Below, one piece after another: positions 1 through 64,000 of a stretch of 64,000 nucleotides of DNA; the stretch's first letter is position 1, and each line of letters begins with the position of its first letter. This DNA comes from Chaetoderma sp. LZ-2023a (Eukaryota > Mollusca > Caudofoveata > Chaetodermatida > Chaetodermatidae), in contig CM067373.1 in assembly GCA_034401795.1 (NCBI GenBank), positions 43,999,914-44,063,913 of the forward strand. Reading direction: 5' to 3'. The notes under the pieces are model-generated. The model ran no database searches, was not told the DNA's origin, and saw only the letters and a program-made list of their open reading frames with translations. Made by a program: the position numbers and the translations under genes.

Positions 1-778
1 AGACGGTATGAAGTGTGTTTAATTGTGTGAGGAGGGATTTGTAGAGCAATGTGACTTACAAGGACGGTATGAAGCATGTTTAGTTGTGTGAGGAGATTTG
101 TAGAGCAATGTGACTTACAAGGACAGTATGAAGCGTGTTTAGTTGTGTGAGGAGATTTGTAGAGCAATGTGACTTACAAGGACAGTATGAAGCGTGTTTA
201 GTTGTGTGAGGAGAGATTTGTAGAGCAATGTGATTTACAAAGACGGTATGAAGCGTGTTTAATTGTGTGAGGAGAGATTTGTAGAGCAATGTAACTTACA
301 GACGGTATGAAGCGTGTTTAATTGTGTGAGGAGGGATTTGTAGAGCAATGTGACTTAAAAACCCGGTATGAAGCGTGTTTAATTGTGTGAGGAGAGATTT
401 GTAGAGCAATGTGACTTAGAAAGACGGTATGAAGCATGTTTAATTGTGTGAGGAGAGATTTGTAGAGCAATGTGACTTAAAAAGACGGTATGAAGCATGT
501 TTAATTGTGTGAGGAGAGATTTGTAGAGCAATGTGACTTAGAAGGACGGTATGAAGCGTGTTTAGTTGTGTGAGGAGATTTGTAGAGCAATGTGACTTAC
601 AAGGACAGTATGAAGCATGTTTAGTTGTGTGAGATTTGTAGAGAAATCTGACTTACAAGGACGGCATGAAGCGTGTTTAGTTGTGTGAGGAGGGATTTGT
701 AGAGCAATGTGACTTACAAAGGTGGTATAAAGCGTGTTTAGTTGTGTGAGGAGAGATTTGTATAGCAATGTGACTTAC
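1..778 (-). repeat. ~60-bp minisatellite copied from exon 16's donor junction
   Basis: About 13 units of 57-62 bp, running off the window start. On the gene strand each unit contains the exon-16 end (cttcataccgtc) and then a donor, mostly gtaagtcac. A few units have lost the GT (ttaagt or ctaagt). The array begins exactly at exon 16. Reading through the first donor meets TAA at once, so use of a distal copy would truncate the protein. Confidence 0.92.
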
Positions 779-897
779 AACGACGGTATGAAGCCTCCCT
801 GATTAGGTTCCTCCACAGTTAAGGAGTCACCCTTCTCCATGCTTAACATATTACTTATTGCTTCATAATCATATTGCTCAGAATACTTATTTCGCAC
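779..897 (-). CDS. RyR: RyR exon 16 (S2-S3 cytosolic domain, continued)
   Basis: Thirty-nine codons plus two bases; acceptor gtatttcag, donor gtaagt. It encodes VRNKYSEQYDYEAISNMLSM then EKGDSLTVEEPNQGGFIPS, continuing KKK|V as in RyR (KRKV..KYG). The last ~18 bases and the donor recur in each unit of the array at 1-778. This is the last exon in the window. Confidence 0.92.
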
Positions 898-1371
898 CTG
901 AAATACATATATTAAACAACTTTTTACGCACCTAAAATAGAAACATTAAATAATAATCATTTCAATAAATTATTCAGTATTATATTATATTAGATATTGT
1001 GAGTCTCTATTATTTAACAACCAGGAAGTTAGTGACACTATTTACTTACATACTTAGTTTGTGGTACAATTCTATAACTTCTGTACACCAGTCTTTTCAT
1101 CATTTTTAAAGTGTAAAGCAAATGATTTCCTTTCTACCATTGCCCCATAATGGGAAGAGGGTATTGCATTCAGGTCAGTACACTAGGATTCTACAACTTT
1201 GGGCATGATCATAAAACATCTGGAAAATCTGGGTGAAAATCTGATAAAAGTCTGAAAAATCCTAAAACCTTTTACAATGTGACAAACATGGGAGGATGAG
1301 GGTTTGTAGTCTCCGATTGCTCTTGTTTCTTCTTATTTACATAAGATAAGTTTTTTTTTATTAAAACAAAC
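898..1371. other. intron 15: AT-rich, small dispersed repeat
   Basis: No gene signal. Bases about 1120-1260 (around ctacaactttgggcatgat) resemble 51530-51620, so they are a degraded dispersed repeat. Confidence 0.6.
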
Positions 1372-1545
1372 CTTTTTCTTGACAAATTTATCCCAGTACA
1401 TTTCCGGAAAGCAGGATGTACTGAGTACTAGTTTATCCCAGTGTGACTTGATATCGTCATCACTCGGCTGTTCTGCGATCCACAAACCCTCAAATTCTAG
1501 TTTACGTGCAATCTCTTTCTCGCGCTTGAAGATGACAAGTGGCAC
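1372..1545 (-). CDS. RyR: RyR exon 15 (S2-S3 cytosolic domain)
   Basis: Fifty-eight codons, phase 0/0; acceptor tctacag, donor gtttgt. It encodes [31 protein letters not shown] and [13 protein letters not shown], one of the best conserved RyR segments. Confidence 0.98.
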
Positions 1546-1714
1546 CTGTAGATGATCAACAAAATAAGTCACGTACAATAAAACTTGTGCAGATCACCTG
1601 CTTTACGGCCACAAATGATTGTGGTTCTTTAAGACAGGTGGTAAGCAACCACCAACATTGGCCACCTAAACATAATAAGATAAACGTTGTTAAACATTAT
1701 AGAGTGAACATTGC

Positions 1715-1950
1715 ATTATCCCTTTAACACTCTTGGCGTCCCAAAATGGCTTCGGCAGTGGTCTTGAGAAATTTCCATTTGCCGACCAATAGAAGACTAT
1801 TTTAGAAAATTTGCCACTGAAATGACTGGATCGATAACCGCGCCAGTCATGTGGCAAATTTTCAAAAATTAGTATTCTCTTCGTCTGCAAATGGACATTT
1901 TCTAAGAGAAAATTCAAATTTCCTTGATGGTTAAGGGGTTACGTGGCTAC
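1715..1950. repeat. hairpin element family 1, copy a
   Basis: Two arms around a central block (cgataaccgcgccagtcat) form a near-perfect inverted repeat. The arms carry the family motifs tgaaatgactgg, agaagactattt and atggacattttc. The outer ends resemble ttaaccctttaa and its complement. Confidence 0.85.
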
Positions 1951-2042
1951 CTCATGGGGACTGTTTAGCTGCCACTAAAGACAGGTGGTCTCATCAAACA
2001 AGGCACTCAACAAAGTGCTTAGGGGCCATCAGAAGACAGTGC

Positions 2043-2272
2043 TTTAACCCTTTAACACTCATATCAGCCAAAAATGGCTTCAGCAGTCGCCTTGAGAACT
2101 GGCCATTTGCAGAGCAAAAGACAAATTTTGAAAATTTACCACTGGAATAACTGTAGCCAGTCATTCCAGCGATAAATCGTCAAAAATAGTCTTCTCTTGG
2201 TCTACAGATGGAAATTTTCCATGAGAAAATTAACATTTTCTTGAACAAATTCGATGGTTAAATGTTTAAGAC
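2043..2272. repeat. hairpin element family 1, copy b
   Basis: Starts taaccctttaacactcatat, has the same palindromic core (ggaataactg...cagtcattcc) and arms as copy a, and ends in a gttaaatgttt-like tail. The two lie in tandem in intron 14. Confidence 0.85.
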
Positions 2273-2295
2273 ATGTGGTCCTACAATCACCAGTC

Positions 2296-3616
2296 TTAAA
2301 GGACAATTCCGGGATGATAAAAAGTGTGCTTTATTTGAAAGATCATTACATGTTTAATGAAATTGCGCCAGACTAATAACCAGATAGAAATAGCGTAACC
2401 AACTATCGCTAGATAAATTCGGTAAAATCGACAATTTTTCGCACATCGGGGCGCTGCCATTTTATCGCGCCTAGCGATGTCAGCTCTGCACCACCACTAT
2501 TGCTATGACTGGAGGAGCGAGGCCAGTAGATGCGGGTATATATTTTAAGGAAGTATACGTAAACGATAATAGCAAACGAACCGCTGAAACGATTCCAATG
2601 ATTCGAGGATCTCTAAATAGGTGTCGACCTCGGGATTAATATGATGTAATGGATGTTAATATCGGACAAGAGGTTCAAAAGACTGGAATATATAAAAAAT
2701 TATTCATCTAAGATACGATCTGAGAATATGTTATCCTTTTTTTGGTAAAATTCAGCATGAGATGGTTTTGTCACGCAGACTCTATCTTTGCATATTGTCA
2801 TTAAATTGGAGTGTGCTTAAAGCTGAAAGAAATGGCTATTTGCCTGACCAATTATAATTTTGCTCACGTGAATATTGCCAAAGATATCACCAAATGAATT
2901 AACATTTTGACACAAAATCTGGGAATTTTCATAGCTGATCGATATTGCCCGGCAAGCTGTAGTAATTTCAATAATTAAGATATTTTGATGGAATTTTTCC
3001 CGTTATGTGATAACATTGTAAAGCTTCGGCACAGCAAATTCTGTCATTGTAGCTGTAATACTCATTCTGATATGGGATGATGGATAGAGCGTATCCTGAA
3101 ATTTTGGTTTGAAATTTTTCTGGCTTAGTTTTTCCCGCAGAGTGTAACTTTTGAACCACTAGGCCGATTCTAACATCCCTCGCATTGGATAAATCTTCGA
3201 ATTTGCAGCTACAGGTAGGTATCAGAATTATTACAATCGATTCTGTGGTTCTGGCAATATTATCATATCATGTTTTCTTGGAATATATATTTATAATGCC
3301 TGCGACACACTATAACGGTATCTTGAGTCGGCTGAGTAATTTGACAATATGCAGGTGTCAAGTGTGCCACTTCATTTAACCCTTATCGCATAGTGTAAAA
3401 TGTGTAATAGCCTACTTACAGAGGTGTCAAAATTCATTACTTTAACCAAAATCTTAACAGTAAAAGAGTACGTTGTTATATTATTTTTATTTCATAAAAT
3501 GTGTAGTTTTATTGAAATCTATTTCTTGTTTGTGATCTCCTTTAAGAATGCCAATAGGGTAACTACTAAACCTAGTAGGAGATATTTTACTGTATTATCT
3601 AGTACATAAGCCTCAC
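2296..3616. other. rest of intron 14: no gene seen
   Basis: AT-rich intron. A 63-codon minus-strand open frame at 2968-3159 has no start context, homology or splice support and is not called. A mildly GC-richer patch at 2300-2540 may be a degraded repeat. Confidence 0.5.
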
Positions 3617-3799
3617 CTTGAGACAATAATAAGCAACAAGCATGGAGAATGAGACGACAGAATGAAGGAATGCAACGATACGCATGACTGGTTCCAGGTA
3701 ACTAACATCCTCCTCAATCATCACAGTCTCTTCCACGGCATCATCAAGTTCTGTACCGTTACCTCCATCGCCATCACTCCCGTCAGATACTTTGGATAC
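3617..3799 (-). CDS. RyR: RyR exon 14 (S1-S2 loop and helix S2)
   Basis: Sixty-one codons, phase 0/0; acceptor gtactag, donor gtgagg. A luminal acidic/Gly loop (VSKVSDGSDGDGGNGTELDD) precedes EEDVSYLEPVMRIVAFLHS and SMLVAYYCLK, matching the family's EESTGYMEP...LHT...YYCLK of S2. Confidence 0.95.
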
Positions 3800-3869
3800 C
3801 TAGTACAGCGAAACAGAAAAACAAGACATCAGTGTTACACTGACATGCTATTGGCAAAGATCTTGGCAT

Positions 3870-4745
3870 TTTGCATTTCTAAATGCAAATCTAGCTTGGT
3901 ATCAAGATCACAATGATCTTGACCTCAAAAGTCTCAATGTCTGTGCTGCTTCTCCTGCTTGATGTAACTATATGATGATGCTTAGTTCCAATAACGTGGC
4001 CAATTCTGAGAGAAAGGCCAGATGAGCTAAGCAGAACCAAACTGTTAGTTTGCATTTTATAGAAATGTTACAATGACCGTGACCTCAATGTCATTGTACC
4101 TCATATAGCTAAACATGAACAAGGTAAATTCAAGTAGGGTGAACAAATCCTGAGATATAAGGCAATATGTTGAGCCAAACTAAAAATTTAACTGAAAAGA
4201 ATAGTCTTATATTAAGGTCACAGTTAACTTGACCTTTGACCTCAACAAGATTGTGGTGCATCTGGTTGATATATGTAACCATGTGTCCAAGTTTAGTCAC
4301 AACAAACTGAACCAATCCTTAGATATAAAACGATATGTTGAACAAAACTAAAAACCTAAACAATATAGTTTTATACCAAGATCCTGGTGGCCTTGACCTT
4401 TGACCTCAATATGCTTGTGTTCCATCCGTTTGATATATGTAATCATGTGTCCAAGTTTAGTCCCAATAGGGTGAAACCATGCCGAGATATAAGAGGACAT
4501 GTTGAGCTAAACGCAAAACTTAACCGTAAAGAGTAAAGTTTTATACCAAGGTCACAGCGACCTTCAACTTTGACCACCTTCAACTTTGACCGCATGACCT
4601 CAATATCATTGTTCTCCATCCCCTCTATATAAGGAAGCATGTGTCCAAGTTTAGTCCCAATAGGGTGAAACCCTGCTGAGATATATAAAGGTAACAGACA
4701 GATGGAACCCACCGATATATGGGCGAAAATTCTAATTTTCGCCAA
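3870..4745. repeat. dispersed repeat rich in AGGTCA/TGACCT
   Basis: Four or so diverged units of about 200 bp, each with gtccaagtttagtcc..., gagatataa and clusters such as ggtcacagcgacct and tgacctttgacctc. A related block occurs at 31860-32600. No coding signal. Confidence 0.75.
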
Positions 4746-4779
4746 TAACTACATCATTAATTAACTGTTTAACCCTTTG

Positions 4780-4940
4780 AACCCTGAATTCCAAGAATCC
4801 TAATTTAAACACAATCCTACAGGTAAGATGTTGAATCTTTTGAAACTAATTTGACAGGAACCTGGTCCTGCCCTAGACAACAACAGCTCCCAGTCAAATT
4901 AGTTTCAAAATACTCAACAGAATGATTATTAAATCATAAA
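4780..4940. repeat. hairpin element family 2, copy a
   Basis: Inverted arms around a short loop: gaaactaatttgac and gtcaaattagtttcaaaata, preceded by aaccctttgaaccctgaat. Same family as the copies listed at 45535-45670. Confidence 0.8.
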
Positions 4941-5269
4941 GGATTTTGGTGTTTTGGCCTTTCACGTTTAACAGATTAAGCCTGTAATGGTTAGATTTGG
5001 CCCTATTGAATGTCCAATTGCAGGCCAAGGTCATTAAGACATGTGTAGGTTTTTTTACCACTAATCTTAAAGAACCACCTGTTTGGCTGAAAAGGCAGGT
5101 GATACTTATATACATGTCTTACACTACAGTACACGGATCAGTAAACTATAAATGCACAACAGAGGAACGTATTTCTAGCCATGCCTTACCATTTCTATGC
5201 TCAGTCGTTTGATTGTGACATTACGACGCGAGCATCCATGGTTATACGGGACACATACCTAAACTCAAA

Positions 5270-6230
5270 GCAATCATAAGCTCTCTGGTGATTCTATCTT
5301 CTTGCAGTTATGGCCAAAAGGTGTATTCCGGTATGCACTTTGTGACTCTGTGACCTGGATATAGTGACCCTGTGACCTAGATATTTGAACGTTTGGCTCA
5401 AAATTAAGTTTCTAGCCACCCATTATATCAATGTGTGTGCCAAATTTGGTGATTATACCTACTTGCATTCCTGATTTATGGCTAAAAATGTGTTTCTGGA
5501 TGCACTTAGTGACCCTGTGATCTAGACATTTGAACTTTTGGCTCTAAATTAAAAAGTTCTAGCCACTTATAATATGAATCTATGTGCCAAATTTGGGGAT
5601 TATACCGACTTGCGTTCCCGATTTGTGGCTAAAAATGTGTATTTCGGTATGCGCTAGTTACCATGACCTAGATATTTTAACTTTTGAACTGAAACAAATT
5701 TTTTGTTCTAGCCAACCGCAATATGAATGTATGCTACTGATTTGGTGATTCTACCTTCTTGCATTGCAAATTTAGATGAAAAAGTGTATTCCGGTAATCC
5801 CTAAGTGACCCTGTGATCTCGATAATTTACCCTTTTGACTCCAAATTAAAAATGTTTCTAGCCCCTCATAATATTAATCTATGTGCCAAATTTGGGGATT
5901 ATACCTACTTGCGTTCCAGATTTGTGGCTAAAAATGTGTATTTCGGTATGCACTAGTGACCATGACCTAGATATTTCAACTTTTGAACTGAAACAAATTT
6001 TTTGTTCTAGCCAACCGCAATATGAATGTACGCTACTGATTTGGTGATTCTACCTTCTTGCATTGCAGAGTTATTGACAAAAATGTGTATTCCGGTATTC
6101 ACTAAGTGACCCCAATTTTTTACCCTTTTTTCTAAGCCCTCTTATAATATCAATGTATATGCCAAATTTGGTGATTCTACCTATTAGGACTCCCAAGATA
6201 TGCCTCGAATAAACAGACAGACAGATGGCC
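5270..6230. repeat. tandem dispersed repeat (~190-330 bp units)
   Basis: Repeating phrases include gtgaccctgtgacctagata, tgccaaatttggggattata and gcattccaga-type spacers; the end is aaacagacagacagatggc. It fills the intron between exons 13 and 14. No coding signal. Confidence 0.75.
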
Positions 6231-6292
6231 TTTGGCGGCGTGAGTAAATATGATGTCAGATTGTCCCCCGCTATTGTACCCATTATTCTCAC

Positions 6293-6379
6293 CTTGTAGA
6301 AGAGGAGAATGATGTTGATGATGAACACTAGCGCCAGGGCTATATACTTGAAATTGTAGAAGTTACGAGCAAAGATACT
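6293..6379 (-). CDS. RyR: RyR exon 13 (transmembrane helix S1)
   Basis: Twenty-nine codons, phase 0/0; acceptor ttttctttcag, donor gtgaga. It encodes SIFARNFYNFKYIALALVF then IINIILLFYK, the S1 helix with the RyR hallmarks ARNFYN and ILLFYK. Confidence 0.97.
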
Positions 6380-6554
6380 CTGAAAGAAAAAATGATAACA
6401 GAATTATATATAAGCTTATCACACCACCACCGACGACTGGTGCGTGTGCTGCATCAGTGAACAAACAATTTTTTTCTCTTTATATATCAGGGTATTTATG
6501 CATCATAGGGGCTCTCCATAGCGGCAATATGATTCTAGGTGCCAGTAAGTTGTT

Positions 6555-7300
6555 CATCCAGAAAAAACCTGTCTGAAGTGACCACCTTATGGAGCCACAG
6601 TAAAACCTGTCTTAAGTGACCACCTTATGAAGCCACAGCAAAACCTGTCTTAAGTGACCACCTTATAGAGCCACAGCAAAACCTGTCTAATGTGACTACC
6701 TTATGGAGCTACACTAAAACCTGTCTAAAGTGACTACCTTATGGAGCCACTCTAAAACCTGTTTGAAGTGACCACCTTATAAAGCCACACTAAAACCTGT
6801 CTTAAGTGACCACCTTATGGAGCTACACTAAAACCTGTCTGAAGTTACTACCTTATGGAGCTACACTAAAACCTGTCTTAAGTGACCACCTTATAAAGCC
6901 ACACTAAAACCTGTCTTAAGTGACCAGCTTATAGAGCCACACTAAAACCTGTCTGAAGTGACCACCTTATGGAGCTACACTAAAACCTGTCTGAAGTGAC
7001 CACCTTATAAAGCCACACTAAAACCTGTCTTAAGTGACCACCTTATAAAGCCACACAAAAACCTGTCTGAAGTGGCCACCTTATGGAGCTACACTAAAAC
7101 CTGTCTGAAGTGACCACCTTATGAAGCCACAGCAAAACCTGTCTGAAGTGACCACCTTATAGAGCAAAGGTAAACCTGTTCAAGTGACCACCTTATGAAG
7201 CCACAGTAAAACCTGTCTGAAGTGACCACCTTATGAAGCCACAGTAAAACCTGTCTGAAGTGACCACCTTATGAAGCCACAGTAAAACCTGTCTGAAGTG
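6555..7300. repeat. 38/39-bp minisatellite in intron 12
   Basis: About 19 units with core aacctgtctgaagtgaccac followed by cttatgaagccacagta. The same family occurs in the opposite orientation at 45790-46330. It is not derived from either flanking exon. Confidence 0.92.
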
Positions 7301-7515
7301 ATCAAGACTATTTTTGTAAATTTACCACTGAATTTTTTTCCACCGGCTTGAACATAAAAGGCGTAATAATGGCAATGAAAATTTAATTTTTACTTAGCCA
7401 GTATCTATCTGCAGGCCCAAAGAAGAGTATTTTTTAATATTTACCATTAGAAAGACTGGTTCGGTTACCGGCTCTGGCTCGGTTACTCAAGGTGGTAAAT
7501 ATTAATAAATACTCT
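7300..7515. repeat. hairpin element family 1, copy c
   Basis: Core actggttcggttaccggctc with arms agaagagtatttttta and its complement; more diverged than other copies. Confidence 0.7.
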
Positions 7516-7576
7516 TCACTAGGCCTTTCAAATAGCCATGTCTGAAGACCACTGCGAAGTTGTTTTTGGTCAGTTT

Positions 7577-7601
7577 GATCTCTCTCTCCCTCTCCCCCTC
7601 T

Positions 7602-7635
<34 letters not shown>

Positions 7636-7636
7636 G
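7577..7636 (-). repeat. CT/GA simple repeat beside the exon 12 donor
   Basis: A (CT)n tract, reading as (GA)n on the gene strand, begins about 15 nt into intron 12. Purine-rich tracts here can act as splicing enhancers in other genes; any such role here is inference. Confidence 0.85.
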
Positions 7637-7649
7637 TCTGGATACTCAC

Positions 7650-7746
7650 TAGAATGTATTTAACATAATCAAAGTTCTCCTTATCAACCTGAACTTCGTC
7701 TTCTTCACCAGCAGCGAGACCTCCTTCTTCTCCATATGAGCCGCCT
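7650..7746 (-). CDS. RyR: RyR exon 12 (Gly/Glu linker leading to S1)
   Basis: One base plus 32 codons; acceptor catgtatag, donor gtgagt. It encodes GGSYGEEGGLAAGEEDEVQV then DKENFDYVKYIL, corresponding to the acidic stretch just before S1. Its acceptor is the last of about 140 near-identical copies in the adjoining 43-bp array. A GA-rich tract lies 15-75 nt downstream of the donor. Confidence 0.88.
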
Positions 7747-10700
7747 CTATACATGACAAAACACACTCACATAGTTAATCAAGCCGCCTCCACACATGAC
7801 AAAACACACTCACATAGTTAATCAAGCCACCTCTATACATGACAAAACATACTCACATAGTTAATCAAGCCGCCTCTATACATGACAAAACATACTCACA
7901 TAGTTAATCAAGCCGCCTCTATACATGACAAAACACACTTGCATAGTTAATCAAGCCGCCTCTATACTTGACAAAACACACTCATATAGTTAATCAAGCC
8001 GCCTCTATACATGACAAAACATACTCACATAGTTAATCAAGCCGCCTCTATACATGACAAAACATACTCACATAGTTAATCAAGCCGCCTCTATACATGA
8101 CAAAACACGCTCACATAGTTAATCAAGCCGCCTATATATATGACAGAACACACTCACATGGCTAATCAAGCCGCCTCTATACATGACGAAACACACTCAC
8201 ATAGTTAATCAAGCCACCTCTATATATGACAGAACACACTCACATGGCCAATCAAGCCGCCTCTATACATGACAAAACACACTCATATAGTTAATCAAGC
8301 CGCCTCCACACATGACAAAACACACTCACATAGTTAATCAAGCCGCTTCTATACATGACAAAACATACTCATATAGTTAATCAAGCCGCTTCTATATATG
8401 ACAGAACACACTCACATGGCTAATCAAGCCGCCTCTATACATGACAAAACATATTCACATAGTTAATCAAGCCGCCTCTATACATGACAAAACACGCTCA
8501 CATAGTTAATCAAGCCGCCTATATATATGACAGAACACACTCACATGGCCAATCAAGCCGCCTCTATACATGACAAAACACACTCATATAGTTAATCAAG
8601 CCGCCTCCACACATGACAAAACACACTCACATAGTTAATCAAGCCACTTCTATACATGACAAAACATACTCACATAGTTAATCAAGCCGCCTCTATACTT
8701 GACAAAACACACTCATATAGTTAATCAAGCCGCCTCTATACATGACAAAACATACTCACATAGTTAATCAAGCCGCCTCTATACATGACAAAACATACTC
8801 ACATAGTTAATCAAGCCGCCTCTATACATGACAAAATATGCTCACATAGTTAATCAAGCCGCCTATATATATGACAGAACACACTCACATGGCTAATCAA
8901 GCCGCCTCTATACATGACAGAACACACTCACATGGCCAATCAAGCCGCCTCTATACATGACAAAACACACTCATATAGTTAATCAAGCCGCCTCCACACA
9001 TGACAAAACATACTCACATAGTTAATCAAGCCGCTTCTATACATGACAAAACATACTCATATAGTTAATCAAGCCGCTTCTATATATGACAGAACACACT
9101 CACATGGCTAATCAAGCCGCCTCTATACATGACAAAACACACTCACATAGTTAATCAAGCCGCCTCTATATATGACAGGACACACTCACATGGCTAATCA
9201 AGCTGCCTCTATACATGACAAAACATACTCACATAGTTAATCAAGCCGCCTCTATACATGATAAAACACACTCACATCAAGCCGCCTCTATACATGACAA
9301 AACACACTCACATAGTTAATCAAGCCGCGGCGCCTCTATACATGATAAAACACTCACATAGTTAATCAAGCCGCCTCTATACATGACAAACATCCTCACA
9401 TAGTTAATCAAGCCACCTCTATACATGATAAAACACACTCACATAGTTAATCAAGCCGCCTCTATACATGACAAACATCCTCACAAAGTTAATCAAGCCG
9501 CCTCTATACATGATAAAACACACTCACATAGTTAATCAAGCCGCCTCTATACATGACAAAACATACTCACATAGTTAATCAAGCCGCCTCTATACATGAC
9601 AAAACATACTCACATAGTTAATCAAGCCGCCTCTATACATGACAAAACACGCTCACATAGTTAATCAAGCCGCCTATATATATGACAGAACACACTCACA
9701 TGGCTAATCAAGCCGCCTCTATACATGACGAAACACACTCACATAGTTAATCAAGCCACCTCTATATATGACAGAACACACTCACATGGCCAATCAAGCC
9801 GCCTCTATACATGACAAAACACACTCATATAGTTAATCAAGCCGCCTCCACACATGACAAAACACACTCACATAGTTAATCAAACCACTTCTATACATGA
9901 CAAAACATACTCAGATAGTTAATCAAGCCGCTTCTATACATGACAAAACATACTCATATAGTTAATCAAGCCGCTTCTATATATGACAGAACACACTCAC
10001 ATGGCTAATCAAGCCGCCTCTATACATGACAAAACATATTCACATAGTTAATCAAGCCGCCTCTATACATGACAAAACACGCTCACATAGTTAATCAAGC
10101 CGCCTATATATATGACAGAACACACTCACATGGCCAATCAAGCCGCCTCTATACATGACAAAACACACTCATATAGTTAATCAAGCCGCCTCCACACATG
10201 ACAAAACACACTCACATAGTTAATCAAGCCACTTCTATACATGACAAAACATACTCACATAGTTAATCAAGCCGCCTCTATACTTGACAAAACACACTCA
10301 TATAGTTAATCAAGCCGCCTCTATACATGACAAAACATACTCACATAGTTAATCAAGCCGCCTCTATACATGACAAAACATACTCACATAGTTAATCAAG
10401 CCGCCTCTATACATGACAAAACACGCTCACATAGTTAATCAAGCCGCCTATATATATGACAGAACACACTCACATGGCTAATCAAGCCGCCTCTATACAT
10501 GACGAAACACACTCACATAGTTAATCAAGCCACCTCTATATATGACAGAACACACTCACATGGCCAATCAAGCCGCCTCTATACATGACAAAACACACTC
10601 ATATAGTTAATCAAGCCGCCTCCACACATGACAAAACATACTCACATAGTTAATCAAGCCGCTTCTATACATGACAAAACATACTCATATAGTTAATCAA

Positions 10701-13700
10701 GCCGCTTCTATATATGACAGAACACACTCACATGGCTAATCAAGCCGCCTCTATACATGACAAAACACACTCACATAGTTAATCAAGCCGCCTCTATATA
10801 TGACAGGACACACTCACATGGCTAATCAAGCTGCCTCTATACATGACAAAACATACTCACATAGTTAATCAAGCCGCCTCTATACATGATAAAACACACT
10901 CACATCAAGCCGCCTCTATACATGACAAAACACACTCACATAGTTAATCAAGCCGCCTCTATACATGATAAAACACACTCACATAGTTAATCAAGCCGCC
11001 TCTATACATGACAAACATCCTCACATAGTTAATCAAGCCGCCTCTATACATGATAAAACACACTCACATAGTTAATCAAGCCGCCTCTATACATGACAAA
11101 CATCCTCACATAGTTAATCAAGCCGCCTCTATACATGATAAAACACACTCACATAGTTAATAAGCCGCCTCTATACATGACAAACATCCTCACATAGTTA
11201 ATCAAGCCGCCTCTATACATGACAAAACACACTCACATAGTTAATCAAGCCACTTCTATACATGACAAAACATACTCACATAGTTAATCAAGCCACTTCT
11301 ATACATGACAAAACACACTCATATAGTTAATCAAGCCGCCTCTATACATGACAAAACACACTCACATAGTTAATCAAACCGCCTCTATACATGACAAAAC
11401 ATACTCACATAGTTAATCAAGCCGCCTCTATACATGACAAAACATACTCACATAGTTAATCAAGCCGCCTCTATACATGACAAAACATACTCACATAGTT
11501 AACCAAGCCGCCTCTATACATGACAAAACATACTCACATAGTTAATCAAGCCGCCTCTATACATGACAAAACATACTCACATAGTTAATCAAGCCGCCTC
11601 TATACATGACAAAACATACTCACATAGTTAATCAAGCCGCCTCTATACTTGACAAAACACACTCATATAGTTAATCAAGCCGCCTCTATACATGACAAAA
11701 CATACTCACATAGTTAATCAAGCCGCCTCTATACATGACAAAACATACTCACATAGTTAATCAAGCCGCCTCTATACATGACAAAACACGCTCACATAGT
11801 TAATCAAGCCGCCTATATATATGACAGAACACACTCACATGGCTAATCAAGCCGCCTCTATACATGACGAAACACACTCACATAGTTAATCAAGCCACCT
11901 CTATATATGACAGAACACACTCACATGGCCAATCAAGCCGCCTCTATACATGACAAAACACACTCATATAGTTAATCAAGCCACCTCCACACATGACAAA
12001 ACACACTCACATAGTTAATCAAGCCACTTCTATACATGACAAAACATACTCACATAGTTAATCAAGCCGCTTCTATACATGACAAAACATACTCATATAG
12101 TTAATCAAGCCGCTTCTATATATGACAGAACACACTCACATGGCTAATCAAGCCGCCTCTATACATGACAAAACATACTCACATAGTTAATCAAGCCGCC
12201 TCTATACATGACAAAACACGCTCACATAGTTAATCAAGCCGCCTATATATATGACAGAACACACTCACATGGCCAATCAAGCCGCCTCTATACATGACAA
12301 AACACACTCATATAGTTAATCAAGCCGCCTCCACACATGACAAAACACACTCACATAGTTAATCAAGCCACTTCTATACATGACAAAACATACTCACATA
12401 GTTAATCAAGCCGCCTCTATACTTGACAAAACACACTCATATAGTTAATCAAGCCGCCTCTATACATGACAAAACATACTCACATAGTTAATCAAGCCGC
12501 CTCTATACATGACAAAACATACTCACATAGTTAATCAAGCCGCCTCTATACATGACAAAACACGCTCACATAGTTAATCAAGCCGCCTATATATATGACA
12601 GAACACACTCACATGGCTAATCAAGCCGCCTCTATACATGACGAAACACACTCACATAGTTAATCAAGCCACCTCTATATATGACAGAACACACTCACAT
12701 GGCCAATCAAGCCGCCTCTATACATGACAAAACACACTCATATAGTTAATCAAGCCGCCTCCACACATGACAAAACATACTCACATAGTTAATCAAGCCG
12801 CTTCTATACATGACAAAACATACTCACATAGTTAATCAAGCCGCTTCTATATATGACAGAACACACTCACATGGCTAATCAAGCCGCCTCTATACATGAC
12901 AAAACACACTCACATAGTTAATCAAGCCGCCTCTATATATGACAGGACACACTCACATGGCTAATCAAGCTGCCTCTATACATGACAAAACATACTCACA
13001 TAGTTAATCAAGCCGCCTCTATACATGATAAAACACACTCACATCAAGCCGCCTCTATACATGACAAAACACACTCACATAGTTAATCAAGCCGCCTCTA
13101 TACATGATAAAACACACTCACATAGTTAATCAAGCCGCCTCTATACATGACAAACATCCTCACATAGTTAATCAAGCCACCTCTATACATGATAAAACAC
13201 ACTCACATAGTTAATCAAGCCGCCTCTATACATGACAAACATCCTCACAAAGTTAATCAAGCCGCCTCTATACATGATAAAACACACTCACATAGTTAAT
13301 CAAGCCGCCTCTATACATGACAAACATCCTCACATAGTTAATCAAGCCGCCTCTATACATGACAAAACACACTCACATAGTTAATCAAGCCACTTCTATA
13401 CATGACAAAACATACTCACATAGTTAATCAAGCCACTTCTATACATGACAAAACACACTCATATAGTTAATCAAGCCGCCTCTATACATGACAAAACACA
13501 CTCACATAGTTAATCAAACCGCCTCTATACTTGACAAAACACACTCACATAGTTAATCAAGCCACCTCTATACATGACAAAACATACTCACATAGTTAAT
13601 CAAGCCACCTCTATACATGATAAAACACACTCACATAGTTAATCAAGCCACCTCTATACTTGACAAAACACACTCATATAGTTAATCAAGCCGCCTCTAT

Positions 13701-13830
13701 ACATGACAAAACACACTCACATAGTTAATCAAGCCGCCTCTATACATGACAAAACACACTCATATAGTTAATCAAGCCACTTCTATACATGACAAAACAC
13801 GCTCACATACTTATAGTTATACTATGGAGG
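7747..13830 (-). repeat. 43-bp minisatellite (~140 copies) copied from exon 12's acceptor
   Basis: On the gene strand the unit reads ttgattaactatgtgagtg then tgttttgtcatgtatag|aggcggc, the same as the exon-12 junction. Every unit therefore ends in the acceptor and the first bases of the exon, and most also have gtgagt. Variants (catggctaatc, gacgaaacac, agctgcctc, a deletion ctcacatcaagcc) recur in the same order. The deletion recurs near 9272, 10902 and 13042, showing higher-order duplication blocks of about 1.6 and 2.1 kb. Reading one unit before exon 12 in frame ends in the unit's own TAG. Confidence 0.95.
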
Positions 13831-15051
13831 ATGTGACGCCTCCACACATAAAAAATACATGCAAATTAATGCAGTCCATTTTCCATTATATGGATAATCG
13901 ATTAATTGACAGTTCAGTCCATCACTTAATCGATATATTCGTCATTGTGACCACTTCATTCAGTCAATAATATAGGCTAATGCTATATGAGATACAGACA
14001 AGATCTCACAACAATTTATGATGTATGAAATTCCCTGTTGAATATTTTGAAACCAACTTGCTTGTGAGATGTCTAAGACAGCAAAATGGTCAAAATGTTC
14101 AAGAGCTCTCTTGTTTGTTGAATTCAAATACAGATAAATTGGGTTTCATCGGCCAAGTCTTAACTAAATCATTGAGTAGAAGCAGTAGACGTGGTGTGTG
14201 CACAGACCAACGGTTACCGATTAATCTGTGCGTGCGTGTGTGTGTGTGTGTGCGTGTGTGTATATGCATATGTTCGCAGAAATTGATTATTTATATCAGA
14301 TTATATATTTGAAAAACATGGAAATTTTTAAAGTAATTTAATGGTAAATTACTCTTGATCTGTGTGGAAAAAATTTTTCCGTCAACCTTTTAGTATAATA
14401 CTCAACATATTTGATAAATCTAACTGTTAGCACGCGTACAACTCTTGTTATTGCTGAGCTGCTGTTGATGCCTACTAAACCTGTCGCATTAAATTCAACG
14501 AATAATTGATAGGCATAAACTTTTGTGAAACTAGACCATTTCCCGCAGAAAGCAGTTACAATTGTTGATTGGTCATCGGCAAACAAATACTGGAGAAAAA
14601 CAAAACTAAGGTGTAAGCGGCTAAATTTCAATGAACTGTCGAATAATGACAAGGTTGTGATTTCAATTAACTGAAGCAAATTTTCCTCTTTCTACAGGCC
14701 TGTCTTGACTGAAAGTTTACAGGTTTAAATGTTTACAATATATATTATTTTATTTTAATATAATTTGAATTTAACTTAAATTATTATATAATCAAAATGT
14801 ATTTTAAAGTTATTATTTTATTTTATTTTAATTTATTATCTGAAAGGTGTTGTCATCCTCGTCGTTGTCATCATCGTTGTTGCTATGTTACCATGACGCA
14901 GATAGCCTGTTCTATAGATTAACCCTTTGATTACTGATTAGCAATAAATGTGTGTATTAGAATGAAGGACAGCACTTATCATATATATTCTCCATATAAA
15001 TACATATGAAAGCAGTGCCGGTGCAGTTTTCTCCAGGTATTTGATACTTAC
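13831..15051. other. rest of intron 11: no gene seen
   Basis: AT-rich sequence with a GT-rich simple repeat at about 14228-14265. Open frames here (for example 14025-14312 and 14338-14679) have no homology and run across the simple repeat or AT-rich sequence. Confidence 0.5.
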
Positions 15052-15119
15052 TCATATCCAGTTGGTGGTGGAGGTGCGGATGGACTCTTTGTATCAGCCA
15101 GCAATGGCTCAGTCTCAGG
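15052..15119 (-). CDS. RyR: RyR exon 11 (Pro-rich linker)
   Basis: Twenty-two codons plus two bases; acceptor tttttaatag, strong donor gtaagt. It encodes PETEPLLADTKSPSAPPPPT then GY. Like exon 10 it belongs to the divergent region and is accepted on phase, donor quality and position. Confidence 0.8.
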
Positions 15120-15423
15120 CTATTAAAAATAATAACATAACACATTGATGAGACAGGGAACATATCAAACACTCAGCAAACCTAACGTGGGCCCAAAATA
15201 CATTCAGTTAATTTCTGTCTGTCTGTTGGTCGATAAATTATCCACGAAACTCGCAACTATAGTGCACATGCACGTCCTCTACATGGTGTATAATGGACTG
15301 ATTCGAGCTGTCACACAAGTATTTGGGGTCATAATCAAAATACGTCACTTACTTGCTGATGTTACAATCAAATGACGTAGGTCCGACACGAAAATTGCAA
15401 AACTCTGACAGTGTCTGAGGATT

Positions 15424-15612
15424 TAACCCTTACCACGATGACATCAAAATTAAATTAAAAGACAAATGGGTGTACATTTCTCAACAAATTTTGGTGGAAG
15501 ATATAGACAGCAGCACCATCCACGAAAATTGTTGTAAAATGTACAGCAGTTTCATTGTTATCGACACAGTAAAAGATAGAATATTGACATCAGAGAGGTA
15601 AGGGTTAATAAA
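15424..15612. repeat. hairpin element family 3, copy a
   Basis: Ends taacccttaccacgatgaca and tgacatcagagaggtaagg(gttaa). The arms gtacatttctcaac and ttgtaaaatgtacagcag pair around a centre with gcagcaccatcca. Confidence 0.85.
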
Positions 15613-15624
15613 CATTCTTTTGAA

Positions 15625-15725
15625 TATTTTGAAGGAACTTTGACAAGGAGCTGTTGTTGTCATAGCCATAAGCAGCCATAGCTCCCAGTTAAATTAGTTT
15701 CAAAATCCTCAACAGCTTAACTGTA
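15625..15725. repeat. hairpin element family 2, partial copy
   Basis: Contains gaatattttgaaggaacttt, then cccagttaaattagtttcaa; one arm is diverged. Confidence 0.65.
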
Positions 15726-15887
15726 TAGTTATCTTGAATTTGAAATTCTGGGCGCTCCGTGTTTAGTTTTCAAATTCATTCAACCATGCGTATAAAATGG
15801 GCAGAGCTAAGCAAGACATGGGTGGAGCGTAGCTTGAAAGGATCTGTCTACTATATTCTACCTTCAAAGCTCTTAATGAGTTAATTT

Positions 15888-16127
15888 TAACCATTTACCA
15901 CGCATATCAGCCAAAAATGGCATCTGCAGTGGTCTTGAGAAATGTCCATTTGCAGACTAAGAGAAGACTAGTTAAAAAAATTTATCAATAGAACGACTGG
16001 CTCAAATAACCGAGCCAGTTATTCTAGTGATTAATTTTCAAAAATAGTCTTCTCTTGGTCTCTGAATGGACATTTTCCATGAGAACATTGAAATTTTCTT
16101 GAACGAATTTTAGGGGTAAAGGGTTAA
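15888..16127. repeat. hairpin element family 1, copy d
   Basis: Full copy, from taaccatttaccacgcatat to ggggtaaagggttaa; centre ctcaaataaccgagccagtt. Its end lies 9 bp from the exon 10 donor. Confidence 0.85.
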
Positions 16128-16135
16128 CAGAGCAC

Positions 16136-16262
16136 CTGTTTTGCAAACACTGGAGGAGTCTTCTCAACAGTGGGCTGTACAGACGGCAGATCAATCTTGC
16201 TAGCATCCGCGTGAATATTTTCAGTCACTGTAGGAGCGCTTGTCATATTTTCACCAGTGGAC
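16136..16262 (-). CDS. RyR: RyR exon 10 (variable linker)
   Basis: One base plus 42 codons, ending in phase 0; acceptor tttatag, donor gtgctc. It encodes a low-homology linker, TGENMTSAPTVTENIHAD...PTVEKTPPVFAKQ. It is supported by an open frame, matching phases and position between exons 9 and 11. The donor is not ideal, so the 3' edge is less certain. Confidence 0.75.
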
Positions 16263-16439
16263 CTATAAACACATGTACAAGAATAAAATAGCAATTTTCA
16301 GAACTCGACAAATATATCCCGATTTGCCATATGGAAAGCAGCTTAGCCAAATTTCTGTATGCAGCGACATCATTATTACCAACACATAATCTTCAATAGT
16401 ATCTGTTACCCAAACAGTACAAGGTTTGCTAACTGTCTT

Positions 16440-16643
16440 TCACCATTACCCCTTTAATATTCAAATTAGTTCAAAGAAAATTTCAATTTTCTCATAGAAA
16501 ATGTCCATTTGCAGACTAAGAGAAGACTATTTGTGAAAATTTACCACTGGATTGACTGGCTCGATAACCGAGCCAGTCAATCATGGACATTTCAGACAAC
16601 TATTGGAGAATCCATTTTGGCTGATATGAGGTTAAAGGGTTAA
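16440..16643. repeat. hairpin element family 1, copy e (reversed)
   Basis: Runs from ccctttaatattcaaattag to gaggttaaagggttaa, with centre ggctcgataaccgagccagt; the element's ttggctgatatg end is on the right. Confidence 0.85.
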
Positions 16644-17012
16644 TGGTCAAGATTGGTGATGAAAGATGGTCAAGATTGGTGATGAAAGATGGTCAAGATT
16701 GGTGATGAAATATGGTCAAGATTGGTGATGAAATATGGTCATGATTGGTGATGAAAGATGGTCAAGATTGGTGATGAAAGATGGTCAATATTGGTGATGA
16801 AAGATGGTCAAGATTGGTGATGAAAAATGGTCAAGATTGGTGATGAAAGATGGTCAAGATTGGTGATGAAAGATGGTCAAGATTGGTGATGAAAGACGGT
16901 CAAGATTGGTGATGAAAGATGGTCAAGATTGGTGATGAAAGATGGTCAAGATTGGTGATGAAAGATGGTCAAGATTGGTGATGAAAGATGGTCAAGATTG
17001 GTGATGAAAGAC
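16644..17012. repeat. 23-bp minisatellite
   Basis: About 16 nearly identical units, ggtcaagattggtgatgaa plus agat, placed between two family-1 hairpin elements in intron 9. Confidence 0.95.
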
Positions 17013-17024
17013 AAGCGTTTCTCT

Positions 17025-17225
17025 TAGTCACTGTCATTTGCAGACCAAAAGACAATTATTTTTTTTAAATTTACCACTGGAATAACTGGCTTGGTTACCA
17101 AGGCAATCATTCCAGTGGTGGTAAAATTTTAAAAATGGTCTTTTCTTGACCTGCAAATGGATATTTCCCAAGATAACTGAAGAGGCCAGTTTGGGCCATG
17201 TTGACCAATAAAGGATAATGGTTTG
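17025..17225. repeat. hairpin element family 1, copy f
   Basis: Arms catttgcagaccaaaagaca and its complement, centre ggcttggttaccaaggcaat. Confidence 0.8.
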
Positions 17226-17641
17226 GCTAATCATAAAATACTCAGTATGTCAGAACTGATGATGATAGCATCGATGTCTGTAAGACATACCATAACAGGT
17301 GAAATAGAGACGTAGGCCTTCATCTTCTGCCTTCAGATTGGATGCCGGATGACATTTTGATTGTTATGACAAGCCATACTGCGTTTTGCATATGGCTCAA
17401 CAAAAATAAGAGGGGATGAGAGAATGCTTATTCAACATCTAGCATATTGTAAGATAGAATAATATGTGCTACAAGATTCACTATTTTAAAACTAATTTGA
17501 TGCTGCTGCCGCTGCTGCTTAATGTAGACTAGATTCACAACATTTGTAAACTTATGTGCATGGTCACTCTGAAATAGAGAATCTGGGATTTGATAACTGA
17601 AAGTCATAGCCAGGTAGTAAATGTAGCTTAGATTAACTCAC

Positions 17642-17839
17642 ACAGCAGAGTCTCCGCTAAATGTGACCATAGGGCTGGCGAGTGAGCTGATGTCCTTCAT
17701 GTCTGGCTGTGATACAGATGACGCTAGTTGTGGAGGCGTATCACCTAGAGCAGGAAATACTTTAGGCTTCATACTTGTGGGCGTGTCTGGAGTCCGTTGT
17801 TCACCCATCATCATGTTCACGACAAACTTGATCAGAGTC
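17642..17839 (-). CDS. RyR: RyR exon 9 (end of TMx, Pro/Ser-rich linker)
   Basis: One base plus 65 codons plus two bases; acceptor gcatacag, donor gtgagt. It opens TLIKFVVNMMMGEQRTP, completing the hydrophobic segment, then runs into a variable linker rich in Pro, Ser and Asp (PALGDTPPQLASS, DMKDISSLASPM). The linker has no recognisable domain; it is called RyR because of phase and because the hydrophobic run continues exon 8. Confidence 0.85.
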
Positions 17840-17924
17840 CTGTATGCAAATCATGATATTTATGATTATCCCATGAGCAACAAATTATTGCAAGAGTTTG
17901 TAAAAATTATGAACACTTTAGCCC

Positions 17925-18127
17925 TTAACACTCTGGCATCAGAATTTTTAATTTTCAAATTAAATTAAAACATGAAACGGTATCCATTTTCCAACAAATT
18001 TAGTGGAAGATGGTGTTGTCGAAGACAGCAACATTATCCAGCAAAATTATTGAAAAATGTACACAAGTTTCGTTGCTATTGACAGGGTAAAAGATAGAAT
18101 ATTGACATCAGAGTGCTATGGGTTAAC
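17925..18127. repeat. hairpin element family 3, copy b
   Basis: From agcccttaacactctggcat to tgacatcagagtgctatggg, with inner arms ccaacaaatttagtgga and gcaaaattattgaaaaatgt. Confidence 0.8.
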
Positions 18128-18139
18128 ACTTATAGACCA

Positions 18140-18295
18140 GGAATAACAAATTTTTTATGATGAAGAGAATATTGCTTTGAATATTTTGAACCTAATTTGA
18201 TTGCAAGCTGTTTCAGTCAAATTAGTTTCAAAATATTTCACAGCTTTCCTATATAGCTGTCTTGAAAGTGAGATGCTGGAATTTCAAGGGTCAAT
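18140..18295. repeat. hairpin element family 2, copy
   Basis: Arms gaacctaatttgattgcaag and cagtcaaattagtttcaaaa, loop ctgttt. Confidence 0.75.
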
Positions 18296-18737
18296 GGACA
18301 AACCAAGTGTCAGGTAATTGTCATGGAGCAATACTTATCCTATACCTGGGTTGCCACAGATTTCTGAAAATTGAATTCAATGTCTTTTCAAAAGATTTTT
18401 AAGGCGAACAAAAATAATTTTTAAGGCCTTTTTTTTTAAGGTACCATCCTCTTATAGACATCTGTCCATGCCACATATTTTATTATCACATTTTAATTAC
18501 AAAACATTAGAAACAGGAGACCACACTAAATTCTGAATCATAAATTCTGCTATACCTGTGATAAAAATACATATTATATAAATTTATATATTTTTGCCCT
18601 CTCATTATAAGGTTGTATATGTCCACGTTTGGTAGAGATATGAACTGATAGGTTTAGCTAAACGCAAAATGTTAATGTTGAAAAAAATAATTTTACCCAA
18701 TATCTCAATGATCTTAACATTTCACCTTTTGATGCCT

Positions 18738-19263
18738 TCTAATACAAGAGGCCCAAGGGGCCTGTGTCGCTCAGCTGGAGCACTGTGCATTTTTGTCAAA
18801 ATTGTTGGTGAGTGGTTTAGGAGTAGTCTTTTAAATGAGTTTGTGGACATTTTTGCACATCCAATATGGCCGCCAAACACGCTACATTTTGATTGGTCCA
18901 CTTCTGCCATGTTTCTGACTAAGCTCCTTCCCTTGAACAAACTTTAATCGCACTCAGTGCCTAATCATATCTCCCAAATTTCGGTCCAATCCGCTCAGTG
19001 GTTCTGAAGTTGTTTTGGCAAAAGAAAAGTTATCCAAGATGGCCGCCAAACCATTTGGCCAATCAAGTTCCCTTGAACACACTTGGGTCTACCGTTGCCA
19101 CAGATGATGTGTTATGAGTTTTGAATCAATTCCTCCAGCGGTTTCGGAAAAGATTTTTTAAAGTGTTTCTAAAATCAGCCATTTTGGCCGGCGGACCAAT
19201 CCGCTTCATTTGAACAAACTTAGATCTCTATGCCCTATGAATGCTTCCTCCAAAATATAATTG

Positions 19264-19294
<31 letters not shown>

Positions 19295-20030
19295 ATTTAA
19301 AGAATTCCCCATTGCTTTACTATGGGCCCATTGCTTTACTATGGGAACCTATGACGGGAAAACAAACCAAGATGGCAGCCAAACCGTTTATCCAACAGTC
19401 TCGAAAGTGCCATATTTGAACTCGTCACACTGATAAGCATATATAAAGCAATATTCGCCATCAAAATACATCAAATACAAAAAAGCCAATATAACCAACA
19501 AACGCTAAATTTTGATCGGTTGATGGCGGCCATGATTTTTAACGAACAACCTTCCCTTGAACAAACTTGAAAGGCCCTTGGTCCCTAAGCATAGTAATAA
19601 AATTTCAGCTCTATCCCTTCAGCGGTTCGGGAGAAGTCGTTTTCGCGAAAACTAGGTCATCCAAGATGGCCACCAAGCAAATCGCCCAATCAGATTGCCT
19701 TGAACAAATATGGGTCTACCGTTGCAATAGATGATGTGTTATGAGTTTTGAATCCATTCCTCCAGCGGTTTCGGAGAAGATTTTTTAGTGTTTCAAAAAA
19801 TGAGCCATTCTGGCCGGCAGCCATCTTGGATTTTGGCCGATCGGCTTTGTTTGAACAAACTTGAATCTCTATGCCCTAGGGATGCTTCCTGCGAAATATA
19901 ATTAAAATCGGTCCAGTGGTTCTTGAGAAGTCGTTTAAAGAAAAAGTTGACAGACAACAGACGACATACAGACGCCAGACAGCCGCCATCGCATAAGCTC
20001 ACTTGGCCATTCTGGTCAGGTGAGCTAACA
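18738..20030. repeat. long dispersed repeat, copy 1
   Basis: Starts acaagaggcccaaggggcct, ends gctcacttggcc...caggtgagctaa; the ends are partly inverted (gctcacctgg). The interior repeats tgaacaaactt, aagatggccgccaaac and ggttctggagaag two or more times. Other copies are at 36578-37905, 43490-45205 and 62805-63085. No transposase is visible, so it is presumably non-autonomous. Confidence 0.8.
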
Positions 20031-20247
20031 AGGAAGTATGTATATAAAGTTGGGACCAGTATGCTTAAAAAAAGATGAGATATAATCTACTAAGTTGAGC
20101 TAAATGCAAAATGTTAATGTTGAAAATAACAAAAGTGACCTTGACCTTTAATCCGTTGACCCAAAAAGCATTGTGTAAAAAAACGTATGTATGCATGATT
20201 AATGTATTCTGTGGCTGTAGTAGTAGAAACATAATACAATCAGTCCT

Positions 20248-20660
20248 TCATTTTTTACCACTGTGCCTTGTCATCAACCAAAATCTATACCTTTCTCGGG
20301 CCCTTTCTCCCATTCTTGAGCCGAGTATAACGAGCCCTATTTTCTTGAGGCTACCTTGCAACATGCTTAACAGATATATGAAATGACTTCCTCTTTGGAC
20401 TCTATATTTACTGACTCCCCATAGGGAAAATTCCAGGGCCCTCTGGCCATGTGCTAAGGATGCCAGAAGACAGATCAGCAGAGAGAGCATTGGAATTCGC
20501 CTTACTGGGAGCCAGTAAATATAAAGTCAGAAGAGAAGGTCATTTCATATATCTGTTAGTATCTGTTCTGTGAGGTGATCTCAAGAAAACATGTACCATC
20601 TTTGCTGGGCGACTTTTACAGACATCGGCGGTGTATTACTCATCTTGTATAGTACATCAT
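20248..20660. mobile_element. two head-to-head relics of a non-LTR reverse transcriptase
   Basis: Minus strand 20341-20450 and plus strand 20441-20660 both encode the C-terminal tail of a non-LTR RT (RALEFSLWGVSKYRVQRG on minus; a counterpart with RALEFALLGASKYK on plus). Together they form a diverged inverted repeat. The same tail is found at 55640-55850. Frames are broken; this is dead sequence. Confidence 0.7.
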
Positions 20661-20663
20661 TAG

Positions 20664-21020
20664 AAATAAACGAAATCATGCATTTCTTTTTTCACGAGAG
20701 AGTTGATACTTCACTCAATAAACATTCAGATAAAAAAAGTTAGGTGCCCCTAATGGGCAGGTAGTCAGATGACACTCCGGCGGATGCCAGCCCCAACCTC
20801 CATGCATGTGCAGACTAGTACTTCCTCTGACTAATTTATTGGCTGACACTATGCAACTTTAAGAAAGCCTGAAGACCGAGCCTCTGTGGGGTGGAGGGGC
20901 TGGGTCCGTGTTAGGGAGTAAGTATCAACTCTCTCGTTTAAAAAGAAATACGTGATTTCGTTTATTTCACTTCAAGAGTATACTTATATTCCTAACACTC
21001 TTTGATATTGCTAGAATTCA
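20664..21020. repeat. DIRS 3' terminal / internal complementary region
   Basis: Inverted arms at about 20664-20712 (aataaacgaaatcatgcatt, cgagagagttgatac) and 20919-20972 enclose the gttaggtgcccc block, which is complementary to the block at the other end of the element. A C-homopolymer follows at about 21159-21169. Confidence 0.7.
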
Positions 21021-21518
21021 TCAGAGAATTCGGCAGGAGGGAGGCGAGGTCAAAATACCAGCTCTTCCGTATGCGCTTTTCTGCGTTTAAGGCACTTAAA
21101 CGTCTGAAATTGTGTGGAAACACAACCAGGGATAGATTTGAACATCGGATAACGCTTCCCCCCCCCCCACCATCCCTTTTCTTGGGAGGAAGACAGAATG
21201 ACCTCAATGTTCCATACACTCTCTACGTAAAAGTGCCATGTACTATAGGACATTAAACGAAAAGGCTTCATTTTTGTATACTCTCAATAATGAACCACAT
21301 AAAGCAAGTACAATCACCATATTAATAACAAAGGGTCACGTGACAACACAATCAACAATGAACAACACATACACAAGACTGACATTGTGAAAATTGACTG
21401 CTGTCATCATCTTCCCATTGGTGAAGGCTGATGCAGTCCAAGTAAGTGGCTGTTACCATTGATAAATTGTGATATATGTAAAAAATGAGAGAACCTCATC
21501 AAAATATGTACACCTAAA

Positions 21519-22469
21519 TTATCTTTTCAAAATCGATAAGGCGAAAGTATTCGAGGTGTCACGGAGGTAATGGTCGGTAAAACTTGACTCACAGTGCCAC
21601 TGGGCTACTGACATAATGTCATCCACAGGAACCCCATTAAACAGGGCAGTAGACTCCACTACGCCGTGAACACTGTGAGCCTTAGCTAAGTAAACTTGTT
21701 TACCTGTGGCGGATTTATGACAAAATTTAATACACTCTACAATCCACCTGTAAATGGTGTCCCTAGACGCCCTGCCATGGGGTTCAATATATGACACCCA
21801 TAACGCCGTTGGGTCCGTCCGCCATTCCTGAGTACGTTGTTTGCACCGGTTTAATGCTCGGACTGGACACCATGCTTTTGAATTAGGATCATATCTAGTC
21901 AAAGCAGGTAAAAATGTGGGTTAACCTGGATAATTCAGACTTGTTTTTTGCCGTGAAATTTATCCTAGGTAGAAGCTTAAGGACTTCCCTGTAACCACAT
22001 AACGGTCTGCCTCAGCTGAAAAGACATGAATTTCGCCTCTCCGCATTGCCGAGGCCGCAGCAATTAAAAATACAGTTTTAAGTGTCAACATTTTCATAGA
22101 AATGGAACTTAGTGGTTCAAATGGCTTATCAACTAGTACCTGGAGTACTAGAGATAAACTCCATGACGGAATCACTGGGGGATTCCTTGGTCTTAGATTG
22201 CCCATGCCTTTAATTAAAGTATTTGATGTACTTACTTCATCACTTCCCCTATAAGCCAAGAAAGGGATAAACGTCATTAAAGCTGACTTATAGTCAGCAA
22301 TAGAGTTAGGCTTGAGGCTATAGGCATCATACAGGTGACAGAGGAAATCGGCTACTACCTGAATAGATGAATTCATTGGATTAATACATCTTTTTGAGCA
22401 CCATTCTGCAAATCTGTTGATTTTATAATTATATGCTCTGGAGGTTGAACCCCTTCTGGCTTTTGCCAT
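21519..22469 (-). pseudogene. DIRS tyrosine recombinase, inactivated
   Basis: Starts MAKARRGSTSRAYNYKINRF with a core-binding domain, then the catalytic part SAMRRGEIHVFS (first Arg), AHSVHGVVES (family H-x-x-R, Arg replaced by His), QWHCESSFTDHYLRD (Tyr kept). Two in-frame TAA codons, at 21960-21962 and 21921-21923, split it. The recombinase would normally insert the circular element DNA. It was called by motif pattern; the lost second Arg and the stops make it dead. Confidence 0.85.
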
Positions 22470-22481
22470 GAATATGGATGC

Positions 22482-24257
22482 TTACTCAGAAAAGCACTCC
22501 TTAATTCTAGATTCCTTGACATCCACGCAGTCAATCTGAACATTGACGGATTGTTGTGAAGGGTCTTGCCCTGGAACATAATATTGTCCATCAGAGGCAG
22601 AGGAACCGGATTGCAGACCAGGTCTAGCAGATCTGTATACCATGATCGGCTTGGTCAAGTTGGAGTGATCAGAAGCACTTGGCACTCCCACTGTCTGATT
22701 TTCTGAAGAATTTTTGGAATCAGGATTGCTGGAGGGAATGTGTATGCATACATTCTCACCCAGCTGATAGCTAACGCATCTGTTGCGATAGCGCTCGGAT
22801 CTGGAATCGGAGAGACATACGTTGTCATCTTCGCATTTTTCTTTGTTGCGAAAAAATCTATGTTGGGTTTTCCCCAGTGGTTGAACAGACAATCCGCCAC
22901 ACATTGAATTAGTTGCCATTCCGTAGGTAAAACACTCATCCTTCGGCTCAATGAGTCTACTAGCAGATTTAACCTTCCCGGAATATGAACTGCTTTCAAA
23001 GGTGATCCTGTCATCCAGGCACCAGCAAAGCAGTTTCCATGTCATCATACAGAGACTGGGAAACTTCGTTCCGCCCTGGCAGTTTATGTAAGTAACTACT
23101 GTCGAGTTGTCTGATCGAACTAGAACAATCTTGCCCTGAACTTTCTCTATGAAATGTTCCAGGACAAGGACTACTGCTCGCAATTCCAGTAGATTGATAT
23201 GGTCTTGTGACTGATCCAGATTCCAAAGCCCTGATACTGTGGCTTCTTCCAGGCAAGCTCCCCACCCCTCCATCGATGCATCTGTATACATCGTTAACTG
23301 AGGGTGGGGAGGGGTTAGCATTAACCCCGCTAGGAGATTCTCTGTCTTCAACCACCATTGCAGGTGGTGAATTAGAGGCGCCAACACTGACACATTCGAG
23401 TCCAGTGATCCTGTACTCTGGGTCCATTGAGTCATGAGAAATAACTGGATAGGCCGCCTGCGTAAGGCCGCCTGAGGAATGACTGGTTCCAGAGAAACCA
23501 TCAACCCTAGCATTCTCAAGTAAACCCGTGCCAGGACATGACGTCTGTTGCACACTGACTGTATTAATGACATGAGTACTTGTACCCTCTCCTGAGTAGG
23601 ATAAACATATCCTATCTCTAGATCGAAGAACATTCCCAGGTAAACAAACTTCTGGGATGGAATCAGCTCTGATTTTTGAAAGTTGATTATCCAGCCTAAG
23701 TCTGTGAGTTTTCAAAACTATCTCCAGATTTGCTTATAGACTTTCCTGATTGTGTGCTTTTAACAGCCAGTCGAATACGTACGTGTGGACTGCTATGCTT
23801 CTCCTGCGGAGGTATGTTGTTATTGCAAGAACCACCCTGGTGAAGACCCGAGGAGCCGTCGAAATTCCAAAGGGTAAAACCCTGAATTCCCACGGTCTAC
23901 CCTGGAATGCGAACCGCAGGAACCGACAAAAACTCCTTGCTATTGGAATGTGGAAATAAGCATCCTTCAGGTCTATTGATGCTGTCCACATTCTCTTCTC
24001 CAACCCTACCAACACCGTTTTCACTCCATTTTGAAACTCAGTGTGTCTATGAACTTGTTCAATGGCTTGAGGTTGAGAATTGGTCTCCACCCTCCAGTGC
24101 TCTTTGTCACTAGGAACACGGTTGAATAGAAGCCTAGGCACTTTTGTGTCGGTTGAATTGCTCCTTTTAGCATGAGGGAATTTATTTCCTCCTCTATACA
24201 CAACCGTTGATCTGGATCTCTTGGATTTTGAGTCCAGATTGGAACCAGAGACAGCTA
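22482..24257 (-). pseudogene. DIRS reverse transcriptase / RNase H, frameshifted
   Basis: RT blocks GGWRPILNLKPLNKF, SIDLKDAYFHIPI, LPFGISTAPRVFT and HTYVFDWLLKAH (family Y-x-D-D replaced by YVFD). Then RNase H: MYTDASMEGWGACLEE, LLELRAVVLVLEHF and VRSDNSTVVTYINCQGG. Then GRLNLLVDSLSRR, TEWQL and PNIDFFATKKN, typical of DIRS. Frame changes near 24020, 23655, 23000 and 22660, plus stops at 24255 and 23734, show decay. Confidence 0.88.
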
Positions 24258-26424
24258 AGATGGCAGGCCTGCTATCCAGTCGGGATGATGCCCGACTGAA
24301 AGCCATCGCAAGAGTAAACGGTCCTGAGTTAACCGTTCCCACTCTTGCTTGTGGTGGGCCAACCGGCCTCCCACTGAACCACCTAGGGAGAGAGGTGGAC
24401 ATAAGTAGCGCAAGAATGGCACTGTCTCCTGGTCCAGAAGCACTGGAGTGGTTCTTACCGTGGTAACCGACCCTTCATGTATGATTACCACGACCAGATT
24501 CTTGCTCGTCACGGCCCGCGCCGCACGCACCTGAGCGGCCGGCTGTATGCGCTGGAAGAGCCTGCACTCCCCTTGCTGCTGGCTGAAGCGCGCGCAGCCA
24601 TGGCCGGCGCTGCGCTGGTGGATGGCCTCTGACCTGGCCACCGCCACCTCAAGCCTGCAGGGGATGATACGCAGGGGGAGTTGCATGAACGCGCTCTCTG
24701 CGGAGCACTTCAAATTGCTCGCACAACACCCTCTGGTTATTGACCAGGCTGACCGTCTCCTGGAGGTGCTTACATCCCTCACCTCCAAAGACACCACGAC
24801 CTGTCATAGGTGTACGCAGCAGCCTATTATCCAGGTCCTGGGATGGGTACAAGTTGTTTACGGCAAACCTGCGCCATTCCCGGACACTCCTGGTTAAACA
24901 ATCTAGAGCCAGGTTAATACCATCCTGGATGGCCCTCTGGACTGTTACCGGACTAGGCTGGCGCAATGCGGATGCTGTTACTACCCTCTGTAACAGCTGG
25001 CAGATGTGCGAAAGCGCTGCAATACACTCAAACTCTCCTCCGCATCGCGTTATTTGCCGAACACAAAACGTTCGAGCACAGCGCTCCCGTGTCAGACCGG
25101 GAGCCTGGCCGTGTATCCTCGCCTAGCGCAGCGCCGTCATCCGCGCTTGGCTTAGGGACCACACCGTACTTCTGATACTCCTCAGGTATGATGCGACACC
25201 ATTTCGTCACCTCGCGAGGGGCCTTCGCGAGACCTCCATGCACCTTGATGGACATCTCTGCCGCTGTAAACATATCTGCAATATGTTCAGCCAATGGCAG
25301 AGATGGCATAATGGCAGTAGTCGGCTTATCTGCGAGCCACGGGCGCTGGTCCCGTTGGCTGGCTGACTGTTCCACAGCAAGACCTGGCCTGAAGTTTATT
25401 AGCCAATGACAAGCGTCAGACCAGTCTTCCTCTGTGGCTACCTGCGAATGCTCGACAAGGCGCGGGCCATCGTCATCCTCCTAAGCAATCGCAGGCGTGA
25501 ACGCAGCTGAAGGAAATGATACTCCTGGCAAGCCAGAGAAAGCATGCGGGCCTGAAAGAGCAGGTATGCTAAACTTACTGGCTTGACCAGGAGCAGGTGC
25601 CATGGTATTGCGTGGAGAAAGTTTCACCACACCACGGCCCTGGCCAGAACCTGCTACACAATCGTCAAGCTGAGGTATGCAGTAATGCTGGCCATCAGAT
25701 CCAGCCCGGGCTACCTTCTGCGCCGTGAACGCTACTCCTGCGTGAGTAGTCCCATGGAAAATGTCGGCCGTGCACGTACGTCAATGTCCATGGCCACGGC
25801 GCCAGAAGGAGAACCCAACAGATAATCCTCTTCTTCCTGGCCAGAAAGATTAGACTGCAGGTCAGCGAAGAATGCTAACCCGGACTGGCCAGGAAAAGTA
25901 CCATAGGAGGTAGTGGTGGTACCTGTAGGGTGTGGATAATCCTGGCCTGATAAGCAAGCACGAGGCTCCAGCGACACCTGTCCATGAACAACCGGCGCGG
26001 CAAGCCTGCTGCCAGTGTCCTCATAGTGGACTGCCCCCCTCTAATGGGGCCACCTCTGAATCTTGGACGAAAACTCCCGATGCAACTCTGGAACCAAATC
26101 CCTAATTATCCTCTTCATCTCTCCCATCATTTCAACATGGAAGGTCTCCCTATCCATGGTGGATGAGGCCTTCCTCTTCCCCTTCTTACCAAGAACCTCT
26201 TTCCTCGTTCTTCTCTCCTCCTCAATCGGCCTCTCCTTGGCCTGTAATGATAGAAACTCAGACATTAGCTCGCCACCCACCCCCCACTGTTTACAGATGT
26301 TTAGCAATGGGCCACAAGGACTGCATTGGAAACATAAATGTGTGGTGAATCTTTCTTTCAAAAACCTTCCACAAGTATGGCAACTAGGCTTCTGAAAAAG
26401 GCCAGAAAACGAAGACAATGACAA
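24258..26424 (-). pseudogene. DIRS gag-like region, broken
   Basis: Pieces in different frames. 26424-26041 starts MSLSSFSGLFQKPSCHTCGR and has paired Cys motifs (CHTCGR, CFQCSPC), then a basic/acidic coil. Next come a linker at 25977-25732, a domain at 25375-25028 and another at 24966-24649. The end, LGGSVGGRLAHHKQEWERLT, is typical of the gag-to-RT junction in DIRS. The order is right but the frame is lost at least three times. This segment is visibly richer in G+C than the host introns. Confidence 0.7.
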
Positions 26425-27579
26425 TTTTAGTTAATAAATGAGTAACTCAAAAGCAAAATAAGGAAGAGGGAAGGTGGCCATAAAGACCACTAACTAATAA
26501 GTAAACCAGCGTTGGACAAAACTTTCTAATTGTTAATAAAGTGTAAGGCTGATTATAACATCATATCTTCAAAAATAAGAAGTTAATCTGACCCGAAAAC
26601 AATATCCCGGTGTAAGGACGAATTGTATTCATATCCAGAACATCTAACTGGAAAGGGATAGTAGAGACAGACTATGCAAACATCAGATATACAATGATAA
26701 AATGGCAGCAGATAAAAATACTAGAAGTGCCTACCGTTTTTATGCGTGTATAGGACGGGGAATTTTACCCTTAGTCAAGGGGTCCAGAAGGGACATATAT
26801 GAGTACATAGCCTTGGAACATTTCGCCGAAGTTTTCAAGTCAAAAATTACCAAAAACCACGAAATTACCACGAAAATAGAACCTCATTTGTTTGGGAAAT
26901 ATTTCGCTCACTGGAGCATAAATAATAACCAATATTGTGGCTATAATAGCTAGATGTATCACATTATGTAATGAACCTATTATTTGTAACCATAATCTCT
27001 GTAATTGCATCTCGTATCAATTGTAAAATGAAAAAACAAAACTTCAAAACACCATTTTCTACGTATTTGTTATCATTCATCCTTGATCACGTGATGGCTA
27101 CATGGGCGTGTTTGATTGGCAAACTATAACGACGTATATATTGACTGTTTGCCTATCGAAGACCCGATTCTCTGACTGGCAAACACTCAATTTCTGTAGT
27201 ATAGTTAACAGTCAAACACATTGATTCTCCGGAATGTAACGGACAACAGAATGACAGATGAAAGCAATGTCCTGATTGGTCAATCATGCGAGATTCTGAG
27301 AACTGAAGAAGAGAGTAACCAATGAAAAATCAGGTAAGGCACAGAGGTTTCTGGCTTCTGACATTCACTTGACAATGATCTTTAACTCAATTGTAATTTT
27401 AAAAAAACAAGTCAGAGAAATAAACTTTTACGTTTTATTAAACATTCTAAATCAATTTTAAACAATAGCACATATAGTCATGTATATAGTGTAGTATCTT
27501 GTTATATTATATTATATTATATAGTATAGTATATTATACTAAGCATTGCATATTATATTATGGTAGACTATATTATCAT

Positions 27580-27795
27580 GACTATCTATAGGCCAAGAGA
27601 AGCATATTTTTGAAAATTTACCACTGGACTGACTGGAGGAGCCAGTCATTCCAGTGGTAATTAAAAAAAAAATATGCTTCTCACAGAAAATCTCCATTTG
27701 CAGTGTTCTAGAGAAGTGTTCATAATTTAAAATTTGAAAACTGGCCAGTCATTCCAATGTAGATTTTCAAATATGAACAGATCTCAAGACCCCTG
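27580..27795. repeat. hairpin element family 1, copy g, inside the pogo element
   Basis: Core ccactggactgactggagga with arms ccaagagaagcatattttt and complement. It lies downstream of the transposase, so it entered the transposon or travelled with it. Confidence 0.7.
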
Positions 27796-27952
27796 CAGAT
27801 GCCGAGTTTTCGCCAGCCTAAGTATTCAATTAGAGCACTAAATTACAATAAGTCACAATTATCAAAAGCACTATTACCGGTAAGCACAATACTACTATGA
27901 TCACAATCAAATCACACAATAAAGTCCATTGTAGGCCTAGTCTAAACACACA

Positions 27953-29248
27953 TTAATCTATGTCCATTGGAATGTCGTCCTCCTTAAACCCAAGGAACTC
28001 TTCGTCGTCTGATAACATGTCCTCATTGTGAAAATAGGCGTCACGGTCATCCTCATCAAGCTGGGCGGTGGTGTCTGTCTCTAGCTCCTTGTCATCCTCT
28101 GTACCGTCTAATGCATTGCTAATTGAACATTTCTTGAACGATTTGATTATGATGGCTGGTTCAAGCTCTGTCCAAGCGGTGAGCAACCATTGGCAGATGG
28201 TTGCCATCTCTGGCTTACGCATGTGTCCCCCGGCAGTGAAAGTGTGACTGCCTGTCATGAGCCATTCATTCCATTGATTCCTCAACATGGTCTTGATCGG
28301 CTTATTGATAGATACGTCTAGCAGCTGGAGTATAGACGTCATGCCACCAGGAATGATTGCGATGTCGGTATTATGCTGCTGTCTGAGTGTCTTCTTCAGG
28401 GCCTCTGATCTGTGGCAATGGAAAGCATCTAGCACCAATAAACTACGTTTCTTGAGAAGGCCGCCTGGTCGCTTGCTCCATACTGTGTTTACTCAGTCCT
28501 TTGTGTTCTCATCATCCATCCATCCTTTAGGGTGTACGCGCATGATTACTCCTGGTGGGAATTTCTCTTTAGGCATGGTCTTGCGTCGGAAAACGATGTA
28601 AGGAGGCAGTTTAGTACCGTCTGCTAGGCAGCACAACATGACCGTGAATCTGTTCTTCTCGGCACCGGTTGTCTTTAATGTCACGGTTTTACTCCAGATC
28701 TTGTCTACGGTGGTGTTGTACGGCAGGTCAAATGTCAGCGGTGTCCGTTCGGCATTTCCGATGCAGTAATATTCGTTCTGTCGTCTCATCTTGATAATGT
28801 ACTTTTGAAAATTGAGGAGCTTCTCGTCTAAGTCACTGGGTAGTTTCTGGGCGATATGCATTCTGCGGCGTACAGATAAGTGATGGCGAGCCATGAAACG
28901 CTGTCCCCATGCCAGTGACGCTTTGAACTCTGTGGGGAGGATCTTCATCTCTTTGGCGATGATTCTGGTTTTAAGTCTGATTTCTGTGGTGCTAACTCCG
29001 GCGCCTTCCTTTCTTCGTTCTTCTATCCAGGCGATCACCTTCTGTTCTAGCCCTGGGAAGGCTGCAGATTTCCCGCGATTTGAACGTTTCTGCTTAGGCA
29101 TCGATTCCAGCTTGTCTTTCATCTTGCACCATTTACGGATGTTACACTCGTTGATCGTAAAATGACGCTCTGCAGTACGATTGCCATTCTCTTCTGCGTA
29201 TTTAATAATCTTCAATTTATCTCCGACGGTGTAAGATTTGCGTGACAT
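27953..29248 (-). pseudogene. pogo/Tigger transposase, one in-frame stop
   Basis: Start MSRKSYTVGDKLKIIKYAEE is a CENP-B-like helix-turn-helix; an upstream Met at 29284 is less likely. A second DNA-binding domain includes RMHIAQKLPSD, then the DDE_1 catalytic core: CIGNAERTPLTFDLPY, FTVMLCCLADGTKLPPYIVF, KRPGGLLKK, LVLDAFHCHRS (second Asp), ILQLLDVSINKPIK (third Asp), and an acidic tail. The first catalytic Asp, expected in the family's NAD-x-TP, is Glu here. A TGA at 28493-28495 interrupts an otherwise open frame of about 430 codons. Either change should kill cut-and-paste activity. Confidence 0.9.
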
Positions 29249-30699
29249 GATTGCAATGTATAACGATGTATAAAGTAGACACAAAATTTCCCAGTATATA
29301 TAGGCTCAGACCATTGTTCGGTGATTTAACTTCAAGCTATTAATAGAGCAGTAAAGGATTCATATCAAATGGTACCGCTAAATTAATAATAAAATAATAA
29401 CAGCTCATGTATTGGCTTCGCAGATTACCGATAATCCACCATGCACCACACCCACCCACCCTCACTGGACAGCCGACGATCGTGTTACGACAAGCCTTGA
29501 CTCCAAAACAATAGTGTGAGGAGAGGCGGTGCTGATAGAGTATTGTTTACTAGTCGGCCTGTTGAACACATCTGGTCTCACAAAATTTTGTGAGATTTTG
29601 CGATATTAGGAAAACAAAATATTAGTTTGTAAAGAAAGTTGAATAAAAATTGTGATTCCGGTAAATATTTCTCTTCAAACAATAATGCATAATTGGATTA
29701 TGACACGGACGACATTCCCGCTATGAAGATATTACAGAAAGGTGCTTGTTATTACGTGAAACGTTCTTTTCTTCATTTTTATGCGTGTTATGGTACCAGT
29801 TTTCGTTATTGTTAAAATTACGTCCTTGGCAAACTTTAACAGCATCTAATACACAGGTTTACGGATTTTTGGGCCCATTTTAAGCCCAAATTTAAGGTGC
29901 GTCCAATACATAATAGCGTCCAATAGTCGCATAAAAACGGTAATAGCATAACTAGAATACCTACGTCTTTAGCATAGACATACCATCCGATCTGATGCAC
30001 TGGAAGCTCCATCAAACTCTATGACCTCTTAACTCACTCCACCATTAAGGGAAGGAAGTGGACCAAGAGGGCAAAGTGAGAAGACCTTACAAGGCCTCCA
30101 ATTCACTGGGCATAGATTTTGTATTAGTTCATTCTAACATTGTTAGTAGGAAATGGAACATTGGTGGAGAGAAAAACAAACCCTCTGATGATGTGCTGTC
30201 ATTTTCAATCATAGATAGATACCTGTGGACATAAACACAAAGACAGATTAGTATTTCATAGCGCCATATAGAAATAAACCAGTTTTTTTGTGCACTTATC
30301 ACGTCTAATTGTGAGTCCCGGAAACACATTACATTGAGACTAAAACGCTAAATTAGACAAATATGTAGTTGAAATCACCTGATGATTTGGTCCTGTGCCC
30401 TCCTCTGCCGACTTCCCACGCTCGGACATGATCTCAGATGATTAATAAATTCAGTAAGTGATGAGAAACAGCAGAAAACTCTTAGAAAAAAGTAACGCAT
30501 GCGTCTCTTTGCTAATAAATTGGAAAAGAGGAAGTACTAGTCTGCACATACACGGAGGTTGGGGCTGGCATCCGCCGGACTGTCATCTGACTACCTGCCC
30601 ATTAGGGGCACCTAACTTTTTTAATCAGTGTTTATTGAAAGTCGATATTTGGGAATATCAAAGAGTGTTAGGGATGTAAGTATACTCTTGAAGTGAAAT

Positions 30700-30910
30700 T
30701 ATGCTGTTCAGCCATCAGTGTTCAGTGATGGTACAGAGGTGCTTGCGCTGGCAGGCATCAAGTTTGTCTAAAGATGCCTTTGGAGCTGTCCAGCCATTAC
30801 AGTTATACAGCATCAAGGATACATAGCTCGAGTTGTACAAACAGTCTTTTTGTCAAGGGCATCATTGATCTATAAATTCACAGCTTCCAGAAGGACTGGA
30901 ACGCTATGTT
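30700..30910 (-). mobile_element. non-LTR reverse transcriptase relic, cut by the DIRS end
   Basis: On the minus strand it is collinear with 55370-55590 (agcatcaagg, ggctgtacagctgtaac-like and tagacaaacttgatgcc blocks). The match stops at the DIRS terminus (gctgttcagcc|atttcac on opposite reading), so the DIRS element probably inserted into it. Confidence 0.65.
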
Positions 30911-31119
30911 TTTCATTGATTGTGTAATGCCATAATAAGGAAGCATGTCTCAATCTTTGAGTCCAGAGGTGAGCTATGGACTGCTAAGATGAGAAACTGA
31001 AAATTTAAATGTTGAACCAGAAATGTGATTGCAATGCAACCATGAAGCTTGACTTTACGACTTTGCAATGAACTATTAAGCCTGACTTCAAACATAAAAT
31101 AAACATAGAAGGCTTATCA

Positions 31120-31870
31120 ATACCATTATCAATGAGGTCCAAGAGCCTGTAACGCTCAGCTGGATTATTAGCATTTGAACCATTTCCATTTCTATTTAAA
31201 TACCGGTAGACATGATGGATAATTAAAAAAATATCCAAGATGGCCACCAAAGAAATTGACCAATCAAAATTCTCATTTGTTATGTTGAAGCCTACCACCA
31301 TAGGATAATTCTTGTTTGCTATGTTGAGGCCTACTGCCATAGGATCATTCCACACAAGTTTTGTTGAAATGGGGCAACTAATTAATGAGTTGCGTTTTAA
31401 ATGATTCTGGAAAATATTTCAAAAAATCCAAATAGCCATCAAATAATCGTGCATCCAAGATTCTGAAAATAATTTTTAGAGCCTACCACAATAGAATCCT
31501 TTCTGCCAAATTTGGATAAATTCCACCAAGTGGTTATGGAGATGCATTTTGAAATTTTCAGTAAACCTTTCATAAAATTTATGATTTTCACCAAAAAAAT
31601 CAATCCAGTAGAATTTTTAATAGTGCTATAGAGTCTGTCCAGCCAAAGTAAGTTGGAATCTGTCAAGCGGTTAATGATGACTAGCATTTTGATAATTTCC
31701 TCTAAATTTTTCATAAAATCCAAGATTTTCACACACAAAAATTGACCAATCAAAATTTTGTATAAACATTCTGAAGCCGAAAACATTAGGGTCCTTCTAG
31801 TAAAATTAGGTTGAAATCCGCCAAGCGGTTAACGAGTAACATTTTTAAACATAGGTTAACGGATGGATGA
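31120..31870. repeat. diverged dispersed repeat related to the long family
   Basis: Starts gaggtccaagagcctgtaac then gctcagctgg and holds tccaagatggccaccaaag, aaattgaccaatcaaaatt and taccaccataggat. It ends near taacggatggatgatgg. Confidence 0.65.
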
Positions 31871-32610
31871 TGGAAAGCACGCTTCACCTTTAACCTTTTG
31901 ACCCAACAAGATTTTTGTGTGATGCCGTGTCAGTATAAGTAGGCATGTATCCAAGTTTGGCTCCAGTATGATTAACCAAACATGAGATATAAACAGAAGA
32001 GTTGAGCTAAACGGAAAATGTTAAAGTTGAAAAGGTTTTTACCAAGATCACATTAACTTTAACCTTTTGATCCCAAGGTGATTGTCTGATACTCATTATA
32101 AGGAGGCATCTGTCTAAGTTTGCGTCCAGTTTAATTAAACAAACATAGATATAAACAGTAAAGTTGAGCTAAACGCAAATTGGACGCCGGCGACTCCACC
32201 ACCGCTGGACAACGTGCAGAGTATCGCAGTAGATCGTTTTACTTCATAAAGTCGAGCCAAAAATCCCAAAGTTATTACCAATGTTACAGTGACCTTGCCC
32301 TTTGACAGAAGGTCATCATGTGTGGCCCTGTCACTATAAGGAAACATGTGTGCAAGGCTGGGTCCAGTATGATGAACTGAAGTTGAGAAATCAACAGATA
32401 ACAGTTAAACTGAAAATGTTAATGTTGAAAAACCGCAGTTTTCACCAAGGTCACAGTGAGCTTGCTCATTGACCTTTTGGCCCAAGGTGTTTGTGCTATG
32501 ACAGGGCAAAACATGATACGAACTGATGACTTGTGCTAAAGGCTAATTGGACGATGCTGCCAACGACGAACAGGGTATCACAATAGATAGTTTTACTTCA
32601 TAAAGTCAAG
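31870..32610. repeat. AGGTCA/TGACCT-type dispersed repeat, second block
   Basis: Units with gttgagctaaacg, accaaggtcacagtgagctt and ccttttgacccaa; same family as 3870-4745. Confidence 0.7.
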
Positions 32611-32646
32611 CTTAATGTACCAAATAATTGTAATTTTCAGACTCAC

Positions 32647-32850
32647 CAGATAATATGGAAGAATAGGGTTAGCATCATAAATCCAAGGCGGAAGTTTAAC
32701 TTGATAAAGGCAATCAGCAGCTGAAAGTATGTCATGGCGCGGAAACGTCGATAGCCAGATTTCAGGTTAGACCATGTCATGAATGATAATAATGTTCCTA
32801 TACCATCACGAGCGAAGCGGTATGTTATCCGCAGTGGCTCCAAGGCACTC
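32647..32850 (-). CDS. RyR: RyR exon 8 (TMx-like hydrophobic segment)
   Basis: One base plus 67 codons plus TG; acceptor atatttag, donor gtgagt. It reads LEPLRITYRFARDG, a basic stretch SNLKSGYRRFRAM, then a long hydrophobic run FQLLIAFIKLNFRLGF and MMLTLFFHII. Position and character match the segment before S1 in RyR. Its last two bases TG join G of exon 9 to make Trp across a 14.8-kb intron. Confidence 0.9.
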
Positions 32851-33009
32851 CTAAATATCAAACAATATAGAGCACTAAAGACCTTGATCACAGGGAGAAA
32901 ACCTACATCCAGGTTAATGACACCTTTTGTTTTTTCTCATATTCCCCATCATATGCTGTAGTACTACACAATTTAGATTATTGTGGGATGGTATTATATA
33001 GAGAATGTT

Positions 33010-33155
33010 AACCGTTTCACTGCTGAATTTTTACAGATGACATATTCTAGGGTTATATGTAGATGCACTAAATATTTTGAAAACAATTTGACTGAAAGTT
33101 GTTGGTGGCTATGCCACCAACAACTTTCGGTCAAACTGTTTAAAAAAATTCAGTA
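33010..33155. repeat. hairpin element family 2 variant
   Basis: Arms acaatttgactgaaagttgt and acaactttcggtcaaact around ggtggctatgccacc; near-identical centre at 48835-48870. Confidence 0.8.
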
Positions 33156-33509
33156 ATTCAGGCGTATTTGCTCATTGAAATTATTGTCTGGTGGCTTGCA
33201 GCAGCGTGACAGTTCATATGCCACAGTATGGTACTGTATTATATAGCCATGGCAGGACAGAGGGCAAATGCCATGCCTCAGTAATATGGAAGTTATATAT
33301 AGTATTCAAAATCATGCCGCATATGACTGACCACCTACAGAACTTAAATTAATCTACTATTGACGTGCAATTTGCAGTTAGTATAAATCTGTACATGTGT
33401 CAAACTTGTTTAGATAATAGATAAATATTATTCATCCATAGAGTATCAAGAGCATATATTCTTCCAGCAATGTGTGGTATTATTGTGTGTGGAATGCCGT
33501 GCACCCTAC

Positions 33510-33586
33510 CCAGATTCATCCCCTTGACCTGCTTTCAAGGCAGCTATTCTCTGCTCCTCAGCACTGATGCTCGTCGCATGCTGCAT
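33510..33586 (-). CDS. RyR: RyR exon 7 (end of U-motif, start of divergent linker)
   Basis: Twenty-five codons plus two bases. It starts MQHATSISAEEQRIAALKAG, continuing CEDTIFE|MQHA as in other RyRs. I chose the donor GG|gtaggg because it leaves phase 2, which exon 8 requires; a nearer gtcaag donor would give phase 1 and break the frame. Confidence 0.85.
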
Positions 33587-33705
33587 CTATTAAAGAACAA
33601 AAACACAAGCATTAACAAACACACCAAGCTTTCACTGTTGCCTTGTATGCACTCTCAAAAAAATTTGATAGGCATGTCTATGTATAATTTCATTTGTCAG
33701 CATTG

Positions 33706-35710
33706 TTATCGTCTGCACCAATGGCAGATATTTGTCAGTGTTAGTATCTCCTGCACCAATGGCAGATATTTGTCAGCGCTGGTATCCTCTGCACCAATGG
33801 CAGATATTTGTCAGTGTTAGTATCCTCTGCACCAATGGCAGATATTTGTCAGTGCTGCTATCCCCTGCACCAATGGCAGATATTTGTCAGTGCTGGTATC
33901 CTCTGCACCAATGGCAGATATTTATCAGTGTTGGTATCCTCTGCACCAATGGCAGATATTTATCAGTGTTGGTATGCTCTGCACCAATGGCAGATATTTG
34001 TCAGTGCTGCTATCCCCTGCACCAATGGCAGATATTTGTCAGTGCTGGTAGCCTCTGCACCAATGGCAGATATTTATCAGTGTTGGTATCCTCTGCACCA
34101 ATGGCAGATATTTATCAGTGTTGGTATGCTCTGCACCAATGGCAGATATTTGCCAGCGTCGTTATCCTCTGCACCAATGGCAGATATTTGTCAGTGCTGG
34201 TATCCTCTGCACCAATGGCAGATATTTGTCAGTGCTGGTATCCTCTGCACCAATGGCAGATATTTGTCAGTGTTAGTATCCTCTGCACCAATGGCAGATA
34301 TTTGTCAGTGCTGGTATCCTCTGCACCAATGGCAGATATTTGTCAGTGCTGGTATCCTCTGCACCAATGGCAGATATTTGTCAGTGCTGGTATCCTCTGC
34401 ACCAATGGCAGATATTTGTCAGTGCTGCTATCCCCTGCACCAATGGCAGATATTTGTCAGTGCTGGTATCCTCTGCACCAATGGCAGATATTTATCAGTG
34501 TTGGTATCCTCTGCACCAATGGCAGATATTTATCAGTGTTGGTATCCTCTGCACCAATGGCAGATATTTATCAGTGTTGGTATGCTCTGCACCAATGGCA
34601 GATATTTGCCAGCGTCGTTATCCTCTGCACCAATGGCAGATATTTGTCAGTGCTGGTATCCTCTGCACCAATGGCATATATTTGTCAGTGTTAGTATCCT
34701 CTGCACCAATGGCAGATATTTGTCAGTGTTAGTATCCTCTGCACCAATGGCAGATATTTGTCAGTGTTAGTATCCCCAGCACCAATGGCAGATATTTATC
34801 AGTGTTGGTATCCTCTGCACCAATGGCAGATATTTATCAGTGTTGGTATCCTCTGCACCAATGGCAGATATTTGTCAGTGCTGGTATCCTCTGCACCAAT
34901 GGCAGATATTTGTCAGTGCTGGTATCCTCTGCACCAATGGCAGATATTTATCAGTGTTGGTATCCTCTGCACCAATGGCAGATATTTATCAGTGTTGGTA
35001 TCCTCTGCACCAATGGCAGATATTTGTCAGTGCTGGTATCCTCTGCACCAATGGCAGATATTTGTCAGTGCTGGTATCCTCTGCACCAATGGCAGATATT
35101 TGCCAGCGTTGTTTTCTCTGCACCAATGGCAGATATTTGTCAGTGCTGGTAGCCTCTGCACCAATGGCAGATATTTGTCAGTGCTGGTATCCTCTGCACC
35201 AATGGCAGATATTTGTCAGTGCTGGTATCCTCTGCACCAATGGCAGATATTTGTCAGTGCTGGTAGCCTCTGCACCAATGGCAGATATTTGTCAGTGCTG
35301 GTAGCCTCTGCACCAATGGCAGATATTTGTCAGTGCTGGTATCCTCTGCACCAATGGCAGATATTTGCCAGCGTTGTTTTCTCTGCACCAATGGCAGATA
35401 TTTGTCAGTGTTGGTAGCCTCTGCACCAATGGCAGATATTTGTCAGTGTTGGTATCCTCTGCACCAATGGCAGATATTTGTCAGTGCTGGTATCCCCTGC
35501 ACCAATGGCAGATATTTGTCAGTGCTGGTAGCCTCTGCACCAATGGCAGATATTTGTCAGTGTTGGTAGCCTCTGCACCAATGGCAGATATTTGTCAGTG
35601 CTGGTAGCCTCTGCACCAATGGCAGATATTTGTCAGTGTTGGTATCCCCTGCACCAATGGCAGATATTTGTCAGTGTTGGTATTGTCAGTACCATTGGCA
35701 GATATTTGTG
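33706..35710 (-). repeat. 38-bp minisatellite, ~52 copies, in intron 6
   Basis: Unit ctctgcaccaatggcagata then tttgtcagtgctggtatc. On the gene strand each unit reads actgac (branch-site-like), about 20 nt, then attggtgcag, an acceptor-like end. It is open in several frames over long distances only because the unit lacks stops. The array ends about 120 bp before the exon 7 acceptor. Confidence 0.95.
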
Positions 35711-36084
35711 CACCTGAGATTGTCATTATGTTATAAGAGAATCGCAGTAATTCTGCTCATAGGCTTTTTCAGTTGGACTCTATTGACCTGGAAGGGTAGT
35801 ATTTTACTTTTATTTCATAATAATTGTGGGTTTATGGGAGCATCGTTCGTTAACCAACAACAAAGGTTTTCATTTAACCCTTTCATGGCGAACATTAAAA
35901 ATTAATCTTTTTTAATCATGATCCATACAGATCAGTACCCTGGAATTTTCTACTGGTATGACTGATCCATACTGTCATAACTGTAGTACTGCACAGAATA
36001 TAAAACTAATCAAATGTTCTGAATGCGCCATTTACACCATATTATTAGTATAATTAATCATTTAATCATCTTACATAATGTTTA

Positions 36085-36255
36085 TTTGCAGGCCAAGAGA
36101 ATACAATTTTTTTAAATTAACATTGGAATGACTGGCTCGTTTATTCAGCCCTATCATTCCAATGGTAAATTTTCTAAAATAGTTTTGGCCTGTAGATGGA
36201 CATTTCTCAAAACCACTGTAAAAGGTATTTTTGGTTATCTTGACCACTAAAGGAT
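36085..36255. repeat. hairpin element family 1, copy h
   Basis: Core ttggaatgactggctcgttt with complementary arm tcattccaatggtaaatt. Confidence 0.75.
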
Positions 36256-36577
36256 TTAAACAGCACAGATAACACCAACTAGTTGATGAAGTAAGCAGTA
36301 AATCCTGCTTGAAATGTGTCATAAAACTACTCTTGCTGAAAGACAGTGATCCAGCTGGATCAATTACTGTCCTAAAGCAGTGATCCGATCACCGAACCGT
36401 AAGCGAAAAAGGCCTTCTGATCACAGAATTAGTGGTTAATTTCTATCCCTGTCAATGAGGTTAATAATGTTGAGATATTAAATGAGATCTCATCGGCGAT
36501 TGTCTATAAATGCGACACCATGAGATACAAGAGTATTTATTAATATTACGCAATAAATATTCTACTGAATATTTTGA

Positions 36578-37795
36578 AACAAGAGGCCCAAGAGCACCTG
36601 TATTGCTCACCTGGACCATAGGCATTTCAACTAGAATGCTCTTTATCAAGAAGATGGCCACTGAATCATTTATCCGACAGTTTTGAAAATTGCAAATTTG
36701 AGATCAGAATGCCCAAAAACACATAAAAAAACAATTTTGGCCTCAAAATCCATCAAATAAAAAGAAAATCTAATACGGACACCAAACATGCTATATTTTG
36801 ATTGGCCCATGGTGTCCAGTTTTTTTACGGATCAACTTCCCTTGAACAAACTTCAATGGTCCTTAGTCCCTAATCGTATCTGCCAAATTTTGGCCCGATC
36901 CCTTCAGTGGTTCTGGAGAAGTCGTTATTGCTACAACTAGGTCACCCAAGACGGCCGCCAAACCATTTGACCAATCAAGTTCCCTTGAACAAACTTGGTT
37001 CAGCTCTTACCCTAAATCATATTTCATGAGGTTTGCATCAATCCTCCAAGCGGTTTTGGAGAAAATTTTTTAAGATGTTTCTAAAAATCGGCCAAAATCC
37101 AAGATGGCCACCCGCCCAATTGGACGATTGGCTTCGTTTGAACAAACTTAAATCTCTATGCACTAAGGATGCTTCCTGCGAAATATAATTGAAATCGGAC
37201 CAGCAGTTCTCGAGAAGAAAACATTTTAAATTTCCCATTGCTTTAGTATGGGAGCTTTTGGCCGGAAAATGATCCAAGATGGCCGCCAAACCGTTTATCC
37301 GACAAATTCGAAAATTGTAAATTTGTGATCAGAATACTGCAAAACACATACAAAACCAATTTCGGCCTCAAAATCCATCAAATAAAAAAATCCAATATGG
37401 CCGCCAAACACGCTATATTTTGATTGGTTTTTTTATGGATCAACTTCTCTTGAACAAACTCTAATGGCCCGTAGGCCCTAATCATATCTGCCAAATTTCG
37501 GCCCGATCCCTTCAGCGGTTCTGGAGAAGACATTTTCGCTACAACTAGGTCAACCAAGATGGCCGCCTAACCATTTGACCAGTCAAGTCCCCTTGAACAA
37601 ACTTAGTTCAGCTCTTGCCCCATGATCATATTTCATGAGATTTGCATCAATCCCCTAAGCGGTTTCGGAGATTTTTAGACGTTTCCTAAAATTGGCCTAA
37701 ATCCAAGATGGCCACCGGCCAAATTGGCCGATCGGGTTCATTTGAACAAACTTGGATCCTGATGCCCTAAGGATGCTTCCTGCCAAATATAATTG

Positions 37796-37827
<32 letters not shown>

Positions 37828-37905
37828 TTTAAAGGAAAAGTTGACGGACGACGGATGGTCGCCACGGCATAAGCTCACTTGGCCTTTCAGGCCAGGTGAG
37901 CTAAT
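36578..37905. repeat. long dispersed repeat, copy 2
   Basis: From acaagaggcccaagagcacc to ggccaggtgagctaatt. Internal tandem halves with aagatggccgccaaac, ccttgaacaaactt and ttcagcggttctggag. Confidence 0.8.
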
Positions 37906-38235
37906 TAATATACAAGCAAGCTGCTGTATAAATCGGCAAGAAAATCCAATCAGATTCTTTTCAAACACTTATCTGCATGCATGCTTGTCTATATTTAGTG
38001 ATGATGTTATGTCAGTGGTTAAAAGAGAAGTATTTTCTTCCACCTACTGGCTGTCCGAAAACCCCTTGTATTCAAGTGGGCATGCCCAAATGTAACAGAC
38101 AAGAGGTTTTGTGACGGACAATAGACAGCAATCTGCAGGTAATGAAGGCTTAATTAAAATTAAGTCAGTTTTAGTGCCTAATCCTCAAACTGTCATCTTT
38201 CAATACTACGCACCAAAAGAGCTGTGATGTTTTAA

Positions 38236-38467
38236 CCCTTTAGCACTCAAGCAGGACAAAACAGCTTCTGCAGGGGTCTTAAGAAATCATCATTTGCCAA
38301 CTAAGAGAAAACTTTTAGAAAATGTCCCACTGGAATGACTGGCTCAATAACTCGCGCCAGTCATTTCAGTGATTAATTTTCAAAAAATATCCATCTTGTG
38401 GTATGCAAACGGACATTTTCTGAGAAAATTTTAATTTTCCTGATGAAATAAGAGTGTTAAAGGGTTA
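38236..38467. repeat. hairpin element family 1, copy i
   Basis: Complete copy with ends taaccctttagcactcaagc and gagtgttaaagggtta; 66 bp from the exon 6 donor. Confidence 0.85.
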
Positions 38468-38533
38468 CGTTAAAACTATAATTGTAGAGTTTTAGATTAT
38501 GTTACGGTTATTCCGCCTAGAATTGAATGTTAC

Positions 38534-38632
38534 CTCAAAGATGGTATCTTCACAGAAATTGACAAAACTTTCCAGCTTCTCTTTGTCACCGCCTTCATTC
38601 ACCACACTATGCAGAAATGAACGTTTAGATTC
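38534..38632 (-). CDS. RyR: RyR exon 6 (U-motif region)
   Basis: Thirty-three codons, phase 0/0, acceptor aaaag, donor gtaaca. It encodes [19 protein letters not shown] and [11 protein letters not shown], the invertebrate form of the conserved RyR block that links the core to the membrane part. Confidence 0.96.
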
Positions 38633-39003
38633 CTTTTAACAAAAACATAAATATGTCTTACAGGTTAAAAATGGTTCATTATTCAGTCAGAATCAGGAAA
38701 TCATATGCAAAATCCATTATGTCAAAATTATTATGTTCAATATTTTGAAATTAATTTGACTGACAGCTACTGTTTCAATGTTGACTAAATCATTGATTTT
38801 CTATATACAATATAACTTGTCTACAAAGGACATCAAGTGACTCAACTAAAATTGCCTTTAAATGTGTCCTTATACGGAGCTGTCATTTAGCAAACAGCTT
38901 TGATTGTACACTCACAATATAGACAAACTCGCTAGCTATTCTCTCCCCATTTATAGCCAAGCCACCCACACTTTTTTTAACTTGTTGGAATTCACAGAAT
39001 GAC

Positions 39004-39404
39004 TTACCTTAATCTGTGGTTTCTCCCATTGATCAATGTGTGAGTTTCACAGAATGACCTACCTTAATCTGGGGTTTCTCTCATTGATCAATGTGTGATT
39101 GTGTGACAGAATAACCTAACTTAATCTGTGGTTTCTACCATTGATCAATGTGTGATTGTTTGACAGAATGACCTACCTTAATCTGTGGTTTCTACCATTG
39201 ATCAATGTGTGATTGCGTGACAGAATAACCTAACTTAATCTGTGGTTTCTACCATTGATCAATGTGTGATTGTTTGACAGAATGACCTACCTTAATCTGT
39301 GGTTTCTCCCAATGATCAATGTGTGATTGTGTGACAGAATAACCTAACTTAATCTGTGGTTTCTCTCATTGATCAATGTGTGATTGTTTGACAGAATGAC
39401 CTAC
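39004..39404 (-). repeat. 57-bp minisatellite copied from exon 5's 3' end and donor
   Basis: Seven intronic units follow the exonic one. On the gene strand each repeats the exon's end (HID-W/Q-KPQIK coding bases), then a donor position, then the first intron bases. Units alternate between intact donors (gtaggt, or gtaagt in the most distal unit near 39008) and a mutated form (ttaggt), a two-unit higher-order pattern. The unit is 19 codons, but reading on from exon 5 meets TGA in the first extra copy. Confidence 0.9.
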
Positions 39405-39561
39405 CTTAATCTGTGGTTTCTCCCATTGATCAATGTGTGATTGTTTGATTTCAAAGTAGACACGTTCAATCTTGTTTGCACTGCCCATGATCTCAATGCG
39501 GCCCAGATACGGGTTAAAGTAATCCAGCACACTATGCGCTTTCTCAAGCAAACGTTCCAAT
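39405..39561 (-). CDS. RyR: RyR exon 5 (core/U-motif approach)
   Basis: One base plus 52 codons, ending in phase 0; acceptor aatttcag, donor AAG|gtaggt. It reads [37 protein letters not shown] and QWEKPQIK, all RyR hallmarks. The last ~40 bp of the exon with its donor is the founder, or a member, of the 57-bp minisatellite that follows in the intron. Confidence 0.96.
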
Positions 39562-40192
39562 CTGAAATTCGACAAGAGTAATCAGACATTGCAGAACCTC
39601 GCCATCCCGTTTTTGTGATGTTGCAAAACATTTTTAGATTTACCCAGGGTTTTTTCTTGTGTTAAAATGAGCCAGATCAGCCCAAAGGTTTTCAGAGAAT
39701 GACAAGATGCAGTATTTGATCGGATTCAGTTGTGGATTTTTTATCGGATCACAGCCAAAGTCTGGAGAACCTCTTTCACTGTAAGACCCTCTGTTGTGTT
39801 AAAATTTGAGCCAAGTCTGACAAGTACCTTTTTAGATAGTTCCCGACATACACATGCATATGGAATACCATATTCCGCTTCCAGAGCGAGGGTTATAAAT
39901 TATAAGAATTATCATCGATGCATGAATATGCATGCACTGATGCAGCCTAACACACGCATCACATGTACACACAAACACACAAGCGCAATACAGGGATTCA
40001 TTTCTAGCTTTGCCATGGACATTTCTAACCAAGGGCCACCAAATTTGATGCACATTTAAATCGATTTCAAGAGAACGATACAGGTCAATTGGTGAATATA
40101 TTTTTTAACTAATTCGACTTCGAGAGGTGATGCTACCTATGGGCGAGTGTGGATGAGTGTGTATTATTAATCAAATGTTAGTTAGGGCATAC
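39562..40192. other. intron 4: no feature seen
   Basis: A 109-codon plus-strand open frame at 39730-40059 has no recognisable motif and no splice support. Confidence 0.5.
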
Positions 40193-40354
40193 CGTGGATC
40201 ATTAGGCATATGTTCGGAGAGATTGGTCAGTAGGACAGCCATCGTGAAGCCAATGTCCTTGGCTGGGTTATGGAAGCGGTCAGTGAACTCGTGGAAGTCG
40301 ACTTTACCGTCTTGATTAGCATCCACGCACATCATAATGTAATCAATCTCCTCA
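40193..40354 (-). CDS. RyR: RyR exon 4 (second EF-hand and following helices)
   Basis: One base plus 53 codons plus two bases; acceptor tttgacag, donor gtatgc. It opens EEIDYIMMC, then the loop DANQDGKVDFHE, a full EF-hand consensus, then RFHNPAKDIGF and LLTNLSEHMPNDP, which are diagnostic RyR blocks. The upstream intron (40355 to the EF-hand exons) is about 8 kb. Confidence 0.97.
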
Positions 40355-41013
40355 CTGTCAAATAAGAAAAAAATCTCCCAGTTTAGAAACAATTGTGATT
40401 ATCACTTGACCTACTGACATCAAACTAAAATTCTTGATCGTATGGGTGTTCAAGGAATAATTGGCCAAAACTGGACACAATTTCCTAAACTACAATCATA
40501 CCAAAATCAGACATACCGCCACCTATACCGAGAAGTATGGATAAATTTGAACATTTAAAATAAATTGAAAGGGACAAAATACACAAAAATAAGATAATTA
40601 CTTATTACAAACATCTTACAGAGCAGGCAAGAAGTACAGGAAAATAGCTTATTAACCATCGGACTGCTGCAAGCCATCAGACAACAATTTCATTGGGCTA
40701 TAATTCAGGACCTCTTGAATATTTTGAAAACAATTGTTTTCAATATATTCAGTATATCCAGAGTTAAACCCAATGGTAAATGTAGTCTGCAAAAACTCAG
40801 TAGGTAGACAGGTAAGAGATATAACAAATCAAGAATTATTCTTCCTGACATAAATTTGAGAACCATTGTTATGTAAATAGAACTATTGTGCAGATCGTAA
40901 ATAAGTGTGAAAAACTACCAATTTTACATAAAACACAAAGTAATGTGTGCACAATAAATAAACGTGATCATGAAGGTGCAACAAGTGATCAACCCACTAA
41001 AGATTTTGTGAAA

Positions 41014-41015
<2 letters not shown>

Positions 41016-41069
<54 letters not shown>
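41016..41069. repeat. (TA)n microsatellite
   Basis: About 27 TA dinucleotides without interruption. Confidence 0.98.
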
Positions 41070-41071
<2 letters not shown>

Positions 41072-41164
41072 GCCATCAACAATAGTGGGATCCATTTCTA
41101 GCTATGCCCCGCCCATTTCTAGCTAAGCTCCACACTTTTTTACGTGTATCGGAATCGCTTTATA

Positions 41165-41310
41165 TACTTTGAATCCTGAATTCCCAGAATTCCAATTTCA
41201 TGATAATTATACAGGTAAGCTGTTGAGTATTTTGAAACTAATTTTACTTGGCGCTGTTGCTGCCTAACGCAAATTAGTTTCAAAATAGTCAAAAGAAAGT
41301 TTATTAAATT
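41165..41310. repeat. hairpin element family 2, copy
   Basis: Arms tattttgaaactaatttta and aaattagtttcaaaatagtc around gctgttgctgcctaac. Confidence 0.8.
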
Positions 41311-41796
41311 TTTAATTCATTAAACACAGAATTCGCACACTTGAGACTTTGATTTTTATGACAGAGTTATAATACATCATTATGATTATGACATCAGCAT
41401 CTTAGTGATGTATTTGATTATGACATCAGATACTTGAGTGTCAGAGCGGATCCTTCCATTATACAGTGACTAAATATTTTCAAGTAGATCAAATGTGTCA
41501 CGATGTATAACGTACTCCATTGAATATTTGGACATTATTCCACAGCAATGCTTTCGATTCAGGTTAGTTTCAAAATATTCAACAACTACTTACCTGTATG
41601 ATTGCTCTGAAACTGAACATGGGATTAGTTTTGGTTAAATGGACAACATCGTCTCTCAATTCTCATTCTTAAAGTGCAATATTTGGGTAAGATAATTATG
41701 AAATAAATATACAACCAACAACAGGGCTCGTGGTCTCTACGCACTCAGCTGTCTAAAACTTAAGTACTGGATGATGGAGCCTACATGGTTTATAGT

Positions 41797-41995
41797 GTAA
41801 CCCTTTATATCAACGCATATCAGCCAAAACAGCGTCTGCAGTGATCTTGAGAAATGTTCATTTACCACTGGATCGAGCCAGTCATTCCAGTGATAAATTT
41901 TCAAAGACTAGTCTTCTCTTCGTCTGCAAATGGGCATTTTTAATGAGAAAATTGAAATTTTCTTGAAGAAATTCAAGGGTTAAAGGATTAATTGT
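41797..41995. repeat. hairpin element family 1, copy j
   Basis: Shortened centre (tttaccactggatcgagcca), right arm complete, ends aagggttaaaggattaa. Confidence 0.75.
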
Positions 41996-42254
41996 ATTGC
42001 TCTCACAGGTCAAATTATGCTTGCCATCTCCTGTAGCAAGGTCACATTAACCTTGCTTACATCATCTCAAGGTCACATTAACCTTGTTTACATATTTTCA
42101 AGGTCACATTGACATATTTTACATTATCCCAAGGTTACTTTGACCTTTGACCATCACAGGGTCGGAATGACCTAATTTCCATCATCACATGTAATTTCTT
42201 GACAAACACATGCACAAATCCAAGAAAATATATAAAATGAAATGTGCTGCCAAG

Positions 42255-42445
42255 CCAACCAAACCCAGCCTCTACAATGGCTTCGAGCAATTCCATTTGC
42301 AAGCCATAGAAACCAGAAATTTCAGCTAGCCAAGCCAGTCATTTCAGAGGTAATTTGTCAAAAATAGCCATCTCTTGGCCTGCAAATGGACATTCTCCAA
42401 GCAAAGGTTTCTTGACCAATGTTAATCATTGAAGGGTCAATGTGT
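42255..42445. repeat. hairpin element family 1, copy k
   Basis: Diverged; recognisable arms catttgcaagccatagaa and ttggcctgcaaatggacatt. Confidence 0.65.
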
Positions 42446-42734
42446 ATTCTCCAGAAATTATAACACAGGGATCTAGACTTTATAAGGTCGTTAGTGTCAG
42501 GTGTCACCTGTGAAAGTAAAGATGAAACATGATAGCACAAAGAGTCATTGCTGCAATGGTTCAGATGACTGAAGTAAAGACAACATGTGATGATGTCAGC
42601 ATCAAGCTCTTACAAATGCCACAATTCATGTCCAGGTTTTGAATGTTAAAGGAACAGAAGCAAACTATCATATGATGCTTATTGGTAATTTCATACAATA
42701 GTCAAATTACGTCCAAAGAATTGGAATATTTTCT

Positions 42735-42925
42735 TTTTGAATGTCCATTTACACGCCAAGACAATACAATTTTTGAAAATTTATCACTGGAATGACTGGC
42801 TCGGTTATCGAGCCAGTCATCCCAGTGGTAAATTTACAAAAATTGTGTTCTCCTGGACTGTAAATGGACATTCCACAAGAACATAGCAGAGGCTGGTTTT
42901 GGCCGGTATGGCCATTAAAGGGTTA
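42735..42925. repeat. hairpin element family 1, copy l
   Basis: Very clean palindrome with centre gactggctcggttatcgag then ccagtcat; ends ggccattaaagggttaa. Confidence 0.88.
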
Positions 42926-43489
42926 ATAAACCAGAAATGAATCAGAATAATTTGAGAAAAAGCATTTACTAGCTCTAGTAGTGCTTAACTTGGAAGCAGT
43001 TAGTGACATTGCTGGCCCTTCGCACTCCGTTGTGTGTCTAATTTCTGTGAAGGTTTAGCCAAGAATTATTAAAATTGGCCCAGTGTTTAATAAGTAGTCT
43101 TTTATATGATCTTCCAGGGACCGACCTACTCATTTGAAATCATTAGCCAGTGAATTATCCTATTTGGGGATTTCATTAGCCAAATCTGGACTATTTTGGG
43201 ATTTCATTAGCCAAATCTTGGACTTTCTTAGCCTAACCTATCAATCTAATCCTTTATGATCCCGCTAGTTCTTAAAGCTAATAACCAAGTAAGAGATGAC
43301 CAGCTGGTCATGTAAGAAATAAAATATTGGATAGAATTAGATGTATCATCATGGTTTAAGGGGAACTGACATACCAACATACATGTAAAATCATTAGCTA
43401 GTGAATTAGCCTATTTTGACATTTTATTAGCCAACCATGAAAGTTATCTTGAAAGCGAATTGGCGAATGGGTAGGTCTTGTCCATGATC

Positions 43490-45205
43490 TTTTAAATTTT
43501 AAGAAAATCCAAGATGGCCACGAAAACTTTTATTGATCCATGGCGGCCATGTTTTTTATGTATCAACTTTCATTGACAAACTTTAATGGCCCTTCGTCCC
43601 TAATCATATCTGCCAAATTTCGATCCAATGAGATCAGCACCTCTGTAGAAGTCGTTTTCGCGAAAACCAGGTCATCCACGATGGCCGCCAAACTATTTGG
43701 ACATTCATGTTCCCTTGAACAAACTTGGTCCAGCTCCTCCCATAAATGATATTTCATGAGTTTTAAATCGATCTCCCAAGCAGTTTCGGATAAGATTTTT
43801 AAACATTTTAAAAAATCGCCAAATTCCAAGATGGCCACCAGTCAAATTGGTCAATCGCCTTCGATTGAACAAACTTGGATCTCTATGCCCTAAGGATACT
43901 TTCTGCCATATATACTTGAAATTGACCCAGTGGTTCTCAAGAAGACATTTGAAATTTCCCATTGATTTAGTAAGAGAGCTTTTGGCGGGAAAATGATCAA
44001 AGCTGGCCACCAAATCTTTTATCGGACAGTTTCGAAAATGGCAAATTTGAAATCAGAAAACCCCCAAAAATATATATAACCAATTTCGGCCTCAAAATCA
44101 ATCCAATAAAAAAAAATCCAATATGGGCGCCAAGCACACTACATTTTGACTGGCAAATGGTGGCCATGCTTTTTTTTACCTATCAACTTCCCTTGAACAA
44201 ATTTAATCGCCCTTAGTCTCAAATCATATCTCCCAAATTTAGACCCGATCCGTTCAGTGGTTCGAGGTGGTTTTCACGAAAACTAGGTCATCCAAGATGG
44301 CCACCAAACTATTTGGCCAATCAAGTGTGCTTGGTTCAGTTCTTGCCCTAAATGATATTTCATTAGTTTTTTAAGGACATTTCTATTGGCTGATCGGCTT
44401 CGTTTGAACAAACTTGGATCTCTATGCCCTAAGGATGCTTTCTGCTAAATATACTTGAAATTGATTGTGGTTCTCGAGAAGACGACATTTTAAATTTCCC
44501 ATTGCTTTAGTATGTGAGCTTTTGGCAGTAAAATGATCCAAGATGACTGCCAAACCGTTTATCCGACAGTTTCGAAAATGCTAAATTTGAAATCAGAATA
44601 ACCAAAAAACACTTATAAAAACAATCTCATTCTCAAAGTCCATCAAATAAAAAAATCCAATATGGCTGCCAAACACACTAGATTTTGATTGGGCCATGGC
44701 AGCCATGTTTTTTTATGTAACAACTTCCCATGAACAAACTTTAATAGCCTAATCCCTTGAACAAACTTCAATAGCCTAAGGCCTTAATCATATCTCCCAA
44801 ATATTGGCCCGTTCAGTGGTTCAGAAGTCGTTTTCGTGAAATCTAGGTCATCTACGATGGCCATCAAACTATTTGGCAATCAATTTCTCTTAAACAAACT
44901 TCGTTCAGCTCCTGGGTTAGATGATATTTCATGAATTTTGAATCGATCCCACAAGCGGTTTCGGAGATTTTTAAACACATTTCTAAAAATCGGCCAAAAT
45001 CCATGTTGGCCACTGTCCAAATTGGCCGATCGTCTTCGTTTGAACAAACTTGAATCCCTATGACATAGGAGTGCTTCCTGCCAGATATAACTGAAATAAG
45101 CCCTGTGGTTCTTGAGAAGTGGTTTAAAGGAAACTTTGATGGCTGGATGACGGACAGTCGCCGTGGCATAAGCTCACTTGGCCTTTCAGGCTAGGTGAGC
45201 TAATA
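43490..45205. repeat. long dispersed repeat, copy 3
   Basis: Longer copy with three internal rounds of tccaagatggccaccaaa, cccttgaacaaactt and gaccgatccgttcagtgg-type phrases; ends ggcctttcaggctaggtgag. Confidence 0.78.
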
Positions 45206-45534
45206 ACAAAAGCAGACCGGAATATGGTTTCATAAGCATTACGAATAGTATTCCCTCGACATAGAGCAGAATGAAAAGGACCAGTAACAGCACTAATTGC
45301 TTCTCACCCGAGTGACATAAATGCTATTTAGCTGCTTTTTAAAAATTCTTCCGATTTATTTCTATTTTTACTGGCGGTTATAGGCTGTTTATTATATAGT
45401 TATCATTCACCATCATTTTTTTAGTTCCCTGGTCCTTTCGTTTAACAAGTGAACATCAACACCTCATCCAGAAATCACCTGCCTTTTGGAGCCCAGAGGT
45501 GATACAACACACCTGCTTTAACACCTGTAATGCC

Positions 45535-45670
45535 AGTATCTCAATTTCAAGACAACTGTACAGGTTAGCTGTTTAATAGCTGGAAGAAACTAATTAGAAT
45601 GGAACCTGTTACTGCTATAGGCAGCAACAGCTTCCAGCCAAATTAGTTTCAAAATAATCAACACAATATT
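45535..45670. repeat. hairpin element family 2, copy
   Basis: Contains caatttcaagacaactgtac, an aactaattagaatggaacct arm and agccaaattagtttcaaaat. Other copies of the family are near 38740, 40670-40765, 41535-41630, 47695-47830, 48780-48915, 49215-49270 and 56220-56330. Confidence 0.8.
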
Positions 45671-45789
45671 CCTTGCATCAAAGTTGTTGTTGTCTTTGGT
45701 CTGTGTGGGCTAAAGAAACAGCGTCGTTTGGCTACAAAATGCACAACCTATAGCAAGTCTCCTGTATCAAGAGACCACCTGTGTATAGC

Positions 45790-46330
45790 GACTGACTGTT
45801 TGTTCTCCATAAAGGGGTCACTTAGCACAGGTGTTACTGTGGCTCCTTAAGGTGGTCACTTAGCACAGGTTTTAATGTGGCTCCATAAGGTGGTCACTTA
45901 ACACAGGTTTTACTGTGACTCCATAAGGTGATCACTTAGCACAGGTGTTACGGTGGCTCCTTAAGGTGGTCACTTAGCACAGGTTTTAATGTGGCTCCTT
46001 AAGGTGGTCAATTAACACAGGCTTAATGTGGCTCCATAAGGTGATCACTTAGCACAGGTGTTACTGTGGCTCCTTAAGGTGGTCACTTAACACAGGCTTT
46101 AATGTGGCTCCATAAGGTGGTCACATGGCACAGGTTTTACTGTGGCTCCTTAAGGTGGTCACTTAGCACAGGTGACACTGTGGCTCCTTAAGGTGGTCAC
46201 TTAGCACAGCTTTTACTGTGGCTCCTTAAGGTGGTCTCTTAGCACAGGTTTTACTGTGGCTCCTTAAGGTGGACACTTAGCACAGGTTTTACTGTGGCTC
46301 CTTAAGCTGGTCACTTGTCACAGGTTTTCT
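45790..46330. repeat. 38-bp minisatellite, reverse of the 6555 family
   Basis: About 14 units, aggttttactgtggctcctt then aaggtggtcacttagcac; reverse complement of the intron 12 array unit. Confidence 0.92.
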
Positions 46331-46344
46331 TGCAGCCTTAGTTA

Positions 46345-46580
46345 GTAACTCTTTAACCATCAAGCCAGCCCTGTAGTGGTGGTGGTCTTGGAAAATGTGC
46401 ATGTGCAGACCAAGAGACCATTTTTGAAAACTTACTACTAGAATAAATGGCTCGCTAACCGAGCCAGTCATATCCGTGGTAAATTTTCAAAAATAGGTTT
46501 CTCTTGGTCTGCAAATAGACATTTTCTATGAAAGAATTTAAATTTTCTTCAACAAACTTGAGAGTTAAAGGGTTAAGGTT
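46345..46580. repeat. hairpin element family 1, copy m
   Basis: From gtaactctttaaccatcaag to gagagttaaagggttaag, centre ggctcgctaaccgagccagt. Confidence 0.85.
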
Positions 46581-47888
46581 GTCAAAAGTTAAGAAAGCTC
46601 ATGGATCTGAAATGAATAGTGGAGTATTTATTAGTTTATGGGCACTTTAACTGTCTAAAAGCTTAGACATTGTCATTGACACTTTATTGGAACCTACTGT
46701 CTGCTTCGAGTCAAGCTGCATGTTGACCGTGGCCTAGTATTCATAAATTACCATAAAAAATGTGGTACAGTATGTCTAAAAATTTAATTTTTAGTAAAAT
46801 TTTGTTTTATCAAAAGTGCTCGTTAGACTACATAGGCAAATTTATTTTCTAATTAGTGTTTTTTGTCTTGAATGTATATTTTTGGCTATTTCATGCAGGT
46901 CAGTTTTGGCTCTGATTATTCTACTGTGTCATGACAAACATGCCGCTGACACACCCGAAAGAGACATGTATACATATTTTAAAGATGAAGATCGCTAATT
47001 ACAAAATAAGTTTACTTATTTAATAATTATGATTTTATATTTTTTTTAATTAATGCTTATGGAAAATCACTTATATAACTTTAGATCTTGTATGATAGCT
47101 TTGAATTGCATACATTGAAAAGGTTCACTGCTCAAAATCTCACTGGTGAATGATCGAGCTAACGGGAATGCTCTGCCTTTATTGAAGAATTTACTGTCAG
47201 CAAAGACAACAGGTTCAAATAATATGATGATAACAAACCAAATCTAAAATGGTGTTTAATGCTTTTCAATTAATTTGAGAACTTAAAAGCGAAAAGCAAA
47301 TGTGCAACACAGAAATGCTAAAGATAAATCAATCCTTAAAGTCAGCCCATCTACACTTAAATCACAGCATTTTCAATTCACGGCAATACTTCAGCAAACG
47401 GGTCGAATATTTTGAAAATAATTGTGCTGGAATATATATTTGCGTTAAGCAAGAATACTTTCCAGTCGATTTACAATTGTCTTTTCAAGATATTCAACAG
47501 AATATTTACAGCATTCCAAGGAAAGTTATTGGTAGGGTAATGCAACTAACTCATTGGCTGGGGTTAATAACTTTAGTGGCCAAATGGTGGTGGTTCATTA
47601 AGATATGCAGTTAACTGACCACCCATCTGAAAATCCCACTATCCTTGCTCCTTATTAGCTGGAAGCAGCTATGGACACGTTATCCCTTGAAATTCAAGTG
47701 CCACAAACTCTACGCAGTTATGCATCAATGATGATGAAGTTTTGAAACTAATCTGAATGGGCACTGCTGCTGTCAGAGCCAGTAACAGCTCCAAAGGCAA
47801 ACTAGTTTCAAAATATTTAACAGAATATTCTGTACGTCATAAAGAATTTGTTGTTTCTAGTTTGTGAGAGTGAAAGCGTTAATAGCAG

Positions 47889-48076
47889 GCCTGCACAAAT
47901 TGCGTAACCCATTTTTTCATTCACCCAATGGTTACGCAAAATGTTTTAGCGCAACTCTTTTTAGGATGCAGTTTTCTTTACTTTGCGCATAAATTTATGC
48001 AGACCCAGATGGCTTAGCTAAAATAAATTTGCATAACCCAAATATGGGTTGCGCACATTTTCAATTTGAGCAGGCC
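47889..48076. mobile_element. small hAT-like non-autonomous element
   Basis: Inverted ends caggcctgcacaaattg and caatttgagcaggcctg (one mismatch), 188 bp, flanked on both sides by taatag. The CAGG-type ends suggest hAT; the direct repeat is 6 rather than the usual 8 bp. No coding capacity. Confidence 0.8.
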
Positions 48077-48117
48077 TGTAATAGTATATGGTTAGTAAGA
48101 GCAGACTTTTAGAAAAT

Positions 48118-48120
<3 letters not shown>

Positions 48121-48175
<55 letters not shown>
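48121..48175. repeat. (CA)n microsatellite
   Basis: About 27 CA repeats, 300 bp downstream of exon 3b on the gene strand; a 17-base G run follows at 48249-48265. Confidence 0.98.
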
Positions 48176-48176
<1 letters not shown>

Positions 48177-48474
48177 CCACAAAGACAAACAATAAATAAA
48201 CTAGATATACATGTATCATAAAACCATCTTAGACTATTCAGGTTTGAAGGGGGGGGGGGGGGGGGAGGAGGGAATAGAGATGACTTGTACTACAACCACA
48301 CTTTCAGGGTCCAGAATAATATCTGATTAACAAAACATGCATGGAATTTAATTAACGCGGTAAATTTAACTCTGAATCAAATTAGTATTTAATTGAATTC
48401 AATAGAACCACTACACAATTGAAATGTCTGAATCACGTCAAGCTAGCACGCCATGCGTCGTCATCGTGTCTTAC

Positions 48475-48554
48475 TCTGAATACAGTTTTTGTGCTTCCAT
48501 GGCTTTTCTAAACTCTTTATGAGAAATCACACCATCGTGATTCGTGTCAAACTC
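48475..48554 (-). CDS. RyR: RyR exon 3b: first EF-hand, alternative version B
   Basis: Eighty bp, phase 0 in and phase 2 out, with a strong pyrimidine tract ending tctcccag and donor gtaaga. It encodes the loop DTNHDGVISHKE, again with every Ca2+-ligand position filled, then FRKAMEAQKLYS. The last two bases (GA) plus T of exon 4 give Asp where version A gives Arg. No stop or splice defect is visible, so this is an alternative exon, not a dead duplicate, as far as sequence can tell. Confidence 0.9.
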
Positions 48555-49369
48555 CTGGGAGAAAGAGCAGTATCCAGTCAAACAGATAGGGAATTGATAA
48601 TTATAGTCGTCTCCATATATGAGATATCTATGGTAATGTTTGTGCCCAGAGAGTATATTACTCACTCAATCTTTTGTTTTTGAAGGATTTACAGCATGAT
48701 TTTATTTTATATCAAAGACGTCTTGATTAATAATTATCTGATTTTTCTTAACGCTCTGCCAGTTGAATTTCTGTAAATTACGTTTTCCATGGAGTTTAAC
48801 CTTAGATTTGTCAAATATTTTGAAAACAATCTGACTGAAAGTTGCTGGTGGCTAAGCCACCAACAACTTTCAGCCAAATTGCTTTTAAAATATTCAGCAC
48901 ATCCAGAGTTGACACATTGAAATGATTGTCCGGTGTTTGGCGGCATCAGACAGTCAAATATAACAATATTTTTTGAAGAAGCTAAACAATATTCTCTTCT
49001 GGATATAAATTTGCCGTGTTTAGATATAACTGGTATGAAGCATAGTAATATGTACTCCTCACTGAGCATATAAACATTACGGGAGTTTACATCAATAGAA
49101 TCTAAACACTTTTTGTCCATCCACATATATGTAGAAGTTCAGAATATCAAAACAAGACACAATTCTCAAAACAACTCTGTCAATGCTCTAATCCAAATAG
49201 CCCAAGTTCTAAGAACCAGAGATAGAGTTCTGAATATTTTGAAACTAATTTGACTGGAAGCTGGTGCTCTGATAAATATCAACAGGTTTCTATAACATTA
49301 ATTTAAGTTATTGAACATATCATACTTTACATCATAAATGATATGGTCAGATAAAGTATGTAGTTGAGA

Positions 49370-49612
49370 CCCTTTAATGGTCAAGCCGGCCAAAACTTGC
49401 CTCAGCAGTGTTCTGAAAAGAATGTCCATTTGCATGCTGAGAAGACGATTTTTGTAAATTTAACACTGGACAGGCTGGAGATGCCTGGCTCGATCGCTGA
49501 GCCAATCATTCCAGTGGTAAATTTGCAAATGTAGTCTACTCTTGGCCTGCAAATAGACATACACTAAGCAGGCACGTTAATCTTCTCATACAATCTTCAC
49601 CATTAAAGGGTT
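49370..49612. repeat. hairpin element family 1, copy n
   Basis: Between the two EF-hand-exon introns and other repeats; core ctggctcgatcgctgagcca, right arm tcattccagtggtaaatttg. Confidence 0.8.
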
Positions 49613-49913
49613 CAAATTGAATTCCATATAGAAGAAAAGATTCCTTTTAATGTTTGCGTTTTTAAATTCCTTCATTTACCTTTAACCAAATCTCAAAGAA
49701 TCAAAATATATTTTAGAGAGACATATCTACAGGCTATGGATGGACATTAAGTAATTAGATCAATTCTTAATAATAATTAATAATCGTTACCCAGTTACCA
49801 GCCTTTACTGGTCACGTGCCTTAAGGGAGACAACTCAAGGTCACAGAAAGCCCTTTTCTACAGCTGGAGTTATTGCCCCAGTGTATGCGACCAATAAAGT
49901 GCCTATTACTAAC

Positions 49914-49993
49914 CGTGTGTAACATTTTTGAGCGGCCATTGCTCGCTTAAATTCCCGCGCTGAAATATAGCCATCCTTGTTGGAATCAAAGTC
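49914..49993 (-). CDS. RyR: RyR exon 3a: first EF-hand, alternative version A
   Basis: Eighty bp, phase 0 in and phase 2 out, with a pyrimidine-rich acceptor ending accag and a gttagt donor. The loop DSNKDGYISARE is a complete 12-residue EF-hand with D1, N3, D5, G6, I8 and E12, followed by the helix FKRAMAAQKCYT. The final two bases (CG) plus T of exon 4 give Arg. It is a near duplicate of exon 3b, 1.4 kb downstream, with identical length and phases. Including both or neither shifts the frame, so the two should be mutually exclusive. Confidence 0.9.
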
Positions 49994-50134
49994 CTGGTTA
50001 TGCAAATGAGCGAAAGGAGAAAATAGGAGATTTAGTGTGACAGATATATGACTCATTTAGCCATTAGTTAAATGATAGAAATAGAGGCGTCATCATCATC
50101 ATGAAGAAATTAAATATTACTAGATAACTCTGTT

Positions 50135-50348
50135 ATCCATTACCACGCTGATGGCAATATTCTATCCTTTAATGCATCAATGGCAAAGAAACTGGTGTAC
50201 ATTTTTCAACAATTCTGGTGGACGATGTTGCTGTCTATGACAGCAACATCTTCTACCAAACTTGTTAAAAAATAAACACCAGTTCATCTTTTAATTTAAT
50301 TTGAAGATTAAAAATTTTGACATCAGAGTGGTTAGGATTATTATATTT
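50135..50348. repeat. hairpin element family 3, copy c
   Basis: Centre gatgttgctgtctatgaca then gcaacatcttctacc; outer ends ccattaccacgctgatgg and gacatcagagtggttagg. Confidence 0.8.
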
Positions 50349-50389
50349 CAAGGTATTCAGTATCCTAGCAATAGTAGATTAATTAAGTT

Positions 50390-50602
50390 TTTAACACCCA
50401 AACTGGCAAAAAATGATCATGTACATTTGCAGATCAAGAGCACACTATCAGTAAATTTTTCTTTGGAATGACTGCCTTGATAATCGAGACTGCCATTCCA
50501 GTAATTTTTTTTAAATAGACTTCACTTGACTGGCAAATGAATATGTTCTATGAGTCCATTTGAATTTTCTTGACCAAATACCAGAATTAAATGTTTAAAG
50601 GA
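50390..50602. repeat. hairpin element family 1, copy o
   Basis: Diverged copy with core ggaatgactgccttgataat and cgagactgccattcca. Confidence 0.7.
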
Positions 50603-50822
50603 AGTCTCATCCAGGTGAGCTAAGGAAGGCTGAATATGCAAAATAACTATAATAGCAATTCATTATTCATACATTTTCTCTTTCTTTATTTAATGCTGTA
50701 TGTTAATTATTAAATTTTTATTCAAAATTAAATTTATTATCATTATCAATTCATCACCATTATCATTGTTATCATCATCAACTTATCAGCATAATCATCA
50801 GCAACAGAATATTAGCACATAC

Positions 50823-50888
50823 CAGGAATGCCTCTGAAGATGTCAAATCCTTCATCTTGAGGAAAATGTCAAAGAATTTCAGAATCAT
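50823..50888 (-). CDS. RyR: RyR exon 2 (helix before the EF-hands)
   Basis: Twenty-two codons, phase 0/0, acceptor tattttag and donor gtatgt. It encodes ILKFFDIFLKMKDLTSSEAF, corresponding to the family block LKFFDMFLKLKD...SEAF. It leads directly into the first EF-hand exon; because it ends in phase 0 it can join either of the two alternative copies. Confidence 0.95.
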
Positions 50889-51745
50889 CTAAAATACATA
50901 CAGCAAAAACTAAATATTAATTCTCTGATATAAATATTGTCATATATACCGACATACACAATATGAACCTGCTTTCTCTGAATATAAAATATTGTCATAT
51001 ACCGACATACACAATATTAAGACGTTTTCTCTGAATATAAGATTATTACTAGGATGGACAGATCACCAATACCCACACTGATGTTCTGCATCTACACCCT
51101 ACCCAAACCGCCTCACCACAACAGCGGCAGAGCCAAATGAAACTGTTGTCTCACTATCCGCAATCATATGGGTAACTTACATAACGAATTTGGTTGAATT
51201 CCGGCAAATGTTTTCAGGGATAGCCAGACAGACAAACGGATGGACAGAGGCGATTGCAATATCCCTGCAGTTTTTAACTACGGATAGGAGCTCAATAAAC
51301 CACCATGTCTCTTAGTTCGTCAGTTGATCACAAAAGCTTATTCTGGGCTGATCTAAAGGACTACGGCTCAGATTTGGCTCAACTTTTAACACAACGAAGG
51401 AACTGTCTGTGCAAGAGGATTTCCAGACGTTGGCATGATCCGGATAAAAGAACCCTGATCTGGATCAAATCAAATTCTGGATCTGTGGATATCTTGGAAA
51501 CCACAGGTCCGGTTTGGCTCTAATTTTAACACAAGAAAGGAGGATGACCATCCCCAAGGGCTCCACAACTTTGGGCATGATACGGGAAAATCTGGTAACA
51601 TCCGGGGGAAAAAAAATCAGAAACCTGCAGCTACTGAGATTCTATCGACTTTGTTTCAAAACATGTGGGGATGACAAGCAGTGACAGTCTTAGAACAATT
51701 TAAATGCTATTAAATAACTTTGTGACATGTTAAGTTGAAATCTAC
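50889..51745. other. intron 1: no gene seen
   Basis: Short direct repeat of a gtcatata-cgacatacaca phrase near 50940-51020. The 72-codon frame at 51305-51523 has no homology; 51530-51620 matches a dispersed repeat at 1190-1260. Confidence 0.5.
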
Positions 51746-51898
51746 CTCAACATTGACAGAAGACTCGACCAGCGTGTCCACCATCTGTTTTCCAATTGGT
51801 CCATTCATGACGTTACCCTCAAGCATGGAGAGAAGCATAATCATCATATCTTTCTGAAGTTTCATGAATTCACGCAATAAATCCAGCTGCTCGACATC
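51746..51898 (-). CDS. RyR: RyR exon 1 (core solenoid helices)
   Basis: Fifty-one codons, phase 0 at both ends, acceptor ...gatag and donor gtaga. It reads [26 protein letters not shown] and [12 protein letters not shown], matching the highly conserved block just upstream of the RyR EF-hands. The preceding exon was not found in the remaining 12.1 kb, so the upstream intron is at least that long. Confidence 0.95.
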
Positions 51899-51908
51899 CT
51901 ATCACATG

Positions 51909-52120
51909 CAAAATATAACACACATATTAGAGCTTGACATTAACCTAAATGTAAAATATAACACAATATAAGAGCTTGACATTAACCCAGCTGTAAAACA
52001 TAACACAATATTAGAGCTGGACATTAACCCAGATGTAAAATACAACAAAATATAAGGACTTGATATTAACCCAGATGTAAAACATAACATAAAATCAGGG
52101 CTTGACATTAACCCAGATGA
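51909..52120. repeat. 42-bp minisatellite, five units
   Basis: Unit aaaacataacacaatattag then agcttgacattaacccagatgt, starting 11 bp from exon 1. Confidence 0.88.
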
Positions 52121-52134
52121 GCCATGCACTAGCA

Positions 52135-55100
52135 ATCTTTGTTAGCCCTAGTGATTATATCTTAGCCAGCAATCTTTGCTAGACTGAGTGACAATGATCT
52201 ACTAGCCAGCACACTTTGCTAGTCCAAGTGATTATCTACTAGCCAGCAATCCTTGCTATCGCTAGTAATTATCTACTAGCCACCAATCTTTGCTATCCCT
52301 AGTGATTATCAACTAACCACCAATCTTTGCTACATCTAGTGATTATCTACTAGCCAACAATCTTCGCAATCTCTAGTGATTATCTACTAGTCAACAATCT
52401 TTGCTAGGGTTAGTAGGCATTATCTACTAGCCAGCAATCTTTGCTAGTTCTAATGATTATCTACTAGTCAACAATTTTTGCTAGCACGAGTGACAATAAT
52501 CTACTAGCCAGTAATCTTTGCTATCATAAATGATTATCTACACATCATCTTTGCTAGCTACAGTGGATATCCACTAGCCAGCAAACTTTGCTAGCCCTAG
52601 TCATTATCTACTAGCCAGCAATCTTTGCTAGCCTTAGTGATTATCTACTAGCCAGCAAACTCTGCTAGCCATAGTGGATATCTACTAGCCAAGCATGTTT
52701 GCTAGGCCGAGTGATTATCTACAAACCAGAAATCTTTTCTAGCCTTAGTGATTATCTACTAGTCAACAATCTTTGCTAGCCCCAGTAATTATCTACTAGC
52801 CAGCAATCTTTGCTAGATGAAGTGACAATAATCTACTAGCCAGTAATCTATGCTACTAGGGATTATCTACTAGTGATTATTTCCCAACCAGCAATCTTTA
52901 TTACCCTGAGTAATTATCTACTAGCCAGCACACTTTGCTAGCCCAAGTGATTACCGACTAGCCAACAATCTTTGCCATCTCTAGTGATTATCTACTAGCC
53001 AGCAGTCTGCTATTTCTAGTGATTATCTACCAGCCATTAATCTTTACTAACCAGAGTGATTATTGCATAGCCAGCAATCTATGCTAGCATGGGTGATTAC
53101 TACGACCCACCAATCTTTGCTAGCCACAGTGATTATCTATTAGCCAGCAATCTTTGCTAGCCACAGTGGATATGTACTAGCCAGCAATCTGGCAATTAGG
53201 GCTAGCAAAGATTGCTGGTTTGTAGATAATTACTAGGGCTAGCAGTCTTTGCTAGCTCTAGTGATTATCTACTAGCCAGCAATCTTTGCTAGCCTGGGTG
53301 ATTATCTACTAGCCAGCAATCTTTGCTAGCCTGGGGATTATCTAATAGCCAGCAATCTTTGCTAGCCTGGGGGATTATCTAATACCCAGCAATCTTTGCT
53401 AGCCCCAGTGAGTATCTCCTATCAAGGAGTGTAAATTTGTCGCGAACGGCTGAACGTGTTCGCGTGGAGGTTACGCAAACACAATTTTAGGAGACCTATC
53501 TTCGTTCTCCATAAAATACCTATTTTCGTTCGCCATAAAAAAAACCTCAGCACAGTAGGCTCTCGATACTAAGTACGCTTAGTATATTAATTGTTTTCAT
53601 ATGATAGACATAATAGGTACGTGAAATAATTGATTCGTGTTGTCAAAATAGGTTCGGCGAACGGCTGTTTGTTGTGGCAGACCACAAATCTGCCACACTA
53701 AAATGCGTTAACCAGCTCTAAGGAATTTAGTAGATAGCTTGACCCTTCTTAACTTGTACGCTTTAAACTGACAATTTACTGGAAATGCGATTTACTGGAA
53801 ATAAGAGTTACTACGCACCGGTTTTCCTGATGTAGAGGCCTGTTTTCTCGATCGCTCCAAAGCAATGAACCACTTAAATATCGGGTGGTATTACTCTCGG
53901 AACTCTCCAGTAATAATATATTGGGTCATATAACCCATTAAAGTGGCCGCTAAGATATTGTTTTACTGCGTTTAAAACCAGCAGAGTAACTAGGTTTTTG
54001 TTCCACCATTATCCATCAATGTTGATCGTGACAGTCGCAGAGATTGGTTGAAATAAATCATGTGATTAATTCGTTATGAATGACAACGAGTCACATGATC
54101 AAAATTTTACTACGATAGTAATTTTTCATTCATGCCTAATGACATCAGATGGCCTGCGAGCCAATCGTAAAATCTGACAACGCATTATCGTATTATTATT
54201 AACTACGACTGCGCGGTCGCGCAAGTCATTTCTCATTACTGATGAATTAGCAGACCCCCCACCCCTCTAGGCTGATTCATGACAATTTTTATTGTTGAAA
54301 TTAGTAACCGGGATCGCACCTTTCTGTAAGAATGGAATGTTTATGTTACCGGACAGCTGTGCCCGAGCTGATAATGCAATCTACTGGCCATTGACAGATA
54401 GAAATAGTGCTAGAAAAATATTTCTTCCAAAAATAGGTTGCCCAGGAGTGCAACCGATATACTAGACAGCGTATCCATCTCTACAAGCAAGTAATTACTG
54501 GGAAGGGAGACCTACAGTTATACCTAGTCATGGGACCAACTTCATCACAAAAGGGTCTAAATTTAGAAACCAATTTTGGGGTGAGTTTTATTTGGTTAAG
54601 TGAGGGATATGGCGGGCTATTCAATCTCGTGTATATACGACATTGGCTTGGCCGCCATAGTTTTCACTTTCCCCGGGCAAGCGTTAAGTTCATCATCATC
54701 ATATTCTTGGGACATAAGCCACTAGAATACTGCAGTATTACACGTTATCGTATGCACAATATCATTCTCTATCTTGTACTGGCCGTTCAAGTTCAATATT
54801 ATTTATTTCATGATTAAGTACAGATTTACTGCTGCCTATATATTATTAGGTTACCAAAGGTTGCCATGGGTTGCCAAAGGTTAACATGGGGTTACCTAAA
54901 ATTTATTATTGCGTAACCTACCATGAGGTTGCCATAGGTGCATTTGCGAGACCTACTGTAGGTTACCATAAAAAATCTAACTTTACACCCCTGCTATCCA
55001 GCAATCGTTGCTAGTCTGGGTGATTATCTGCTATCCAGCAATCTTTGCTAGGCACAGTGATTATCTACCAGCCAGCAATCGTTGCTAGCCTGGGTGATTA

Positions 55101-55200
55101 TCTACTAGCCAACAATCTTTGCTAACCTGAGTGATTATCTCCAAGCAAGTAATCTTTACTAGCCTGGGTGATTATCTACTAGCCAGCAATAATTGCTAAT
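52135..55200. repeat. ~36-bp degenerate minisatellite, split by an insertion
   Basis: Unit ctagccagcaatctttgct then agccctagtgattatcta, about 35 units at 52135-53418, then again at 54997-55200. One stretch near 53195-53245 is inverted. The interruption is the element at 53420-54996. Confidence 0.9.
53420..54996. mobile_element. TIR element inside the minisatellite
   Basis: Left end caaggagtgtaaatttg, right end aactttacacccctg, inverted with few mismatches, and ctat on both outer sides. The right end (CAGGGGTGTAAA on the other strand) recalls hAT termini. Subterminal ggttgcc/ggttacc repeats occupy 54850-54970. No transposase is seen in 1.58 kb. Confidence 0.75.
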
Positions 55201-55289
55201 GAAATTCATAAAACATTTTTACAATGCCAGGTGAGCTAAAAATGAGAATCTTTTTGAACGAATCCAAAAGTTTTCACCAACATATACCT

Positions 55290-55860
55290 ATCTACAAAGC
55301 ACGAACTATGGATGCAAAGAACAACCCTGGGCTCCCTGCTCAGCAGAACATCTGACATTGCTGCATGGGAAACAAAGCATTCCAGTCCTTCGGGAAGCTG
55401 TGGATTCATAGATCAAAGATGCTCTTGCCAAAATGACTACATCTGTACAACGCAACCTGTGTATCCCTAATGCTGTACAGCTGTAACAGCTAGGCAGCTC
55501 CAAATGCAACTCTAGACAAACTTAATGCCTACCTCTGCAAACACCTCACGATCACTGGACACTGATGGTCGGACAGCATAATTACCAATGATGCATTATA
55601 AAACACCACTGCTGTCCGCAATAGTGGTCCAGAAAAGATGGTCCATGTTTGACCATGTATTAAGGATGCCAGACACACCAGCACCAGAGAGCCTTGGAAT
55701 TCAACCTACTCGGAGCTAGTAAATATAAAGCCAGCAAAGGATAGCACTGTGTAAATATGTTCACCGTGGCTGCGAAGCGACCTCAAGAAAGCAGGACTCT
55801 TGCAGCTGTAGGATGATTCTACTCCTACAACCGCAGAATATGTACATCATCAGCATAATA
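55290..55860 (+). mobile_element. non-LTR retrotransposon RT relic
   Basis: Broken frames recall the C-terminal tail of non-LTR RTs (tagacaaacttaatgcctac for LDKLNAY; atgccagacacaccagcacc; cttggaattcaacc for LEF). Related to 20248-20660 and 30700-30910. Many stops; dead. Confidence 0.65.
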
Positions 55861-55884
55861 TTTTGACTCTTAGCAAGCGGTGTT

Positions 55885-56035
55885 TAATCCTTACCACTCT
55901 AATATCAAAAGTTCTAAATGTTAAAATTAAATTAAAAGATGAACACATAACATCGTGCATAAAAGTTTCTTTGCTATTGACACAGTAAAAGATAGATAGA
56001 AAACTGACATCAGAGTGGTAAGGGTTAAGTGAGTG
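55885..56035. repeat. hairpin element family 3, copy d
   Basis: Ends taccactctaatatcaaaag and tgacatcagagtggtaaggg; centre partly deleted. Confidence 0.75.
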
Positions 56036-56334
56036 GGACCTAGAGTAGAGTCCATAATTCACCTTTCCCGAGTACCCACCCACCCATCATATGACGTCAT
56101 AATGAACTGCGTGATGTGTACAATGACATCATAATGAATGACGTCATGTATGACGTCGATAAGTACATCCCGAATGCATATTTGAAGACAGTCTATGCGT
56201 TGTTGTACAAATTGTTTGCTTTTACTATTTAATAAATATTCCGTTGAATATTTTGAAACTAATTTGACTGGGCCACAACACCCAGTCAAATTAGTTACAA
56301 AATATTCAACAGCTTCCCTGTATATTTTTCAGGA

Positions 56335-57168
56335 AATTTATAGCTAGGGCATTTCGGAATCAATCAATCCCAACACGGCGATGTGTGGGTGGAGCTCAGC
56401 TAGTGATGGGCGGGGCATAGCTAAAAATGGAAAGGTCCATTGATATGACAAAAGCTGTGAGTTTTGTGAATGCCATTTTGATCTTCTACTGCATATTGTG
56501 CTTCATCAAGCACCGTGAGATTATTTCTTGGCTCGCCTAAAATTATTTAAAGCTCACCTAAAATTATGAACCGGCAGAATGAATCTCATTTTGTTTTATT
56601 ATTTTTTATTTCGGAACACTGGTGAGTTTTCATCCAATGATGAAAAATCACCAGTATCCCGAAAGAAAAAAATAAAACAAAATAGGATTGGGTCTCTGCT
56701 ACAATTTGTAGTCATGTTCTCCCAGTTAAACGTTGGCACTTTTTTGTTAAAAGTTTTTGGAGAAACAGGCACACAATATGTGCATCTTCGTACTGTACTG
56801 TAGACTCATAGCACATGTCTATGTTGATGTTACTTTTGACTCAAAGCATATGGTTTCTAGGTGGGAGTGATTTAGACTTTTAGCTAGAAATATATTATAT
56901 GAATATTTGATTTTCTACTTACATTGTAAATGAAGCATTGGTAGCATTATTTGCCAGCAATAGATCAAGGGTGAGAAAGCAAGCATGGCAATGAAGAGGT
57001 AGCACTGTTCCAGTGACAATCAATAATAACTTGAAGTATCAGTGTGTGTGCGTGCATGAGTGCGTGCGTGCGTGCAGGCATGCTTAGTGTGTAGGCATGC
57101 ATACGTACATGCACCTGCGTGTGCGTACGTGCGTGCATGGATTTGTGTGTATGTACGTGTTTGCATGT

Positions 57169-57170
<2 letters not shown>
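56335..57170. other. no gene seen
   Basis: AT-rich. 56575-56685 contains a short inverted repeat (cattttgttttattat... / aaataaaacaaaatagg). 57040-57165 is rich in gtgcgtgc and acgtacat. Confidence 0.5.
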
Positions 57171-57171
<1 letters not shown>

Positions 57172-57218
<47 letters not shown>

Positions 57219-57850
57219 CTTATTTTACCGCAATTCCGGGGACATTTTCACGTCTAGGCCTTACACTCTGGGGACAATGTCCTGTCCCCACAATTACGGT
57301 TGCTCAGACGATCGAGATAAACGTCCAAATATGCATTTAGATTTTGTGCCCCCACGATTCATGGTTTTAAATTTTTTTTATGTTTTTTCATTTCTCTCAC
57401 ATTGAAATGTCCCCACAAAATTATCTCTCTCTCATGTAAGAAAAATATTGCATGAGGCAGAGGGAGGGAGGGAGGGAGGGAGGGAGGGAGGGAGGGAGGG
57501 AGAGAGAGAGAGAGAGAGAGCGAGAGATAGAGAGCGAGAGAGAGAGGGAGAGAACTTGTTTTACTGTAATTCCGAGGACATTTTCACGTCTAGGCCCTAC
57601 ACTCTGGGGACATGCTTGGATTGTGGGGACAATGCCCTGTACCCACAATTATGGTAGCTCAAACGATCTGGATAAGCGTGAAATGCCCAAAAAATTTATT
57701 TAGAATTTGTGTCCCCACGATTCATGTTTTTCAATTTTTTTACGTTTTTTCATTTCTATCACCTTCTCTCACACTGAAATGTCCCCACAAAATTATCTCA
57801 CACTCTCATGTAAAAATAATATTGCAGGAAGCAATTTTTATTTTATGTTC
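57172..57850. repeat. (GA)n tracts plus a ~370-bp tandem duplication
   Basis: (GA)n at 57172-57216 and (GGGA)n/(GA)n at 57459-57555 each precede a copy of the same sequence (ggacattttcacgtctaggc, then gtccccacaaaattatctc). The block is therefore duplicated with its simple repeat. Confidence 0.88.
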
Positions 57851-58379
57851 CCACAATGATGCGAGAAATTTAGTTCTCTCATATAGGCCCATGAAAATAA
57901 AATTCTGATTAATTTATGCTGATGTAACTACGACGTATTTGATTGGGTCATCTTTCAGCCAATTGGCATGCGCGTTACTTTAAAGCATTTTAGAATGAAA
58001 TGGCTGCATCTACACAGAACATGGTGGGGTTAGCGTCATATTTTGATACAGTCCTCTACCATCAATGTCAAAGTAACATGATGGTTGGCAGGTGGGTAGG
58101 CTGATTCGAAAGTTCTATATAGATATACACCTATGTGGTGTAATGCAGTCGTCTATAGCAGCTGTACTATTTCCCCTCTTTCACTGCTAAGTTTATAGCA
58201 TTGCGCAGAGTTACTATCTTTAGTAACATAAAAGCCATGATGTCGTAGATGTTTTGCCTACTCAGACAAGGCGGGTGATTAGAAGTTGGAGAAATGGCTT
58301 TACTGTTCCAATTGTAATCTCTTTTAGCTCTATTACTCGCGGATTTAGGCGGATTTAAAGGTGTCAATTATTTTTAGTG

Positions 58380-58935
58380 TTTCTGTATGATTCTGTACCA
58401 AAATTGTGTTTTTGCACTAAAAAGCCGATTTTCAACTAAGATCTTGGACCTATAAAGGTGAATCCTTCAAAAGGCACATCTACCCCTCATAATGAAGCAA
58501 CTTGCCAACTTTCATTAAATTATTTTAAGCCATTCTGTATGATATGGTGTTTCCAAAAAATGGACTGAAATCGTGAGTTTTTGCATTTAAAAAGCCCATT
58601 TCACCAAAAAATCTTGGACGTAGGCCTATAAAGGTGACTCCTTTAAAAGGCACATCTAGACCTCATAAAGAAGCTACCTGCCAAGTTTTATTAAATTATT
58701 TTGAGCGAGTCTATGATATGGTGTTTGTGAAAAATGGACAAAAATCATAAGTTTTTGCAATTAAAATGCCCATTTTCACCCAAATATTAGACCTATAGAC
58801 CTAAAGGTGAATTCATTAATATGCGCAACTGTGTATCATAACTGTGGCATATATAACGTTTCATTAAAATATCGAAAGTGGTTCTGTATGATATGCTGCT
58901 TACGAGATATTGTGGAAGGACAGACAGACATATGG
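58380..58935. repeat. ~190-bp dispersed tandem repeat, three units
   Basis: Units share cctataaaggtgaatcctt, aaaggcacatctacccctca and ctgtatgatatggtg; the end tggaaggacagacagacata resembles the tail of the 5270 repeat. Confidence 0.8.
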
Positions 58936-61070
58936 ATGCGGTGATTACTATAGGGCCTTTCCCTAAAAATATGAAGCACCCAGCACCCCCCCCCCCACCC
59001 CAACACAAATACCTAAATTAGCAGGTACAATTGCGTACATAACTTGCCATGATGTCCATATGAACAGGTATCTGGTGTGTGGCTGGGTGGTGAAGGCAAT
59101 CTCACCATCACCCACATGCACCTACCCTATCTAACCTCATACGCACGCACGGACGGACGGACAGACGCATGCACACACACATTTTCACTGACCAGTTAGA
59201 AAAAGATGATAACAAAGGATAGATAAATTGATAAGATATTATATCAATAATTTTATTTAACTATTAAAAGGTGATTATTTCCAAACAGTCCATTTAAATC
59301 AGGAAACACAGGAAATGGATGGCCTTATCTACACTAAAATATTATTGGGCGGAAGTGTTCCCGGAGACTCACACGCTTTCTAGGTAGGCTTACATGGCCC
59401 ATTGTGAACGAGCCAACATAATATGGGGAAATCTTTTCGACGGCCCACCATATTGCGCAATTTGTGCTGCTGATGACGAGGATGGTGATGGTGATGTATG
59501 AAGTTTTATATCTGAGCCAGTACTGAATTCTAATGCGGATGTTTTCTGTGTCATTCGAAGAATATGTCCAAACATTGACCATCGCTGGCACAGATACTAG
59601 AAGCGTCTTGCAGAGTTTGCAATGTGCTGAGTTTGAGATTAGGCTGCATGAGTGGATGGATGGATCGATGGATGGATGGAATTTAATTATTGGAATTTTA
59701 GTTGTTACCAGCAAATAGTATAAGTCTGTCTGTCTGTCATTCTGTCAAATTCTTAACAGTTCTGACAAAGATTTCTTAGAAGTTGCAACTATAGCGTGTC
59801 GCAATTGTTTTTATACCAAAACATATATGTATAATTAGTAAATTTACTAAGTTAAACAAATTAAAGAATAGATTTCTACATTATGAACACTCCTCACCTC
59901 CACCACCCCCCACCCCCATCTCTTTACCCTCCCCCCTCCCCTTCACCCTTCCCTCTATGCCTCCCTCTGATTTATGTAAATATAAACATAAATTGTGTAT
60001 ATAAATGTAATTATCTGCTGCGGCAGTGTTTCCGTCTAATAATTCTGTAGGGAGCGGGTTAAAGTTAGTTTTGTGCCCAATCCCATTGTCTATGTTACAA
60101 TAAAATGTTTTTAAAACCCTTCGTAGCGCAATCTCACAGGTTGTGTGCCACGAATTTGCTAAAAATTTACAAAACGATTAAACAACTTAACCTGTTTGTA
60201 TTATTAACAATCGCCATGCCATAGGCATAGAAAGATGTCGAAAACTGCGGGTGGGTTGGTGGGCAGTCAACCCAAATGTGTGGGTGGGCGTTACCAGTTT
60301 TCCTCTGGACAGATTTCGAAATATAGATGTTCTGAGATGACATTTCCTCTATTTTTATGTGGGTAAATATGGGGTGGGATAAACTCATGTTTCGCAACCC
60401 CCACCCCGATCCAAGATTAAGGGGGGGGGGGGGGCCTGCCCCATTTCTACAATCTCTCCCTAAGCGGAATTAATCATGTTAATATTGAAAATATGCAGGG
60501 CGGATTGCGGACAGATAGACCTACACGTAAGTAGACCTATGTTTTCATGCCATATCTCAGGAAATACTTTCAATCATGAAATTAAACAGTGAAAAAAGTG
60601 AAGAAGCTCTGTTAAGGTCACAGCTAAGTTTTGTCTGATCATATTAATCATATTATCATATTTGGCTATATCCAGGATTTGTCCTGAATCGTGCATTATG
60701 CATCTATGCCATCTCCAAAATGTCTCCATACGCTCTCTGTAGATTTTGACATACATGTTGACAAATTTTAAAAAAGAATTTCAAATTATAAAGGCATAGC
60801 ATATCACAGATGCATGGTAATTTTCAGTCAGAGTCGCTAGGACAGTTTAGGATCAGCCCTCCCGCCGTATCTTCCAAAATACACCCTATTTGATGAATCA
60901 GAACGTGTATCATCAGCTTGGTAGAGATATAAAAATAAAACCAGATTGTTCATGCGGTTCCAGAGATATGACCATTTACAATCAGTGTCAGCAATATCAA
61001 AGTTCTAACTATAGCGCATGTTTGTTCGAAGAACTAAGTATAGGCCAATACTTAATAATGGTAATAATTG
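58936..61070. other. no gene seen; simple sequence
   Basis: C-run near 58986-58996, ggacggacggac near 59150, atggatggatgg near 59655, a C-rich/T-rich strand at 59886-59965 and a G-run at 60421-60434. Open frames at 59334-59714 and 60890-61087 show no motif. Confidence 0.5.
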
Positions 61071-61074
61071 GTTT

Positions 61075-61440
61075 GACCATGTTTTGATGATGAACTGACC
61101 ATGGCAAACCATCATTGACCATGCAGGTTAAATGGCAGCACAGTCAGATCATGGTCGACCACGATCAACAAATTTCTCATGTCCATGATAAAACCATGTT
61201 TGACTGTCGGCGACATACCATGTTCAAACCATGATTTGACCCTAGTCAAAGAGGACATGGTCAGACCATGATCTGATCATGACCATGATCTGAATTGTGA
61301 CATTTCACCATGTTCAATCATGGTCTGCCTGTTATGCCATTTAACCTGCATAGCAGACCATGATCAACCATGGTCTGGAGGTTGGTGCTCCACCATAGTC
61401 GGCCATGGTGTTATTTAACCTGCATAGTTGACCATTGGTC
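61075..61440. repeat. cluster of CCATGGTC-type palindromes
   Basis: More than a dozen variants of gaccatggtc/gatcatggtc on both strands, with two more at 61845-61880. No coding signal. Confidence 0.8.
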
Positions 61441-62104
61441 AGCAATCCAGCTCCACCTCTGTAACTAAGTGTACATGTGCCAGACTGCTCAGCCTACAAC
61501 ATTGAACTACTTTGAACTTACCCAAAAGGCAGAGAAGCGAATACAACATTGTAAGCATTGTTATTAGCTACTGTAATAGTCATGAAGACAAAATATTGAT
61601 CAAACCGTCTAGATATATAAGACAATGACAATTTTGGAATGATTAAACTACATTGGCATTGTTTGAAATAAAGTGTATACAAGAATTTAGTGTGATAATT
61701 ACCAATATGTTTCTATGTATATGGCATTTACTATTCATATGTCATAATTATTGATGATTACATAATTTATGTGCAATAGAATAATTAAGACTTAAAATGC
61801 ACAGACGTTTTGAGTAAGTTACCTCCCCTTAGTAAATTACACCGACCATGGTCAAAACATGGTTGACCATGGTCAAATAATTGTTTCTGAATACATTCAA
61901 AAACTGTTTTAGAAAGGTTTTTTTTAAAGGAAAAGAACTGTTCTTCAGTTATTCCAGAAAATATTCAAGAGCAGCTTAAGCTTAAGAATTGATCTACAGT
62001 AATAATTTTTTTAGATATTCAAGTAATATCTCTGACCATGATATCACTGTCAATAGGAATAACATTGACATTCTCCGGTAACCACGGTCGACAATGAAGT
62101 GAGA

Positions 62105-62710
62105 GAATCGTAATATACAATGTAGGGGTAAAGAAGTGAAAGAATGTGATGTACATCATTCTCTCACTCCTTTGTCCACATAACATCCACAACATTTGCT
62201 CACTTCATTGTCCCCATAATGTACATCTGCATTCTCTCACTTCATTGTCCCTATACTGTACATCATCATTCTCTTACCTCATTGTCCCCCACAATGTGCA
62301 TCAGCATTCTCTCACTTCAATGTCCCCACAATGTACATCATCATTCTCTTATTCCTTTGTCCCCATAACGTCCACAACATTCTCTCACCTCATTGTCCCC
62401 ATAATGTGCATCATCATTCTCTCACTTCTTTGTCACCACAATGTACATCATCATTCTCTCACTTCATTGTCCCCACAATGTACACCATCATTCTCTCACT
62501 TCATTGTCCCTACAATGTACATCGTCATTCTCTCACTCCTTTGTCGCCATAATGTCCACAACATTCGTTCACTTCATTGTCCCCCACAATGTGCATCATC
62601 ATTTTCTCACTCCTTTCCACCATAATGTACATCAGCATTCTCTCACCGCAATGCCCCCCAAAGCTACATCATCATTGTCTCGATCTGTTTGTCCCAACAT
62701 TGCATTGTAA
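62105..62710. repeat. 37-bp minisatellite
   Basis: About 16 units, cattctctcacttcattgtc then cccacaatgtacatcat. Inverted units follow at 63435-63600. It explains the overlapping open frames here. Confidence 0.92.
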
Positions 62711-62804
62711 ACAAAGCGAGAAAATGAGTACGTACACTGTGAGGACAATGAGGTCAGACCACTTCAATGGTTCTGGGAGGGTGGAAGGTGTGGGAACTTG
62801 TTTT

Positions 62805-63085
62805 CATGAAGACTAGGTCGTCCAAGCTGGCCGTCGAAATATTTGGCCAATTATGTTCTCTCGAACAAACTTGGTTCCGCTCTTGCCCTAGATGACTTTT
62901 CATAAGTTTTGAATCAATCCCCCAAGCAGTTTTAGAGAAGACATTTTAAAGAAGCTTCTGAAAATCAGCCACAAGCCAAATAAGCTGATCAGCTTCATTT
63001 GAACAAACTTGCATCCTTATGGCACAAGGATGCTTCCTATCAGATTTTGATAGAATCAGTCCTGTGGGTCTCAAGAAGATGACCA
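62805..63085. repeat. long dispersed repeat, copy 4 (fragment)
   Basis: Contains aggtcgtccaagctggccgt, tcgaacaaacttggttc and tgaacaaacttgcatcc; lacks the start and the end. Confidence 0.72.
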
Positions 63086-63089
63086 CAGC

Positions 63090-63420
63090 AAACTTTGTTT
63101 CGTTGACCCAACATAAGTTCTATTCCTTGGCCCAACAGCATTTTGCTCGTTAGCCTTACGTTGGCCTAACATGTGGCTTTGTTGGGCCAATGATGGCCTT
63201 AGGTGTGGATGATTCATGGAAAATTAGTACATTGTGCCAAAGTTGTATTGACTTCAGCTGTATTAAAGTTAGTTGGTTATGTTAATCCAACGTTGTATCT
63301 ACGTGTGAAAAACTGCGTGTTATGTTGGGTCAACATAATCCATGTGAGCAAAACTACGTAGGACCAACGAATAAATATACATTGGCCCAATGTTGTGCCA
63401 ATGTAGCACTGTTTGCAGGG
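63090..63420. repeat. cluster of TTGGCCCAAC / CAACGTTG-type motifs
   Basis: Variants of ttggcccaac, ccaacgttg and gttgggccaat on both strands; resembles the style of the CCATGGTC cluster with a different motif. Confidence 0.7.
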
Positions 63421-63434
63421 ACACTGTAGGAGTT

Positions 63435-63600
63435 TTTGGTGAGACTGATGATGTACATTATGGGGACTAATAATTGAGAGAATGATGCTGGACATTGTGG
63501 GGGGGGGGGGGGGAGACCATGAAGTGAGAGAATGAAGATGGACATTGTAAGGACAAAGTGGTGAGTGTGGTGTTGTACAGTGTGGGGACAAAGAGAGAGC
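63435..63600. repeat. inverted units of the 37-bp minisatellite
   Basis: Reverse-complement units (gatgtacattatggggacta, tgaagtgagagaatgaaga) with a G-run at 63499-63513. Confidence 0.85.
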
Positions 63601-63702
63601 GAGAGTGACAGAGTTCCAGTCCACACTCTGCCCGAGGACAAAGGAGTGTCCCCACAAAATTTCTCTCACTTCTTTGGTAGTTATAATACATAATATTTTA
63701 TG

Positions 63703-63737
63703 GAGAGACAGAGAGAGAGAGAGAGAGCGAGAGAGAG

Positions 63738-63808
<71 letters not shown>

Positions 63809-63840
63809 AAGAGAGACAGAGAGAGAGAGAGAGGGAGATG
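63703..63840. repeat. (GA)n microsatellite
   Basis: About 135 bp of GA with few interruptions (agcg, aaag, acag). Confidence 0.97.
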
Positions 63841-64000
63841 GATGGATAACAAGAGCAAATGATCCAGTAACTGAAGAAGAAATTTCAAACCCGAGATGGA
63901 AGAATTATAAGAGTCATCCAGGTTTCCACACACTATTCCAAATACAAAACCAATTAAAATAGATCAATTATAAATTAGAAAAAGAAATGTAAAAATCTAA

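Follow-up and report, generated by a model that had tools for sequence, protein, structure and literature searches.

Two tandem exons offering alternative versions of EF-hand 1 in a mollusc ryanodine receptor gene

The ryanodine receptor gene and its surroundings

The minus strand of the window, by which we mean the whole 64-kb stretch of DNA analysed here, carries the C-terminal part of a ryanodine receptor (RyR) gene. The spliced 160-residue translation across its EF-hands finds RyR3 as the best match in the PDB (9c1e, 1.9e-58), followed by RyR2 and RyR1. For comparison of the gene at larger scale the window was joined with 50 kb downstream and 210 kb upstream, a region in which 5000 of the 324000 bases are N. 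All 59 of the 59 retained matches (overlaps dropped) to the RyR of the chiton Liolophura (P0012) lie in order in this region, and the Haliotis RyR (P0003) is matched from residue ~1778 to residue 5280 of 5284, spread across ~288 kb. The gene thus has collinear homology over this part of the protein together with the EF-hand pair and the C-terminal channel that define a RyR. The exons discussed here, numbered for this analysis only, are listed in Table 1 with the hairpins of the adjacent introns and the match to the S2-S3 loop.

Table 1. Features of the RyR gene in the window (positions are those of the window).
Feature	Position	Strand	Remarks
RyR exon 1 (DVEQLDLL...SVNVE)	51746..51898	-	96% identity over 51 aa to the RyR of Sinanodonta woodiana (P0002)
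RyR exon 2 (MILKFFDIFLKMKDLTSSEAFL)	50823..50888	-	phase 0 at end, donor GTATGT
Strong hairpin, 2-3a intron	50175..50300		dispersed fold-back repeat, further copies at 17959-18082 and 15449-15557
Exon 3a, EF-hand 1 version A (DFDSNKDGYISAREFKRAMAAQKCYT+R)	49914..49993	-	class A signature (loop 7 Y, loop 10 A, junction R)
Strong hairpin, 3a-3b intron	48795..48905		dispersed fold-back repeat, best further copy at 33153-33070
Exon 3b, EF-hand 1 version B (EFDTNHDGVISHKEFRKAMEAQKLYS+D)	48475..48554	-	class B signature
RyR exon 4: end of EF1-EF2 linker, EF-hand 2, next helix	40193..40354	-	phase 2 in, starts T GAG GAG ATT
RyR exon 5 (...EKPQIK)	39405..39561	-	sequence match
S2-S3 loop match, putative contact partner of EF-hand 1	1381..1578	-	contact predicted from RyR1 (PMC10832476)

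A low-threshold search for duplicated exons in the fetched two thirds of the RyR gene listed some further candidates, in which the ends of two exons are repeated or the matches are weak or overlap one another, but no second full-length duplicated exon pair; nor was a third copy of EF-hand 1 (EF1) found in the 8.1-kb intron between 3b and 4 among tblastn matches above 25 bits. A 57-bp tandem array of eight copies (38994-39448, minus strand) overlaps the end of exon 5 at 39405. Its unit consists of the 3' end of exon 5 with the splice donor, and 57 is a multiple of three; some copies retain a GTAGGT or GTAAGT donor and others have in-frame stops. A second case of repeated exon ends in the gene lies at ~3391-3846 on the minus strand, where short repeats of the end of another RyR exon, MIPLHGLPRY and variants of it, are found downstream of that exon.

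Mobile elements and satellites are found alongside these arrays. A broken retroelement at 21522-26430 (minus strand), which we take to resemble the DIRS type, contains frames with the N-terminal domain of a phage integrase and an RNase H-like match too weak to reach the Pfam cut-off, and a tRNA-Gly call inside it (25041-25134) is probably spurious. A Tc5/pogo-type transposase (27956-29305, minus strand) has the domains HTH_Tnp_Tc5, CENP-B_N, and DDE_1 and one in-frame stop at ~28494. Two minisatellites lie within the span of the RyR gene, one with 142 copies of a 43-bp unit (7739-13813) and one with 53 copies of a 38-bp unit (33692-35709), and the near-perfect fold-backs of Table 1 and their further copies form MITE-like families.

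The exon pair and its reading frames

Between exons 2 and 4 lie two exons of 80 nt each, 3a with the acceptor ..TTTGCATAACCAG and the donor CG/GTTAGT, and 3b with the acceptor ..CTCTTTCTCCCAG and the donor GA/GTAAGA. The first-pass annotation had described them as tandem exons with good splice sites that are entered in phase 0 and left in phase 2, and coordinates and phases are as described, with GT-AG borders in both. The two are adjacent, homologous, equal in length and phase, and have their own splice sites, as is expected of a tandem-duplicated pair, and both donors score 5.6 bits. Open AG-80nt-GT blocks number 94 over the two strands of the window, and only two of them, 3a and 3b, contain an EF-loop pattern.

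Each exon encodes the 12-residue loop of EF-hand 1, DSNKDGYISARE in 3a and DTNHDGVISHKE in 3b. The ligand positions 1, 3, 5, 9, and 12 and the glycine at position 6 are filled in both (D1, N3, D5, G6, S9, E12), in agreement with the complete ligand sets claimed earlier, and both isoforms exceed the Pfam EF-hand_1 cut-off with EF1 as the best stretch; judged by these ligand sets, both versions should bind Ca2+. The loops differ at positions 2, 4, 7, 10, and 11, and the residue at the junction differs as well, since exon 4 opens with a T at 40354 that completes CG to an Arg codon and GA to an Asp codon; both differences had been predicted. At the nucleotide level 3a and 3b agree at 46 of 80 positions, and at the protein level at 15 of 26; with the junction included, they differ at 12 of 27 residues. 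Agreement by codon position is 18, 19, and 9 of 26 for the first, second, and third position. The third positions are thus near random while much of the protein sequence is kept, which indicates that the copies are old and under amino-acid constraint.

The spliced translations 2-3a-4 and 2-3b-4 are open. When both exons are skipped, the first codon of exon 4 becomes TGA, and when both are used, a TGA is reached inside 3b, at the tenth codon counted from the 3a-3b junction codon. The frame arithmetic put forward earlier, according to which use of both exons or of neither is unproductive, is thereby borne out, and on these reading frames it is very likely that 3a and 3b are used in the RNA in a mutually exclusive manner. 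Stops that come so early, at once upon skipping and within ten codons upon double use, would also suit a pair that serves chiefly to set the amount of channel, with regulated double inclusion or skipping giving transcripts that are degraded. For that purpose, however, a single skippable exon would suffice, and two diverged versions that match two classes of mollusc proteins (see below) would be unneeded, and we regard such a role as the main function of the pair as highly improbable. In the preferred reading, in which exactly one of the two exons enters each transcript, the stops would merely remove faulty products.

How exclusion is kept can be narrowed down by the introns. The intron between 3a and 3b is 1359 nt long, which argues against steric exclusion by a short intron, and the splice sites are GT-AG sites of U2 appearance, which argues against U2/U12 incompatibility. 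With AG exclusion zones of 56 and 54 nt, which are ordinary, and an intron of this length, the gene also lacks the hallmarks of exclusion by a distant branch point as in OGDH and tropomyosin. Competing RNA pairings, which the first-pass annotation had proposed to look for in the 3a-3b intron, found no support, as the two strong hairpins of the flanking introns have copies elsewhere in the window. Unconstrained predictions of duplexes between whole introns were uninformative, and among splicing-factor motifs a single TGCATG downstream of 3b (48341) is too weak to be of use. Exclusion is most likely kept by regulated choice of splice sites together with decay of the two faulty products.

Two classes of EF-hand 1 in mollusc receptors

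For comparison with other animals, a set of 240 RyR proteins was compiled from the best 120 of 1867 matches (exon 1 scored) and the best 120 of 131 matches of a partial-protein search, and the 27-residue segment corresponding to exon 3 was cut from each, with gaps in few segments. A search of short proteins gave 138 matches, of which 120 were listed, and the 44 inspected were mostly genomic reading frames of exon 4 and of little use for exon 3. Searches for relatives in viral_contigs and genome_contigs confirmed 0 of 26 and 0 of 515 pattern matches, respectively. Class counts refer to 21 named mollusc RyR proteins; the molluscan-looking P0021 and P0025, neither of which has Ala at loop position 10, were left out.

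An Ala at loop position 10, which defines class A, is present in seven of the 240 listed proteins, which all come from molluscs and all combine it with a junction Arg (Haliotis rufescens, Elysia crispata, E. chlorotica, E. marginata, Mercenaria, Mya, and Ostrea). The remaining 14 mollusc proteins make up class B, in which loop position 10 is occupied by His, Pro, Cys, Ser, or Leu and the junction by Asp, Glu, Gly, or Asn; they stem from Sinanodonta, Gigantopelta, Mytilus, two Biomphalaria, Bradybaena, the chiton Liolophura (the sole chiton protein), Tegillarca, Pomacea, Lottia, Littorina, Mactra, Pinctada, and Octopus. The residues at loop position 7 likewise do not overlap between the classes among the 21 proteins (Y or A in class A vs C, F, T, V, or W in class B). 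An Arg at the junction does not by itself mark class A, as it also occurs in P0071 (horseshoe crab) and P0282 among the 240 listed. The brachiopod Lingula and the annelid Capitella are class B-like. At the three diagnostic sites (loop 7, loop 10, and junction) exon 3a reads Y, A, R and falls into class A, and exon 3b reads V, H, D and falls into class B.

In a tree of the short segments, 3a groups with Ostrea (SH-aLRT 77.7, UFBoot 97) within a weakly supported cluster of class A and Lineus, and 3b is placed outside that cluster. Identity of 3a is 15-21 of 27 residues to class A and 13-17 to class B. For 3b the respective values are 18-23 (the best being Mya with 23) and 17-22 of 27, so that 3b is about equally near both classes and its assignment to class B rests on the diagnostic sites and not on overall identity. 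Both classes are spread across the molluscs, in a database that shows one representative per cluster (e.g., 41 members behind the Haliotis entry), and with one representative per cluster none of the other species is represented by both classes among the listed proteins. The two-version pair is probably not peculiar to the Chaetoderma genome.

The class A proteins also bear on the question whether one of the copies, 3a being the likelier, has become a relic or rarely used exon, so that the gene in practice makes one protein. The branch of 3a in the exon tree is indeed the longer one (0.20 vs 0.16), and several of its sites deviate from the remaining class A sequences. Exon 3a has nonetheless remained open, with a donor score similar to that of 3b and with all ligands and the class A signature kept, and class A segments are present in annotated RyR proteins of seven other molluscs, which makes disuse of one copy very unlikely. 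Two versions in use remain the reading that we follow.

Whether the classes follow the history of the genes was addressed with a tree of the 21 mollusc RyR proteins and three outgroups, in which EF1 was masked (4842 columns). On this tree the class label changes five times, and shuffled labels change 6.0 times on average (range 2-7). The label is thus nearly unrelated to the gene tree, by which classes A and B are rejected as clades or paralogous genes, and this is the pattern expected if annotation picks one of two exons. The same can be seen in proteins that are hardly different next to the exon. In the 76 residues of exons 2 and 4 that flank the 27-residue segment, the three Elysia (A) do not differ from the two Biomphalaria and Bradybaena (B), while the exon differs at 10 of 27 residues; likewise, with 0 of 76 flank differences, the exon differs at 9 of 27 residues between Haliotis (A) and Gigantopelta (B), at 9 between Mercenaria (A) and Mactra (B), and at 10 between Mya (A) and Mactra (B). 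Over all pairs with 0-2 flank differences the exon differs on average at 9.6 residues across classes (n = 35, range 6-11), compared to 3.9 within class A (n = 9, 0-9) and 4.6 within class B (n = 17, 0-10). Among pairs with 3-5 flank differences the means lie closer together (8.6 across classes, 8.0 within A, 6.3 within B). Permutation of the labels gave 3 of 5000 as extreme values, a test that is partly circular because the labels themselves are taken from EF1 residues.

An origin of the two exons from merged haplotypes or gene copies, that is, an assembly artefact or two paralogous genes, is at odds with several of these observations. Exon 3b has a single DNA match in the 2.44-Gb assembly (in a search that scores the best candidates only), the 34 differences in 80 nt between 3a and 3b go far beyond haplotypes, the gene is collinear, and the classes in other molluscs do not sort as paralogues; we consider such an origin extremely unlikely. 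A true pair within one gene is assumed in what follows.

In a tree of the assembled matches (2729 columns) the RyR of the window is sister to that of the chiton Liolophura with a support of 1.000, and among 27 proteins compared its identity is also highest to Liolophura (74.8%), followed by Tegillarca (72.3%). From this position next to the chiton RyR, the exon duplication probably predates the living molluscs. The split between Aculifera and the other molluscs is the deepest among molluscs, and if the host is an aculiferan, class A occurs on both sides of it. Presence of the pair before the last common ancestor of living molluscs is most likely, judged by the protein classes, and version B looks like the ancestral type with version A as the derived copy. 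The occurrence of class B in the one chiton protein and in Octopus counts against the account of the pair given here. What is new here is that signs of the two versions, in the form of classes, are seen in RyR proteins of clams, oysters, and snails, which suggests a switch about as old as the molluscs. The reading of the first-pass annotation, a mutually exclusive pair that exchanges EF-hand 1 of a RyR, is well backed by gene structure, stop codons, and two classes of mollusc proteins; taken together these point to a real and old exon pair with matching mollusc classes, for which an effect on function is plausible.

Possible effects on the channel and comparison with known systems

The role of the RyR EF-hands is still argued. 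By the aligned ranges of the PDB match, exon 3 corresponds to residues 4079-4105 of rabbit RyR1. In RyR1, E4075, Q4078, and D4079 pair with R4736 in the S2-S3 loop of the neighboring subunit and K4101 pairs with D4730 in the same loop, and the mutations K4101E and K4101M weaken Ca2+/Mg2+-dependent inhibition (PMC10832476). The equivalents here are E (4075) and L (4078) in exon 2, D in 3a or E in 3b at 4079, and K at 4101 in both versions. Around the latter, the exit helix and linker read AAQKCYTR in 3a and EAQKLYSD in 3b, and the exon product carries per subunit a net charge (K+R minus D+E) of +2 in 3a and -2 in 3b. In the relatives, five distinct class A sequences have net charges of 0 to +1, and twelve class B sequences of -1 to -2. 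The EF loops are treated as the site of RyR inhibition, and the effect of an exchange of EF1 between RyR1 and RyR2 deviates from that predicted by ion affinity (PMC12119028).

The first-pass annotation had proposed channels that differ in how they sense cytosolic Ca2+. As the six chelating positions are kept in both versions, the change may act more on inhibition and on the coupling to S2-S3 than on ion binding; as K4101 is also the same in both, the functional difference could be small. By analogy with RyR1, we infer that exchanging the exons adjusts Ca2+/Mg2+-dependent inhibition by way of the S2-S3 contact and the shift in charge, without loss of Ca2+ binding. It may instead be that the pair is real and used but leaves Ca2+/Mg2+ control unchanged, and that the swap alters a protein-protein surface (e.g., for calmodulin-dependent regulation or another partner) or the fine assembly of the channel. 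This would agree with the retention of all chelating residues in both copies, with helix and linker holding most of the differences, and with accounts that calmodulin regulation requires the EF-hand motifs and that RyR2 can be activated by cytosolic Ca2+ without the EF-hand domain (PMC8301844). The changed surface, however, is the S2-S3 contact of RyR1, which bears on Ca2+/Mg2+ inhibition (PMC10832476), and we consider an exchange with no effect on this inhibition unlikely, though a serious alternative.

The account that we prefer, with an effect on inhibition, would run as follows. An ancient tandem duplication provides the mollusc RyR with alternative versions of EF-hand 1, of which splicing would pick exactly one; use of both or neither leads to the early stops described above and presumably to decay of the transcript. 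The swap alters the exit helix, the EF1-EF2 linker, the net charge, and the residue at RyR1 position 4079 near the K4101 helix, and since this helix contacts the S2-S3 loop of the neighboring subunit, the choice of exon would set the strength of inhibition by cytosolic Ca2+/Mg2+, so that one gene could make release channels with tissue-specific shut-off behavior. We hold this joint account, from an ancient exclusive pair with one exon per transcript to differing inhibition by tissue, to be probable. For the wider proposal, that an EF-hand 1 splice switch older than the divergence of molluscs is kept in chiton-like, bivalve, and gastropod lineages and yields two kinds of channel that differ in Ca2+/Mg2+ shut-off, the chances appear evenly balanced. 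If true, a mollusc would obtain from one gene two kinds of release channel, a role filled in vertebrates by three RyR genes; a single RyR gene is described for invertebrates (PMC7644089). The pair would amount to a natural exchange experiment, with two long-kept versions of EF-hand 1 in an otherwise identical channel and all ligands retained, so that the part played by EF-hand 1 in Ca2+/Mg2+ inhibition could be tested directly. It also offers an explanation at the level of splicing for the way in which a single RyR gene of a mollusc might meet the needs of different muscles and neurons.

Alternative exons are known from other RyR genes. The insect exons a/b are a mutually exclusive pair (PMC3989282, PMC3787966, PMC8301844), and in Tribolium such exons, 19a/19b, are said to be conserved in other insects (PMC4204029). 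The insect a/b pair, however, lies in SPRY2 (residues ~1135-1173; PMC3989282, PMC3787966), while the mollusc pair lies in EF-hand 1, at RyR1 4079-4105, so that 3a and 3b, by their place in the protein, do not appear to be the insect a/b exons. In Caenorhabditis elegans, the one RyR gene unc-68 is likewise diversified by alternative exons with tissue roles, but the work on it concerns alternative first exons and DR2 exons; five further alternative exons are mentioned, and the term EF-hand is absent from that text (PMC7644089). Tandem exon duplications are annotated in vertebrate RYR3, fly Ryr, and worm unc-68, the main text giving no place for them (PMC9741552). Ten fish species have at least two RyR entries among the matches listed, with EF1 identical within each species, so that at least there the tandem events of that study would not concern EF1. 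The available text on scallop RyR mentions splicing only for XBP1 (PMC13362341). In searches of the open-licence literature, no EF-hand swap in a RyR was found reported among the entries listed; subscription papers may report one.

The mollusc pair would add another old tandem exon switch in a Ca2+ channel. Outside the RyR family, CaV2 channels have the alternative exons 37a and 37b in the C-terminal EF-hand. These too are alternative exons in the EF-hand region of a Ca2+ channel, but of another channel family and one of the plasma membrane. P/Q-type channels are named together with the actinins and OGDH (PMC9177970). In alpha-actinin (ACTN1), exons 19a and 19b swap an EF-hand as well, yet there one version loses Ca2+ binding and the brain form uses both exons (PMC4435478), whereas here both versions keep their ligands, which does not suggest an on/off switch for Ca2+ of the actinin type, and double use ends in a stop. 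Exons 4a and 4b of OGDH are, like those proposed here, mutually exclusive and give isoforms with differing Ca2+ response; in OGDH, however, they concern a DADLD site and are separated in birds and mammals by an intron of 118-131 nt with distant branch points, in contrast to the 1359 nt between 3a and 3b (PMC7969005).
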